Below the pieces are notes generated by a model. That model did not search any database, was not told the origin of the DNA, and saw only the letters and a list, made by a program, of their open reading frames with translations. From NCBI RefSeq assembly GCF_900446255.1, contig NZ_UIGI01000001.1, positions 1,390,763 to 1,454,762 on the forward strand: a stretch of 64,000 bases of DNA. The letters run 5' to 3'. The position numbers and the translations under genes were made by a program. Source of the DNA: Buttiauxella agrestis. GTDB lineage: Bacteria > Pseudomonadota > Gammaproteobacteria > Enterobacterales > Enterobacteriaceae. Shown one piece after another: positions 1 to 64,000 of this stretch (its first letter is position 1; each line of letters opens with the position of its first letter).

Positions 1-878
1 CGCTACTGTTGTTTAAGCAACTGGCGGTGGATGTGGTGATCCTTGAAGTGGGCCTGGGCGGGCGTCTTGATGCCACCAATATTGTCGATGCCGATGTGGC
101 GGTCGTGACCAGTATCGCGCTGGACCACACCGACTGGCTGGGACCAGATCGTGAAAGCATCGGACGTGAAAAAGCGGGTGTGTTCCGTGGCGGGAAACCG
201 GCAATCGTCGGCGAGCCTGATATGCCGCATACCATTGCCGATGTGGCGACGGAGAAGGGCGCGCAACTGCTGTGCCGTGGCGTGGACTGGTCTTATCACG
301 TTGGTGAGAATAGCTGGAGCTTCAAAGATGCTCAGGGCGAACTGAGCGGATTGCCTCTGCCGTTAGTTCCGCAGCCGAATGCGGCGACGGCACTGGCGGC
401 GTTGCGTGCCAGCGGGCTAAATGTCAGCAATGAGGCTATTATTCAAGGCATTAAAGAAGCGACGTTACCGGGGCGATTCCAGGTGATTTCGCGTGAGCCG
501 TTGGTGATCCTTGATGTGGCGCACAACCCTCATGCAGCGGCATATTTGGCCCGGCGTCTGGAGCAGCTCCCTAAACGCGGACGCGTGTTGGCCGTTATCG
601 GGATGCTGCATGACAAAGACATCGCCGGCACGTTGGCATGTTTGTCCCCTCAGGTTGATAGCTGGTATTGTGCTCCATTAGAAGGCCCACGCGGTGCCAC
701 GGCGGAACAACTGATTGAACATCTCGGTCAGGGCGAAGTCTATGGCAGTGTGGCGCAAGCCTGGCGTGCCGCAATGAAGGCCGCCGCAGAAAATGATACC
801 GTGCTGGTGTGTGGTTCATTTCATACAGTAGCCCACGTAATGGAAGCGTTGGACGCGGAGAAAGCAGGTGGCGAGTAA
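1..878 (+). CDS. folC: Dihydrofolate/folylpolyglutamate synthase FolC (5' end cut by window)
   Basis: FolC adds glutamate to dihydropteroate and tetrahydrofolate in the cytoplasm, completing dihydrofolate synthesis and making polyglutamylated folates. The reading frame is open from base 3, with no start in the window; about 290 of the usual ~420 residues are visible, so roughly the first 130 (with the P-loop) lie to the left. Seen: the GLGGRLDATN and ALDHTDWLG segments typical of Mur-ligase-like folate enzymes, and DVAHNPHA, which opens the C-terminal glutamate ligase domain. The last 11 bases overlap dedD, so the two are probably co-transcribed, as in E. coli. Confidence 0.96.
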   Translation, partial: LLLFKQLAVDVVILEVGLGGRLDATNIVDADVAVVTSIALDHTDWLGPDRESIGREKAGVFRGGKPAIVGEPDMPHTIADVATEKGAQLLCRGVDWSYHVGENSWSFKDAQGELSGLPLPLVPQPNAATALAALRASGLNVSNEAIIQGIKEATLPGRFQVISREPLVILDVAHNPHAAAYLARRLEQLPKRGRVLAVIGMLHDKDIAGTLACLSPQVDSWYCAPLEGPRGATAEQLIEHLGQGEVYGSVAQAWRAAMKAAAENDTVLVCGSFHTVAHVMEALDAEKAGGE

Positions 879-1596
879 GTTTCAAAATCGATTAGTCGGA
901 ACCATTATTCTGGTCGCACTGGGGGTCATTATCCTGCCAGGGCTGCTTGATGGTCAGAAAAAGCATTATCAGGATGAGTTCGCAGCGATTCCTCTGGTTC
1001 CAAAACCGGGTGACACCGATGAGCCAGACATGCTGCCTGCCGCGACTCAGGCACTGCCTTCGCAACCCCCTGAAGGGGCGGCTGAAGAGGTGAGAGCAGG
1101 CACAGCGGCAGCACCAGGGCTTGATATCGCTTCTTTGCCAGGGGATGGAGCAGCGGGCATTGATGAAGTGCCTGTTAACCGTGAACAGCCGAAGCCGAAA
1201 CCTGTGGCTGAGAAACCAAAACCTAAGCCGGTTGAAAAACCACAGAGCAAAGCTTCTGTTGACCAAACCGAAGAACGTCTGGCAATGATGAACGAACAGC
1301 CTCCGGAGCCTGCAAAACCAGCGAAGCAAGAAACTGCCGAGCAAGCACCAACAGGCAAAGCTTACGTCGTGCAACTGGGTGCTTTGAAGAATGCCGACAA
1401 AGTGAATGAAATTGTTGGTAAACTACGCGGCGCTGGGTTCCGTGCTTACACCTCACCGTCGACACCAGTTCAGGGAAAAGTCACCCGAATTCTGGTAGGG
1501 CCGGATGCCTCGAAAGACAAACTTAAGTCTTCACTGGGCGAGCTGAATTCGCTTTCCGGGCTGAACGGTGTAGTGATGACTTACACGGCCAGATAA
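868..1596 (+). CDS. dedD: Cell-division SPOR-domain membrane protein DedD
   Basis: DedD is an inner-membrane bitopic protein that goes to the division septum by binding denuded glycan strands through its SPOR domain. The 242-residue product has a short cytoplasmic N-terminus, one membrane segment at about residues 9-27, a Pro/Lys/Glu-rich linker at about 50-160 with KPKP repeats, and a SPOR domain from about 164 to the end (KAYVVQLGALKNADKV). The GTG start overlaps folC by 11 bases and gives the conserved N-terminus MASKFQNRLVG. E. coli DedD has about 220 residues, so the linker is longer here. An AT-tailed hairpin follows. Confidence 0.95.
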   Translation: MASKFQNRLVGTIILVALGVIILPGLLDGQKKHYQDEFAAIPLVPKPGDTDEPDMLPAATQALPSQPPEGAAEEVRAGTAAAPGLDIASLPGDGAAGIDEVPVNREQPKPKPVAEKPKPKPVEKPQSKASVDQTEERLAMMNEQPPEPAKPAKQETAEQAPTGKAYVVQLGALKNADKVNEIVGKLRGAGFRAYTSPSTPVQGKVTRILVGPDASKDKLKSSLGELNSLSGLNGVVMTYTAR

Positions 1597-1628
1597 ACCC
1601 GCAGAGGCGGGATTTAGGGCAAATTTTT

Positions 1629-1664
1629 AATGGCGTTGAGCATTTTTTCAACGCCATTATTTAT
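1629..1664 (+). terminator. Probable terminator after dedD
   Basis: An 11-bp perfect stem (AATGGCGTTGA paired with TCAACGCCATT) at 1629-1658 encloses an 8-base loop and is followed by an AT-rich tail rather than a clean T run. It would separate folC-dedD from the PurR-controlled cvpA operon. Confidence 0.6.
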
Positions 1665-1687
1665 TTACGCGAGGGAAGGAAATCCCT

Positions 1688-1703
1688 ACGCAAACGTTTT
1701 CTT
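1688..1703 (+). promoter_or_regulatory. PurR operator of the cvpA-purF-ubiX operon
   Basis: ACGCAAACGTTTTCTT matches the classical 16-bp PurR box of the E. coli purF operator. A -10-like TAGAAT follows at 1711-1716, so the box lies over the -35 position, consistent with purine-dependent repression. It is 59 bases upstream of the cvpA start. Confidence 0.93.
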
Positions 1704-1761
1704 TTTCTGTTAGAATGCGCCCCGAACTGGACGTCAGGGCGATTTGTCGTGGGATTTGTTC

Positions 1762-2250
1762 ATGGTTTGGATAGATTACGCCATCATTGCGGTCATCGGC
1801 TTTTCGGCTCTGATTAGTGTTATTCGTGGGTTTGTGCGTGAAGCGTTATCGCTAGTAACCTGGGGCTGTGCTTTCTTTGTCGCCAGTCATTACTACACTT
1901 ACCTTTCTGTCTGGTTCACTGGCTTTGAAGACGAACTGGTACGTAATGGAATAGCTATCGCGATACTGTTTATCGCGACACTCATCGTCGGTGCGATAGT
2001 CAATTATGTGATTAGCGCGCTGGTTGAGAAAACCGGCCTGTCGGGTACAGACAGGGTGTTGGGGATTTGCTTTGGTGCGTTACGTGGAGCACTGATCGTC
2101 GCCGCCATTCTGTTCTTTCTTGATACGTTCACTGGTTTTTCCAAGAGTGACGACTGGCAAAAGTCGCAGCTTATCCCGCAATTCAGTTTCATCATCAGAT
2201 GGTTTTTTGACTATCTGCAAAGCTCGTCAAGTTTCTTGCCCCGGCCATAA
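1762..2250 (+). CDS. cvpA: CvpA, inner membrane protein (colicin V production)
   Basis: CvpA is a small inner-membrane protein needed for colicin V production and implicated in envelope homeostasis; its molecular activity is not settled. The ATG at 1762 gives 162 residues, the E. coli length, starting MVWIDYAIIAVIGF. About four hydrophobic segments are visible (roughly residues 4-22, 28-48, 62-84, 102-122) and the C-terminus is polar (SSSSFLPRP). An in-frame codon at 1744 would add six residues but is not conserved. First gene of the operon behind the PurR box; purF begins 34 bases downstream. Confidence 0.95.
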   Translation: MVWIDYAIIAVIGFSALISVIRGFVREALSLVTWGCAFFVASHYYTYLSVWFTGFEDELVRNGIAIAILFIATLIVGAIVNYVISALVEKTGLSGTDRVLGICFGALRGALIVAAILFFLDTFTGFSKSDDWQKSQLIPQFSFIIRWFFDYLQSSSSFLPRP

Positions 2251-2284
2251 GGCAGGGGTTGTGGCTTAATGAGGAAAAGACAAC

Positions 2285-3802
2285 ATGTGCGGTATTGTCG
2301 GTATCGCCGGTTTTATGCCGGTAAACCAGTCTATCTATGACGCGTTAACGGTGCTTCAACACCGTGGGCAGGATGCCGCAGGCATCGTCACCATCGATGC
2401 CTTAAATTGTTTTCGTCTGCGTAAAGCCAATGGGCTGGTGAGCGATGTGTTCGGTGCCATTCACATGCAACGCTTGCAGGGAAACATGGGTATCGGCCAC
2501 GTACGTTATCCGACTGCGGGTAGCTCTAGCGCTTCTGAAGCCCAACCTTTCTATGTTAACTCTCCGTACGGCATTACTCTTGCACACAACGGCAATCTGA
2601 CTAACGCCCACGAACTGCGCCAAAAGTTGTTCGAAGAAAAGCGTCGTCACATTAACACCACTTCCGATTCTGAAATCCTGCTCAATGTTTTTGCCAGCGA
2701 GCTGGATAACTTCCGCAACTATCCGCTGGAAGCAGACAACATTTTCGCAGCGATAGCCGCAACCAACCGCCAGATTCGTGGTGCGTACGCTTGTGTTGCG
2801 ATGATTATCGGCCACGGTATGGTGGCGTTCCGCGACCCGAACGGTATTCGTCCGTTGGTGATGGGCAAGCGCGATTTGAATGATGGCCGCACTGAATATA
2901 TGGTGGCTTCCGAAAGCGTTGCGCTTGATACGCTGGGCTTTGAGTTCCTGCGTGATGTTGCGCCGGGCGAAGCGGTGTACATCACCGAAAAAGGCCAGTT
3001 GTTCACACGCCAGTGTGCTGACAACCCAACCAGCAATCCATGCCTGTTCGAGTACGTTTACTTTGCGCGCCCGGACTCGTTCATCGACAAAATTTCCGTT
3101 TACAGCGCCCGCGTTGAAATGGGTAAAAAGCTCGGTGAGAAAATTGCTCGCGAATGGGAAGATTTGGATATCGACGTGGTTATCCCGATTCCAGAAACCT
3201 CGTGCGACATCGCGCTGGAAATCGCCCGTATTCTCGACAAGCCGTACCGTCAGGGTTTTGTGAAAAACCGCTACGTGGGCCGCACGTTCATCATGCCAGG
3301 CCAGCAACTGCGTCGTAAATCTGTGCGTCGTAAACTGAATGCTAACCGCGCTGAGTTCCGTGATAAGAACGTGCTGCTGGTGGATGACTCCATCGTGCGC
3401 GGCACCACTTCAGAGCAAATTATCGAGATGGCTCGTGAAGCCGGTGCGAAGAAAGTTTACCTCGCGTCAGCGGCACCGGAAATTCGTTTCCCGAATGTGT
3501 ACGGCATCGATATGCCAAGCGCCAACGAACTGATTGCTCATGGCCGTGAAGTTGATGAGATCCGTCAGTTGATTGGTGCCGATGGTCTGATTTTCCAGGA
3601 TCTGAACGATCTGATTGAAGCGGTTCGCGTTGAGAATCCGGATATCACGCAGTTTGAATGCTCGGTGTTCAACGGTATTTACGTGACCAAAGATGTGGAT
3701 CACGAATACCTTGAGTATCTTGAGTCACTGCGTAATGACGATTCACAAGCGATTGCCCGTCAGAACGAAGTGGAAAACTTAGAGATGCATAACGAGGGTT
3801 AA
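2285..3802 (+). CDS. purF: Amidophosphoribosyltransferase PurF
   Basis: PurF catalyses the first committed step of purine synthesis, turning PRPP and glutamine into 5-phosphoribosylamine. The 505-residue length equals E. coli PurF. Met-Cys-Gly-Ile starts the protein, so Cys2 becomes the N-terminal nucleophile of the glutaminase domain (about residues 1-230) once Met is removed. The phosphoribosyltransferase domain carries the PRPP loop [15 protein letters not shown] near residues 363-377. The end is [11 protein letters not shown], as in E. coli. Co-transcribed with cvpA and repressed through PurR (operator at 1688). Confidence 0.98.
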
Positions 3803-3816
3803 CACCATCCTCAACC

Positions 3817-3843
3817 TAACCCTCTCCTTGAAGGAGAGGGTTA
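3817..3843. repeat. Palindrome CCCTCTCCTT/AAGGAGAGGG between purF and ubiX
   Basis: A near-perfect 27-base palindrome (stem TAACCCTCTCCTT) in the 110-base purF-ubiX gap. It lacks a T run, so it is more likely a repeated palindrome or mRNA-stabilising stem than a terminator. A second copy of the same core stem lies at 50803-50822 after sdhB. Confidence 0.7.
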
Positions 3844-3912
3844 CCATTTCTTGCATCCCTGCCCATCTTGCGGCAAAGTCAGCCCAGATAAACTCCTCGG
3901 GCGAACTAAAAT

Positions 3913-4482
3913 ATGAAACGGTTAATTGTTGGGATTTCAGGTGCCAGTGGTGCAATCTACGGTGTGCGACTACTTCAGGTTCTGCAACAATTACCCGATA
4001 TCGAAACTCATCTCATTCTGAGTAACGCAGCTCGCCAGACCCTCGCGCTGGAAACCGATATTTCCTTACGAGAAGTTCAGGCCTTTGCTGATGTGGTTCA
4101 CGACTCGCGTGATATCGCCGCCAGCCTTTCCTCTGGCTCTTTTAAGACGCACGGCATGGTGATATTGCCTTGCTCAATCAAAACCCTTTCTGGCATTGTT
4201 CACAGCTATACAGATGGCTTGTTAACGCGTGCAGCGGATGTCGTGCTCAAAGAGCGTCGCCCGCTGGTGCTTTGCGTGCGTGAAACGCCGCTGCATCTTG
4301 GGCATTTGCGCCTGATGACCCAGGCTGCTGAAATGGGCGCGGTGATAATGCCGCCGATGCCTGCGTTTTATCATCGCCCACAAAGTGTGCAGGACATTAT
4401 CGACCAGACGGTAAACCGGGTCATCGATCAGTTCGATATTGAGTTGCCGCAAGATTTGTTTACTCGCTGGAGCGGCGCATAA
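3913..4482 (+). CDS. ubiX: Flavin prenyltransferase UbiX
   Basis: UbiX joins a dimethylallyl group to FMN, making the prenylated flavin cofactor that the decarboxylase UbiD uses in ubiquinone synthesis. The product is 189 residues, the family length in E. coli, with the flavoprotein start GISGASGAIYG (residues 7-17), the central SSGSFKTHGMVI segment, and MTQAAEMGAVIMPPMPAFY near the C-terminus. It is the last gene behind purF, and a strong terminator follows 37 bases after the stop. The NtrC-type site for argT begins only 7 bases after its stop codon. Confidence 0.97.
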   Translation: MKRLIVGISGASGAIYGVRLLQVLQQLPDIETHLILSNAARQTLALETDISLREVQAFADVVHDSRDIAASLSSGSFKTHGMVILPCSIKTLSGIVHSYTDGLLTRAADVVLKERRPLVLCVRETPLHLGHLRLMTQAAEMGAVIMPPMPAFYHRPQSVQDIIDQTVNRVIDQFDIELPQDLFTRWSGA

Positions 4483-4488
4483 GCGCGA

Positions 4489-4505
4489 TGCGCCAGTGTG
4501 GTGCA
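4489..4505. promoter_or_regulatory. NtrC-type enhancer dyad upstream of argT
   Basis: TGCGCCAGTGTGGTGCA matches 13 of the 14 defined bases of the NtrC consensus TGCACCA-N3-TGGTGCA. Its centre is about 220 bases upstream of the start site predicted from the -24/-12 promoter at 4691, a normal enhancer distance. It sits between the ubiX stop and the operon terminator. NtrC control of argT is established in Salmonella and E. coli; the site itself is inferred from sequence. Confidence 0.75.
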
Positions 4506-4518
4506 TCACAAAACCCTG

Positions 4519-4540
4519 CGCCTCATTATGAGGCGTTTTT
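4519..4540 (+). terminator. Rho-independent terminator of cvpA-purF-ubiX
   Basis: A CGCCTCA/TGAGGCG stem with a very small loop (4519-4535) is followed by five T residues. It ends the purine operon before the argT control region. Confidence 0.85.
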
Positions 4541-4690
4541 GTAACCCCGATCACTTCCAGAACATTTATCCGCTATTTTCCACCGCGAATGCTTTTTCCT
4601 CATACCAGACCTGCTATCTTTCATTCTTGTGACAGAGTTGTAACTTTTATTTAACACAATATTGCCCACTTTATTTCACGCAAGAAAAAG

Positions 4691-4706
4691 TGGCATGAGA
4701 ACTGCA
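4691..4706 (+). promoter_or_regulatory. Sigma54 (-24/-12) promoter of argT
   Basis: TGGCATGAGAACTGCA has the invariant GG and GC separated by exactly 10 bases, as in the consensus TGGCAC-N5-TTGC. The predicted start is near 4717, giving a leader of about 66 bases. It pairs with the NtrC-type dyad at 4489. The region 4541-4690 between them shows nothing else I can name, though IHF-type bending would be expected there. Confidence 0.85.
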
Positions 4707-4718
4707 ACTCTTAATCAG

Positions 4719-4740
4719 CAACACAAAACAAACACAACAC
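4719..4740 (+). promoter_or_regulatory. Pure A/C leader element of argT mRNA, probable GcvB sRNA target
   Basis: Twenty-two consecutive bases contain only A and C, right at the predicted 5' end of the argT mRNA. GcvB sRNA represses argT in Salmonella by pairing its GU-rich R1 region with C/A-rich leaders. The gcvB gene is not in this window, so the pairing is inferred. Confidence 0.7.
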
Positions 4741-4782
4741 GACGTTACACATAATAAGATAAGTCAAACTTGGGAGTTATGT

Positions 4783-5565
4783 ATGAAAAAGCAAGTTCTC
4801 GCTCTGTCTTTACTGCTTGGCCTGAGCGCCACCGCAAGCGTCTTCGCAGCACTTCCGCAGAGTATTCGTCTTGGAACGGACACGACCTACGCGCCGTTTT
4901 CTTCTAAAGATGCGAAAGGGGATTTTGTTGGTTTCGATATCGATCTTGGTAATGAGCTGTGTAAGCGCATTAATACTAAATGTACCTGGGTCGCAAGTGA
5001 CTTCGATGCGCTGATTCCTTCACTTAAAGCGAAGAAAATTGACGGTATCATTTCCTCGCTTTCCATCACGGAAAAACGCCAGAAAGAGATTGCCTTCTCA
5101 GACAAACTTTATGCTGCTGATTCACGCCTGATTGCTGTTAAAGGCTCCCCGGTTAAACCGACTCTGGATTCCCTCAAAGGTAAACACATCGGTGTATTGC
5201 AAGGATCGACACAAGAAGCGTATGCCAACGCTGAATGGCGCAGTAAAGGTGTCGATGTGGTGCCTTACGCAAACCAGGATCTGATCTATTCCGATCTGGC
5301 TGCTGGCCGCCTTGATGCTGCATTCCAGGATGAAACTGCTGCAAGCGAAGGCTTCCTGAAACTGCCTGCGGGTAAAGGCTATGAGTTTGCAGGCCCATCG
5401 GTAAAAAACAAACAGTACTTTGGCGACGGTACCGGTATTGGCTTGCGTAAAGACGACGCTGAGCTGAAAGCGGCCTTTGATAAAGCGCTGGCAGATATGC
5501 GTAAAGACGGTACTTACGACAAATTTGCGAAGAAGTACTTCGATTTTAATGTTTACGGTGAATAA
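4783..5565 (+). CDS. argT: Lysine/arginine/ornithine-binding periplasmic protein ArgT
   Basis: ArgT (LAO protein) binds lysine, arginine and ornithine in the periplasm and delivers them to the HisQMP membrane complex. The product has 260 residues with a Sec signal peptide, a lysine-rich start then a hydrophobic core and a likely cut after SVFA (residue 22). The mature part is a type 3 solute-binding protein, with [25 protein letters not shown] at its N-terminal lobe and a [11 protein letters not shown] end. It is a close paralogue of hisJ next door, clearly from tandem duplication. The start follows a GGGAG ribosome-binding site. Expression is probably NtrC/sigma54 driven. Confidence 0.97.
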
Positions 5566-5583
5566 GTTTATCCCGTAGTCTGT

Positions 5584-5613
5584 AGCCCGGTTATGCTTTG
5601 GCGCAACCGGGCT
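5584..5613. repeat. REP-like hairpin after argT
   Basis: A 9-bp stem AGCCCGGTT/AACCGGGCT encloses a GC-containing loop and is preceded by TGT, resembling a diverged REP/PU palindrome (GTAGCCCGG...CCGGGC). There is no T run after it, so it may stabilise the argT 3' end rather than terminate. Confidence 0.6.
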
Positions 5614-5643
5614 GAATAGAATTGCAATCCAGTTTAAGTTGTC

Positions 5644-5711
5644 TGCACCCGTTTAGTGCAGTAATTTATCTATGCACCAAAATGGTGGTTTGCTTGCATC
5701 TTGTTGGTGCA
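5644..5711. promoter_or_regulatory. Three tandem NtrC-type dyads upstream of hisJ
   Basis: Three 17-base dyads each match 12 of the 14 defined bases of TGCACCA-N3-TGGTGCA: 5644-5660 (TGCACCCGTTTAGTGCA), 5673-5689 (TGCACCAAAATGGTGGT) and 5695-5711 (TGCATCTTGTTGGTGCA). Their centres lie at about -164, -135 and -113 from the start predicted for the sigma54 promoter at 5790. The last two are 22 bases apart, near two helical turns, as expected for cooperative binding. Confidence 0.78.
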
Positions 5712-5789
5712 AGGTGTTTTTCCTGTTTTAAGATGCGCGACAATGCTGCGCCACAATGGGGAAAAAACACTATATTGAGATGCATAAAT

Positions 5790-5805
5790 TGGCATGGAAC
5801 ATGCA
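5790..5805 (+). promoter_or_regulatory. Sigma54 (-24/-12) promoter of hisJQMP
   Basis: TGGCATGGAACATGCA has GG and GC separated by 10 bases. The predicted start is near 5816, 45 bases before the hisJ ATG. With the three NtrC-type sites just upstream it forms a complete nitrogen-controlled promoter for the histidine importer, independent of argT. Confidence 0.85.
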
Positions 5806-5860
5806 ATTTTATCCGGTTGAAAAGCAATCACGCATAAAAACAGTGACTTCGAGGATAATT

Positions 5861-6643
5861 ATGAACAAGCAGATCATCGCTCTTTCTTTGGTACTGGCAT
5901 TTTCCAGTGTTTCCACAGCATTCGCCGCTATTCCCAAGAATTTACGTATTGGTACTGACCCAACTTACGCCCCGTTTGAGTCGAAAAACGCTCAAGGGGA
6001 ATTAGTGGGTTTTGATATCGATTTGGCAAAAGAACTCTGCAAACGCATCGAAACTAATTGTACCTTCGTGGAAAACCCACTGGATGCGCTGATCCCTTCG
6101 TTGAAAGCGAAAAAAATTGACGCGATTATGTCGTCACTTTCCATCACTGAAAAGCGCCAGCAAGAGATTGCCTTCACCGACAAACTGTACGCAGCAGATT
6201 CCCGTTTAGTGGTTGCGAAAGGCTCCTCAATTCAACCTACCCTTGAATCCCTTAAAGGTAAGCGTGTCGGCGTTTTGCAAGGCACGACTCAAGAAACCTT
6301 CGGGAATGAGCATTGGGCACCTAAAGGTATCGAAATTGTTTCTTACCAGGGCCAGGATTCAATCTACGCTGACCTGACTGCGGGTCGTATTGACGCAGCA
6401 TTCCAGGACGAAGTTGCCGCCAGCGAAGGTTTCCTGAAGCAACCTGTCGGCGCGAATTACCAGTTTGGTGGCCCGTCAATCAAAGACGAAAAGCTCTTTG
6501 GTGTCGGCACCGGTATGGGTCTGCGTAAAGACGATACCGAATTACGTGCAGCGCTCAACAAAGCGTTTGCCGAAATGCGTAAAGACGGAACTTACGAGAA
6601 GTTAGCGAAGAAATACTTCGATTTCGATGTTTACGGTGGTTAA
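5861..6643 (+). CDS. hisJ: Histidine-binding periplasmic protein HisJ
   Basis: HisJ captures L-histidine (and arginine less well) in the periplasm for the HisQMP2 importer. The ATG at 5861 gives 260 residues with a signal peptide ([14 protein letters not shown], cut after STAFA, residue 22). A longer frame from 5756 runs through the promoter and is not used. The mature protein is a type 3 solute-binding protein with [13 protein letters not shown] and [11 protein letters not shown] ends, closely matching ArgT. Its ribosome-binding site is GAGGA. A hairpin in the 74-base gap to hisQ may explain why binding protein is made in excess over the membrane parts. Confidence 0.97.
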
Positions 6644-6659
6644 CAGTCACCAGTGGTTA

Positions 6660-6682
6660 AACCTGCCCTGAATGGGCAGGTT
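6660..6682. repeat. Intercistronic hairpin between hisJ and hisQ
   Basis: AACCTGCCC and GGGCAGGTT form a 9-bp stem with a 5-base loop. Salmonella and E. coli carry REP palindromes at this spot that raise upstream mRNA stability; this stem may do the same here. No T run follows, so full termination is unlikely. Confidence 0.65.
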
Positions 6683-6717
6683 AAGTTTGTGCAGACACTG
6701 ACGACAGGATACGCACC

Positions 6718-7404
6718 ATGTTGTACGGTTTTTCTGAAGTAATATTTAAAGGGGCACTCGTCACGCTGGAACTGGCGTTAAGCTCCGTTATCCTCGCCGT
6801 TATTATTGGCCTGGCTGGAGCCGGTGCTAAATTATCCAAAAATCGCCCGTTAGCCATATTGTTTGAAGGCTACACCACGCTGATTCGTGGGGTGCCCGAC
6901 CTGGTGCTGATGCTGCTGATTTTCTACGGTCTGCAAATGGCGCTTAATGTCTTAACCGATTCGCTAGGCGTTGCTCAGTTTGATATCGACCCAATGGTTG
7001 CCGGTATTATTACGCTTGGTTTTATCTATGGTGCCTATTTTACCGAAACCTTCCGCGGTGCGTTTATGGCTGTGCCAAGAGGGCATATTGAAGCGGCAAC
7101 CGCCTTTGGCTTTACCGGCTCGCAAACTTTCCGCCGCATTCTCTTCCCGGCCATGATGCGTTATGCGTTACCGGGCATTGGGAACAACTGGCAGGTTATT
7201 TTGAAAGCCACCGCGCTGGTTTCTCTGTTAGGCCTGGAAGATGTGGTGAAAGCGACGCAGCTGGCGGGGAAAAGTACCTGGCAGCCGTTCTACTTTGCGA
7301 TTGTTGCCGGGATCATCTACCTGTTCTTTACCACGGTATCGAATGGCGTATTGCTCTGGCTTGAACGCCGTTATTCCGTTGGCGTTAAGAGGGCGGAGCT
7401 ATGA
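6718..7404 (+). CDS. hisQ: Histidine/LAO ABC transporter permease HisQ
   Basis: HisQ is one of the two membrane subunits of the HisQMP2 importer that receives histidine from HisJ and basic amino acids from ArgT. It is 228 residues, matching E. coli, with about five hydrophobic segments and the coupling EAA loop EAATAFGFTGSQTFRRILFP near residues 125-144, which docks on HisP. The start LYGFSEVIFKGALVTLELAL is typical of the polar amino acid permease family. Its last four bases overlap hisM, indicating translational coupling. Confidence 0.96.
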   Translation: MLYGFSEVIFKGALVTLELALSSVILAVIIGLAGAGAKLSKNRPLAILFEGYTTLIRGVPDLVLMLLIFYGLQMALNVLTDSLGVAQFDIDPMVAGIITLGFIYGAYFTETFRGAFMAVPRGHIEAATAFGFTGSQTFRRILFPAMMRYALPGIGNNWQVILKATALVSLLGLEDVVKATQLAGKSTWQPFYFAIVAGIIYLFFTTVSNGVLLWLERRYSVGVKRAEL

Positions 7405-8117
7405 TAGAAATCATTCAGGAATACTGGAAAGCCCTGCTATGGACTGACGGATACCGCTTTACCGGCGTGGCAATCACACTCTGGTTGCTGATTTCGTCGG
7501 TGGTGATGGGGGGCATTCTGGCGCTATTTTTGGCTATCGGACGGGTGTCGAGCAATAAATATATCGCCTTCCCAATCTGGCTGTTTACCTACATTTTCCG
7601 TGGCACGCCGTTGTATGTTCAGTTGCTGGTTTTCTATTCCGGTATGTACACGCTGGAAGTGGTGAAAGGCACTGTGCTGCTCAATGAGTTTTTCCGCAGT
7701 GGCCTGAACTGTACCGTGTTGGCGTTGACGTTAAACACTTGTGCGTACACCACAGAAATTTTTGCCGGAGCGATTCGAGCCGTTCCACACGGTGAAATTG
7801 AAGCCGGTCGGGCTTACGGTTTTTCGCCATTCAAAATGTATCGCTGCATTATTTTGCCTTCGGCGCTGCGTATTGCGCTGCCTGCATACAGCAACGAAGT
7901 GATTTTGATGCTGCACTCCACGGCGCTGGCATTTACCGCTACCGTACCGGATCTGCTGAAAATCGCCCGTGATATCAACTCCGCAACCTACCAGCCGTTT
8001 ACTGCTTTCGGGATTGCTGCGGTGTTGTACCTGTGTATTTCTTATGTGCTGATTAGATTGTTCCGCAAGGCTGAGCAACGCTGGTTGCAGCATATTAAAC
8101 CAAGCTCAACACATTGA
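7401..8117 (+). CDS. hisM: Histidine/LAO ABC transporter permease HisM
   Basis: HisM pairs with HisQ to form the transmembrane path of the histidine/LAO importer. The 238-residue protein has five to six hydrophobic segments and an EAA loop [20 protein letters not shown] near residues 134-153. The ATGA overlap with hisQ (7401-7404) suggests coupled translation and equal stoichiometry. hisP begins 7 bases after the stop. HisQ and HisM are paralogues. Confidence 0.96.
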
Positions 8118-8124
8118 GTGTGCA

Positions 8125-8901
8125 ATGATGACTGATAAAAAATTAAGCGTTACCGACCTGCACAAGCGTTATGGCCAACATGAAGTGCTGAAAGGCGTCT
8201 CTTTACAGGCCAATGCTGGCGATGTGATTAGCATTATTGGTTCTTCCGGTTCGGGGAAAAGTACCTTTTTGCGCTGCATAAACTTCCTCGAGAAACCGAG
8301 TGAAGGAACGATTGTCGTCAATAACCAGAACATCAACCTGGTGCGTGATACCGACGGGCAGCTCAAAGTTGCCGATAAAAACCAGCTACGTTTGCTGCGC
8401 ACGCGCCTGACGATGGTTTTCCAGCATTTCAACTTGTGGAGTCACATGACGGTACTGGAAAACGTCATGGAAGCGCCGATTCAGGTGCTGGGCCTGAGCA
8501 AGCAAGAAGCGAAAGAACGTGCGGTTAAGTATCTGGCGAAAGTGGGTATTGACGAGCGCCAGCAGGTGAAATATCCGGTGCATCTTTCCGGCGGCCAGCA
8601 GCAGCGCGTGTCTATCGCTCGTGCATTGGCGATGGAACCAGAAGTATTACTGTTTGATGAACCGACTTCCGCGCTCGACCCTGAGCTGGTGGGTGAAGTG
8701 CTGCGTATCATGCAGAAACTCGCGGAAGAAGGGAAAACCATGGTGGTGGTGACGCACGAGATGGATTTTGCGCGCCACGTTTCAAACCATGTGATTTTCT
8801 TGCACCAGGGGTTAATTGAGGAAGAAGGGACGCCGGAAGAGTTGTTTGGTAATCCGAAGAGTGCGCGATTGCAGCAGTTCTTGTCGGGGTCGCTTAAGTA
8901 A
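8125..8901 (+). CDS. hisP: Histidine/LAO ABC transporter ATPase HisP
   Basis: HisP is the ATPase of the HisQMP2 importer; a dimer on the cytoplasmic face powers uptake. Of its 258 residues, Walker A is GSSGSGKS (39-46), the ABC signature is LSGGQQQ (154-160), Walker B is VLLFDEP (174-180), and the switch histidine is in VTHE (209-212). The start MMTDKK matches the E. coli arrangement with two Met codons; either may be used. It ends the operon, followed by a terminator that also serves convergent yfcH. E. coli has rpnB between hisP and yfcH; it is absent here. Confidence 0.97.
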
Positions 8902-8907
8902 CACCGA

Positions 8908-8932
8908 AAGTCCCGCCGTTGCGGCGGGACTT
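8908..8932. terminator. Shared terminator between hisP and yfcH
   Basis: An AAGTCCCGCC/GGCGGGACTT stem with a short loop lies in the 36-base space between two converging genes. Both sides carry short A/T runs, so it can act in both directions. Confidence 0.75.
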
Positions 8933-8937
8933 AAATA

Positions 8938-9831
8938 TCACCGCACCACATCCCCTAGCGCCTCCTCCAAATCATACCAACGGAAACCAAACCCGGACTC
9001 TTCAAGCCGCTTAGGCAGTGCTCGTTGTCCGCCTAAAACCAACACCGAAGATTCACCCATCATCAGCCTGACTGCCGTAGCAGGGGCGCGCACAAATGCC
9101 GGGCGATTCAACACATGGCCCAGCGCGTGAGAGAATTGTTCGTTGCGGACCGGGTAGGGCGAAACCATGTTAAACGGCCCGCGTAAATCGTTATCCAGCA
9201 GCCACAAAATGCCATTCACCATATCGTCGATATGAATCCACGCCAGATACTGTCGTCCGTCGCCCATCGGGCCGCCGAGACCCAGGCGGAATATCGGTAA
9301 TAGTTTTCCCAAAATCCCGCCTTTTGGCGCTAACACCACGCCAGTGCGTAGCAGGCAGACACGTGTTTGCTCGCTCTGTGCGCCGCAGGCGATTTGTTCC
9401 CAGCGGGCGCAGAGCTTATGGGTAAATTCATTGTGCGGCGGTTCATCTTCGTTAACGACCACTTCGCCAAGGTCGCCGTAATATCCAGCGGCAGACCCGG
9501 AGATAAACACCGCAGGCGGCGTCTGGCTTGCTTTAAACATCTCCACCAGGCGTTCGGTGATTTGCCAGCGGCTTTGGCAAAGGCGCTGTTTTTGTGATTC
9601 CGTCCAACGCTTGTCGGCAATCGGTTCACCTGCGAGATTGATTACCGCACCAAAACCATCAAGATTGGGATGCTCACTCAATCCTTTCCACAGCGTGACT
9701 TTGGGATCAAATAACGCCCTGGCTTTGTCGGGGGTGCGAGTCACAACGGTCACTTCGTGCCCCAATTCCAACAAACGCGGTATCAGATGGCTGCCAATCA
9801 AGCCGGTTCCGCCGGTAATCAGTATCTGCAT
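8938..9831 (-). CDS. yfcH: YfcH, NAD(P)-binding epimerase-like protein
   Basis: YfcH belongs to the extended short-chain dehydrogenase family (TIGR01777 group, related to plant SulA/cell-division-inhibitor-like proteins); its substrate is unknown. The 297-residue product has the Rossmann start [16 protein letters not shown] with GGTGLIG at residues 7-13, an [11 protein letters not shown] segment carrying the Tyr region, and a C-terminal DUF1731-type end ([15 protein letters not shown]). It follows folX by 22 bases on the same strand and is probably co-transcribed with it. Confidence 0.93.
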
Positions 9832-9853
9832 GCTCGTCTCCAGCTGTTTTCGC

Positions 9854-10213
9854 CTACCTCCGCCAGCTCATGGTCATAGAGACCGAATCGGCGTAACGCA
9901 GCGCGTGTAGTTTATCGATTTCTACTTCAGCATAAGATACCCACGGATGATCGCATGCGATGTCGAGCACATCCTGAGTTAATTTTTCCAGCAATGAGAA
10001 ACGATTATTCTCAACCAACTGGATGATTTGCTTAGTGATGGTGCGGTAATTCAGTGCGTCGTTGATGTCTTCACTGGCGCGAGCTTTCTCTGCCGGATAA
10101 TGAATTGCCACATTAATGACAATATCCTGGCGGTTGGAAATCTCTTCATCTTTGATGCCGATAAAAGTGCGCAGGCGTAAGTTTTTGATTCGAATAATTG
10201 CGTCTGGCGACAT
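9854..10213 (-). CDS. folX: Dihydroneopterin triphosphate 2'-epimerase FolX
   Basis: FolX converts 7,8-dihydroneopterin triphosphate to the monapterin form, feeding the tetrahydromonapterin branch with FolM. The 119-residue product is a FolB-like tunnelling fold protein with [19 protein letters not shown] at the start and [19 protein letters not shown] at the end, both diagnostic of FolX rather than FolB. E. coli FolX has 120 residues. The gene precedes yfcH and lies 101 bases downstream of yfcG on the same strand. Confidence 0.95.
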
Positions 10214-10284
10214 TGCAGGTTTCCTTTATGTATCTATTTCTGGTTATTTCCTGTTGCAGACTATACCCAAAAGAGATGAGGAAA

Positions 10285-10308
10285 AACATTGCGCCCATCG
10301 CGGGCGCA
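10285..10308 (-). terminator. Probable terminator after yfcG
   Basis: Read on the minus strand, a GCGCCCGCGATGGGCGC stem just after the yfcG stop is followed by AATGTTTTT. It would separate yfcG from folX-yfcH. Confidence 0.6.
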
Positions 10309-10314
10309 CTGACG

Positions 10315-10944
10315 TTAGTTTTTCTGAGCCTGCTCATAGGCCCGTTCGGTTGCCGGGCGCGAACGAATACGCTCAAACCAGTTTTGCACCGCCGGGAAAT
10401 TCGCCAGATTAATGCGTTGACGCTCATGAGAAACCGTCCACGGGTAAGTGGCGATATCGGCAATACTGTATTCATTGCCGCCCAGCCACGGGGTTTTCTC
10501 GAGCTGTTTGTTGAGGACACCATACAGACGCTGAGTTTCCACCTGATAACGTTCAATGGCGTAAGGGACAGGCTGTGGCGCGAAATGATTAAAGTGATGA
10601 TTTTGGCCGAGCATTGGGCCAAACCCTCCGACTTGCCAGAACAACCATTGCAGCGTGTGGGTGCGTTCACGCAGATCTTTGCTTAATAGCTCGTTGGTCT
10701 TTTCTGCCAGATAAAGCAGGATTTCGCCTGATTCAAAGATACTGAGTGGGCCGCCGCCATCTGCCGGATGGTGGTCGATAATCGCCGGGATTTTATTGTT
10801 CGGCGAAATCGCCAAAAAGGCGGGCTGAAACTGATCTCCTTTGCCAATATCTATACGGTGAAGGGTGTAGTCCAGCCCCGTTTCTTCCAGAAAAAGCGTG
10901 ATTTTGTGGCCGTTTGGCGTCGGTGCGTAGTAAAGGTCAATCAT
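10315..10944 (-). CDS. yfcG: YfcG, Nu-class glutathione transferase / disulfide-bond oxidoreductase
   Basis: E. coli YfcG is a dimeric GSH-dependent disulfide reductase of the Nu GST class. This 209-residue homologue has the thioredoxin-like N-terminal domain (MIDLYYAPTPNGHKITLFLEE, about 1-85) and an all-helical C-terminal GST domain (QWLFWQVGGFGPMLGQNHHF near residues 99-118). The Thr-Pro-Asn turn near residue 9 replaces the catalytic Cys of glutaredoxins, as in the known enzyme. It is divergent from the second GST gene yfcF, with a 151-base control region between. Confidence 0.94.
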   Translation of the reverse strand: MIDLYYAPTPNGHKITLFLEETGLDYTLHRIDIGKGDQFQPAFLAISPNNKIPAIIDHHPADGGGPLSIFESGEILLYLAEKTNELLSKDLRERTHTLQWLFWQVGGFGPMLGQNHHFNHFAPQPVPYAIERYQVETQRLYGVLNKQLEKTPWLGGNEYSIADIATYPWTVSHERQRINLANFPAVQNWFERIRSRPATERAYEQAQKN

Positions 10945-11068
10945 GTTATGCCCATCCTGATGTCAGCATTTTTCGTAAACCTATGGAGTATAGACTTTTT
11001 GAAAAACTTGCCGGGTGGATGAGTTTTGTTCAAGTGACAGAAGTTATTTTCCGCTATATGTTCAATAA

Positions 11069-11740
<672 letters not shown>

Positions 11741-11796
11741 TTGCCCCCATAATTCGTTATGATAATTTGGCTTATCACTAACAGGAATGTGGTTTT

Positions 11797-12348
11797 ATGA
11801 AGCTGATGTTTGCCTCTGATATTCATGGTTCGTTACCCGCCACCGAGCAGGTGCTGGCTCATTTTGAACGCAGCGGTGCTAAATGGCTGATATTACTGGG
11901 CGATGTATTAAATCACGGGCCAAGAAATGCTTTGCCGGTGGGTTACAATCCTGGGGCCGTTGCGGAGCGCTTTAACAGCATTGCCGATAAAATTATTGCA
12001 GTGCGCGGCAACTGTGACAGCGAAGTGGATCAGATGCTGCTACATTTTCCGATTACAGCCCCATGGCAACAAATATTGATGGCCGAGCAGCGTTTGTTTA
12101 TCACCCACGGCCATTTATACAACCCGGATAAACTGCCGCCGCTGGCAGAAAATGATGTGTTGGTTTTTGGTCACACTCATCTGCCATTGGCTGAAAAGCA
12201 AGACTCGATATATCTGTTCAACCCTGGCTCCGTGAGTATTCCAAAAGGTGGGTTTGAAGCGAGTTACGGGATGCTAAACGATGGTGTTCTGAGCGTTCAC
12301 GCACTGAATAACGATGGGGTTATTGCACAGGTCGAGATTACCCCGTAA
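11797..12348 (+). CDS. yfcE: YfcE, metal-dependent phosphodiesterase
   Basis: YfcE is a calcineurin-like phosphodiesterase that cleaves artificial phosphodiesters; its natural substrate is unknown. All metal-ligand motifs of the family are present in 183 residues: FASDIHGS (5-12), GDVLNHG (34-40), RGNCDSE (near 70), THGHLYNP (near 105) and GHTHLPL (near 126). The length matches E. coli YfcE (184). It has a good AGGA ribosome-binding site and is followed 56 bases later by yfcD. Confidence 0.95.
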
Positions 12349-12404
12349 CTTACCGCTTGTTGAACATAACGCGCCATAAGAGCGCCCTGAATAAGGTTTC
12401 CCCA

Positions 12405-12950
12405 ATGGCGGAACAGAGTCATTTTGTTGGCATGGAATGGGTAGACATTGTCAGTGAAGACAATGAAGTCATTGCGCAGGCAAGTCGTGAGCAAATGCGT
12501 GCGCAGCGCTTGCGCCATCGCGCGACTTATATCGTCGTGCACGACGGTATGGGTAAAATCTTGGTGCAACGTCGCACTGAGACAAAAGATTTTTTACCGG
12601 GCATGCTCGACGCAACTGCGGGTGGCGTGGTTCAGGCCGATGAACAATTACTGGACTCGGCTCGTCGCGAGGCAGAAGAAGAGTTGGGTATTGCCGGTGT
12701 ACCGTTCGCAGAGCATGGGCAATTCTACTTTGAGGACACCAACTGCCGCGTATGGGGAAGCCTGTTTAGCTGCGTATCACACGGCCCGTTTGCTTTGCAG
12801 GAAGATGAAGTCAGCGAAGTGTGCTGGATGTCCCCTGAAGAAATTACCGCACGTTGTGATGACTTCACGCCTGACTCTCTTAAAGCACTGGCGTTGTGGA
12901 TGACCCGCAATGCGAAGAATGAATCCCAACATGCCGCTGCTGCGGAGTAA
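12405..12950 (+). CDS. yfcD: YfcD, Nudix hydrolase
   Basis: YfcD is a Nudix hydrolase of unknown substrate, related to isopentenyl-diphosphate isomerase-type Nudix proteins. The ATG at 12405 behind AAGG gives 181 residues, the size of the E. coli protein (180); an upstream in-frame start at 12357 lacks a ribosome-binding site and conservation. The Nudix box is complete: G74-x5-E80-x7-R88-E89-x2-E92-E93-x-G95. It converges on pta with a strong terminator between. E. coli has yfcC here between yfcD and pta; it is absent. Confidence 0.94.
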
Positions 12951-12982
12951 TTGATTCGGTTTTTCTCGGAACATCGCCAATA

Positions 12983-13016
12983 AAAAAGGCCGCTAATGCA
13001 AATTAGCGGCCTTTTT
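12983..13016. terminator. Bidirectional terminator between yfcD and pta
   Basis: A long stem AAAAAGGCCGCTAAT/ATTAGCGGCCTTTTT with a 4-base loop has A and T runs on both flanks, the classic form for two converging genes. Confidence 0.92.
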
Positions 13017-13031
13017 GCTTCTCAGAAGAAC

Positions 13032-15173
13032 TTAGTCTTGTTGAGAAGACTGAATCGCAGTCAGAGCGATGGTGTAAACGATATCGTCTACCAGGGCGCC
13101 ACGAGACAGGTCGTTAACGGGTTTACGCATACCTTGCAGCATTGGCCCGATGGAGATCAGGTCTGCTGAGCGCTGTACCGCTTTATAGGTGGTGTTACCG
13201 GTGTTCAGGTCTGGGAAGATGAACACGGTAGCGCGACCCGCAACCGGTGAGTTTGGTGCTTTGGATTTAGCAACGTCAGCCATAACTGCGGCGTCGTACT
13301 GCAACGGACCGTCGATGACCAGGTCAGGACGTTTTTCCTGAGCAATACGCGTAGCTTCACGTACTTTCTCAACATCACTACCTGCACCAGAAGTACCGGT
13401 GGAGTAGGACAGCATTGCAACACGTGGGTCGATACCGAATGCAGCAGCGGAATCCGCAGACTGAATAGCGATTTCTGCCAGTTGTTCAGCAGTTGGATCT
13501 GGGTTGATCGCGCAGTCACCGTAAACATAAACCTGTTCTGGCAGCAGCATGAAGAACACAGAAGAAACCAGAGAGCTACCTGGTGCAGTTTTGATCAGCT
13601 GCAACGGAGGACGAATGGTGTTCGCTGTGGTGTGAACCGCACCGGAAACCAGGCCGTCAACTTCGTCTTGCTCAAGCATCAAAGTACCCAGCACCACGTT
13701 GTCTTCCAGTTGCTCACGCGCAACGGCTTCGGTCATGCCTTTGCTCTTACGCAGCTCAACCAGACGTGCAACGTAGCTCTCGCGAACCACTTCTGGATCA
13801 ACGATTTCGATGCCAGCACTCAGTTCAACGCCTTGCGCAGCAGCAACGCGGGTGATTTCATCCGGGTTACCCAACAGCACGCAAGTTGCAATACCACGTT
13901 CAGCACAGATAGATGCCGCTTTCACGGTACGTGGCTCTTCGCCTTCTGGCAGCACAACACGTTTGCCGGCTTTACGAGCAAGCTCGGTCAGCTGGTAGCG
14001 GAATGCTGGCGGAGACAGACGACGGCTGCGCTCGGAAGTTGCAGTCAGAGATTCAATCCAGTTTGCATCAATGTGGCTAGCCACATATTCCTGCACTTTC
14101 TCGATACGCTGATGGTCGTCAGTTGGGACTTCCAGGTTGAAGCTTTGCAGGCTCAGGGAGGTCTGCCAGGTGTTGGTATCAACCATGAACAGCGGCAGGC
14201 CGGTGGCGAATGCACGCTCACACAGTTTGCTCACGCGTGGGTCCATTTCGTAACCACCGGTCAGCAGAACGGCACCGATATCCACGCCATTCATTGCTGC
14301 CAGGCACGCTGCAACCAGCACGTCTGGACGGTCTGCGGAAGTAACCAGCAAAGAACCTGGACGGAAGTGTTCCAGCATGTGCGGAATGCTACGCGCACAG
14401 AAGGTCACAGACTTCACGCGACGGGTTTTGATGTCGCCTTCGTTGATGATGGTTGCGTTCAGGTGACGCGCCATATCAATCGCGCGAGTGGCGATCAGAT
14501 CAAAGCTCCACGGCACACAACCCAGAACTGGCAGCGGGCTGTCAGCAAACAGTGCTTTAGGATCGATGTTAGCGATGCTCGCTTTAGTGGAGTCATCGAA
14601 AATTTCAGACAGATCAGGACGGGTACGACCCTGCTCATCAACTGGGGCATTCAGTTTGTTAATGATAACGCCAGTGATGTTGGTGTTTTTGCTACCACCG
14701 AAACTGCTACGAGCCAGTTCAATACGTTCTTTCATCTGCTCTGGGGAGTTGTTACCCAGGGACATCACGAAGACGATTTCAGCGTTCAGCGTTTTAGCAA
14801 TTTCATAGTTCAAAGACTGAGCAAACTGGTGTTTACGAGTCGGAACCAAACCTTCTACCAGAATCACTTCAGCGTCTTTGCTGCTGGCGTGGAAGTTGGC
14901 AATGATCTCTTCCATCAGCACGTCTTGTTGGTTGCTCGACAGCAGCGACTCAACGTGGTTCATGTGCAGTGGCTCAGCAGTCGGGATGCTGGAGTTAGCA
15001 CGAACGATGCTGGTGGTTTGATCTGGAGTATCGTCACCCGTGCGTGGTTGAGCGATAGGTTTGAAAACGCTTAGGCGAACGCCTTTTTGTTCCATAGCAC
15101 GGATAACACCCAGGCTGACGCTAGTCAGGCCGACGCTAGTTCCGGTAGGGATCAACATAATTGTACGGGACAC
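13032..15173 (-). CDS. pta: Phosphate acetyltransferase Pta
   Basis: Pta interconverts acetyl-CoA and acetyl phosphate, the first step of acetate overflow and, with AckA, the source of acetyl phosphate. The 713-residue enterobacterial long form has an N-terminal P-loop-like domain ([22 protein letters not shown]), a central DRTGG domain, and the C-terminal catalytic PTA domain from about residue 390 ([26 protein letters not shown]), ending [11 protein letters not shown]. The start is a GTG at 15173 behind AGAGG; a GTG at 15194 would add seven unconserved residues. It lies 81 bases after ackA and is usually co-transcribed with it. Confidence 0.97.
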
Positions 15174-15224
15174 GGTATAACCTCTTTGTTGCACAAGCGG
15201 GGCTTGTGAGACTCAGAAAACAAC

Positions 15225-15246
15225 ACCGCCAGCGAAGGCTGGCGGT
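15225..15246. repeat. Hairpin in the ackA-pta gap
   Basis: ACCGCCAGC and GCTGGCGGT form a perfect 9-bp stem around AAGG-like loop bases, 9 bases after the ackA stop. There is no T run on the minus strand, so it probably modulates ackA mRNA stability or partial read-through into pta. Confidence 0.65.
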
Positions 15247-15254
15247 AAGGAGAA

Positions 15255-16457
15255 TCAAGCGGTCAGGCGAGATGCATCCTGAGCGATAACCAGTTCTTCG
15301 TTGGTCGGAATGACCACCGCAGCACGGGTACCCTCTTTGTTGATGAAGCCTGATTTGCCAAAGCGTGCAGCCAGGTTGCGTTCGTGGTCAACTTCGAAGC
15401 CCAGAACACCCAGTTTGCCCAGAGACAGTTCACGTACCATTGCTGCGTTTTCACCGATACCACCGGTGAAAACAACTGCATCCAGACGACCGTCCATCAG
15501 CGCAGTGTAAGAGCCGATGTATTTAGCCAGACGGTGACAGAACACGTCCATAGCACGTTTAGCATCTTCTTTAGTGGTGTAGTTGTCTTCAACATAACGG
15601 CAGTCGCTGGTGACTTCAGTCAGACCCAACAGACCAGATTCTTTGGTCAGCATTTTGTTGATGTCATCAACGCTCATGCCCAAAGAGTCATGCAGGTGGA
15701 AGATAATCGCTGGATCGATGTCACCAGAACGGGTGCCCATTACCAGGCCTTCCAGTGGAGTCAGACCCATAGAGGTGTCTACACACTTGCCGTTACGAAT
15801 AGCAGAAACGGAACCGCCGTTGCCCAGGTGGCAAGTGATGATGTTCACTTCTTCCACTGGCTTGTTCAACATTTTCGCGGCTTCTTGAGTCACATAGTAG
15901 TGGCTGGTGCCGTGTGCGCCGTAGCGACGAACGCCGTGCTCTCTGTACAGTTTGTACGGCAGAGCATAGAGATAAGATTCTTCTGGCATGGTCTGATGGA
16001 ACGCGGTGTCAAACACAGCAACGTTTTTATCAGCCAGTTTAGGGAAAGATTTCAATGCTTCAGCAATACCGATCAGGTGTGCCGGGTTATGCAGTGGTGC
16101 AAAAGAAGCAGTATCTTTGATACCCTGAATCACGGTCTCGTCGATAACGACGGAGCTGGTGTACTTCTCGCCGCCGTGAACAACACGGTGGCCGATAGCA
16201 GTCAGCTGCTCGGACAATTCAGGTTTTTGTGCCAAAATGGTATTAACCATAAAGTTCAGAGCTTCGCTGTGAGCGGCGCCTGCACCCAAAGCCGCTTCTT
16301 GTTTACCGCCATCCATTTTCCACTTGATACGTGCTTCAGGAAGATGGAAACATTCGGCTAAACCAGAGAGGTACTCGTCACCGTTTACAGCATCAATAAT
16401 TGCGAATTTCAGTGAAGAGCTACCGCAGTTCAGAACCAGTACTAGCTTACTCGACAT
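15255..16457 (-). CDS. ackA: Acetate kinase AckA
   Basis: AckA converts acetyl phosphate and ADP to acetate and ATP. The 400-residue length and sequence match E. coli AckA. Seen: the ASKHA start [13 protein letters not shown] (residues 8-20), [18 protein letters not shown] with the catalytic His, HLGNGGS phosphate loop, [10 protein letters not shown], and GGIGENAA near residue 330. The ATG follows an AGGTA ribosome-binding region. The bases around the start codon (16451-16459 on the plus strand) are perfectly complementary over 9 nt to the presumed seed of the SdhX-like RNA encoded after sucD, so succinate/TCA expression may repress ackA translation. Confidence 0.98.
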
Positions 16458-16792
16458 GGAAGTACCTACTTTTATACGTGGCTAAAAAAACGTCATTTAG
16501 TCTCTCAGCGTAGCGCATGATGAGACAGACATTTATGATTAACGTCATGCCGAAAGCGTTTTTTTGGCATGACGAAGAAATACTCTAGAGTTTACGCCAT
16601 ATTGCGTGATATTTCGGCATTGGCGAACTGAGCAAAAAATTGACAACCTGCGGTTTCCCTTCTACGGCCATCAAGGCCGGCACAGGATACCTGATTGCGA
16701 TGGTTAAAGACAAAAGATTTTGAACCATGTAATTTAGAGTTGTTAAATTGCACAAAAATTTTATTTTTTATATGTGAAGTTGAGGTAACGTC
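16458..16792. promoter_or_regulatory. Divergent control region ackA / yfbV
   Basis: This 335-base gap drives ackA-pta leftward and yfbV rightward. It holds a perfect 9-bp inverted repeat, CGTCATGCC (16543-16551) and GGCATGACG (16566-16574), in the ackA leader side, with an AT-rich 14-base loop. A TTGACA hexamer lies at about 16639-16644 on the yfbV side. E. coli ackA promoters respond to oxygen, but I could not place an FNR or ArcA site with confidence. Confidence 0.5.
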
Positions 16793-17248
16793 ATGTCGAC
16801 ACCCCAAAACAGCCACGCAAGCTGGTTCAGTATGTTCAGTCGCGGGCAGCATTATTCTAAGACCTGGCCTGTCGATAAACGCCTCGCGCCGATCTTCGTT
16901 GAAAACCGCGTTATCCGCGCCACGCGCTTCGCCATCCGCTTTATGCCTCCGCTCGCTGTCTTTACGCTGACCTGGCAAATTGCCCTTGGCGGCCAACTTG
17001 GCCCCGCCGTTGCTACCGCGTTGTTCGCCTGTAGCCTGCCGATGCAAGGTCTATGGTGGTTAGGAAAACGTTCCGTCACACCACTGCCACCATCCATTCT
17101 TAATTGGTTTTACGAAGTGCGTGGCAAATTACAGGAGGCCGGACAGGCGTTATCGCCGATTGAAGGCAAGCCTGACTACCAGGCGCTGGCAGAAGTTCTT
17201 AAACGTGCGTTCAAGCAGTTGGATAAAACTTTTCTTGATGATTTGTAA
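16793..17248 (+). CDS. yfbV: YfbV, UPF0208 inner membrane protein
   Basis: YfbV is a small inner-membrane protein of unknown molecular role; in E. coli it has been linked to insulating the Ter macrodomain of the chromosome. The 151-residue product has a soluble start ([22 protein letters not shown]), two adjoining membrane segments at about residues 45-65 and 68-90, and a cytoplasmic helical tail ending [12 protein letters not shown]. Length and both ends match E. coli. It is divergent from ackA and 76 bases before yfbU. Confidence 0.94.
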
Positions 17249-17321
17249 AATCCCTGCCGTTTCGCATATATAGAAAGGATTATTTTTCGTAGGGCAATCT
17301 ACCCTGCGCAACAGGAGCTAA

Positions 17322-17819
<498 letters not shown>

Positions 17820-17832
17820 GGGGAGACTTGTC

Positions 17833-18492
17833 GTGAAGTGCAAAGGTTTCTTGTTTGATTTGGATGGGACTCTGGTTGATTCCCTGCCAGCAGTCGAACG
17901 TGCATGGATTAACTGGGCAAAGCGTTTCGATATTTCGCCGCAAGAAGTATTGGGCTTCATTCATGGCAAACAGGCGATTACTTCGCTGCGTCACTTTATG
18001 GCGGGTGCTTCTGAAGAAGAGATCCAGCAGGAATTCTTGCGTCTGGAAAAAATCGAGTCAGAAGATACCGACGGTATTGTCGCTTTGCCTGGCGCTGTTG
18101 AACTGTTGACTCACCTGAACGAAGCAGGCATTCCATGGGCAATCGTGACTTCAGGTTCGTTACCGGTCGCCTCTGCTCGCCGTGCTGCGGGTGGGCTACC
18201 GGCACCAGAAGTGTTGGTGACGGCTGAACGTGTAGCGCGTGGAAAACCTGAGCCAGATGCTTACCTGCTCGGTGCGCAATTACTTGAGCTTGAGCCTGAA
18301 GAGTGCGTGGTGGTGGAAGATGCCCCTGCGGGTGTGCTTTCAGGTCTTGCAGCGGGTTGTCACGTTATTGCGGTCAACGCCCCGGCAGATACGCCGCGCC
18401 TTGCACATGTCGATTATGCATTGCACTCGTTAACTGAGTTGCTGGTGCAGAAGTTGCCAGACGGTACAGTCGAAGTGCTTAGAAAACACTAA
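17833..18492 (+). CDS. hxpA: Sugar phosphatase HxpA (YfbT), HAD superfamily
   Basis: HxpA (YfbT) is a HAD-family phosphatase active on hexose and other sugar phosphates in the cytoplasm. The GTG at 17833 behind GGGGAGA gives 219 residues and the conserved start; an ATG further upstream lies inside yfbU. Motif I is FDLDGTLVDS with Asp9 as nucleophile and Asp11 as general acid; motif II is IVTSGS; the conserved Lys is in RGKPEPDAY; motif IV is VVEDAPAG. The helical cap (about 18-85) follows motif I. Probably co-transcribed with yfbU; a strong terminator follows. Confidence 0.95.
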   Translation: MKCKGFLFDLDGTLVDSLPAVERAWINWAKRFDISPQEVLGFIHGKQAITSLRHFMAGASEEEIQQEFLRLEKIESEDTDGIVALPGAVELLTHLNEAGIPWAIVTSGSLPVASARRAAGGLPAPEVLVTAERVARGKPEPDAYLLGAQLLELEPEECVVVEDAPAGVLSGLAAGCHVIAVNAPADTPRLAHVDYALHSLTELLVQKLPDGTVEVLRKH

Positions 18493-18503
18493 ACACATGA
18501 TTT

Positions 18504-18528
18504 AGCCCCGCGATAGCGGGGCTTTTTT
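18504..18528 (+). terminator. Rho-independent terminator after hxpA
   Basis: AGCCCCGC/GCGGGGCT stem with a GATA loop, followed by a six-T run. It ends the yfbU-hxpA unit; yfbS starts 44 bases later and needs its own promoter or read-through. Confidence 0.92.
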
Positions 18529-18572
18529 ATGGCAAGATTTTTACCCCCTGAGACAACCACAAAGGAATTGTT

Positions 18573-20405
18573 TTGAACTCAGAATTGATTTGGGTCCTGT
18601 CACTGTTAGCGATTGCGGTAGTGTTATTCGCCACCGGCAAAGTGCGTATGGATGCGGTTGCTTTGCTTGTCATCATTGCGTTTGTCCTCAGCGGTACACT
18701 GACTCTTAGCGAAGCCTTTTCTGGTTTTAGCGACCCCAATGTTATTTTGATTGCAGCGCTTTTTATCATTGGCGATGGACTCGTTCGAACCGGCGTTGCC
18801 TCAAAAATGGGCTCCTGGCTGGTGGATGTCGCAGGCAGCAGTGAAACAAAAATGTTGGTTTTGCTGATGTTAACGGTGGCGGGCCTCGGCGCGTTCATGA
18901 GTTCAACGGGCGTGGTCGCCATATTTATTCCCGTGGTGCTCAGTGTGTCCATGCGCATGAAAACCTCACCATCACGCCTGATGATGCCGCTGAGTTTTGC
19001 CGGGTTGATTAGCGGCATGATGACGCTTGTCGCCACGCCACCAAACCTGGTGGTAAACAGTGAACTGCTGCGCGAAGGTTTACAGGGTTTCCACTTCTTT
19101 AGCGTGACGCCAATAGGTCTGGTCATTTTGCTGTTGGGTATCGGTTATATGCTGATTGCGCGGTTTGCGTTAAACGGGCAGAAAAATGATGACGGCAGAC
19201 AAGACTGGCGACGCCGAACTTTCCGCGACCTGATCAAAGATTATCGGCTGACGGGGCGCGCGCGTCGCCTGGCGATTCGCCCTGGTTCGCCAATGGTTGG
19301 TCGCCGTCTTGATGATTTAAAACTGCGTGAGCGTTATGGTGCCAACGTTATTGGCCTTGAGCGTTGGCGTAAATTCAGACGGGTGATCGTGAATGTCACT
19401 GGAGTGACCGAGTTCCGCGCCCGCGATGTTTTGCTCATCGATATGTCGGCGTCAGATATGGATCTGCGTGAATTTTGTAGCGAACAGATGCTGGAGCCGA
19501 TGGTGCTGCGCGGTGAATATTTTTCAGACCAGGCGCTGGATGTGGGGATGGCGGAAGTCTCGCTGATCCCTGAGTCTGAGTTAATCGGGCAAACGCTGCG
19601 CGAAATTGGCTTCCGTACCCGCTACGGCCTGAATGTCGTCGGGTTACGCCGTAATGGCGAAGCGATGGAAGGCTTGCTGGTGGATGAAGCCTTACAACTT
19701 GGCGATATCTTGCTGGTGGTTGGCGACTGGAAATTGATCAGCCAGTTGCAACTTAAAGGCCGCGATTTCCTGGTGCTTAATTTACCCGTGGAAGAGGGCG
19801 AAGCCTCGCCTGCGCATAGCCAGGCTCCGCACGCTATTTTCTGCCTGGCGTTGATGGTGGCGCTGATGCTGACCGATGAAATTCCCAATACCATTGCCGC
19901 TATTATTGCCTGTTTGCTGATGGGTAAATTCCGCTGTATCGATATGGAAAGTGCTTATAAAGCGGTGCATTGGCCAAGCATCATCTTGATTGTCGGCATG
20001 ATGCCGTTTGCGCTTGCGCTGCAAAAAACGGGTGGGGTGAACTTGATTGTGGATGGGTTGATGCGTCTGGGGGGCGGCTACGGCCCGCACTTGATGCTGA
20101 TCTGCCTGTTCGTGATGTGCGCTGCAATTGGGCTATTTATCTCAAATACCGCCACCGCCGTGTTAATGGCACCTATCGCGCTGGCGGCGGCAAAATCAAT
20201 GGGTGTTTCGCCTTATCCCTTTGCGATGATTGTCGCACTTGCTGCCTCTGCTGCGTTTATGACTCCGGTATCTTCACCGGTTAATACGCTCGTTCTGGGG
20301 CCGGGAAATTATAAGTTCAGCGATTTTGTGAAGATGGGCGTGCCATTTACGGTGATTGTGATGGTAGTAAGCGTGGTGATGGTGCCGATGCTGTTCCCAT
20401 TCTAA
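18573..20405 (+). CDS. yfbS: YfbS, DASS-type anion transporter with two RCK_C domains
   Basis: YfbS is a predicted inner-membrane anion/sodium symporter of the sulfate/dicarboxylate class; its substrate is unproven. The 610 residues match E. coli in length. The N-terminal membrane half spans about 1-190 ([13 protein letters not shown] is the first hairpin-type loop), two cytoplasmic TrkA_C domains lie at about 215-295 and 300-390 (each with the RxRYGxNVxGL pattern), and the second membrane half is about 410-610 with the repeat loop [17 protein letters not shown]. The start is TTG at 18573 behind AAGGAA, as no better ATG gives the conserved N-terminus. Confidence 0.94.
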
Positions 20406-20530
20406 TACCCCTCATACTTGAAGCCGCATCTTTGTTGGCTGCGTTCACAAACCCCAGTCACTTACTTTTGTAAGCTCCTGGGGATTTACTCTCTTGCCAC
20501 CTTGATGCCACTCCAATTATTTTGGGTATA
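20406..20530. repeat. ERIC (IRU) element between yfbS and yfbR
   Basis: A 125-base element fills the gap between two converging genes. It has the ERIC core on the complementary strand (CCCCAGGAGCTTAC...GTAAGTGACTGGGGT), and ends in the inverted termini TACCC / GGGTA. The length fits the ERIC consensus of about 126 bp. The two neighbouring genes abut it within 3 bases, so it supplies the whole 3' space of both and probably folds into a long hairpin in either transcript. Confidence 0.92.
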
Positions 20531-20532
20531 AA

Positions 20533-21132
20533 CTAAAGCGGTGAATCCTGGCTAATCTCATCGAGTGACAGCTGGAAGCTCGGAACAAATACCTTCATGA
20601 AATAGTCCATCTCTTCGCTGTGGCGGTCCGCCAGCGTTTTCTCGAGGCGGCTTTTCGCCAGCAAAAACTCGTTATTTCCAGCAGACAGTTCTTCCAGACA
20701 TTTCAGATAGGCGCATAGCGCATCAGCCTGCTTCACGATGGCTCTTTCTTCATCGCTGCTCTGATGCTCATCAATCAGCGGCGCCCAGATATCGCGTAAC
20801 TCTTCCGGTACCATATCAATCAGTTTCTGCTGCGCAATTTTCTCGATGGCTTTGTATTCGTGCGCAATCTGCGAGTTGAAATACTTTACGGGAGTGGGCA
20901 AATCGCCGGTTAAAACTTCGCTGGCGTCATGATACATCGCCAACAGCGCAACATGTTCGGCGTTAATTTGCCCGTTAAATTTACGGTTTTTAATCACTGC
21001 CAGGGCATGAGCGACCATCGCGACTTGTAAGCTATGCTCCGAAACATTTTCGGTACGCACATTACGCATCAGCGGCCAACGATTGATTAATTTCAGACGT
21101 GAAAGGTGGGCGAAGAAATGGCTCTGGCTCAT
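20533..21132 (-). CDS. yfbR: 5'-deoxynucleotidase YfbR
   Basis: YfbR is an HD-domain phosphohydrolase that removes phosphate from 5'-deoxyribonucleoside monophosphates, helping dUMP supply and nucleotide balance. The 199 residues match E. coli YfbR. The metal-binding residues are seen as H33 in ENVSEHSLQ and H68-D69 in [19 protein letters not shown], with the later Asp in [13 protein letters not shown]. It is transcribed in the same direction as alaA, 80 bases downstream of it, and converges on yfbS through the ERIC element. Confidence 0.96.
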
Positions 21133-21212
21133 AGGTACACTCGGTGTCTACTACAAAGAAAACCATTGTGCAGGGGGGCAGGGGAAGATGCAAACATCTC
21201 CCCCCTCAAGGT

Positions 21213-22427
21213 TTACTGGTGGTAGTGTCCCAGGAAGCGGCCAAATTTATTGATCGCCATTTCCAGTTCGTCAACGCGCGGTAAAGTCACAATACGCACG
21301 TGATCCGGCCACGGCCAGTTAAATGCAGTTCCCTGAACCAACAGCACTTTTTCTTGCAGCAAGAAATCCAGCACCATTTTTTGGTCATCATGGATGTTAA
21401 AACGTTTCGCATCGATTTTCGGGAACATATACAGCGCACCGCGTGGCTTCACACACGAGACACCCGGGATATCGTTAATCAATTCCCATGCGCGATTGCG
21501 TTGCTCATACAGACGCCCGCCAGGCGCGATAAATTCGCTGATACTCTGATAGCCGCCGAGTGCCGTCTGGATCGCATGTTGCGCCGGAACGTTGGCGCAC
21601 AGGCGCATCGACGCCAGCATTTCCAGACCTTCAATGTAGCCTTTAGCGTGTTTTTTCGGTCCGTTCAGTACCATCCAGCCCTGACGGAAGCCCGCGACAC
21701 GGTAAGTTTTGGACAAACCATTAAAGGTGACAGTCAGTAAATCAGGTGCGAGAGCAGCAATCGAATGGTGCTGCGCTTCGTCGTAAAGAATCTTGTCGTA
21801 AATTTCATCAGCAAAAATAATTAAATTATGCTGACGAGCGATCTCCACGATTTCCAGTAGCAGTTCTTTAGAGTAGACCGCGCCGGTTGGGTTGTTCGGG
21901 TTAATAATCACAATCCCGCGAGTACGAGGTGTGATTTTTGCTCGAATATCATCAAGATCCGGGAACCAATCGGAAGACTCATCACATAAATAATGAACAG
22001 CTTTACCGCTGGAAAGTGATACTGCCGCCGTCCATAATGGGTAATCCGGAGCAGGGACCAGCATCTCATCGCCGCTATTGAGCAAGGCTTGCATGGATTG
22101 AACAATCAGCTCAGAGACACCGTTCCCGATATAGATGTCTTCAACCGTCACATCCCGTATGTCACGAGCCTGATAATGCTGCATGATGGCTTTGCGTGCG
22201 GAGTAAAGTCCTTTTGAGTCGCAGTAACCTTGCGCCGTAGGCAGGTTACGAATCACATCGACAAGAATTTCATCCGGCGCATCAAAACCAAATGGCGCAG
22301 GGTTGCCGATATTCAGTTTGAGGACTTTATTCCCTTCTTCTTCAAGGCGTTTTGCCTCTTTAAGCACGGGGCCACGGATGTCGTAACAGACGTTATCAAG
22401 TTTGCTGGATTTTTCGATAGGGGACAT
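21213..22427 (-). CDS. alaA: Glutamate-pyruvate aminotransferase AlaA
   Basis: AlaA (YfbQ) makes alanine from pyruvate and glutamate and is the main alanine-synthesising transaminase in E. coli. The ATG at 22427 gives 404 residues starting MSPIEKSSKLDNV; nine upstream in-frame residues are not conserved. It is a class I PLP aminotransferase: GNGVSELIVQ phosphate-binding turn, INPNNPTGAVYS, FADEIYDK with the cofactor Asp, and the PLP lysine K240 in NGLSKTYR. The product is cytoplasmic. A long AT-rich control region separates it from divergent lrhA. Confidence 0.97.
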   Translation of the reverse strand: MSPIEKSSKLDNVCYDIRGPVLKEAKRLEEEGNKVLKLNIGNPAPFGFDAPDEILVDVIRNLPTAQGYCDSKGLYSARKAIMQHYQARDIRDVTVEDIYIGNGVSELIVQSMQALLNSGDEMLVPAPDYPLWTAAVSLSSGKAVHYLCDESSDWFPDLDDIRAKITPRTRGIVIINPNNPTGAVYSKELLLEIVEIARQHNLIIFADEIYDKILYDEAQHHSIAALAPDLLTVTFNGLSKTYRVAGFRQGWMVLNGPKKHAKGYIEGLEMLASMRLCANVPAQHAIQTALGGYQSISEFIAPGGRLYEQRNRAWELINDIPGVSCVKPRGALYMFPKIDAKRFNIHDDQKMVLDFLLQEKVLLVQGTAFNWPWPDHVRIVTLPRVDELEMAINKFGRFLGHYHQ

Positions 22428-23438
22428 GAACCTGACCTTAAATGTTAGCGTCACTTCCTGCCGTGGAAGCGACCAGGCATCAATGTACTCCTGCCACGCG
22501 CAGATTTGAAGGTGGGCGAAGCGCTGAACTGTAATTAATCTTCTGATTTTTTGAGATAGTGATAAAGCCAGGTGGGTGAGGTTTTTGCAGTATTATATAT
22601 CGTTAAAAATGTATTTTACAATTAAAAATATAACAAAATGAAGTGTTTTTGAGTCTGTTAACTCCCTCTGAGGGTGGTGTTGCAGCAGGTAATGCTGTGT
22701 TAATTGCGAATTTAATTGAGTAATAGTTAAGGAAAATTGAATATTCATGCTTAAGGTTAAAATGAATACATTAGAGTGAGTTAATAATATGTATAAAAAA
22801 TAACAACCGATATAATTAATATAAACAGTTAATAGAGTTGAATTTCTTCTCATTTTACCTTGAAAGAAAATGTCCAATTTTGGTTATAATTGACAGAAGA
22901 AAGAATTAAAAAAGAGAATGAGATCAGATAATTCGCAACAAAAGTTATGAGATGGGACGATTTGCGGTAAGATAACCTACAGTTAATGGTAGGTGTTTCT
23001 TGTTGAATATTACGCAACTCTATGTTTTGTTGTGGGTTCGTGTGTAGTAATCACGCCCGGTTAATTACCCTTGTTGCGTAGTAACATTAAGAAGATTTTC
23101 ATCAGTCATACACTCGTTGTTGTTGTGCATCGAATAAATAAAACTCATTATTGAAGTGGATTTACAATAATTACTCAGTTTTAATTTACGCGACTAGTAC
23201 GTTAAGACGAATGTTTGTATGTTGTTTACGCCAGTATAATAACTCCCGGAATACGCGCTGCACATTATTGGTGCGCGTCGACCAGGGTTAGTGAAAATAA
23301 AAAAGTCAGAGCGACTGTCAGGATGATGGTGCAGCCCTACGGGGACGTTCTGTAAAAGGGAATTGCTTTATCTTTTTGATAAATCACAGCAATAAAACTA
23401 AGGCAGACTCGTAAGAGCAACCTACTAGTGAAAAAATT
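22428..23438. promoter_or_regulatory. Long AT-rich control region between alaA and lrhA
   Basis: About 1 kb without a convincing gene, strongly AT-rich from about 22560 to 23230, lies between divergent alaA and lrhA. E. coli also has a long spacer and a long lrhA leader here. The part from about 23050 would be the lrhA leader if similar. A 94-codon frame on the minus strand (22593-22877) has low-complexity hydrophobic content and no ribosome-binding site, so I treat it as chance. The AT-richness suggests H-NS binding. Confidence 0.5.
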
Positions 23439-24374
23439 ATGATTAACGCAAATCGTCCGATATTAAATCTCGACCTCGATCTGCTAAGGACTTTTGTTGC
23501 CGTAGCGGATCTCAATACCTTTGCTGCGGCGGCAGTTGCGGTGTGCCGTACTCAATCGGCAGTAAGCCAGCAGATGCAGCGTCTTGAACAGTTAGTAGGG
23601 AAAGAGCTTTTTGCCCGTCATGGCCGTAATAAGCTACTGACAGAGCATGGAATCCAGCTTCTGGGATACGCGCGAAAAATTCTGCGTTTCAATGATGAAG
23701 CTTGCACCTCGCTGATGTTTAGTAATTTGCAGGGCGTGCTGACCATCGGCGCCTCTGATGAAACAGCGGATACTATTCTGCCATTCCTGCTTAATCGGAT
23801 AAGTTCCGTTTATCCAAAGCTTGCATTGGATGTGCGTGTTAAACGTAATCCGTTCATGATTGAAATGCTCAACCAGCAGGAAGTTGACTTAGTTGTTACT
23901 ACAGCGAAGCCTGTGCATTTTGAATCCATTGTTTTACGCACTTCACCGACGTTATGGTATTGCGCGGCAGATTATGTCTTCCAGAAAGGTGAAACCGTGC
24001 CTCTGGTGATGCTCGACGATCCGAGTCCTTACCGGGATATGATGCTGGAGCATTTGAATGCAGAGCGCATTCCGTGGCGTATAGCCTATGTTGCTTCCAC
24101 ACTTTCAGCGGTACGTGCGGCCGTTAAAGCAGGCCTGGGTGTTACCGCTCGTCCTGTTGAAATGATGAGTCCTGAGTTGCGCGTGCTCGGTAGCGCTGAT
24201 GGCTTACCCGTGATGCCAGAGACCCAATATCTGTTGTGCCGCAATATGCAAACGACCAATGATTTGGCGCAGGCTATTTTTAGTGCGCTGGAATCCAACC
24301 CAAATCCCTATCGTTATTTGGCTTCATCAGATGAAGATGATGGCACTGTGTTAATGGAACGCGATTTCGAGTAA
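23439..24374 (+). CDS. lrhA: LysR-type regulator LrhA
   Basis: LrhA represses flhDC (motility and chemotaxis), type 1 fimbriae and indirectly rpoS translation in E. coli. The 311-residue product is close to the E. coli length (312). The N-terminal winged helix-turn-helix is at about residues 11-70 ([20 protein letters not shown], then [14 protein letters not shown] as recognition helix), followed by the LysR substrate domain from about 95 ([20 protein letters not shown]). The last 40 residues differ from E. coli, ending in an acidic stretch ([16 protein letters not shown]). It is upstream of nuo in the same direction, but a 629-base gap indicates separate promoters. Confidence 0.95.
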
Positions 24375-25003
24375 CGCATGGCAGGTTGTTGGTAACAAAA
24401 TATGAAATTCGAAAACAGGTCACTGAGTTTGTTTTTTGGCTCAGCGGCTTGTTTTTTAATCAATGCAAGATAAGTTTATTGCTGTTTTGTAAAAACATGT
24501 TTTAAAACAAACCACTCCGCACCTCCCTCACTGACTGCCTTCATCCAACGTCTTCTGAATCAACTCGTGTTTAAATGTTAAAAAATAGGCCGCAATGTTG
24601 TTGGTTTTTGATATGGATTAACAAAAGCGTGTCTCAGATCAAGAAAATACTCCCTATAGGGGGGATGAATAGTTGAGATTTCCTGCCAAAATAGAACAGT
24701 AGTTATTTTTTTCCAGCATTACGGACACGATTCACCATCAATAATACCGAGTTAATCACTCGGCGTTACTAACGTTTAAGGCACTAAATGTTAATGAAGG
24801 TGGTGTCATGTAAATTAATGTGTGGATACTTTTGTTAAAGTTGACAAAAGGTTATAGAAAGGAGTAAAAAACCCCATCAATTTGCTGGTAAAGTTTTGAT
24901 TCCAGCAGTTATTGTAAGGTTTATTGTTCCTCCCCATGAATCGATGTGGTGTTCATCTGCCAGCAAGAGTAGAGACTTTGGCGCCACTTTTGATGAGTAA
25001 GCA
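24375..25003. promoter_or_regulatory. nuo operon control region
   Basis: This 629-base gap should hold the nuo promoters, which in E. coli are controlled by ArcA, NarL, IHF and Fis. Seen: a 6-bp dyad CCGAGT/ACTCGG at 24747-24763, a palindrome-like TACTCCCTATAGGGGGG at 24647-24663 that resembles a NarL/NarP 7-N-7 arrangement imperfectly, and a TTGACA hexamer at 24841-24846. No good -10 at the right spacing was found, so promoter positions are not assigned. Confidence 0.5.
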
Positions 25004-25447
25004 ATGAGTATGTCAACATCCACTGAAGTTATCGCTCACCATTGGGCGTTCGCAGTTTTTCTTATTGTTGCCATTGGCCTGTGTTGCGTAATGCTTCTCG
25101 GGGCCTGGTTCCTTGGCGGGAGAGCTAAGGGTCGGCACAAAAACACTCCCTTCGAGTCAGGTATCGACTCAGTTGGTACAGCGCGCTTACGTCTATCCGC
25201 CAAGTTTTACCTGGTCGCCATGTTCTTCGTCATCTTCGACGTGGAAGCCTTGTATCTCTATGCGTGGTCAGTGTCCATCCGTGAAAGTGGATGGGTAGGC
25301 TTCGTCGAGGCCGCAATTTTCATTTTAGTGTTACTGGCAGGCTTGGTGTATCTGGTGCGTATTGGCGCGCTTGACTGGACACCTGCGCGTTCGCGCCGTG
25401 CCCAAATCAACCCGGAAACCGACAGTATCACTAACCGTCAGCAGTAA
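25004..25447 (+). CDS. nuoA: NADH-quinone oxidoreductase subunit NuoA
   Basis: NuoA is a small membrane subunit of complex I near the quinone-binding junction. The 147-residue product has three hydrophobic helices (about 15-38, 67-88, 97-118) and the conserved acidic pair Asp79/Glu81 in [15 protein letters not shown]. The start [16 protein letters not shown] equals that of E. coli; alternative ATG at codon 3 cannot be excluded. First gene of the 13-gene nuo operon, 15 bases before nuoB. Confidence 0.97.
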
Positions 25448-25462
25448 CAGCGAGGCAATAAG

Positions 25463-26137
25463 ATGGACTATACGCTCACCCGCATAGACCCCGACGGTGA
25501 GAACGACCGTTACCCCCTGCAAAAACAGGAGATCGTAACCGATCCTCTTGACCAAGAAATCAACCGTAGCGTGTACATGGGCAAGCTCGAACATGCCATG
25601 CACGATATGGTGAACTGGGGTCGTAAAAACTCAATTTGGCCTTATAACTTTGGCCTTTCTTGCTGCTACGTTGAGATGGTGACCTCGTTTACCGCCGTGC
25701 ATGACGTGGCACGTTTTGGTGCCGAAGTATTGCGTGCTTCTCCGCGTCAGGCTGACCTGATGGTTATTGCAGGAACCTGCTTCACCAAAATGGCTCCCGT
25801 CATTCAGCGTCTTTATGACCAAATGCTCGAACCAAAATGGGTCATTTCAATGGGTGCGTGCGCCAACTCCGGCGGCATGTACGACATCTATTCCGTGGTG
25901 CAGGGTGTGGATAAATTCCTGCCGGTTGATGTTTACATCCCTGGCTGCCCGCCGCGTCCGGAAGCGTATATGCAGGCTCTGATGCTGCTGCAAGAATCCA
26001 TTGGTAAAGAACGTCGTCCGCTCTCGTGGGTGGTTGGCGATCAAGGTGTGTATCGCGCCAATATGCAATCCGAGCGCGAACGTAAACGTGGTGAGCGTAT
26101 TGCTGTCACCAACTTGCGGACGCCAGACGAGATTTAA
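25463..26137 (+). CDS. nuoB: NADH-quinone oxidoreductase subunit NuoB
   Basis: NuoB carries cluster N2, the final [4Fe-4S] centre that passes electrons to ubiquinone. The four ligands are visible: C67 and C68 (GLSCCYVEM), C133 (GACANSGG) and C162 (IPGCPPRPE). The 224-residue length exceeds E. coli NuoB by four residues at the ends. It is a peripheral-arm subunit in contact with NuoCD and NuoI. A 90-base gap follows before nuoC. Confidence 0.97.
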
Positions 26138-26227
26138 TTTGCGCCTGTGGTTGGCGTGAGTTTACTTCGCATATCAATAATATTAGCGCGAAGCCGCTGA
26201 CCAACAGTCACCACAGTACCATTTGCA

Positions 26228-28039
26228 ATGGTGAGAATTATGACCGATTTAACTGCGCATGATGCCAACCAGCAAGCCTGGCAAACCCGTGACCATCTTG
26301 ATGATCCGGTTATTGGCGAACTGCGTAACCGTTTTGGGCCGGATGCCTTCACTGTTCAGCCAACCCGCACTGGTGTTCCGGTGGCCTGGGTTAAGCGTGA
26401 ACAATTACTGGAAGTTGTCGATTTCCTGAAAAGACTGCCAAAACCTTACGTCATGCTATTTGACTTGCATGGTATGGATGAGCGTCTTCGTACTCACCGC
26501 GACGGTTTACCGGCCGCGGATTTTTCCGTTTTCTACCACCTGATTTCTATCGATCGCAATCGCGACATCATGCTCAAGGTGGCGCTGTCTGAAAACGACC
26601 TGAACGTACCAACGATAACCAAACTGTTCCCTAACGCGAACTGGTATGAGCGTGAAACATGGGAAATGTTTGGCATCACCTTTAATGGGCACCCGCACCT
26701 GACGCGCATCATGATGCCGCCAACGTGGGAAGGCCATCCGCTGCGTAAAGACTACCCGGCGCGCGCCACCGAGTTCGATCCGTTTGAATTGACTAAACAG
26801 AAAGAAGACCTCGAGATGGAAGCGCTGACCTTCAAGCCTGAAGATTGGGGCATGAAGCGCAGCAGTGAACATGAAGACTTCATGTTCCTGAACCTCGGTC
26901 CTAACCACCCATCTGCTCACGGCGCATTCCGTATTGTCCTGCAACTCGACGGTGAAGAAATTGTCGATTGCGTTCCGGACATCGGGTATCACCACCGTGG
27001 CGCTGAGAAAATGGGTGAGCGTCAGTCCTGGCATAGCTACATTCCTTACACCGACCGTATCGAGTATCTCGGCGGTTGCGTAAACGAAATGCCCTACGTG
27101 CTGGCGGTCGAAAAACTGGCGGGTATCAAGGTTCCTGAACGCGTAGACGTTATCCGCGTCATGCTGTCTGAACTGTTCCGTATCAACAGCCACCTGCTGT
27201 ACATCTCCACGTTTATTCAGGACGTGGGCGCGATGACTCCGGTGTTCTTCGCCTTTACCGACCGTCAGAAAATCTATGACCTGGTCGAAGCGATTACCGG
27301 TTTCCGTATGCACCCGGCCTGGTTCCGTATCGGCGGTGTAGCACATGACTTGCCAAACGGTTGGGAACGTCTGCTTAAAGAGTTCCTCGACTGGATGCCG
27401 AAACGTCTGGATTCCTACGAGAAAGCTGCGCTGCGCAACACCATCCTGAAAGGCCGTTCTCAGGGCGTTGCTGCGTATGGCAAGAAAGAAGCGCTGGAGT
27501 GGGGCACTACCGGTGCTGGCTTGCGTGCTACTGGTGTCGATTTCGATATCCGTAAAGCTCGCCCTTACTCTGGTTATGAAAACTTCGACTTCGAAATTCC
27601 GGTCGGCGGTGGCATCAGCGACTGCTACACCCGCGTGATGTTGAAAGTTGAAGAACTTCGCCAGAGCTTGCGCATTCTTGATCAGTGCCTGAAAAACATG
27701 CCTGCTGGCCCGTTCAAAGCTGACCATCCGCTGACAACGCCGCCGCCGAAAGAGCGCACGCTGCAACATATCGAGACCCTGATCACTCACTTCCTGCAAG
27801 TTTCGTGGGGCCCGGTCATGCCGGCTAACGAATCCTTCCAGATGATTGAGGCGACGAAAGGGATTAACAGTTACTACCTGACCAGCGACGGCAGCACCAT
27901 GAGCTACCGTACCCGCATCCGCACCCCGAGCTTTGCGCACTTGCAGCAAATCCCGTCGGCGATTCGTGGCAGCCTGGTTTCTGACCTGATTGTCTATCTG
28001 GGTAGTATCGATTTTGTAATGTCTGATGTGGATCGCTAA
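26228..28039 (+). CDS. nuoC: NADH-quinone oxidoreductase fused subunit NuoCD
   Basis: NuoCD is the fused 30-kDa/49-kDa subunit typical of enterobacteria and forms much of the quinone pocket. Of 603 residues, about 1-190 are the NuoC part (FHYLISIDR-like [13 protein letters not shown], then [16 protein letters not shown]), and about 210-603 the NuoD part, starting [14 protein letters not shown] and ending [16 protein letters not shown] as in E. coli. The ATG at 26228 keeps the MVxxMTDL start; an ATG at 26240 is a possible alternative. nuoE begins 2 bases after its stop. Confidence 0.97.
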
Positions 28040-28041
28040 CT

Positions 28042-28542
28042 ATGCACGATAAACAACAACCCCAGGCCGAAGCTTTTGAATTGAGTGCGGCCGAGCGTGA
28101 TGCGATTGAGCACGAAAAACATCATTACGAAGATGCTCGCGCAGCGTCTATCGAAGCGCTGAAAATTGTACAGAAACAGCGTGGCTGGGTGCCAGACGGC
28201 GCTATTTATGCCATCGCTGACGTGCTGGGCATTCCTGCCAGTGACGTAGAAGGTGTTGCGACTTTCTATAGCCAGATTTTCCGCCAGCCGGTGGGCCGCC
28301 ACGTTATCCGCTATTGCGATAGCGTGGTTTGCCATATTACGGGCTACCAGGGCATTCAGTCGGCTATCGAAGCAAAACTGAGCATCAAACCGGGTCAAAC
28401 CACGTTTGATGGTCGCTTTACCCTGCTGCCAACTTGCTGTCTGGGCAACTGCGACAAAGGGCCGACCATGATGATTGATGATGACACTCACAGCCATCTG
28501 ACGCCGGAAGCGATCCCTGATTTGCTGGAGCAGTACAAATGA
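28042..28542 (+). CDS. nuoE: NADH-quinone oxidoreductase subunit NuoE
   Basis: NuoE is the 24-kDa thioredoxin-like subunit of the NADH dehydrogenase module and binds [2Fe-2S] cluster N1a. The ligands are C92 and C97 ([11 protein letters not shown]) and C133 and C137 ([11 protein letters not shown]). The 166-residue length equals that in E. coli. Its end overlaps nuoF by 4 bases (ATGA at 28539-28542), indicating coupled translation with its direct partner. Confidence 0.97.
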
Positions 28543-29879
28543 AAACAGTAATTCGTACTGCCGAAACCCACCCGCTGACCTGGCGGTTGCGTGATGACAA
28601 ACAGCCGGTCTGGCTGGATGAATATCGCAGCAAAAACGGCTACGAAGGTGCTCGTCTGGCGTTGACTGGCCTTGCACCAGATGAAGTCGTTAACCGTGTT
28701 AAAGACGCTGGCCTGAAAGGGCGTGGCGGCGCAGGCTTCTCCACGGGTTTGAAGTGGAGCCTGATGCCTAAAGACGAGTCCATGAACATCCGTTACCTGC
28801 TGTGTAACGCCGATGAAATGGAACCGGGCACCTATAAAGACCGCTTGCTGATGGAGCAACTGCCGCACCTTTTGGTGGAAGGCATGTTGATTTCTGCGTT
28901 CGCGCTCAAAGCGTATCGCGGCTACATCTTCCTGCGTGGCGAATACATCGAAGCGGCTGTGCATCTGCGCCGTGCGATTGCTGAAGCCACCGAAGCGGGC
29001 CTGCTTGGCAAAAATATTCTCGGTTCTGGTTTTGATTTTGAACTGATCGTGCACACCGGTGCCGGGCGTTATATCTGTGGTGAAGAAACCGCGCTGATTA
29101 ACTCCCTCGAAGGCCGCCGCGCGAATCCACGTTCAAAACCGCCATTCCCTGCGTCAAGCGGCGTCTGGGGTAAACCGACCTGCGTTAACAACGTCGAAAC
29201 GCTGTGTAACGTCCCGGCGATTCTTGCTGATGGCGTGGAGTGGTACCAGGGCATTTCTACCAGCAAAGATGCCGGTACTAAGCTGATGGGCTTCTCGGGT
29301 CGTGTGAAAAATCCTGGCGTTTGGGAATTACCGTTCGGCACCACGGCACGTGAAATCCTCGAGGAGTATGCGGGCGGTATGCGTGATGGACTTAAATTCA
29401 AAGCCTGGCAGCCGGGTGGGGCAGGGACTGACTTCCTGACCGAATCACACCTCGATTTACCGATGGAATTCGAAAGCATCGGCAAAGCAGGCAGCCGTTT
29501 AGGTACCGCACTGGCGATGGCCGTAGACCATGAAATTGGTATGGTTCCGTTGGTTCGTAACCTGGAAGAGTTCTTTGCCCGCGAATCTTGTGGCTGGTGT
29601 ACACCGTGCCGTGACGGTTTGCCGTGGAGCGTAAAAATTCTGCGTGCGCTTGAGCGTGGCGAAGGCCAGCCAGGGGATATCGAAACACTTGAGCAACTGT
29701 GTCGATTCCTTGGTCCAGGTAAAACCTTCTGTGCGCATGCGCCAGGTGCGGTTGAGCCATTGCAGAGCGCGATTAAATATTTCCGCGAAGAATTCGAAGC
29801 AGGCATTGCCAAACAAGATTTCGGTAACACCCGTGCCATTAGTGGCATTCAGCCGAACTTGTTAAAAGCACGCTGGTGA
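28539..29879 (+). CDS. nuoF: NADH-quinone oxidoreductase subunit NuoF
   Basis: NuoF binds NADH, FMN and [4Fe-4S] cluster N3 and is the electron entry of complex I. Seen: the nucleotide-binding [13 protein letters not shown] loop near residues 61-73, the FMN/NADH segment [28 protein letters not shown], and cluster ligands C351, C354, C357 ([12 protein letters not shown]) and C398 ([10 protein letters not shown]). Glu in position of E95 (DEMEPG) is retained. 446 residues, one more than E. coli. Confidence 0.97.
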
Positions 29880-29941
29880 TATCTGCGCCGATAAAGGTGC
29901 AGGTAAGAAAAATTTTATAATTAACTGGAAGCATGCTGACT

Positions 29942-32665
29942 ATGGCTACGATTCATGTAGACGGCAAAGAATATGAGGTAAACGGGTCAGACAACCTGCT
30001 ACAAGCATGTCTGTCACTCGGCCTCGATATTCCTTATTTTTGCTGGCACCCGGCGCTAGGCAGCGTCGGTGCTTGCCGCCAGTGCGCGGTGAAGCAATAT
30101 CAGAACGCAGAAGATCTTCGTGGCCGCCTGGTGATGTCTTGTATGACACCGGCCTCGGACGGCACGTTCATCTCTATTGATGACGGTGAAGCAAAAGAAT
30201 TCCGTGAAAGCGTTGTGGAATGGTTGATGACCAACCACCCACACGACTGCCCGGTTTGTGAAGAAGGCGGCAACTGCCACTTGCAGGATATGACGGTCAT
30301 GACCGGTCATAGCTTCCGCCGCTATCGCTTCACCAAACGTACTCACCGTAATCAGGATCTCGGCCCGTTCATCTCTCACGAAATGAACCGCTGTATCGCC
30401 TGTTACCGCTGCGTGCGTTACTACAAAGACTACGCTGACGGCACCGACTTAGGTGTTTATGGCGCGCACGATAACGTCTACTTCGGTCGCCCGGAAGACG
30501 GCACGCTTGAGAGCGAATTCTCCGGTAACCTGGTAGAAATCTGCCCGACCGGCGTGTTCACGGACAAAACTCACTCCGAGCGTTACAACCGTAAGTGGGA
30601 TATGCAGTTCGCACCGAGCATTTGCCAGCAGTGCAGCATCGGCTGTAACACCAGCCCGGGTGAGCGCTATGGTGAATTGCGTCGTATCGAAAACCGTTAT
30701 AACGGCACCGTGAACCACTACTTCTTATGTGACCGTGGCCGCTTCGGTTATGGCTACGTCAACCTGAAGGATCGTCCACGTCAGCCGATCCAACGTCGTG
30801 GCGACGATCTGATCACCCTGAACGCTGAACAGGCGATGCAGGGAGCGGCGGATATTCTGCGCCAGTCGAAGAAAGTGATCGGTATCGGATCCCCACGTGC
30901 CAGCGTTGAAAGCAACTTTGCGCTGCGCGAGCTGGTCGGTGCGGACAACTTCTACACCGGTATCGCAACCGGTGAACAAGCACGCCTGCAACTGATGCTC
31001 AAAGTGCTGCAAGAAAGCGGCATTCATACACCGGCACTGCGTGAAATCGAATCTTACGATGCGGTTCTGGTGCTGGGCGAAGATATTACCCAAACCGGTG
31101 CACGTGTTGCGCTGGCTGTGCGTCAGGCCGTGAAAGGCAAAGCGCGTGAAATGGCAGCGGCACAGAAAGTGGCTGACTGGCAGATTGCCGCAATCCTGAA
31201 CATTGGCCAGCACGCCAAACACCCACTGTTTGTCACCAACATCGACAGCACTCGTCTGGACGATATCGCCGCGTGGACTTACCGTGCGCCGGTTGAAGAT
31301 CAGGCGCGTCTGGGCTTCGCAATCGCCAACGCGCTGGACAGCAACTCTCCAGCAGTTGAATTGGATCGTGACCTGAAAAACAAAGTCGACGTTATCGTGC
31401 AAGCGCTGGCGGGTGCGAAAAAACCATTGATCGTATCCGGTACTAACGCCGGTAGCGAAGCGGTGATTCAGGCGGCAGCCAACGTGGCTAAAGCACTGAA
31501 AGGCCGTGGTGCCGATGTCGGTATCACTATGGTCGCTCGCGCGGTTAACAGCTTAGGTCTCGGCATGATTGGCGGCGGCTCGCTGGAAGAAGCGTTAAGT
31601 GAGCTGGAAAGCGGTGCGGCCGATGCGGTCGTGGTGCTGGAAAACGATCTGCACCGCCATGCTTCAGCGGCGCGTGTTGACGCAGCACTGAGCAAAGCGC
31701 CGCTGGTAATGGTTATTGACCATCAGCGCACCGCGATTATGGACAAAGCCCACCTGGTGCTGTCCACCGCAAGCTTTGCTGAAAGCGACGGTACCGTGAT
31801 TAACAACGAAGGCCGCGCACAGCGTTTCTTCCAGGTTTATGACCCGTCTTACTACGACCATTCAGTGGTGATGCTCGAAAGCTGGCGCTGGTTGCACTCT
31901 CTGCACAGCACGGTTCAAAGCCGTGAAGTGGACTGGACGCAACTCGACCACGTTATCGATGCGTGCGTGAAAGCGCTGCCGCAACTGGCCGGAATTAAAG
32001 ATGCGGCACCAGATGCCAGCTTCCGTATTCGTGGTCAGAAACTGTCGCGTTCACCAATCCGCTCCAGTGGTCGTACGGCGATGCGCGCGAACATCAGCGT
32101 GCATGAACCGCGCCAGCCGCAGGATAAAGACACCATGTTTGCCTTCTCTATGGAAGGGAGCAACAGTCCGTCGGCAAATCGCCAGCAAATTCCATTTGCA
32201 TGGGCACCAGGCTGGAACTCACCGCAGGCATGGAACAAATTCCAGGCCGAAGTGGGTGGCAAACTGCGTCATGGCGATCCGGGTGTACGTCTGATTGAAG
32301 CGTCCGAAACGGGGATTGATTACTTCACCGACGTGCCGGAAATCTTCCATGCCGAAGAAGGGAAATGGCGTATCGCGCCTTACTACCATCTGTTTGGCAG
32401 CGATGAAATGTCCCAGCGTTCTCCGATATTCCAGAGCCGCATGGCCGAGCCGTACATCAAGCTCAATCCGGCAGACGCTGCAAAACTGGGCGTGAATGCG
32501 GGAAGCCTGATTTCGTTTAGTTACGAAGGCCAGACGTTGAGTCTGCCGCTGCAACTTTCCGAAGGTCTGGCAGCAGGGCAGGTTGGTTTACCGATGGGGA
32601 TGCCTGGCATTGCTCCGGTACTGGCGGGTGCTCGTCTTGAAAATCTCCAGGAGGCTGGCCAATGA
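29942..32665 (+). CDS. nuoG: NADH-quinone oxidoreductase subunit NuoG
   Basis: NuoG is the large iron-sulfur subunit of the electron-input arm. The ATG at 29942 gives 907 residues (E. coli 908) with GGAAG 10 bases upstream; the ATG at 29933 lies too close to that site. The [2Fe-2S] ligands are C34, C45, C48 and C67; the HxxxC pattern ([14 protein letters not shown]) binds N5; CIACYRC begins the next cluster; and CQQCSIGC with YFLCDRG form the N7 site present in E. coli-type enzymes. The C-terminal part is a molybdopterin-oxidoreductase-like fold lacking the cofactor. Overlaps nuoH by 4 bases. Confidence 0.97.
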
Positions 32666-33639
32666 GTTGGTTAACACCGGATGTTATCGACATTCTGCTG
32701 AGCATTCTTAAAGCGGTCGTGATCCTGCTGGTAGTAGTGACTTGCGGCGCGTTCATGAGCTTTGGTGAACGTCGTTTGCTGGGCCTGTTCCAGAACCGTT
32801 ACGGACCGAACCGTGTTGGCTGGGGCGGTTCGCTCCAGTTAGTCGCGGACATGATCAAGATGTTCTTTAAAGAAGACTGGACCCCGCGCTTTGCGGACCG
32901 CGTCATCTTTACCCTGGCACCGATGATTGCTTTCACCTCGATGCTGCTGGCCTTTGCGATTGTGCCAGTCAGCCCGAGCTGGGTGGTTGCCGACCTGAAC
33001 ATTGGTATCTTGTTCTTCCTGATGCTGGCGGGTCTGGCGGTGTACGCCGTACTGTTTGCTGGCTGGTCAAGTAACAACAAATACTCACTGCTCGGCGCGA
33101 TGCGTGCTTCGGCACAAACGCTGAGCTATGAAGTGTTCCTCGGTCTGTCGCTGATGGGCGTTGTGGCGCAAGCGGGTTCGTTCAATATGGGCGATATCGT
33201 CGATAACCAGGCGAACCTGTGGAACGTGATCCCGCAGTTCTTTGGCTTTATCACTTTCGCTATCGCAGGCGTTGCGGTTTGTCACCGTCACCCGTTTGAC
33301 CAACCGGAAGCAGAGCAAGAGCTGGCCGATGGTTATCACATCGAATATTCAGGCATGAAATTCGGTCTGTTCTTCGTCGGTGAATACATCGGTATCGTCA
33401 CCGTTTCAGCGATGATCGTGACCCTGTTCTTTGGTGGCTGGCATGGCCCGTGGTTACCGCCGTTCATCTGGTTCGCACTGAAAACTGCGTTCTTCATGAT
33501 GATGTTCATTTTGATTCGTGCTTCATTGCCTCGTCCGCGTTATGACCAGGTGATGTCCTTCGGCTGGAAAATTTGCCTGCCGTTGACACTGGTCAATCTG
33601 CTGGTGACCGCCGCGGTCATTCTCTATCAGGCACCATAA
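32662..33639 (+). CDS. nuoH: NADH-quinone oxidoreductase subunit NuoH
   Basis: NuoH is the membrane subunit that forms the quinone entry tunnel and links the peripheral arm to the proton-pumping arm. The 325 residues have eight hydrophobic segments. Conserved family loops are seen: [20 protein letters not shown] (about 35-54), KMFFKEDW, and the charged cytoplasmic loop [26 protein letters not shown] (about 213-238) near the quinone site. Length matches E. coli. It overlaps nuoG and precedes nuoI by 14 bases. Confidence 0.97.
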
Positions 33640-33653
33640 GGGGTGAAAAAACC

Positions 33654-34196
33654 ATGACATTGAAAGAGTTAGCGGTTGGTTTCGGCACCCAGGTACGCAG
33701 TATCTGGATGATCGGTCTGCATGCGTTTGCCAAACGCGAAACGCAGATGTATCCGGAAGAGCCAGTCTATTTACCGCCGCGCTACCGTGGCCGCATCGTG
33801 TTAACGCGCGATCCGGACGGCTCTGAGCGCTGCGTAGCCTGTAACCTGTGTGCGGTAGCCTGCCCGGTAGCCTGTATCTCTTTGCAAAAAGCAGAAACAA
33901 AAGATGGCCGCTGGTATCCAGAATTCTTCCGCATCAACTTCTCGCGCTGCATCTTCTGTGGCCTGTGCGAAGAAGCGTGCCCAACCACCGCGATTCAGCT
34001 GACTCCAGACTTCGAGCTGGGTGAGTTTAAGCGCCAGGATTTGGTGTACGAAAAAGAGGACCTGTTGATCTCCGGTCCGGGCAAATACCCGGAATATAAC
34101 TTCTACCGGATGGCAGGTATGGCAATCGACGGCAAAGATAAGGGCGAAGCGGAAAACGAAGCCAAGCCTATCGACGTCAAAGGCCTATTACCTTAA
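33654..34196 (+). CDS. nuoI: NADH-quinone oxidoreductase subunit NuoI
   Basis: NuoI is the ferredoxin-like subunit carrying two [4Fe-4S] clusters (N6a, N6b) that lead electrons to N2. The ATG at 33654 gives 180 residues, equal to E. coli; a longer frame begins inside nuoH and is not used. Cluster ligands are C60, C63, C66, C70 ([11 protein letters not shown]) and C99, C102, C105, C109 ([11 protein letters not shown]), with an additional Cys at 74 as partner. nuoJ follows after 12 bases. Confidence 0.97.
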
Positions 34197-34208
34197 AGGA
34201 GCAAGGCA

Positions 34209-34766
34209 ATGGAATTCGCTTTTTATATTTGCGCAATCATCGCGGTTGGGACCACCTTACGGGTGATCACACATACCAACCCGGTGCATGCCTTGCTGTA
34301 TCTGATCATCTCGCTGCTGGCAATCTCCGGGGTGTTTTTCTCCCTGGGAGCGTACTTCGCCGCAGCGCTTGAGATTATCGTTTACGCCGGTGCCATCATG
34401 GTGCTGTTCGTCTTCGTGGTCATGATGCTTAACCTTGGTGGCTCGGTTGTTGAACAAGAGCGCCAATGGCTGAAACCACAACTGTGGATTGGGCCTGGTG
34501 TTTTGTCTGCTGTCCTGCTGGCGGTGCTGGTTTACGCGATTCTCGGTCTGAATGACCAGGGTATCGACGGCACCTCAGTGAGTGCAAAAGCGGTAGGTAT
34601 CGCGCTGTTCGGACCGTACGTTCTGGCAGTGGAATTAGCCTCAATGCTGCTGTTAGCGGGTCTGGTTGTGGCCTTCCACCTGGGTCGTGAAGACCGCCCT
34701 GGTGAAGTGCTGAGCAATCGCCAGGCTGACGCGGCTGTGAAAAGAAAAACGGAGGAGCACGTATGA
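34209..34766 (+). CDS. nuoJ: NADH-quinone oxidoreductase subunit NuoJ
   Basis: NuoJ is a membrane subunit next to NuoA, NuoH and NuoK; its third helix is part of the conformational coupling path. The 185-residue protein has five hydrophobic helices and the conserved segment [20 protein letters not shown] at about residues 55-74. E. coli NuoJ has 184 residues. The charged C-terminal tail ([19 protein letters not shown]) is cytoplasmic. It overlaps nuoK by 4 bases. Confidence 0.97.
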
Positions 34767-35065
34767 TTCCGCTGCAACATGGACTAATCCTTGCTGCCAT
34801 TTTGTTCGTTCTTGGGCTGACTGGCCTGGTGATTCGTCGCAACCTGCTTTTCATGTTGATTAGCCTGGAAGTGATGATTAACGCCGCGGCGCTCGCGTTT
34901 GTGGTCGCCGGGAGTTATTGGGGCCAGGCTGACGGCCAGGTGATGTATATTCTCGCGATTAGCTTAGCTGCCGCCGAAGCCAGTATTGGCCTCGCGCTGT
35001 TATTGCAGCTCCATCGTCGTCGCCAGAGCCTGAATATCGATTCAGTAAGTGAGATGCGTGGATGA
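34763..35065 (+). CDS. nuoK: NADH-quinone oxidoreductase subunit NuoK
   Basis: NuoK is a 100-residue, three-helix membrane subunit related to MrpC. Both membrane glutamates important for proton translocation are present, Glu36 ([10 protein letters not shown]) and Glu72 ([11 protein letters not shown]). The length and start MIPLQHGLI equal E. coli. It overlaps nuoJ upstream and nuoL downstream by 4 bases each, giving a tightly coupled JKL block. Confidence 0.97.
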
Positions 35066-36903
35066 ACCTTCTCTGGTTAACCATTCTTTTGCCTTTTATT
35101 GGCTTTTTATTGTTGGCGTTCTCTCGTGGCCGTTGGTCAGAAAACCTTTCTGCCACGGTTGGAGTTGGCTCAATCGGCCTTGCGGCGTTAGTCACCGCGA
35201 TTGTCGGCGTTGATTTCTTCAACAACGGGCAACAAGCCTTCACGCAGCCTCTGTGGACCTGGATGTCAGTCGGTGATTTCAATATCGGCTTTAATCTGAT
35301 CCTCGACGGTTTGTCACTGACCATGCTGTCTGTGGTGACGGGCGTTGGCTTCCTGATCCACATGTACGCTTCCTGGTATATGCGCGGCGAAGAGGGCTAC
35401 TCCCGCTTCTTCGCCTACACCAACTTGTTTATTGCGAGCATGGTCGTTCTGGTGCTTGGCGATAACCTGTTGCTGATGTATCTCGGTTGGGAAGGCGTGG
35501 GTCTGTGCTCGTATCTGCTGATTGGTTTCTACTACACCGATCCGAAGAACGGCGCGGCGGCCATGAAAGCGTTCGTTGTGACCCGCGTGGGCGACGTGTT
35601 CCTCGCTTTCGCACTGTTCATTCTTTACAACGAACTGGGCACGCTGAACTTCCGTGAAATGGTTGAACTGGCACCGCAGCACTTTGCGGCTGGCAACCAA
35701 ATGCTGATGTGGGCAACCCTGATGCTGTTAGGCGGCGCGGTAGGTAAATCTGCGCAGTTGCCTTTACAGACCTGGCTTGCGGATGCAATGGCTGGCCCAA
35801 CGCCAGTTTCAGCGCTGATCCACGCGGCAACCATGGTTACCGCAGGTGTCTACCTGATTGCGCGTACTCACGGCCTGTTCCTGTTAACACCTGAAGTGCT
35901 GCATTTGGTGGGTATCGTAGGTGCAGTGACGCTGGTGATGGCAGGCTTTGCGGCACTGGTGCAAACCGATATCAAACGTGTGCTCGCGTACTCGACCATG
36001 AGCCAGATTGGCTACATGTTCCTGGCACTGGGCGTACAAGCGTGGGATGCGGCGATTTTCCACCTGATGACGCACGCTTTCTTCAAAGCGTTGCTGTTCC
36101 TGTCGTCTGGTTCGGTGATTCTTGCCTGCCACCACGAACAAAACATCTTCAAAATGGGTGGCCTGCGTAAGTCCATTCCGCTGGTGTATATCTGCTTCCT
36201 GGTCGGCGGTGCTGCGTTGTCTGCTCTGCCAATCATTACTGCGGGCTTCTTCAGTAAAGATGAGATTCTGGCCGGTGCGATGGCAAATGGTCATATGAAC
36301 CTGATGGTTGCAGGTCTGGTCGGTGCGTTTATGACCTCGCTGTATACCTTCCGTATGATCTTCATCGTCTTCCACGGTAAAGAGCAGATTCACGCGCATG
36401 CGCTTAAAGGCATCACTCACCACCTGCCGCTGATTGTGCTGCTGGTGTTGTCCACTTTCGTGGGGGCAATGATTGTTCCGCCATTAGCGGGCGTCCTGCC
36501 AGCGACCACAGAGCTTGCTCATGGTAGCGTGCTGACGCTGGAGATTACTTCAGGCGTTGTGGCTATCGCCGGCATCCTGATTGCAGCATGGCTGTGGCTG
36601 GGCAAACGCACTCTGGTGACCGCCATTGCTAACAGCGCACCGGGCCGCTTCTTCGGTACCTGGTGGTTCCATGCCTGGGGCTTCGATTGGCTGTATGACA
36701 AAGTCTTTGTTAAGCCATTCCTCGGTATCGCCTGGTTGATTAAGAGCGATCCGCTGAATTCACTGATGAACATTCCGGCAGTTCTTTCCCGCTTTGCAGG
36801 TCGCGGTCTGTTGGTGAGCGAGAACGGTTATCTTCGCTGGTATGTGGCATCAATGAGTATCGGCGCGGTGGTTGTTCTGGGCTTGCTGCTGGTCTTGCGC
36901 TAA
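35062..36903 (+). CDS. nuoL: NADH-quinone oxidoreductase subunit NuoL
   Basis: NuoL is the distal antiporter-like proton-pumping subunit, with the long lateral helix at its C-terminus. The 613-residue product matches E. coli. Glu144 ([12 protein letters not shown]) and the downstream Lys in [37 protein letters not shown] region, both essential in the family, are present. The last 100 residues hold the amphipathic lateral helix and final membrane anchor. A 206-base gap with a palindromic element separates it from nuoM, breaking the otherwise tight operon. Confidence 0.97.
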
Positions 36904-36960
36904 GTATTTAAGAGTTAAGTGAATTTTCTCTGAGAATTCGTTGAAAATTAGGTCCTGAAA

Positions 36961-37081
36961 AACAGGCGTCATCGGCGAAGTCAGACTAAACACCGCCAGC
37001 GCGGAGCAACCGGAGCGTACTTGAGTACGTGAGGATTGCGAGCACTGTCGGGGTTCGGTATGACGAGCAAGATAGCCTGAA
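36961..37081. repeat. Unidentified palindromic element in the nuoL-nuoM gap
   Basis: The only large gap inside nuo (36904-37109) contains an imperfect inverted-repeat element of about 120 bases. The outer ends CAGGCGTCAT and ATGAC...GCCTG are opposed, and the centre GCGTAC-TTGA-GTACG is a small perfect hairpin flanked by partly complementary GCAACC/GGATTGC stretches. It looks like a short non-autonomous repeat (MITE/RUP type) inserted in the leader of nuoM. I do not recognise it as ERIC or REP. The nuoM ribosome-binding site AAGGA is intact downstream. Confidence 0.55.
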
Positions 37082-37109
37082 CTGGACTTTAACAAGGATA
37101 TTTATTGCC

Positions 37110-38639
37110 ATGCTATTACCCTGGCTGATACTAATCCCCTTTATTGGCGGCTTCCTCTGCTGGCAGACTGAACGTTTCGGCGTAAAAGTGCCGCGTTGGA
37201 TCGCGCTGGTAACGATGGGGCTGACACTGGCTCTCTCTTTGCAACTGTGGTTAGCCGGTGGCTACACACTGACGCAATCCGCAGGTTTGCCGCAGTGGCA
37301 GTCTGAATTTGTTTTGCCGTGGATCCCACGCTTTGGGATTGAAATCCATCTGGCGTTGGATGGCCTGTCACTGCTGATGGTGGTCCTCACCGGTCTGCTC
37401 GGCGTGCTGGCGGTACTCTGTTCCTGGAATGAAATCGAAAAATATCAGGGCTTTTTCCACCTCAACCTGATGTGGATCCTCGGTGGCGTTATCGGCGTGT
37501 TCCTTGCCATCGACATGTTCCTGTTCTTCTTCTTCTGGGAAATGATGCTGGTGCCGATGTACTTCCTGATTGCACTGTGGGGCCACAAAGCCTCCGACGG
37601 GAAGACGCGTATCACCGCTGCGACCAAGTTCTTCATCTACACCCAGGCAAGCGGCCTGGTGATGTTGATTGCCATTCTTGGTCTGGTGTTCGTGCATTAC
37701 AACTCAACCGGCGTCTGGACATTTAACTACGAGCAATTGCTGCACACTGAAATGTCCAGCAGCGTTCAATGGTTACTGATGCTGGGCTTCTTCATTGCGT
37801 TTGCGGTGAAAATGCCAGTGGTTCCATTGCACGGTTGGCTACCCGATGCGCACTCCCAGGCACCGACGGCGGGTTCTGTTGACCTCGCAGGTATCTTGCT
37901 GAAAACCGCGGCCTACGGTCTGCTGCGTTTCGCACTGCCGCTGTTCCCGGAAGCGTCTGCTGAGTTTGCACCTATCGCGATGTGGCTGGGTGTCATCGGT
38001 ATCTTCTACGGCGCGTGGATGGCCTTCGCACAAACCGACATCAAACGTCTGATTGCTTATACCTCCGTTTCCCACATGGGCTTCGTGTTGATTGCCATTT
38101 ATACCGGCAGCCAACTGGCTTACCAGGGTGCGGTAATTCAGATGATTGCGCACGGTCTTTCTGCGGCCGGTATGTTCATCATCTGTGGTCAGATTTACGA
38201 GCGTCTGCACACTCGTGATATGCGTCTGATGGGTGGCCTGTGGAACAAAATTAAATGGCTGCCAGGTCTGTCGCTGTTCTTTGCAGTGGCAACGCTGGGT
38301 ATGCCGGGTACCGGTAACTTCGTTGGCGAATTTATGATTCTGTTCGGCAGCTACCGTGTCGTGCCAATGATTACGATTATCTCGACCTTCGGTCTGGTCT
38401 TTGCCTCTGTATATTCTCTGGCGATGATTCATCGTGCTTACTTCGGTAAAGCGAAAAGTGAAATCAGTGATAAACAACTGGCAGGCATGTCGCTGCGCGA
38501 GTTCTTTATCATCCTGTTGCTGGTGGTGTTGTTAGTCCTGTTGGGCTTCTACCCGCAGCCAATTCTGGATACTTCGCATTCCGCGATGAGCAATATTCAG
38601 CAGTGGTTTACCAGTTCAATTCCAACTACAAGGCCGTAA
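37110..38639 (+). CDS. nuoM: NADH-quinone oxidoreductase subunit NuoM
   Basis: NuoM is the second antiporter-like proton-pumping subunit of complex I. The ATG at 37110 behind AAGGA gives 509 residues, equal to E. coli; a longer frame from 37029 runs through the palindromic element and is not used. Glu144 (FFFWEMMLVPMYF) is present, and the segment KMPVVPLHGWLPDAHSQAPTAGS carries the conserved Lys and His region of the central helix. It has about 14 membrane helices. nuoN begins 6 bases after its stop. Confidence 0.97.
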   Translation: MLLPWLILIPFIGGFLCWQTERFGVKVPRWIALVTMGLTLALSLQLWLAGGYTLTQSAGLPQWQSEFVLPWIPRFGIEIHLALDGLSLLMVVLTGLLGVLAVLCSWNEIEKYQGFFHLNLMWILGGVIGVFLAIDMFLFFFFWEMMLVPMYFLIALWGHKASDGKTRITAATKFFIYTQASGLVMLIAILGLVFVHYNSTGVWTFNYEQLLHTEMSSSVQWLLMLGFFIAFAVKMPVVPLHGWLPDAHSQAPTAGSVDLAGILLKTAAYGLLRFALPLFPEASAEFAPIAMWLGVIGIFYGAWMAFAQTDIKRLIAYTSVSHMGFVLIAIYTGSQLAYQGAVIQMIAHGLSAAGMFIICGQIYERLHTRDMRLMGGLWNKIKWLPGLSLFFAVATLGMPGTGNFVGEFMILFGSYRVVPMITIISTFGLVFASVYSLAMIHRAYFGKAKSEISDKQLAGMSLREFFIILLLVVLLVLLGFYPQPILDTSHSAMSNIQQWFTSSIPTTRP

Positions 38640-38645
38640 TTCGCC

Positions 38646-40103
38646 ATGACTATAACTCCTCAACAATTGATCGCGCTGCTACCGCTGCTCGTCGTCGGAT
38701 TGACGGTGGTGGTTGTGATGCTCTCCATAGCGTGGCGACGCGACCATTTTGTCAATGCAACACTGGCAGTAATCGGCCTGAATGCCGCACTCGTTTCACT
38801 GTGGTTTGTTGGCCAGGCTGGCGCAATGGACGTCACGCCGCTGATGCGCGTTGATGGCTATGCGATGCTTTACACCGGTTTGGTTTTGCTGGCGAGCCTT
38901 GCGACTTGTACGTTTGCTTATCCGTGGTTGCAAGGTTATACCGACAACCGCGAAGAGTTTTACTTACTGGTATTGATTGCCGCTCTCGGCGGTATTCTGC
39001 TGGCTAACGCAAACCACCTGGCCGCGTTGTTCCTCGGTATCGAGCTGATTTCTCTGCCGTTGTTCGGTTTGATTGGTTACGCTTTCCGCCAGAAACGCTC
39101 GCTGGAAGCCAGTATCAAATACACTATTCTGTCTGCCGCAGCGTCTTCATTCCTGCTGTTCGGTATGGCGCTGGTGTATGCGGAATCTGGCGACCTGTCG
39201 TTTGTGAGCCTCGGTAAGAGCCTCGCCGATAACATGCTGCATGAACCGCTGCTGCTGGCGGGTCTGGGTCTGATGATTGTTGGCCTTGGCTTTAAACTGT
39301 CGCTGGTTCCGTTCCACCTGTGGACACCAGACGTTTACCAGGGCGCACCGGCTCCGGTTTCCACCTTCCTGGCCACTGCCAGCAAAATCGCCATCTTTGG
39401 TGTGGTGATGCGTCTGTTCCTCTACGCGCCAGTTGGCGATAGCGAAGCAGTGCGTGTGGTGCTGGGGATTATCGCCTTCGCTTCTATCATCGTCGGCAAC
39501 CTGATGGCGTTGAGCCAGACCAACATCAAGCGCCTGCTGGGTTACTCGTCTATCGCGCACCTGGGTTATCTGCTGGTGGCTCTGATTGCGCTGCAAAGCG
39601 GCGATATGTCGATGGAATCCGTTGGTGTGTATCTGGCCGGTTATCTGTTCAGCAGCCTCGGTGCCTTCGGTGTTGTCAGCCTGATGTCCAGCCCGTACCG
39701 TGGACCGGATGCTGATTCGCTGTACTCCTACCGTGGTCTGTTCTGGCACAAGCCGATTCTGTCTGCGGTGATGACCGTGATGATGCTGTCTTTGGCGGGT
39801 ATCCCAATGACACTGGGCTTCATCGGTAAGTTCTACATCATCGCCGTCGGCGTGCAGTCTCACCTATGGTGGCTGACCGGTGCTGTGGTGCTGGGTAGTG
39901 CGATTGGTCTTTACTACTATCTGCGTGTGACGGTGAGTTTGTATCTGAACGCACCGCAACAGCCAGGCCGTGATGCGCCAACAAACTGGGCATTTACTGC
40001 GGGCGGTGTTGTCGTGCTGATCTCCGCCGTGCTGGTGTTGTTGCTGGGTGTTTACCCGCAACCGCTGATTACGCTGGTGCGTATGGCGACACCGATGATG
40101 TAG
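38646..40103 (+). CDS. nuoN: NADH-quinone oxidoreductase subunit NuoN
   Basis: NuoN is the third antiporter-like subunit and the last gene of the operon. The 485 residues equal E. coli NuoN. Glu133 ([13 protein letters not shown]) and the [20 protein letters not shown] segment with its conserved Lys just before ([10 protein letters not shown]) are present. A hairpin terminator follows 18 bases after the stop, and beyond it the gene order departs from E. coli: phr comes next rather than the yfb/ela/men genes. Confidence 0.97.
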
Positions 40104-40120
40104 TTCCAACCCGACCTGTG

Positions 40121-40150
40121 AAAGGGCTGCCCAACAGGGTGGCCCTTTTT
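40121..40150 (+). terminator. Terminator of the nuo operon
   Basis: AAAGGGC-TG-CCC and GGG-TG-GCCCTTT form a 12-bp stem (two wobble pairs) with an AACA loop, followed directly by a T-rich run (TTTTTGTTTT). It is the last nuo-side landmark before the rearrangement point. Confidence 0.88.
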
Positions 40151-40234
40151 GTTTTATGGGCTTGCTACACTTAAGCGAGCATTTTCAAACGTGCGGAAGC
40201 ATATCTTGCGCCAGGTAATTAAATATGGAGTTTT

Positions 40235-41653
40235 ATGACCACGCATCTGGTCTGGTTTCGCAATGATCTACGGGTAAATGATAACCTGGCGTTAGCTGCC
40301 GCATGTCGTGACCCTCACGCTCGTGTCGTCGGTCTTTTTATTGCCACACCAGAGCAATGGCGGCAGCACGATATGGCGCCGCGTCAGGCCGAGTTTATCT
40401 GGCAACACGTGCAAAGTTTGTCTCGCGCACTTGCCCAGCGCGGCGTTGAGTTGCGGATTCATGAAGTGGCTGATTTTAATGACTGCGTTGAATACCTGAA
40501 GAGTTTCTGCGAACAGCAACACATCGACGCCCTGTTTTATAACTATCAATACGAACTTAATGAACGCCAGCGTGATGCAGCGGTTGAGAAGGCGCTGGGT
40601 CGGGATGTGGTTTGCCAGGGTTTTGATGACAGCGTATTACTGCCGCCCGGCAGCGTCACAACGGGCAATAACGAGATGTACAAAGTCTTCACGCCTTTTA
40701 GCAAAGCGTTTATCAAACGCTTGCACGAAGGTTTACCGGAATGTGTTCCGGCGCCGAAAGCACGTGAAATCACATTGCCTAAGCCAGAATTACTCCGCGA
40801 ATTTGATTATCCCCGCCAGCCAATAGATGAAAGTTTGTTCCCCATCGGCGAACAGCAGGCGATTAACCAACTGCGCCAGTTTTGCCACCAGCCGGTTGCT
40901 GATTACGAGCAACAACGGGATTTCCCCGCCATCGACGGGACCAGCCGCTTATCGGCGTATCTGGCGACTGGTGTGCTGTCGCCGCGCCAGTGTTTACATC
41001 GTCTGCTAAAAGAACATCCCCAGGCGCTGGAGGGGGGAAGTGGGAGTGTCTGGTTAAACGAATTAATCTGGCGCGAGTTCTATCGCCATTTGCTGGTGGC
41101 GTATCCGAAACTTTGTCGCCATCAGCCATTTATCTCATGGACAGACAACGTTGTCTGGCGACAAGATGAATCGCAGTTTCTCGCCTGGCAGCAAGGTAAA
41201 ACAGGTTTCCCGATTGTGGATGCGGCCATGCGCCAGCTCAACACCACAGGCTGGATGCACAACCGTTTACGCATGGTGGTGGCGAGTTTTCTGGTCAAAG
41301 ATTTATTGTGTGACTGGCGGCGTGGTGAACGTTACTTTATGTCACAGCTGATTGATGGGGATCTCGCCGCAAACAATGGCGGCTGGCAGTGGGCAGCCTC
41401 CACAGGCACCGACGCGGCACCCTATTTTCGCATCTTCAACCCGACCACACAGGGTGAGCGTTTTGATGCGCAAGGGGAATTTATCCGCCGCTGGTTGCCT
41501 GAGCTGACTGATGTTCCGGATAAATATATTCATACGCCCTGGGTTTGGGCAGAAAAACAACAATTGAAGCTGGACTATCCACGCCCCATTGTTGAACATA
41601 AACAAGCACGTATCGCGACACTCGCCGCTTATGAAGCGGCCCGGAAATCTTGA
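40235..41653 (+). CDS. phr: Deoxyribodipyrimidine photolyase Phr
   Basis: Phr splits cyclobutane pyrimidine dimers using blue light, with FAD and a methenyltetrahydrofolate antenna. The 472 residues match E. coli PhrB. Seen: the N-terminal Rossmann-like antenna domain (HLVWFRNDLRVNDNLAL), and the helical FAD domain with ELIWREFYRHLL, VDAAMRQLNTTGWMHNRLRM (about 328-347) and GGWQWAASTGTDAAPYFRIFNP (about 383-404). In E. coli ybgA precedes and dtpD follows phr; here nuoN precedes and ybgI follows after 10 bases. Confidence 0.97.
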   Translation: MTTHLVWFRNDLRVNDNLALAAACRDPHARVVGLFIATPEQWRQHDMAPRQAEFIWQHVQSLSRALAQRGVELRIHEVADFNDCVEYLKSFCEQQHIDALFYNYQYELNERQRDAAVEKALGRDVVCQGFDDSVLLPPGSVTTGNNEMYKVFTPFSKAFIKRLHEGLPECVPAPKAREITLPKPELLREFDYPRQPIDESLFPIGEQQAINQLRQFCHQPVADYEQQRDFPAIDGTSRLSAYLATGVLSPRQCLHRLLKEHPQALEGGSGSVWLNELIWREFYRHLLVAYPKLCRHQPFISWTDNVVWRQDESQFLAWQQGKTGFPIVDAAMRQLNTTGWMHNRLRMVVASFLVKDLLCDWRRGERYFMSQLIDGDLAANNGGWQWAASTGTDAAPYFRIFNPTTQGERFDAQGEFIRRWLPELTDVPDKYIHTPWVWAEKQQLKLDYPRPIVEHKQARIATLAAYEAARKS

Positions 41654-41663
41654 GAGAAAGAAG

Positions 41664-42407
41664 ATGAAAAATAGCGAACTCGAACGTCTGATTAACGAGA
41701 AGCTCAATAGTGCTGCGATAAGCGATTACGCACCGAATGGTTTGCAGGTTGAAGGGCGCGAAGAGATTCGCAAAATTGTGACCGGCGTGACCGCAAGCCA
41801 AGCGCTGATTGATGAGGCGATACGCCAACAGGCAGACGCTATCATCGTTCACCATGGTTATTTCTGGAAAGGTGAATCGCCGGTGATTCGGGGCATGAAA
41901 CGCAATCGCCTCAAAGCGCTGCTGGCTCACGATATCAATCTCTTCGGCTGGCACTTGCCGCTTGATGCGCATCCGCAACTCGGTAATAACGCGCAGCTTG
42001 GTGCGTTGCTGGGCATTGAAACCAAAGGTGAAATTGAGCCGCTGGTGCCCTGGGGAGAGTTCCCAACGCCACTTTCCGGCGTTGAACTGGCGTCATGGAT
42101 TGAGATGCGTCTGGGGCGCACACCGCTATGGTGTGGCGATACCGGCCCGGAACACATTCGTCGCGTGGCCTGGTGTACGGGCGGCGGGCAAAACTTTATT
42201 GATAGCGCGGCCCGTTTTGGCGTCGATGCTTTCATTACCGGCGAAGTTTCAGAACAAACTATTCACTCGGCGCGCGAACAAGGTCTGCATTTCTATGCGG
42301 CTGGCCATCATGCTACTGAACGCGGCGGCATCCAGGCATTGAGCGACTGGCTGAACAGCGAAACCGATTTAGACGTCACCTTCATTGATATTCCGAACCC
42401 GGCATAA
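41664..42407 (+). CDS. ybgI: YbgI, NIF3-family metal-binding protein
   Basis: YbgI is a hexameric di-metal NIF3-like protein of unclear function. The ATG at 41664 behind GAGAAAGAAG gives 247 residues, equal to E. coli; longer frames run into phr. Metal-binding residues are seen as H63-H64 ([11 protein letters not shown]), WHLPLDAHP, and the C-terminal [11 protein letters not shown]. It sits between phr and the pxp genes and is probably co-transcribed with both, with gaps of 10 and 20 bases. Confidence 0.95.
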
Positions 42408-42427
42408 CGCAAGACCGAGGAGAAAAA

Positions 42428-43084
42428 GTGCAAAGAGCACGCTGTTATCTATTAGGCGAAAGCGCAGTGGTTCTCGAACTGGAGCCGCCATTATCACTGG
42501 AAAGTCAGCAACGTATCTGGGGATTGACCCAACGATTACTGGAAGCGCCTTCCGTCTCGGAAGTTATCCCCGGGATGAACAATATCACCGTCGTATTACG
42601 TGAGCCGCAGAGCCTGGCGCTGGATGGCATTGAACGCATCCAACGCTGGTGGGAAGAGAGTGAAGCCATGATACCCACTTCGCGCTGCATGGAAATTCCT
42701 GTGATTTACGGTGGCAGCCACGGGCCAGATTTGGCAGAAGTGGCCGGGCATTGCGGTTTATCGGTAAGCCAGGTGGTCGAACAACACGCGGCGGTTGATT
42801 ACGTGGTCTATTTCCTCGGCTTCCAGCCAGGCTTTGCGTATCTGGCAGGGCTTGCGCCCACGCTTGTTACCCCACGACGCGCTGAACCGCGTTTGATGGT
42901 TCCTGCCGGTTCGGTGGGGATTGGCGGCAGTCAGACCGGAATTTACCCGCTGGCAACGCCGGGCGGTTGGCAGATTATTGGCCAGACGTCGTTGAAATTA
43001 TTCAATCCGGCAGAAGAGAAACCGACATTATTAACCCCGGGTGATACCGTGCGCTTTGTGCCTCAAAAGGAGGGCGTGTGCTGA
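42428..43084 (+). CDS. pxpB: 5-oxoprolinase subunit PxpB
   Basis: PxpB (YbgJ) is one part of the PxpABC 5-oxoprolinase, which uses ATP to open 5-oxoproline to glutamate. It is a KipI-type cyclophilin-like domain. The GTG at 42428 behind GAGGAG gives 218 residues, equal to E. coli. Family segments are [29 protein letters not shown] and [34 protein letters not shown]. It overlaps pxpC by 7 bases. The third subunit gene pxpA, which in E. coli follows pxpC, is not here. Confidence 0.95.
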
Positions 43085-44010
43085 AAATTATTCGTGCCGG
43101 GATGCACATGTCAGTGCAAGACACCGGGCGCTATGGCTATCGTCAATTAGGCGTGAGCCGCTGCGGTGCGCTTGATGCACCAGCGTTACAAATCGCTAAT
43201 TTGCTGGTAGGAAATGCCCCGGAAAGCGCAGCGCTGGAAATCACGCTCGGCCATTGCGTCGTTGAGTTTACTCAGGATACCTGGTTTGCCCTGACCGGTG
43301 CGGGTTGCCATGCCGAGTTGGATGGCCGTGCGGTGTGGACGGGCTGGCGTTTGCCGGTGAAAGCGGGTCAGCAACTGAAGCTCAAAAACCCTGAGCGTGG
43401 CATGCGGAGTTATCTTGCTGTTGCGGGTGGGCTGGATGTGCCTGAGGTTCTGGGGTCGTACAGTACCGATCTTAAAGCGCAGGTGGGTGGCCTTGAAGGA
43501 CGCTTACTGAAAGATGGCGATGAGATCCCTGTGCTACCCGCCACACGCCATTTCCGTGAAGCGCGGGGGGTGAAACAGCTGTTATGGGGAAATCGCATTC
43601 GGGCTCTGGCGGGACCGGAATATCATGAATTTACGCAAACTTCGCAAGATGAATTCTGGCGTCTGCCGTGGCAGTTAAGCCCCCAAAGTAACCGCATGGG
43701 CTATCGCTTACAGGGGCAGCGCCTGGAGCGCACCACTGACCGCGAGTTGCTGTCGCATGGCTTGTTACCCGGTGTGGTTCAGGTGCCGCATAACGGGCAG
43801 CCTATTGTGCTGATGAACGATGCCCAGACAACAGGCGGCTATCCGAGAATCGCCTGCGTAATTGAAGCCGATATGTTTAACCTGGCGCAAATACGACTCG
43901 GCGAACCCGTGCATTTTGTGCAATGCACGCTTGAGGAAGCGCTGAAAGCGCGTCGAGAGCAGCATATTTATCTCGAGCAACTGGCCTGGCGGCTGAATAA
44001 CGAAGACTGA
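43078..44010 (+). CDS. pxpC: 5-oxoprolinase subunit PxpC
   Basis: PxpC (YbgK) is the KipA/AHS2-type subunit that pairs with PxpB to form the ATP-using part of 5-oxoprolinase. The GTG at 43078 lies inside the pxpB end (7-base overlap), behind AGGAGGG, so the two are translationally coupled. The 310 residues match E. coli. Family segments: [26 protein letters not shown] at the start, [16 protein letters not shown], and [16 protein letters not shown] near residue 244. nei follows by 17 bases, leaving no room for pxpA. Confidence 0.95.
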
Positions 44011-44027
44011 TTTTCAGGGATAATGTG

Positions 44028-44819
44028 ATGCCAGAAGGCCCGGAAATACGACGAGCGGCGGATAAACTCGAAGCCGCGGTTTTAGGGAAGCCTATCACTG
44101 CGGCCTGGTTTGCCTTTCCTGCGTTAAAAGCGTTTGAACAGGCACTTGTCGGCCAAAAAGTTGAGCGTATCGAAACGCGCGGTAAAGCGTTACTGACGCA
44201 TTTTTCTGCCGGTTTAACCCTCTATAGCCACAACCAGCTTTACGGCGTGTGGCACGTGGTTACTTCAGGGGAAGTGCCTGAAACTAACCGGGTGTTACGC
44301 GTTAAATTGCAGACAGCCGATAAATCCATTTTGCTCTATAGCGCCTCGGACATTGAAATGCTCGACGCAGACGGCCTGGCGAGCCATCCATTTTTGCTCC
44401 GCGTCGGCCCGGATGTGTTAGATCTCAGCCTGAGTGCTGAACAGGTTAAAGAGCGACTATTATCAGCAAGATTTCGCAAGCGGCAGTTCAGCGGTCTGCT
44501 GTTGGATCAGGCATTTCTGGCAGGATTAGGAAACTATCTGCGCGTTGAAATTCTTTGGGCGGTGGGGTTGCTGGCGCAGCATAAAGCGCAGGATTTAACC
44601 CCCGGGCAACTCGACAAACTTTCGCATGCACTGCTGGATATTCCGCGCCATTCCTACAATACGCGTGGGAATGTCGATGAAAATAAGCATCATGGGGCGA
44701 TTTTTAGCTTTAAGGTGTTTCATCGGGCAGGGCAGAAGTGCGAGCGTTGCGGCGGCATAATCGAGAAAACAATGCTTTCATCCAGGCCATTTTATTGGTG
44801 CCCGGGCTGTCAGCATTAA
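44028..44819 (+). CDS. nei: Endonuclease VIII Nei
   Basis: Nei is a DNA glycosylase/AP lyase that removes oxidised pyrimidines. The ATG at 44028 gives 263 residues, equal to E. coli; a GTG three bases upstream would add one Met and bury the catalytic Pro, so it is rejected. The start is Met-Pro-Glu-Gly-Pro-Glu, so Pro2 is the nucleophile and Glu3 the acid after Met removal. The C-terminal zinc finger is C-x2-C...C-x2-C (CERCGG and YWCPGCQ). In E. coli pxpA lies just upstream; here pxpC does. Confidence 0.97.
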
Positions 44820-44911
44820 ACAATCCTGAAGATTGCGTTTATCTCATCGGGCAGAGATCGGGTATATTGGGACGCAGATCACAAAAAAATCTTAAAGGAA
44901 GACGTTGTACT

Positions 44912-45541
44912 ATGAGTTATCGTTTCGCCCTGACTGCCATGGCAGCCGTTTTAGCCCTCACGGGATGCACAAAATCGAAAACCGCCGACCAGGCTCCGGC
45001 TTTCGATTTCGGCTCCTCGCGGGTGACAGTGACGCATATCCCGACGAAAACTGACGATGGCACCGCAATTTACGTGACTGTCGATAGCAAGGATGCCGGT
45101 ACGCTGGGGACGAGTGAGAGTCTCGAGGTTCAACTGCCTGAGGGTAAACATAAAGTTGGCGGCTATGCCCGGACGCTGATTGGTCGCGTGACGATAGCGC
45201 CTGTCGAAGTATCGACATCGAGCGATATGATCAGCCATGTGACCTATTCTGTGGCGAACGGCAAACCGACATTTATCGTCCGCGCATCAACTCCCGTTCC
45301 GAAACCGAAGTCAGAATCGATTCCGGCGGAACCCATTCCGATGATACCGAAACAAATTGAAGAGCCTGCCGCCACCGAACAGACGCAGGCTGAAGCACCT
45401 GCCGCGCCAGTAGCGACGCAGGAAACACCGACGCCGAAAGTCACCGAGTTGACGCCAACCATTCAGTCGCCGACAGAGACGCAAACCTCGACACCGCAGG
45501 GTGTAAGCATCACTAATCTGACGGATACGCCGCAGGCATAA
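44912..45541 (+). CDS. Uncharacterised lipoprotein with Pro/Thr/Glu-rich tail
   Basis: I do not recognise this gene. The ATG at 44912 behind AAAGGAAGA gives 209 residues. A lipoprotein signal peptide is clear: YRFALTAMAAVLALTGC with lipobox L16-T17-G18-C19; position +2 is Thr, so it should go to the outer membrane. Residues about 28-120 look like a compact beta-rich domain (VTVTHIPTKTDDGTAIYVTVD, LPEGKHKVGGYARTLIGRVTIAPVE). Residues about 128-205 are a low-complexity Pro/Thr/Glu/Gln tail, likely disordered. It has its own upstream space (92 bases after nei) and converges on gltA. E. coli K-12 has abrB and ybgOPQD in this interval. Confidence 0.88.
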   Translation: MSYRFALTAMAAVLALTGCTKSKTADQAPAFDFGSSRVTVTHIPTKTDDGTAIYVTVDSKDAGTLGTSESLEVQLPEGKHKVGGYARTLIGRVTIAPVEVSTSSDMISHVTYSVANGKPTFIVRASTPVPKPKSESIPAEPIPMIPKQIEEPAATEQTQAEAPAAPVATQETPTPKVTELTPTIQSPTETQTSTPQGVSITNLTDTPQA

Positions 45542-45575
45542 CAATGCGCAGAGTTCAGGAGCTGTTTCAGATATA

Positions 45576-45602
45576 AAAAAACGCGCCATTTAGCGCGTTT
45601 TT
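45576..45602. terminator. Bidirectional terminator between the lipoprotein gene and gltA
   Basis: AAAAACGCGC/GCGCGTTTTT stem with a CATTTAG-like loop lies between two converging stops, with A and T runs on both sides. Confidence 0.9.
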
Positions 45603-45619
45603 ACTTTCCAGAAACGAAC

Positions 45620-46906
45620 TTATTTTTTCAAATCAGATTTGAAATCACGCTGTTCGTAGCCGGTGTACAGCTGACGTGGACGGGCAATTTTGATGCCGTC
45701 GTCGTGCATTTCGTTCCAGTGTGCAATCCAGCCCACGGTACGCGCCATCGCGAAGATAACGGTAAACATGGAAGATGGAATTCCCATCGCTTTCAGGATG
45801 ATACCGGAGTAGAAGTCCACGTTCGGGTAGAGTTTCTTCTCGATGAAGTACGGGTCGTTAAGCGCAATGTGCTCAAGTTCCATCGCCACTTCCAGCAGGC
45901 TGTTATCTTTCAGATTCAGCTCTTTCAGCACTTCATGGCAGGTTTCACGCATCACAGTGGCACGCGGGTCGTAGTTTTTGTAGACGCGGTGGCCAAAGCC
46001 CATCAGACGGAAAGAGTCGTTCTTGTCTTTTGCACGACGGATGAACTCAGGAATGTGTTCAACGCTGCTGATTTCTTCGAGCATCTTCAGTGCCGCTTCG
46101 TTAGCACCACCGTGCGCAGGTCCCCAAAGGGATGCGATACCGGCTGCGATACAGGCGAACGGGTTAGCACCAGAAGAACCGGCGGTACGCACGGTAGAGG
46201 TTGAAGCGTTTTGCTCGTGGTCGGCGTGAAGGATCAGAATACGGTCCATTGCACGTTCCAGAATTGGGTTCACCACGTACTCTTCGCACGGTGTGGAGAA
46301 CATCATATTCAGGAAATTGCCCGCGTAAGAGAGGTCGTTACGTGGGTAAACGAACGGTTGGCCGATGGAATATTTGTAACACATCGCTGCCATCGTTGGC
46401 ATTTTGGACAGCAGACGGAAAGCTGCAATCTCGCGGTGACGTGGGTTATTCACGTCCATGGAGTCATGGTAAAACGCTGCCAACGCACCGGTCACGCCGC
46501 ACATAACAGCCATCGGGTGAGAGTCACGACGGAAACCGTGGAACAAACGGGTGATTTGTTCGTGGATCATGGTGTGACGGGTAACGGTGGTTTTGAATTC
46601 TTCGTATTGTTCCTGAGTCGGCTTTTCACCGTTTAGCAGGATATAGCAGACTTCGAGATAATTGGAATGGGTTGCCAGTTGATCGATCGGGAAACCACGG
46701 TGCAACAAGATGCCTTCATCACCGTCGATAAAGGTGATTTTTGATTCGCATGATGCGGTAGAGGTGAAACCCGGGTCAAAAGTAAACACACCTTTAGAAC
46801 CAAGACTACGGATATCAATTACATCCTGACCGAGCGTGCCCTTTAGCACATCCAGTTCGATAGCATCATCACCATTGTAGGTGAGAGTTGCTTTTTTATC
46901 AGCCAT
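45620..46906 (-). CDS. gltA: Citrate synthase GltA (type II)
   Basis: GltA condenses acetyl-CoA and oxaloacetate to citrate, the entry of the TCA cycle. The product has 428 residues (E. coli 427) and is the NADH-sensitive hexameric type II enzyme. Catalytic segments are seen: [43 protein letters not shown] and PNVDFYSG (with the active-site Asp). The start [23 protein letters not shown] carries one extra residue near the N-terminus. It is divergent from sdhC across a 658-base control region. A GGAGAC ribosome-binding site precedes the ATG. Confidence 0.98.
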
Positions 46907-47564
46907 TTACGGTCTCCTTAGCGCCTAATTTATCAGACTGCGGGATGCCCGACTTGCTTTCAAACCAACCGTGACGCTTACCCGTTTTTTTATATGCTCG
47001 TGGCTCTGTTTTGATTGTGTACAGCAAGGGTACAGAGCGAAGGGCGCTTGCAGGTAACATATGCCACGCAGGCGAAAAATCAGCAAATCAGAGCGTTAGC
47101 AGTCCATATCATTCAAACCTGTATACCACTAATAACTGTCCTGATTGATTGGGTCAATACCGATACACTGTTACATAACTTATTCTCAGGTGAAAGGCAG
47201 ACCCTATAACTTTTACGAATTATACGGCTTTTCTGGCTCTGTTTGTAACAAGAATGTTTAAGTTTTGTCAAATCAGATGATTAAAATTTAAAATAATGTT
47301 GTTATCGTGATCCTGCTCACTGTTCCGACCAAAACCCTTCAAACTATATGTAGGTTAATTGTAATGAATTTGTGAAGCGCCTATACTGCCGCCAGGTCTC
47401 CGGAATACCCTGCCACCGGGCGCCACCCAGCGTTGTAGCCAGTTTTTTGGCATCTGGATGTAGCTGTTTTTGCATGACGCACAGTTATAGAAAGTTCACG
47501 CTGTCTGACCCCGCCTGCAGATCCGGAGGAAGGAAACTATAAGAACAGCATGTGGGCGCTATTC
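46907..47564. promoter_or_regulatory. Divergent gltA / sdhC control region
   Basis: This 658-base gap contains the promoters of gltA (leftward) and sdhCDAB-sucABCD (rightward). E. coli uses ArcA, CRP, Fnr and several sRNAs here. I see AT-rich ArcA-like tracts (47270-47305) next to a good CRP site at 47306-47321. The long sdhC leader (about 47345-47564) ends with GGAGGAAGGAAAC. A 64-codon frame at 47015-47209 lacks a ribosome-binding site and is treated as chance. Confidence 0.6.
47306..47321. promoter_or_regulatory. CRP site upstream of sdhC
   Basis: CGTGATCCTGCTCACT contains the two CRP core half-sites GTGA and TCAC separated by 6 bases, with flanks one base off the full TGTGA-N6-TCACA. It lies about 245 bases before the sdhC start. 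cAMP-CRP activation of sdh is established in E. coli. Confidence 0.7.
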
Positions 47565-47954
47565 ATGATAAAAAATGCGAAAAAACAAAGACCTGTAAAT
47601 CTCGATCTGACAACGATGAGGTTCCCCGTCACTGCGATCGCTTCCATCCTCCATCGTGTATCCGGCGTGATCACCTTTGTGGCTGTTGGCATTCTACTGT
47701 GGTTGTTAGGCCAGTCACTCTCTTCTCCAGAAGGCTTCCTCGTTGCTTCATCCATAATGAGTAGCTTCTTTGTGAAATTCATCATGTGGGGCATCCTCAC
47801 AGCGTTGGCATACCACGTTGTTGTGGGCATTCGCCACATCCTGATGGACACCGGCTTACTGGAAGAAACCCTTATAGCGGGCAAACGATCCGCAATGATT
47901 TCCTTTGTTATTACTGTCGTGCTTTCACTTCTCGCAGGAGTCCTCGTATGGTAA
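47565..47954 (+). CDS. sdhC: Succinate dehydrogenase cytochrome b556 subunit SdhC
   Basis: SdhC anchors complex II in the inner membrane and shares heme b and the ubiquinone site with SdhD. The ATG at 47565 gives 129 residues starting [15 protein letters not shown], equal to E. coli; an ATG at 47550 would add five unconserved residues. Ser27 and Arg31 (ASILHRVSG) line the quinone pocket and His84 ([11 protein letters not shown]) is the heme ligand. Three membrane helices are seen. Its stop overlaps the sdhD start by 7 bases. Confidence 0.97.
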
Positions 47955-48295
47955 GCAATGCCTCCGCATTAGGTCGCAATGGTGTGCATGACTATATTCT
48001 GGTTCGTGCCTCCGCCATCGTAATCACCCTGTACATCATCTATATGATTGGGTTTTTCGCTGTTACCGGCGATTTAACCTACGAGGTCTGGAGTGGTTTC
48101 TTCGGCTCCGCCTTCACCAAAGTGTTCACCCTGCTGACATTGTTCTCAATTTTGATCCATGCCTGGATTGGCATGTGGCAGGTGTTGACCGACTACGTTA
48201 AACCAGTGGCGATTCGTCTTGGGCTGCAATTCGTGATTGTTGTAGCACTGCTGGTTTACGTCATTTATGGATTCGTTGTGGTGTGGGGTGTGTAA
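47948..48295 (+). CDS. sdhD: Succinate dehydrogenase membrane anchor SdhD
   Basis: SdhD is the second membrane anchor of complex II. The ATG at 47948, inside the end of sdhC, gives 115 residues starting [16 protein letters not shown], equal to E. coli. His71 (heme ligand, [11 protein letters not shown]) and Asp82-Tyr83 (VLTDYVKP, quinone site) are present; three membrane helices. Its stop shares one base with the sdhA ATG (TAATG). Confidence 0.97.
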
Positions 48296-50061
48296 TGAGT
48301 TTACCAGTCAGAGAGTTTGATGCAGTTGTCATCGGTGCTGGTGGTGCAGGTATGCGCGCCGCACTGCAAATTTCACAAGGTGGCCAGACTTGCGCCTTGC
48401 TGTCTAAAGTTTTCCCAACCCGTTCCCATACCGTGTCTGCGCAGGGTGGTATCACCGTAGCGCTGGGTAATACCCACGAAGACAACTGGGAATGGCATAT
48501 GTATGACACGGTAAAAGGTTCCGACTATATCGGTGACCAGGACGCCATTGAATATATGTGTAAAACCGGGCCGGAAGCGATTCTGGAACTGGAGCATATG
48601 GGTCTGCCGTTCTCCCGCCTTGATGATGGCACTATTTATCAGCGTCCGTTTGGCGGCCAGTCGAAGAACTTCGGCGGCGAGCAGGCGGCGCGCACCGCAG
48701 CGGCGGCTGACCGTACCGGTCATGCATTGTTGCACACGCTGTACCAACAAAACCTGAAAAACAAAACCACGATTTTCTCCGAATGGTATGCGCTTGATCT
48801 GGTGAAAAACGCCGATGGCGCCGTGGTGGGGACGACCGCGCTGTGTATCGAAACCGGTGAAGTGGTTTATTTCAAAGCGAAAGCGACCATCCTGGCAACC
48901 GGTGGTGCGGGCCGTATTTATCAGTCCACGACTAACGCGCACATTAATACCGGCGACGGTGTTGGCATGGCGCTGCGCGCTGGCGTGCCTGTACAAGATA
49001 TGGAAATGTGGCAGTTCCACCCAACCGGGATTGCAGGTGCGGGTGTGCTGGTTACAGAAGGTTGTCGTGGTGAGGGCGGTTATCTGCTGAACAAACACGG
49101 CGAGCGTTTCATGGAGCGTTACGCGCCAAACGCGAAAGATCTGGCGGGCCGAGACGTTGTTGCGCGTTCCATCATGATTGAAATCCGCGAAGGTCGCGGT
49201 TGTGACGGCCCATGGGGTCCGCACGCGAAACTGAAACTCGACCACCTGGGCAAAGAAGTTCTCGAATCCCGTCTGCCGGGTATCCTCGAACTGTCTCGTA
49301 CCTTTGCCCACGTTGACCCGGTTAAAGAGCCAATCCCGGTTATCCCAACCTGCCACTATATGATGGGCGGTATCCCGACCAAAGTCACCGGCCAGGCGCT
49401 GACCGTGAATGAGCAGGGTGAAGACGTGCTGATTCCTGGTCTGTTTGCCGTCGGTGAAATCGCTTGTGTATCCGTTCACGGTGCAAACCGTCTGGGCGGT
49501 AACTCACTGCTGGATCTGGTGGTATTTGGCCGCGCTGCGGGCATGCATCTGCTGGAGTCTATCGCAGAGCAGGGCGAGCTGCGTGATGCGACCGAAGACG
49601 AAATTAATGCCGCCCTCGAGCGCCTGAACCGCTGGAACGGTAACCGTAACGGCGAAGATCCGGTGGAAATCCGCAAAGCGCTTCAGGAATGTATGCAGCA
49701 CAACTTCTCGGTATTCCGTGAAGGTGATGCGATGGCAAAAGGTCTTGAGCAACTGAAAGAAATCCGCGAGCGCCTGAAAAACGCCCGTCTGGATGATACT
49801 TCAAGCGAGTTCAACACCCAGCGCGTTGAGTGCCTCGAGCTTGATAACCTGATGGAAACTGCTTTTGCGACCGCTGTTTCCGCTAACTTCCGCACCGAAA
49901 GCCGTGGCGCGCATAGCCGCTTCGACTATCCGGAACGTGACGATGCAAACTGGCTGTGTCACAGCCTGTATCTGCCTGAGTCGGAAAGCATGACTCGCCG
50001 TGAGGTGAACATGCAGCCGAAACTGCGTCCGGCATTCCCGCCGAAAGTGCGTACTTATTAA
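48295..50061 (+). CDS. sdhA: Succinate dehydrogenase flavoprotein subunit SdhA
   Basis: SdhA oxidises succinate to fumarate with covalently bound FAD. The ATG at 48295 gives 588 residues, equal to E. coli. The dinucleotide fold is GAGGAGM (14-20), the FAD-linking histidine is His45 in [11 protein letters not shown], and substrate-site segments include [20 protein letters not shown] and [10 protein letters not shown]. The C-terminus is [11 protein letters not shown]. sdhB follows after 15 bases. Confidence 0.98.
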
Positions 50062-50076
50062 TAGCGGAGCAAAGTG

Positions 50077-50793
50077 ATGAAACTCGAATTCTCAATTTAT
50101 CGCTACAACCCGGATGTTGACGATGCTCCGCGTATGCAGGAGTACACCCTGGAAGGGGAAGAAGGGCGCGACATGATGTTGCTTGACGCGCTGATGCAAC
50201 TGAAAGAAAAAGATCCGACGCTGTCTTTCCGTCGCTCGTGCCGTGAAGGGGTCTGTGGCTCCGATGGCGTGAACATGAACGGTAAAAATGGCCTGGCTTG
50301 TATCACCCCGATCTCCGCATTGGGCAACGGAAAGCAGAAGATTGTGATCCGTCCACTACCTGGATTGCCGGTTGTGCGCGATCTGGTTGTAGACATGGGG
50401 CAATTCTATGCTCAATATGAGAAGATTAAGCCTTACTTGTTGAATAATGGGCAAAATCCACCGGCTCGTGAGCATTTACAATCACCCGAGCAGCGTGAGA
50501 AATTGGATGGATTGTACGAGTGTATTCTGTGTGCGTGCTGCTCGACTTCCTGCCCGTCGTTCTGGTGGAACCCGGATAAGTTCATCGGCCCGGCAGGTTT
50601 ACTGGCGGCATATCGCTTCCTGATTGACAGCCGTGATACTGAAACCGCAAGTCGTCTTGACGGAATCAGTGATGCTTTCAGCGTATTCCGCTGCCATGGC
50701 ATCATGAATTGCGTCAGTGTGTGTCCTAAGGGATTGAACCCGACGAAAGCCATCGGCCACATTAAGTCGATGTTGCTGCAAAAGAGTGCCTAG
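50077..50793 (+). CDS. sdhB: Succinate dehydrogenase iron-sulfur subunit SdhB
   Basis: SdhB carries the three iron-sulfur clusters that pass electrons from FAD to ubiquinone. The ATG at 50077 gives 238 residues, equal to E. coli; an ATG one codon earlier would add one Met. The [2Fe-2S] ligands are C55, C60, D63 and C75 (SCREGVCGSDG...NGLAC); the [4Fe-4S] motif is CILCACCSTSC near 149-159; and CHGIMNCVSVCPKGL near 206-220 supplies [3Fe-4S]. The gap to sucA (205 bases) holds three stem-loops. Confidence 0.98.
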   Translation: MKLEFSIYRYNPDVDDAPRMQEYTLEGEEGRDMMLLDALMQLKEKDPTLSFRRSCREGVCGSDGVNMNGKNGLACITPISALGNGKQKIVIRPLPGLPVVRDLVVDMGQFYAQYEKIKPYLLNNGQNPPAREHLQSPEQREKLDGLYECILCACCSTSCPSFWWNPDKFIGPAGLLAAYRFLIDSRDTETASRLDGISDAFSVFRCHGIMNCVSVCPKGLNPTKAIGHIKSMLLQKSA

Positions 50794-50802
50794 CTTTTAG
50801 TT

Positions 50803-50911
50803 CCCTCTCCTTCGGGAGAGGGGAAAATTTGCAGGAAACCTTTAAAAACTGCCCTGTTGCGACAGTTTTTAAAGGTTCCTTCTCGAGCCGCCTGGAAAGG
50901 AAAAAGGCTCG
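50803..50911. repeat. Three stem-loops in the sdhB-sucA gap
   Basis: Three successive hairpins are present. 50803-50822: CCCTCTCC/GGAGAGGG closed by a UUCG tetraloop, sharing its core with the palindrome at 3817. 50837-50877: a perfect 15-bp stem AACCTTTAAAAACTG/CAGTTTTTAAAGGTT with an 11-base loop. 50884-50911: CGAGCC/GGCTCG. None has a clean T tail, so they probably protect or process the long sdh-suc mRNA rather than stop transcription. Confidence 0.8.
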
Positions 50912-50998
50912 TAGTTGTGAACCCCGGTAATGTGTACCACATGTGTACGCAATAGTTATTCACGGCGAAATAAGCATATAAATGCTTAAGGGATCACG

Positions 50999-53806
50999 AT
51001 GCAGAACGGCGAAATGAAAGCCTGGCTGGATTCCTCTTACCTGGCAGGTGCAAACCAGTCCTGGATAGAGCAGCTCTATGAAGACTTCTTAACCGATCCT
51101 GACTCTGTTGATGCGCACTGGCGCTCAATGTTCCAGCAATTACCTGGAACCGGGGCCAGACCGGATCAATTCCATTCCAAAACACGTGATTATTTCCGTC
51201 GTCTGGCGAAGGATGCCTCACGTTATTCCACCGCAATCACCGACCCTGACACCGACGTTAAGCAAGTCAAAGTGTTGCAGCTGATCAACGCCTGGCGTTT
51301 CCGTGGTCATCAGGCTGCAAACCTTGATCCACTTGGTTTGTGGAAGCAGGACGCGGTTCCCGATCTTGACCCGGTCTTCCATAATCTGACTGACGCCGAT
51401 CTTCAGGAAACTTTCAATGTGGGTTCTTTTGCCAGCGGCAAAGAAACCATGAAGTTGTCCGACTTGATCAGTGCGCTGAAGCAGACTTACGGCGGATCTA
51501 TCGGTGCGGAATATATGCACATCACCAACACCGAAGAAAAACGCTGGATTCAGCAGCGCATTGAATCGGTAGTGGGTCACTCAACATTTACTGTTGATGA
51601 GAAAAAACGCTTCCTGCAGGAGCTGACCGCAGCAGAAGGCCTTGAGCGTTACCTGGGTGCGAAATTCCCAGGCGCAAAACGCTTCTCGCTGGAAGGCGGT
51701 GATGCACTGGTGCCAATGCTCAAAGAGATGATCCGCCATGCGGGCAAGAGCGGCACACGTGAAGTGGTTCTGGGTATGGCACACCGTGGCCGCCTGAACG
51801 TACTCATCAACGTACTGGGTAAAAAACCGCAGGAACTGTTCGACGAGTTCGCCGGTAAGCATAAAGAACACCTCGGCACCGGTGATGTGAAGTACCACAT
51901 GGGCTTCTCATCTGACGTTGAAACCGAAGGCGGCCTGGTTCACCTGGCGCTGGCGTTTAACCCGTCACACCTCGAAATCGTTAGCCCGGTGGTTATCGGT
52001 TCTGTCCGCGCGCGTCTGGACCGTCTGGAAAAACCAGGTATTAACCAGGTTCTGCCAATCACCATTCATGGTGACGCCGCGGTAGCCGGGCAGGGCGTGG
52101 TTCAGGAAACCCTGAACATGTCCAAAGCGCGTGGTTACGAAGTGGGCGGTACCGTTCGCATTGTTATCAATAACCAGATTGGTTTCACCACCTCTAACCC
52201 GCTGGATGCGCGTTCTACACCGTACTGTACCGATATCGGTAAGATGGTGATGGCGCCAATTTTCCACGTGAATGCAGATGATCCGGAAGCGGTAGCGTTT
52301 GTGACTCGTCTGGCGCTGGACTTCCGTAACACCTTTAAGCGCGACGTGTTTATCGATCTGGTTTGTTACCGTCGCCATGGTCATAACGAAGCTGATGAGC
52401 CAAGCGCAACTCAGCCAGTGATGTACCAGAAAATTAAGAAACACCCGACGCCGCGTAAGATCTACGCAGACCGTCTGGAGCAGCAAAAACTGGCAACGCT
52501 TGAAGATGCCACCGAAATGGTGAATCTCTATCGTGACGCGCTGGATGCTGGCGAATGTGTGGTTGAAGAATACCGCCCAATGAACATGCATTCATTTACC
52601 TGGTCGCCATACCTCAACCACGAGTGGGATGAGAGCTATCCGAACAAGGTAGAGATGAAGCGTTTGCAGGAGCTGGCGAAGCGTATTAGCAGCGCCCCTG
52701 AAACCGTTGAGATGCAGTCACGCGTAGCGAAAATCTACAGCGACCGCATGGAAATGGCGAACGGCGCGAAGAAATTCGACTGGGGCGCGGCTGAAAATCT
52801 GGCGTACGCAACCCTGGTTGATGAAGGCGTTTCTGTACGTTTGTCGGGTGAAGATGTGGGACGTGGGACATTCTTCCACCGCCACGCTGTGATTCACAAC
52901 CAGACTAACGGTTCAACTTACACGCCGCTGCAACACGTTCACAACAGCCAGGGCGAGTTCAAAGTCTGGGACTCCGTGCTGTCTGAAGAAGCGGTCCTGG
53001 CGTTCGAATACGGTTATGCCACTGCGGAACCGCGCACGCTGACTATCTGGGAAGCTCAGTTCGGCGACTTCGCCAACGGCGCTCAGGTTGTTATCGACCA
53101 GTTCATCAGTTCCGGCGAGCAGAAATGGGGCCGTATGTGTGGCCTGGTGATGTTGCTGCCACACGGTTACGAAGGCCAGGGTCCGGAGCACTCCTCCGCG
53201 CGTCTGGAGCGTTACCTCCAACTGTGTGCTGAACAAAACATGCAGGTTTGCGTGCCTTCTACTCCAGCGCAGGTTTATCACATGCTGCGTCGCCAGGCGC
53301 TGCGCGGCATGCGTCGTCCGCTGGTGGTGATGTCACCTAAGTCTCTGTTGCGTCACCCGCTGGCAGTTTCCACCATGGAAGAACTGGCTAACGGCACCTT
53401 CTTACCTGCCATTGGCGAAGTTGACGAGCTTGATCCTAAAGCGGTGAAACGCGTCGTCCTGTGTTCTGGTAAGGTTTATTACGATTTGCTGGAACAGCGT
53501 CGTAAGAACGATCAAAAAGATGTGGCGATTGTGCGCATCGAACAGTTGTATCCGTTCCCGCACCAGGCGGTGCAGGAAGCATTGAAACCCTTTGCTCACG
53601 TACATGATTTTGTGTGGTGCCAGGAAGAGCCGCTTAACCAGGGCGCATGGTACTGTAGCCAGCACCATTTCCGTGAAGTGATTCCATTTGGATCAGCCCT
53701 GCGTTATGCAGGTCGTCCAGCCTCCGCATCACCTGCGGTAGGGTACTTGTCCGTTCACCAGAAACAGCAGCAAGATCTGGTTAATGACGCGCTGAACGTC
53801 GATTAA
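50999..53806 (+). CDS. sucA: 2-oxoglutarate dehydrogenase E1 component SucA
   Basis: SucA decarboxylates 2-oxoglutarate with thiamine diphosphate and transfers the succinyl group to the lipoyl arm of SucB. The 935 residues (E. coli 933) include the N-terminal E2-binding helix (AWLDSSYLAGANQSWIEQLYEDF), the EGGDALVPMLKE substrate region, the ThDP segment GDAAVAGQGVVQETLN, and the transketolase-like C-terminal domain with EGQGPEHSSARLERYLQL. The extra two residues fall near 193 (SVVGHSTFTV). A promoter may lie in the preceding 205-base gap. Confidence 0.98.
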   Translation: MQNGEMKAWLDSSYLAGANQSWIEQLYEDFLTDPDSVDAHWRSMFQQLPGTGARPDQFHSKTRDYFRRLAKDASRYSTAITDPDTDVKQVKVLQLINAWRFRGHQAANLDPLGLWKQDAVPDLDPVFHNLTDADLQETFNVGSFASGKETMKLSDLISALKQTYGGSIGAEYMHITNTEEKRWIQQRIESVVGHSTFTVDEKKRFLQELTAAEGLERYLGAKFPGAKRFSLEGGDALVPMLKEMIRHAGKSGTREVVLGMAHRGRLNVLINVLGKKPQELFDEFAGKHKEHLGTGDVKYHMGFSSDVETEGGLVHLALAFNPSHLEIVSPVVIGSVRARLDRLEKPGINQVLPITIHGDAAVAGQGVVQETLNMSKARGYEVGGTVRIVINNQIGFTTSNPLDARSTPYCTDIGKMVMAPIFHVNADDPEAVAFVTRLALDFRNTFKRDVFIDLVCYRRHGHNEADEPSATQPVMYQKIKKHPTPRKIYADRLEQQKLATLEDATEMVNLYRDALDAGECVVEEYRPMNMHSFTWSPYLNHEWDESYPNKVEMKRLQELAKRISSAPETVEMQSRVAKIYSDRMEMANGAKKFDWGAAENLAYATLVDEGVSVRLSGEDVGRGTFFHRHAVIHNQTNGSTYTPLQHVHNSQGEFKVWDSVLSEEAVLAFEYGYATAEPRTLTIWEAQFGDFANGAQVVIDQFISSGEQKWGRMCGLVMLLPHGYEGQGPEHSSARLERYLQLCAEQNMQVCVPSTPAQVYHMLRRQALRGMRRPLVVMSPKSLLRHPLAVSTMEELANGTFLPAIGEVDELDPKAVKRVVLCSGKVYYDLLEQRRKNDQKDVAIVRIEQLYPFPHQAVQEALKPFAHVHDFVWCQEEPLNQGAWYCSQHHFREVIPFGSALRYAGRPASASPAVGYLSVHQKQQQDLVNDALNVD

Positions 53807-53820
53807 TTAAAGGATAAAAA

Positions 53821-55047
53821 ATGAGTAGCGTAGATATTCTAGTTCCTGACCTGCCTGAGTCCGTTGCCGATGCGACTGTTGCAACCTGGCATAAAAAACC
53901 GGGTGACACCGTGACCCGTGACGAAGTGCTGGTGGAAATCGAAACTGACAAAGTGGTACTGGAAGTACCGGCGTCTGCAGATGGTATTCTGGATGCTGTA
54001 CTGGAAGATGAAGGCACCACCGTAACTTCTCGTCAAATCCTGGGTCGCCTGCGTGAAGGCAACAGCTCTGGTAAAGAGACTTCTGCAAAAGCAGAAAGCA
54101 AAGAGTCTACCCCGGCGCAGCGCCAGCAGGCTTCTTTGGAAGAGCAGAGCAATGACGCTCTCAGCCCGGCTATTCGCCGCCTGATTGCAGAGCATTCTCT
54201 GGATGCTAATGCCATTAAAGGCAGCGGTGTTGGCGGTCGTATCACCCGTGAAGATGTGGATAAGCATCTGACTCAGGCGAAAGCGGCTCAACCTGCTCAA
54301 GCTAAAGCGGCAGAAGAATCCAAAGCTCCGGTTGCGCCACTGGCTGGCCGTAGCGAAAAACGCGTTCCAATGACTCGCCTGCGCAAACGCGTTGCTGAAC
54401 GTTTGCTGGAAGCGAAAAATTCCACTGCCATGCTCACGACGTTTAACGAAGTGAACATGAAGCCAATCATGGAACTGCGTAAGCAGTACGGTGAATCTTT
54501 TGAGAAACGCCACGGTGTACGTCTGGGCTTCATGTCCTTCTACATCAAAGCGGTCGTTGAAGCACTGAAACGCTATCCGGAAGTGAACGCTTCTATTGAT
54601 GGCGAAGACGTGGTTTACCACAACTACTTCGACGTGAGCATTGCGGTTTCTACCCCACGCGGCCTGGTGACTCCGGTACTGCGTGATGTTGATACCCTGG
54701 GTATGGCTGACATCGAAAAACGCATCAAAGAACTGGCAGTCAAAGGCCGTGACGGCAAGCTGACAGTGGAAGATTTGACTGGCGGTAACTTCACCATTAC
54801 CAACGGTGGTGTGTTTGGTTCCCTGATGTCAACGCCGATCATCAACCCACCGCAGAGCGCGATCCTCGGCATGCACGCTATCAAAGATCGTCCGATGGCG
54901 GTTGACGGTAAAGTTGAGATCCTGCCAATGATGTATCTGGCGCTGTCTTACGATCACCGTTTGATCGATGGCCGTGAATCAGTGGGTTATCTGGTAGCAA
55001 TCAAAGAATTGCTCGAAGACCCGACTCGTCTGCTGCTGGACGTTTAG
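53821..55047 (+). CDS. sucB: Dihydrolipoyl succinyltransferase E2 SucB
   Basis: SucB is the 24-mer core of 2-oxoglutarate dehydrogenase. The 408 residues contain the lipoyl domain (about 3-77) with Lys44 in [11 protein letters not shown], an Ala/Glu/Gln linker, the peripheral subunit-binding domain ([33 protein letters not shown], about 116-150), a second linker and the catalytic domain from about 178, with His379 and Asp383 in [11 protein letters not shown]. 14 bases after sucA. A REP palindrome follows. Confidence 0.98.
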
Positions 55048-55072
55048 TTTAAAAGCATCACCTGCACTGTAG

Positions 55073-55098
55073 GCCGGATAAGCGTAGCGCCATCCGGC
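55073..55098. repeat. REP (PU) palindrome between sucB and sucC
   Basis: GCCGGATAAGCG...CGCCATCCGGC is a canonical enterobacterial REP unit, preceded by GTAG. A single copy sits 25 bases after the sucB stop and 62 before the sucC ATG. It probably protects the sucAB mRNA from 3' exonucleases. Confidence 0.93.
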
Positions 55099-55159
55099 AC
55101 GAAAACCGCACCGGTCTACAGGTTTGAATAACGATTACCCTGAAGGATGGATAGAACTC

Positions 55160-56326
55160 ATGAACTTACACGAGTATCAGGCGAAACAGTTGTTTGCTCG
55201 ATATGGCCTGCCGGCTCCAGTCGGTTACGCCTGCAACACTCCACGTGAAGCGGAAGAAGCAGCCTCTAAAATTGGCGCAGGTCCGTGGGTGGTAAAATGT
55301 CAGGTTCATGCTGGTGGCCGCGGTAAAGCGGGCGGCGTGAAAGTGGTTAACAGCAAAGAAGACATCCGTGCTTTTGCTGAGCACTGGCTGGGTAAACGCC
55401 TGGTCACCTACCAGACAGACGCCAATGGCCAGCCGGTTCACCAGATTCTGGTTGAAGCTGCGACTGACATTGATAAAGAACTGTATCTTGGCGCGGTGGT
55501 TGATCGTAGCTCCCGTCGCGTCGTGTTTATGGCGTCCACCGAAGGTGGCGTTGAAATTGAAAAAGTTGCGGAAGAAACCCCGCATCTGATCCACAAAGTT
55601 GCTCTGGATCCACTGGCAGGCCCAATGCCTTATCAAGGCCGTGAACTGGCGTTCAAACTGGGTCTGGAAGGTAAACAGGTTCAGCAGTTCACCAAGATCT
55701 TCATGGGCCTGGCGAACATCTTCCTGGATCGTGACCTGGCGCTGATCGAAATCAACCCGCTGGTTATCACGAAGCAGGGCGATCTGGTATGCCTCGATGG
55801 CAAACTGGGCGCTGATGGCAACGCATTGTTCCGCCAGCCAGAGCTGCGCGAAATGCGTGACCCAAGCCAGGAAGATGCACGTGAATCTCAGGCTGCGCAG
55901 TGGGAACTGAACTACGTTGCGCTGGATGGCAACATCGGTTGCATGGTTAACGGTGCGGGCCTGGCAATGGGCACCATGGACATCGTTAAACTGCACGGCG
56001 GCGAACCAGCAAACTTCCTCGACGTTGGCGGCGGTGCCACCAAAGAACGCGTTACCGAAGCATTCAAAATCATTCTGTCTGATGACAAAGTGAAAGCGGT
56101 TCTGGTTAACATCTTCGGCGGTATCGTACGTTGCGACCTGATCGCAGACGGCATCATCGGTGCGGTTGCAGAAGTGGGTGTTAACGTTCCAGTGGTTGTT
56201 CGTCTGGAAGGTAACAATGCGGAACTGGGTGCGAAGAAACTGGCTGACAGCGGCCTGAATATTATTGCAGCGAAAAGTCTGACGGATGCAGCACAGCAGG
56301 TTGTAGCTGCCGTGGAGGGGAAATAA
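55160..56326 (+). CDS. sucC: Succinyl-CoA synthetase beta subunit SucC
   Basis: SucC is the ADP-binding beta subunit of succinyl-CoA synthetase, which makes ATP from succinyl-CoA. The ATG at 55160 gives 388 residues, equal to E. coli; twelve upstream in-frame residues are not conserved. The ATP-grasp fold runs from about 1-240 ([50 protein letters not shown]); the C-terminal CoA-ligase domain has [10 protein letters not shown]. Its stop shares one base with the sucD ATG. Confidence 0.98.
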
Positions 56327-57198
56327 TGTCCATTTTGATCGATAAAAACACCAAGGTGATTTGCCAGGGTTTCACCGGCAGCCAGGGGACTTTCCACTCC
56401 GAGCAGGCGATTGCATACGGTACGCAAATGGTTGGCGGTGTTACGCCAGGCAAAGGCGGCACCGAGCACCTCGGTCTGCCAGTATTTAACACCGTGCGTG
56501 AAGCCGTAGAAGCAACTGGCGCTACCGCGTCTGTTATCTACGTTCCGGCACCGTTCTGCAAAGACTCCATTCTGGAAGCAATCGATGCAGGCATTAAACT
56601 GATTATCACTATCACCGAAGGCATTCCGACGCTGGATATGCTGACTGTGAAAGTGAAACTGGACGAAGCTGGCGTGCGCATGATTGGGCCAAACTGCCCA
56701 GGCGTTATCACCCCTGGCGAGTGCAAAATCGGTATCATGCCAGGTCACATTCATCTGCCAGGCAAAGTGGGTATCGTTTCCCGCTCCGGCACGCTGACCT
56801 ATGAAGCGGTTAAGCAGACTACTGATATCGGTCTGGGCCAGTCTACTTGTGTCGGCATCGGTGGCGACCCGATCCCTGGCTCTAACTTCATCGATATCCT
56901 GAAGATGTTCCAGGAAGATCCGAAGACTGAAGCAATCGTGATGATCGGTGAGATCGGCGGTAGCGCTGAAGAAGAAGCGGCAGCCTACATCAAAGAGCAC
57001 GTAACCAAGCCAGTAGTGGGTTACATCGCGGGTGTGACTGCGCCGAAAGGTAAGCGTATGGGCCATGCTGGCGCCATCATTGCAGGTGGTAAAGGCACAG
57101 CGGATGAGAAATTCGCAGCGCTGGAAGCCGCAGGCGTGAAAACCGTACGCAGCCTGGCTGACATCGGTGACGCACTGAAAGCTATTTTGCCTCAGTAA
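56326..57198 (+). CDS. sucD: Succinyl-CoA synthetase alpha subunit SucD
   Basis: SucD binds CoA and is phosphorylated on a histidine during succinyl-CoA synthesis. The product has 290 residues (E. coli 289). Seen: the CoA-binding start [35 protein letters not shown], and the phosphohistidine segment [17 protein letters not shown] with His247. It overlaps sucC by one base (TAATG) and ends the sdh-suc operon, followed by the SdhX-like RNA and terminator. Confidence 0.98.
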
Positions 57199-57255
57199 GC
57201 AGAACTAATAATAAATGTTCGACATGGTTGGCCGCTCTTTTGAGCGGCCTTTTTT
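57199..57255 (+). ncRNA. sdhX: SdhX-like small RNA from the sucD 3' UTR, with operon terminator
   Basis: Right after the sucD stop, a short AT-rich stretch is followed by TTCGACATGG and then a GGCCGCTC/GAGCGGCC stem with a four-T loop and a six-T tail (57230-57255), the form of an Hfq-dependent sRNA 3' end. In E. coli and Salmonella SdhX is cut from this 3' UTR and represses ackA. Here TCGACATGG (57219-57227) is perfectly complementary to the ackA mRNA around its start codon. I infer that this is SdhX; the 5' end is not known. Confidence 0.75.
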
Positions 57256-58044
57256 ATGGTTAGTGCTTACGCCGCGCCACCAAGCCTTGTCAGTCGCGGA
57301 CATTTAGCCTTGCGATAAACCGTTCCAGATAGCGTTATTGTTTCAGTCTTTTTCTCAGGCCACGTTTTTACGTGGCCTTTCTGTTTCTCAGTCCGCAGCA
57401 ACATTGTGCTAACCCTATCAAAAACAATGAATTGTTAATTATCGAAACATTAAAAGTAAATTATTTGTTAATTATGAGCGGGAAAAGAAATGAACAGCGG
57501 AAAATACCGTGGGGTGATTAATGTGGTACGTCATTAATGCGGGAGGATTTAATTTCCGGACCTGGCTTCAAATAAATAACTTTTGTTTATAGATATCATC
57601 TATGCATTAACGGAAATGTCTTTTGCAAAACATATCATTAACAACAAGTTCACTATTCATTGCAATGAGAAACTAAATTAACAAACAGGGAATAAATTGC
57701 GCTAGATCAATATCTAAAACTAGCAAGTAGGGTGCGAAAGCGCGTAAATTGTTGCAGATCAAGATGGCGGTAAGTGGACATTTTCGCTATAAATTGATCA
57801 CTGTCGAGAAACGTAAATAAGCCTTAGCAATTACCTATTTATCGTAAGGGATTTGCAGGGTAATATATTTGCGGATTATTTTGGGTTTTTATTAACGTGT
57901 TTGTAACCTTTCATCTTCTTCATTACATACAAATAATGAGAGGGTGGAGTTTGGAAGCCAATGTTTTTGTATTAGGGCATGCGTTGTGGTGAACCATCGG
58001 GTGAACCACGGTCGGAGTCTTCATGCGAAGAGCAAGGAGTCAAG
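57256..58044. promoter_or_regulatory. cydABX control region
   Basis: About 790 bases without a convincing gene lie between the sdh-suc terminator and cydA. In E. coli cydA is controlled by ArcA and FNR from several promoters, and mngRAB separates it from sucD; mngRAB is absent here. Seen: two GTTAATTA tracts 33 bases apart (57434 and 57467), ArcA-like; several half-sites of FNR type (GATCAA near 57705 and 57756, TTGATC near 57796). No full FNR site could be assigned. The region is AT-rich up to about 57900. Confidence 0.6.
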
Positions 58045-59613
58045 ATGTTTGATATTGTCGAACTGTCGCGCTTACAGTTTGCCTTGACCGCGATGTACCA
58101 CTTTCTTTTTGTGCCACTAACGCTCGGTATGGCGTTCTTGTTGGCCATCATGGAAACGGTGTACGTTCTGTCAGGTAAGCAAATTTATAAAGATATGACC
58201 AAGTTCTGGGGCAAGTTGTTTGGTATCAACTTTGCTTTGGGCGTGGCCACCGGTTTAACCATGGAGTTCCAGTTCGGCACAAACTGGTCTTATTACTCGC
58301 ATTACGTGGGTGATATTTTTGGTGCCCCTCTGGCCATCGAAGGCCTGATGGCATTCTTCCTTGAATCCACCTTTGTAGGTCTGTTCTTCTTCGGTTGGGA
58401 TCGCCTCGGCAAAGTCCAACACATGGCGGTAACCTGGCTGGTGGCACTTGGCTCCAACCTTTCCGCGCTGTGGATTCTGGTGGCGAACGGCTGGATGCAG
58501 AACCCAATTGCTTCCGACTTCAACTTCGAAACCATGCGTATGGAGATGGTCAGCTTCTCCGAATTGGTGTTGAACCCCGTTGCACAGGTGAAATTCGTTC
58601 ACACAGTGGCTTCTGGCTACGTATGTGGTGCGATGTTCATCCTCGGTGTTAGCTCCTACTACCTGCTTAAAGGCCGTGACGTCGCATTTGCGAAACGTTC
58701 ATTTGCCATCGCTGCAAGCTTTGGTATGGCGGCTATCCTGTCTGTCATCGTACTGGGTGATGAATCCGGCTACGAAATGGGTGACGTACAGAAAACCAAA
58801 CTGGCTGCCATTGAAGCTGAGTGGGAAACACAACCTGCTCCTGCCGCCTTTACGCTGTTTGGTATTCCTGACCAGGACAAGCAAGAAAATAGCTATGCCA
58901 TTCAGATCCCATACGCGCTTGGCATCATCGCCACCCGCTCTGTGGATAAGCAAGTTATTGGTCTGAAAGACCTGATGGTTCAGCACGAAGAACGTATTCG
59001 TAACGGCATGAAGGCTTATAGCCTGCTGGAACAGTTACGTGCCGGTTCGAAAGACCAGGCAGTTCGCGATAACTTTGAATCCGTTAAGAAAGACCTGGGT
59101 TACGGTCTGTTGCTGAAACGCTATACGCCGAACGTCGCCGACGCGACGGAAGAGCAAATTCAGAAAGCAACCAAAGACTCTATCCCACGCGTTGCTCCGC
59201 TGTACTTTGCATTCCGTATCATGGTCGGTTGTGGCTTCCTGATGCTGTTTATCATCGCGGCTTCGTTCTGGACCGTAACACGTAATGCAATCGGCTCGAA
59301 AAAATGGCTGTTGCGTGCGGCGCTCTATGGCATCCCGCTGCCGTGGATTGCGATTGAATCTGGCTGGTTTGTTGCTGAGTACGGTCGTCAACCGTGGGCT
59401 GTGGGTGAGGTATTGCCAACCGCGGTTGCTAACTCCTCGCTGACCGTGGGCGATCTGATCTTCTCCATGGTACTGATTTGCGGCCTTTACACGCTGTTTA
59501 TGGTGGCGGAATTGTTCCTGATGTTCAAATTTGCTCGCCTTGGGCCGAGCAGTCTGAAAACAGGTCGCTATCACTTTGAGCAGTCCAATGTGGCTTCTCA
59601 GCCGGCACGCTAA
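58045..59613 (+). CDS. cydA: Cytochrome bd-I ubiquinol oxidase subunit CydA
   Basis: CydA binds hemes b558, b595 and d and oxidises ubiquinol at low oxygen. The ATG at 58045 behind AAGGAG gives 522 residues, equal to E. coli; the longer frame from 57979 is not conserved. Heme ligands are visible: His19 (MYHFLFVP), His186 ([11 protein letters not shown]) and Met393 (FRIMVGCGF). The periplasmic Q-loop is long (about 215-390, [15 protein letters not shown]), the L subfamily. [13 protein letters not shown] is conserved. Confidence 0.98.
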
Positions 59614-59628
59614 GACAGGAGTCGTCAA

Positions 59629-60768
59629 ATGATCGATTATGAAGTATTGCGTTTTATCTGGTGGCTGCTGGTTGGCATTTTGCTGATTGGTTTTGCGGTC
59701 ACCGACGGATTTGACATGGGCGTGGGCATGTTGTCTCGCATCATTGGCAAATCTGACGTTGAACGCCGCATTATGGTGAACTCCATCGCCCCGCACTGGG
59801 ATGGTAACCAGGTGTGGCTCATCACTGCTGGTGGTGCGCTATTTGCTGCCTGGCCGATGGTTTACGCTGCTGCGTTCTCCGGCTTCTATGTAGCGATGAT
59901 TCTGGTACTGGCTTCTTTGTTCTTCCGTCCGGTAGGTTTTGATTACCGTTCGAAGATTGAAGACATGCGCTGGCGTAACATGTGGGACTGGGGCATTTTC
60001 ATCGGTAGCTTCGTGCCACCGTTAGTCATTGGTGTGGCGTTCGGTAACCTGCTGCAAGGCGTGCCGTTCCACGTTGATGAGTATCTGCGCCTGTACTACA
60101 CCGGTAACTTCTTCCAGTTGCTGAACCCGTTTGGCCTGCTGGCTGGTGTCGTGAGCGTATCCATGATCCTTGCTCAAGGTGCTACTTACCTGCAAATGCG
60201 TACTGTGGGTGAACTCCATCTGCGTGCCAAAGCCGCTGCGCAAATTTCAGCGCTGGTGATGATGGTGTGCTTTGCACTGGCTGGTGTTTGGGTTATCTAC
60301 GGGATTGACGGCTATGTTGTGACTTCAGAATTGAATCACCATGCAGCTTCTAACCCGCTGACCAAAGAAGTTGCTCGTCAGGCAGGTGCCTGGATGGTGA
60401 ACTTCAACAATATGCCGATTCTGTGGCTCATCCCTGCACTGGGTGTGGTACTGCCACTGCTGACTGTGTTGATGTCGCGCCTGGAGAAAGGTGCCATGGC
60501 ATTCCTGTTCTCTTCACTGACTCTGGCTTGTGTGATTCTGACTGCTGGTGTGGCGATGTTCCCGTTCGTCATGCCTTCAAGCACCATGCTGAACGCGAGT
60601 CTGACCATGTGGGATGCAACATCCAGCCAGCTGACGCTGAACGTGATGACCTTTGTTGCTGCGGTATTTGTGCCGATTGTTCTCATTTACACCATCTGGT
60701 GTTACTGGAAAATGTTCGGTCGAATCACCAAAGAGCATATCGAAAGCAACACCCACTCTCTGTACTAA
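59629..60768 (+). CDS. cydB: Cytochrome bd-I ubiquinol oxidase subunit CydB
   Basis: CydB is the second large subunit of cytochrome bd-I; it holds a structural quinone and forms the pseudosymmetric partner of CydA. The 379 residues equal E. coli CydB. It has about eight membrane helices, with the conserved start VLRFIWWLLVGILLIGFAVTDGFDMGVGM, then NSIAPHWDGNQVWLITAGGALFAAWP. Starts 15 bases after cydA; cydX follows after 14 bases. Confidence 0.98.
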   Translation: MIDYEVLRFIWWLLVGILLIGFAVTDGFDMGVGMLSRIIGKSDVERRIMVNSIAPHWDGNQVWLITAGGALFAAWPMVYAAAFSGFYVAMILVLASLFFRPVGFDYRSKIEDMRWRNMWDWGIFIGSFVPPLVIGVAFGNLLQGVPFHVDEYLRLYYTGNFFQLLNPFGLLAGVVSVSMILAQGATYLQMRTVGELHLRAKAAAQISALVMMVCFALAGVWVIYGIDGYVVTSELNHHAASNPLTKEVARQAGAWMVNFNNMPILWLIPALGVVLPLLTVLMSRLEKGAMAFLFSSLTLACVILTAGVAMFPFVMPSSTMLNASLTMWDATSSQLTLNVMTFVAAVFVPIVLIYTIWCYWKMFGRITKEHIESNTHSLY

Positions 60769-60782
60769 GTAAGGAGCTGATT

Positions 60783-60896
60783 ATGTGGTACTTTGCATGG
60801 ATTCTGGGGACGCTTCTTGCCTGTGCTTTTGGCATCATTACCGCCCTGGCACTTGAGCACGTAGAAGCTGCTAAAGCTGGTAAAGAAGAAATTTGA
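60783..60896 (+). CDS. cydX: Cytochrome bd-I small subunit CydX
   Basis: CydX is a single-helix subunit needed for stable, active cytochrome bd-I. The 37-residue product (too short for most gene finders) starts MWYFAWILGTLLACAFG and has one membrane helix at about 3-23 and a charged tail HVEAAKAGKEEI. The conserved Trp2, Tyr3, Trp6 and Glu25 pattern of CydX is present. A strong AAGGAG site precedes the ATG. Its stop shares one base with the ybgE ATG. Confidence 0.96.
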   Translation: MWYFAWILGTLLACAFGIITALALEHVEAAKAGKEEI

Positions 60897-61189
60897 TGGA
60901 AGGAATTATCGCAAAGCTGTATGCGGTAATGGATAAGAGCCCGTTAAGGGCTCTTTCCTTGATCATGGCACTTATCCTGGCCGGGTGTATGTTTTGGGAC
61001 CCGTCCCGCTTTGCGGCAAAAACCAGTGACCTGGCAATCTGGCACGGGTTTTTGTTGATGTGGGCTGTTTGCACCGGTGTGATACATGGTGTGGGCTTTC
61101 GTCCACGTAAAGTGCTGTGGCAGGGCGTTTTTAGTCCGTTACCTGCGCTATTAGTCCTCCTGGCAGGACTGGCTATTTTCTTCTTCTGA
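60896..61189 (+). CDS. ybgE: Cyd operon protein YbgE
   Basis: YbgE is a small inner-membrane protein encoded with cytochrome bd; its function is unproven. The ATG at 60896 (overlapping the cydX stop in TGATG) gives 97 residues, equal to E. coli; a TTG one codon earlier also exists. Three hydrophobic segments (about 16-32, 44-62, 76-96) and the signature GCMFWDPSRFAAKTS, GFRPRKVLWQG are seen. The stem-loop at 61224 follows. Confidence 0.95.
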   Translation: MEGIIAKLYAVMDKSPLRALSLIMALILAGCMFWDPSRFAAKTSDLAIWHGFLLMWAVCTGVIHGVGFRPRKVLWQGVFSPLPALLVLLAGLAIFFF

Positions 61190-61223
61190 TGCTTCTTTAA
61201 GCTTGTAGATTTTTACACAGATT

Positions 61224-61247
61224 TTATGGGCTTTAAGAAGCCCATAA
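61224..61247 (+). terminator. Probable terminator after cydABX-ybgE
   Basis: TTATGGGCTT/AAGCCCATAA is a 10-bp perfect stem with a TAAG loop, then ATATTTA. The tail is weak, so read-through into ybgC-tol is possible, as reported for the E. coli cyd-tol region. Confidence 0.6.
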
Positions 61248-61336
61248 ATATTTACCTAACGTTTAATGCAACCCATTCCCAACCCCCATCCTCTTGCGTA
61301 TAGTAGCAACGTTTAATTGCATTACCGGGATGTAAA

Positions 61337-62424
<1,088 letters not shown>

Positions 62425-62434
62425 GGGGTAAGTC

Positions 62435-62866
62435 ATGGCCAGACGTGGACGTGGGCGTGGTCGTCGGGAATTAAAGTCCGAAATTAACATCGTTCCTCTG
62501 CTGGACGTACTGTTGGTATTGCTGCTTATTTTTATGGCAACAGCGCCAATCATTACACAGAGCGTTGAGGTGGATTTGCCGGATGCGACAGATTCGCAGA
62601 CGGTGAGCAGTAACGATGAGCCGCCGGTTATTATTGAAGTTTCCGGGGTAGGGCAGTACAGCGTGGTGGTTGAGAAAGACCGTATGGACCAGTTGCCATC
62701 TGAACAGGTTATTGCGGAAGCACAGCGTCGTTTGCAGGCAAACCCGAAAACGGTCTTTTTGATCGGTGGTGCGAAAGATGTTCCTTACGAGGAAATCATC
62801 AAAGCACTTAACATGCTGCATAGTGCAGGTGTGAAATCCGTCGGTTTGATGACGCAGCCAATCTGA
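62435..62866 (+). CDS. tolR: Tol-Pal system subunit TolR
   Basis: TolR is the ExbD-like partner of TolQ. Of 143 residues, the cytoplasmic start is Arg-rich (MARRGRGRGRREL), the single membrane helix is about 18-38 with the proton-carrying Asp24 (IVPLLDVLLVLL), and the periplasmic domain follows. It is one residue longer than E. coli TolR, in the Arg stretch. tolA starts 28 bases later. Confidence 0.97.
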   Translation: MARRGRGRGRRELKSEINIVPLLDVLLVLLLIFMATAPIITQSVEVDLPDATDSQTVSSNDEPPVIIEVSGVGQYSVVVEKDRMDQLPSEQVIAEAQRRLQANPKTVFLIGGAKDVPYEEIIKALNMLHSAGVKSVGLMTQPI

Positions 62867-62894
62867 TCCATCTCGCGATATTTGGGAACCGATA

Positions 62895-64000
62895 GTGTCA
62901 AAGGCAACCATAGAAAACGATAAGCTCAAGCGCGCGATAATCGTCTCAGTGATCCTGCATATCATTTTGATTGCAGTCCTGATTTGGAGTTCGTTTGACG
63001 AGCACATCGACGCCAGTGCTGGCGGCGGTGGGGGTTCGGCTATTGACGCGGTCATGGTCGACCCTGGTGCTGTTGTTCAGCAGTACAATCGTCAGCAACA
63101 GCAGCAGGCGAGTAGTAAACGTGCTGCCGAGCAACGCGAGAAACAAGCGCAACAACAGGCTGAAGAACTTCAGGAAAAACAGGCTGCTGAACAACAGCGT
63201 CTGAAAGCTCTGGAGAAAGAACGCCTCGACGCGCAGGAACAAGCGAAGCAGCAAGCAGACCAGCAGAAACAGGCACAAGAAGCAGCTAAAGAAGCGCAAG
63301 AGCAACAAAAGCAAGCTGACGCAGCTGCGGCGAAAGCCAAAGCAGATGCGAAAGCGCAAGCGGATGCTCAGGCAAAATCTCAGGCTGACGCTCAGGCGAA
63401 GGCTGCGGATGAAGCGGCGAAGAAAGCTGCTGCGGATGCACAAAAGAAAGCGACTGAAGAAGCGGCTAAAAAAGCTGCTGATGCAGAGAAAAAGGCGGCT
63501 GCCGAAGCTGCCGCTGCGGCGAAAAAAGCTCAGCAGGAAGCCGAGAAGAAAGCTGCCGATGCTGAGAAGAAAGCTACAGCTGAAGCTGCCAAAAAAGCTG
63601 CTGCGAAAGAAGCTGCTGAGACTGCTGCGGCAGAAAAAGCGGCTTCTGATAAAGCCGCGGCCGATAAGGCTGCTGCTGCAAAAGCTGCCGGAGAGAAGAA
63701 AGCCGCAGCAGATGCGAAGAAAAAGGCTGCTGCCGATAAAGCTGCTGCCGATAAGGCCGCTGCCGAGGGCGTTGACAATCTGTTCGGTGACCTAAGCTCA
63801 GGTAAGAATGCACCGAAAACGGGTGCTGGAGCGAAAGGTAATAGCGCAGCTGCTGCCGGAAAAGGGAATACTAAAAATAATGGCGCTTCTGGTGCTGAGA
63901 TCAATGGTTACGCAGGTCAGATAAAAGCAGCAATTGAGAGCAAGTTTTACCAGGACCCTGCCTTTAGCGGCAAGACCTGTACATTGCGCATAAAACTGGC
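62895..64000 (+). CDS. tolA: Tol-Pal system protein TolA (3' end cut by window)
   Basis: TolA spans the periplasm, linking the TolQR motor to TolB/Pal, and is a colicin and phage receptor. The GTG at 62895 gives the start MSKATIENDKLKRAI; the frame runs off the window after about 368 residues. Domain I has one membrane helix (about 14-34) and a GGGGS hinge. Domain II is a long Ala/Lys/Gln/Glu helix (about 55-292), coded by many near-repeats such as AADKAAA. Domain III begins at about residue 295 (LFGDLSSGKNAPKTG) and reaches TCTLRIKL. Confidence 0.96.
   Translation, partial: MSKATIENDKLKRAIIVSVILHIILIAVLIWSSFDEHIDASAGGGGGSAIDAVMVDPGAVVQQYNRQQQQQASSKRAAEQREKQAQQQAEELQEKQAAEQQRLKALEKERLDAQEQAKQQADQQKQAQEAAKEAQEQQKQADAAAAKAKADAKAQADAQAKSQADAQAKAADEAAKKAAADAQKKATEEAAKKAADAEKKAAAEAAAAAKKAQQEAEKKAADAEKKATAEAAKKAAAKEAAETAAAEKAASDKAAADKAAAAKAAGEKKAAADAKKKAAADKAAADKAAAEGVDNLFGDLSSGKNAPKTGAGAKGNSAAAAGKGNTKNNGASGAEINGYAGQIKAAIESKFYQDPAFSGKTCTLRIKL

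Follow-up and report, generated by a model that had tools for sequence, protein, structure and literature searches.

Eisen et al. (2000) and Tillier and Collins (2000) are reportedly cited in the literature on symmetric inter-replichore inversions. These inversions are well known, and the reasons proposed for their tolerance in PMC5850607 are strand orientation, dosage and replichore balance. In host-specific Salmonella, rearrangements reportedly arise by recombination between rrn operons (PMC2957434). Another relevant system is RudS, a TudS-DUF1722 fusion that PMC11417400 presents as a tRNA 4-thiouridine desulfidase, the genes of which often lie within light-responsive operons together with photolyases. 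Among the matches listed in the open-access literature, none describes the Buttiauxella inversion reported here in its title or at the start of its abstract.

The DNA analyzed in this study, hereafter the window, is a stretch of 64,000 nucleotides from Buttiauxella agrestis in which the nuo operon adjoins a block of genes that begins with phr (Table 1). We are highly confident that this nuoN-phr junction is one end of a single inversion of approximately 2 Mb, which spans the terminus and occurred in the Buttiauxella ancestor. The stop codon of nuoN (TAG, 40101-40103) is separated from the ATG of phr at 40235 by a spacer of 131 bases, and this spacer contains a hairpin of 13 pairs with a T tail at 40120-40149. 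The folding energy of 40120-40160 is -21.6 kcal/mol (z -3.7), and 1 of 200 shuffles was equally stable. In the NCBIfam search of the window, NuoN scored 934 bits (cut-off 531) and Phr scored 890 bits (cut-off 506); AckA, NuoF, GltA, SdhA, SucD, CydA, CydB and TolQ were also named at their expected positions. Among the species genomes searched with the photolyase of the window, B. agrestis ATCC 33320 was the best match (97% protein identity), and a three-gene tree groups the window with it (98% identity). In E. coli K-12, phr lies at 739.5-740.9 kb and nuoN at 2390.0-2391.5 kb. The first-pass annotation of this sequence was correct about the length of the spacer, the nuo terminator within it and the distance between the two genes in K-12, and tblastn with K-12 proteins bore out its statement that the gene order inside the phr-tol block is preserved. 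It had also remarked that the K-12 neighbors are missing here. They are indeed absent, but not because of the junction: dtpD and abrB are also absent beside phr in many relatives without the nuoN-phr junction, and the yfb genes, which we sought between nuoN and menF, were not found in six of seven outgroups (some occur in G021). Because K-12-type yfb genes were not found there in most of these outgroups either, the junction is not the cause of their absence from the window.

Table 1. Features at and around the nuoN-phr junction (positions in the window).
Feature	Position	Strand	Basis or remark
nuo operon (nuoA to nuoN)	25004..40103	+	tblastn with K-12 proteins; NCBIfam NuoF and NuoN
Inversion breakpoint interval, nuoN stop codon to hairpin	40104..40122	.	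right side matches outgroup ybfA-ybgA spacers from the hairpin onward; nuoN is the old left side
Predicted intrinsic terminator now closing nuo; origin, ybfA-ybgA spacer	40120..40149	+	folding, hairpin scan, spacer comparison
TTGCTACACTTA, conserved promoter-like element; precedes ybgA in relatives, now phr	40162..40173	+	conservation
Putative extended -10 (TG-C-TACACT) inside the TTGCTACACTTA element	40163-40171	+	conservation
ybgA deletion scar	40174..40204	.	comparison with ybgA-bearing Buttiauxella
Remnant: final codons and stop of ybgA	40205..40222	+	read against L012, L014
GGAG, likely phr ribosome-binding site, retained from the ybgA-phr junction	40227..40230	+	
phr, deoxyribodipyrimidine photolyase	40235..41653	+	NCBIfam NF007955, 890 bits
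phr-ybgI-pxpBC-nei-gltA-sdh-suc-cyd-tolQ block	40235..62424	.	adjoined kdp-ybfA before the inversion

The comparison of gene order across genomes confirmed the adjacency and indicated that it is not particular to this genome, since nuoN adjoins phr, or ybgA followed by phr, in all 12 Buttiauxella genomes examined. In seven of them phr directly follows nuoN, as in the window, and in the other five (G006, G009, G010, G011 and G012) ybgA lies between the two genes, with phr 1.1-3.3 kb past nuoN. Among 80 named phr loci, nuoN is located upstream of phr only in L011-L015 and L046, all of them Buttiauxella records that partly overlap with the 12 genomes (some are the same genomes). We also surveyed 119 genomes of the family from 118 genera, approximately one genome per genus, with a strict match cut-off. 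At this cut-off, phr was detected in 81 genomes, nuoN in 90 and both in 73, leaving 46 without one or both genes. The two genes share a contig in 35 of the 73 and occupy separate contigs in 38, for some of which adjacency is still possible. They lie less than 2 kb apart on one contig in 2 of the 73, G001 and G003, both Buttiauxella; the next-nearest pair is 193 kb apart within a 1-Mb genome.

The first-pass annotation left the choice between an inversion and a translocation end and expected the reciprocal junction to place ybgA next to the yfb/men genes. A reciprocal junction does exist and involves the ela and men genes, but the partner is ybfA/kdp rather than ybgA. Its order in Buttiauxella is kdpA(-) ybfA(+) elaA(+) elaB(+) menF(+) menD(+). 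The kdpA-menF distance is 1.25-3.8 kb on one contig in 11 of the 12 genomes; in G005, the menF contig contains just the beginning of kdpA, and the examined stretch begins at ybfA and so does not include kdpA. We did not find elaA in G001. No ybgA was found beside men in Buttiauxella, and in the five genomes that retain ybgA, the gene adjoins phr. In the outgroups, kdpA is beside phr in 11 of 12 (on different contigs in G031), and menF is beside nuoN in 10 of 12 (no menF match in G111 and G031). On a circular chromosome, junctions of nuo with phr and of kdp with men in these orientations mean that the arc between the two cuts is inverted. Both reciprocal junctions and their inverted polarities are direct observations; for the strain of the window itself, we infer the reciprocal junction from G001 and the rest of the genus. 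According to the model that we propose, one cut would have fallen between ybfA and ybgA, separating kdp-ybfA from ybgA-phr-gltA-sdh-suc-cyd-tol on one replichore, and the other would have fallen between nuoN and elaA, separating nuo from ela-men on the opposite replichore. Flipping of the arc with the terminus and rejoining would then have generated nuoN-ybgA-phr, the end seen in the window, and kdp-ybfA-elaA-elaB-menF.

Three other explanations of the gene order were considered. An assembly artefact at nuoN-phr has nothing in its favor except the unusual order itself. The same neighborhood recurs in 12 of 12 Buttiauxella genomes and in the six named records L011-L015 and L046, and in G009, G010 and G012, the junction lies within contigs of 4.6-5.2 Mb; therefore, it represents neither chance nor misassembly, and we rule the artefact out, on the basis of these independent assemblies, as having practically no probability. 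For the view that the Buttiauxella order is ancestral and that of E. coli and the others derived, we found no supporting point. The order kdpA-ybfA-(ybgA)-phr extends across Cedecea, Atlantibacter, Klebsiella, Citrobacter, Enterobacter, Serratia, Rahnella and four of seven Yersinia loci, and Dryocola has ybfA-ybgA-phr (kdpA was not found in the examined stretch). Furthermore, the nuoN-phr state changes only once on a tree of 27 rows, on the Buttiauxella branch (SH-aLRT 100), and ancestral retention is rejected as extremely improbable. This is a quick tree built from nuoN, phr and ybgI, all junction neighbors, and it omits G011, in whose stretch phr is only partial. The metagenome-assembled genome L017, named uncultured Buttiauxella, retains the pre-inversion order and branches outside the genus on this tree. 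A translocation that set the phr-tol block behind the nuo operon, with the remainder not inverted, is compatible with the nuoN-phr junction taken alone and with the preserved internal order of the block. However, kdp-ybfA would then abut whatever came after the block, whereas it joins ela-men with the polarity of an inversion in 12 of 12 genomes. Moreover, in G009, G010 and G012, the dif arc is flanked by phr and men and the ori arc by nuo and kdp, and the same holds in G100 with the ends exchanged. The reciprocal kdp-ybfA/ela-men junction and its polarity thus rule out a block translocation, the probability of which we consider minute, and a single inversion is the explanation that we retain.

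The inversion was placed from its ends, dif and mnmG, the last of which lies beside oriC. In G009, G010 and G012, the cuts are on opposite replichores, and the inverted arc contains the terminus. The distances from dif to nuoN-phr and to kdp-men are 1069 and 1125 kb in G009, 881 and 1039 kb in G010, and 1047 and 1257 kb in G012. The corresponding distances to the old junctions kdp-phr and nuoN-men are 912 and 921 kb in G100, 849 and 792 kb in G143, 1106 and 836 kb in G106, and 852 and 799 kb in K-12. The asymmetry is 57, 158 and 210 kb in the three Buttiauxella genomes (in the same order) versus 9, 57 and 270 kb in the outgroups G100, G143 and G106, and the inversion is therefore roughly, but only approximately, symmetric about dif. 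Since the cuts lay at similar distances from dif, one on each replichore, the event would have had little effect on dosage, strand bias and arm lengths, which probably made it tolerable and close to neutral. In G010, dif (G010:C2:4284884-4284911) is reversed relative to phr in comparison with G009, G012 and G100, which suggests a further, later inversion near the terminus. In G009, a second dif-like site with two mismatches is present on the second contig (G009:C2:91482-91509), and the exact dif is on the main contig.

The first-pass annotation held that the junction gathers most of the respiratory and TCA complexes. Complex I, the TCA enzymes and cytochrome bd do lie within approximately 36 kb of the window (25.0-60.8 kb), but a functional cluster is unsupported, and we saw no sign in this analysis that the rearrangement functionally links respiratory genes. 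Selection of the rearrangement for the joint regulation of the genes brought together in these approximately 36 kb would agree with the physical closeness of the loci and the presence of the junction in 12 of 12 Buttiauxella genomes. However, a terminator-like hairpin stands between nuo and phr, phr itself is not respiratory, and the junction is downstream of nuo, where it would have left the promoter region untouched. The dif distances are also of the same order as in the outgroups, and a single event cannot demonstrate selection. We consider such selection very improbable.

The spacers on the two sides of the inversion indicate where the cuts occurred. In 12 outgroup rows, nuoN is followed by a CCGCC..GGCGG hairpin in ten, by a CCCGC variant in G119 and by a degenerate form in L017. 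In contrast, a GGCTACC-like hairpin (GGCTGCC or GGCTACT in some) follows nuoN in all 19 Buttiauxella rows, which include the window and several genomes present twice, and TTGCTACACTTA trails this hairpin in every row but that of G009. The GGCTACC hairpin and TTGCTACACTTA precede ybgA or its remnant in Dryocola, Cedecea, G100 and G106, and in L017 with one change. Conversely, in 6 of the 12 Buttiauxella genomes (G001, G002, G006, G010, G011 and G012), ybfA is followed by CCGCC-CTTG-GGCGG-T7 and ATGCGTGAAGATA (with small changes), the arrangement found after nuoN in the outgroup G100. In G009, this hairpin sits just before elaA, and a different terminator and an insert of approximately 1.9 kb follow ybfA in G003, G004, G005, G007 and G008.

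Local alignments against shuffles that preserve base composition only gave the same picture; five of the 19 rows after nuoN, five of the 12 after ybfA (the five insert-bearing genomes, G009 and G011 were omitted) and five outgroup rows per side were used. The Buttiauxella nuoN spacers match the outgroup ybfA-ybgA spacers with z of 7.1-28.8 versus -1.3 to 5.3 for the outgroup nuoN spacers. The Buttiauxella ybfA spacers match the nuoN spacers of four of five outgroups with z of 13.1-30.0 versus -0.6 to 3.0 for the GGCTACC spacers; the fifth, L017, gave 1.7-2.6, and its spacer matches neither side. Because the matches are swapped between the loci, the breakpoints lie between the stop codons and the hairpins, in the window at approximately 40104-40122. 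The first-pass annotation had placed the break at 40151-40230, which we reject, since 40120-40173 derives from the ybgA side and the break is upstream of the hairpin. Judged by these sequence comparisons, the two loci have exchanged intrinsic terminators: nuoN now carries the ybgA-side hairpin and ybfA the old hairpin of nuoN. With both cuts between a stop codon and the downstream intrinsic terminator, each unit retained one terminator. Both seams have taken up genes in G009, namely a chemotaxis-receptor gene (L100:4293-6080) between nuoN and ybgA and a yfbK-like piece (L098:7710-8243) at the reciprocal junction. Between ybfA and elaA, G007 carries a phosphoethanolamine-transferase-like gene (L095:7384-8934), for which the best NCBIfam match is the CptA subfamily, far under the curated cut-offs; gaps of similar size with a similar terminator occur in G003, G004, G005 and G008.

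With blastn on approximately 3 kb at each junction of G006, G010 and G012, no long shared repeats were found, the longest shared stretch being 18 bases, and the old loci of four outgroups share at most 16 bases; repeats that have since been lost are possible. In G100, the two best stretches common to the old loci measure 16 and 15 bases, and their coordinates place them at the terminators that follow ybfA and nuoN. C. sulfonylureivorans resembles G100 in the terminators at both ancestral sites. In both, ybfA has its own CCGCC-type terminator, which the Buttiauxella ybfA spacers resemble (z 9.4-14.4), and the hairpins at the two sites are unlike in Dryocola, C. davisae, G106 and L017. A crossover may have taken place within a pair of similar hairpins, followed by loss of the surplus copy at the nuoN end. 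We regard it as possible but rather unlikely that the inversion proceeded by exchange at intrinsic terminators, with the similar CCGCC-GGCGG-T7 hairpins after ybfA and nuoN acting as short repeats or break-prone hairpins. If this were true, terminators would be recurrent seams for inter-replichore inversions that leave every operon properly ended. More generally, the ends may have been joined by microhomology or by terminator-terminator exchange. Palindromic stretches, which are possible mediators, occur between the nuoN stop codon and the terminator in G003, G005, G008 and G009. A repeat scan of three junction stretches, with arms at most 60 bases apart, yielded one pair, in G009, and has no bearing on repeats shared by both junctions.

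The short nuoN-phr spacer reflects a later event than the inversion, namely a deletion of ybgA, of which a remnant is visible. The ybgA gene, a RudS-type tRNA s4U desulfidase gene, moved with phr and was deleted afterwards in the lineage of the window, between the promoter-like element and the final ybgA codons, placing phr directly after the element. Conservation suggests that the TTGCTACACTTA element acts as a promoter; a consensus promoter scan of the window spacer did not report it. In L012 and L014, ybgA lies between nuoN and phr and encodes a 318-aa product with Cys12, Cys44 and Cys110, of which only the C-terminal part matched an NCBIfam model, that of K-12 YbgA. The absence of ybgA between the promoter-like element and phr is recurrent (window 40174-40222; L013, L015, L017, L026, L111 and L113), and no ybgA match was found beside phr in five Enterobacter loci, L032, L061, G100, G106 and L017. 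The presence of ybgA changes at least six times over the 27 tree rows, and the scars are of at least three kinds, represented by B. agrestis/G002/G007, B. gaviniae/B. noackiae and B. izardii/G004. The nuoN-phr spacer of G007 (L124) is nearly identical to that of the window, yet the tree places G007 with B. gaviniae and B. noackiae; recombination between species may have given it the agrestis-type spacer.

The block also lacks pxpA. The product of this gene is 5-oxoprolinase subunit A. The gene is absent at 44007-44028, and pxpB and pxpC are retained. No pxpA match was found between pxpC and nei or gltA in the Buttiauxella, Cedecea, Dryocola, RIT691 and Mangrovibacter loci (L011-L019, L025, L046 and L061). 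A homologue with 43-46% identity is present elsewhere in G001, G009, G010, G012, G100 and G106 and is possibly a replacement.

This case provides a clean reciprocal inversion across the terminus in which each junction is narrowed to within tens of bases, and its junction is a marker that separates the examined Buttiauxella genomes from Cedecea and Dryocola. The terminator exchange illustrates how a megabase inversion can leave both operons hairpin-ended, and it raises a testable question, namely whether terminators are the sites of such breaks in excess of expectation. The recurrent lack of ybgA next to phr is relevant to the part that RudS plays in light stress.

The three cysteines of the L012 and L014 products are at the positions listed for Salmonella RudS in PMC11417400. 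Compared with RudS, the gene is gone from the window, where the promoter-like element and the final codons remain, and YbgA of K-12 is a stand-alone DUF1722 protein. The rrn rearrangements of Salmonella are likewise large-scale, chromosomal and in Enterobacteriaceae; in contrast, the uninterrupted junction spacers of Buttiauxella are approximately 90-150 bases, too short for an rRNA operon. The known symmetric inter-replichore inversions share with this event the cuts on opposite replichores at a similar distance from dif and the maintenance of block order and of leading/lagging orientation. Compared with them, the Buttiauxella junctions share no stretch longer than 18 bases (three genomes), and the event differs not in kind but in being resolved to tens of bases, with the terminators exchanged. 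The nuoN-phr inversion is thus ordinary in kind, and the terminator exchange is its less ordinary detail.
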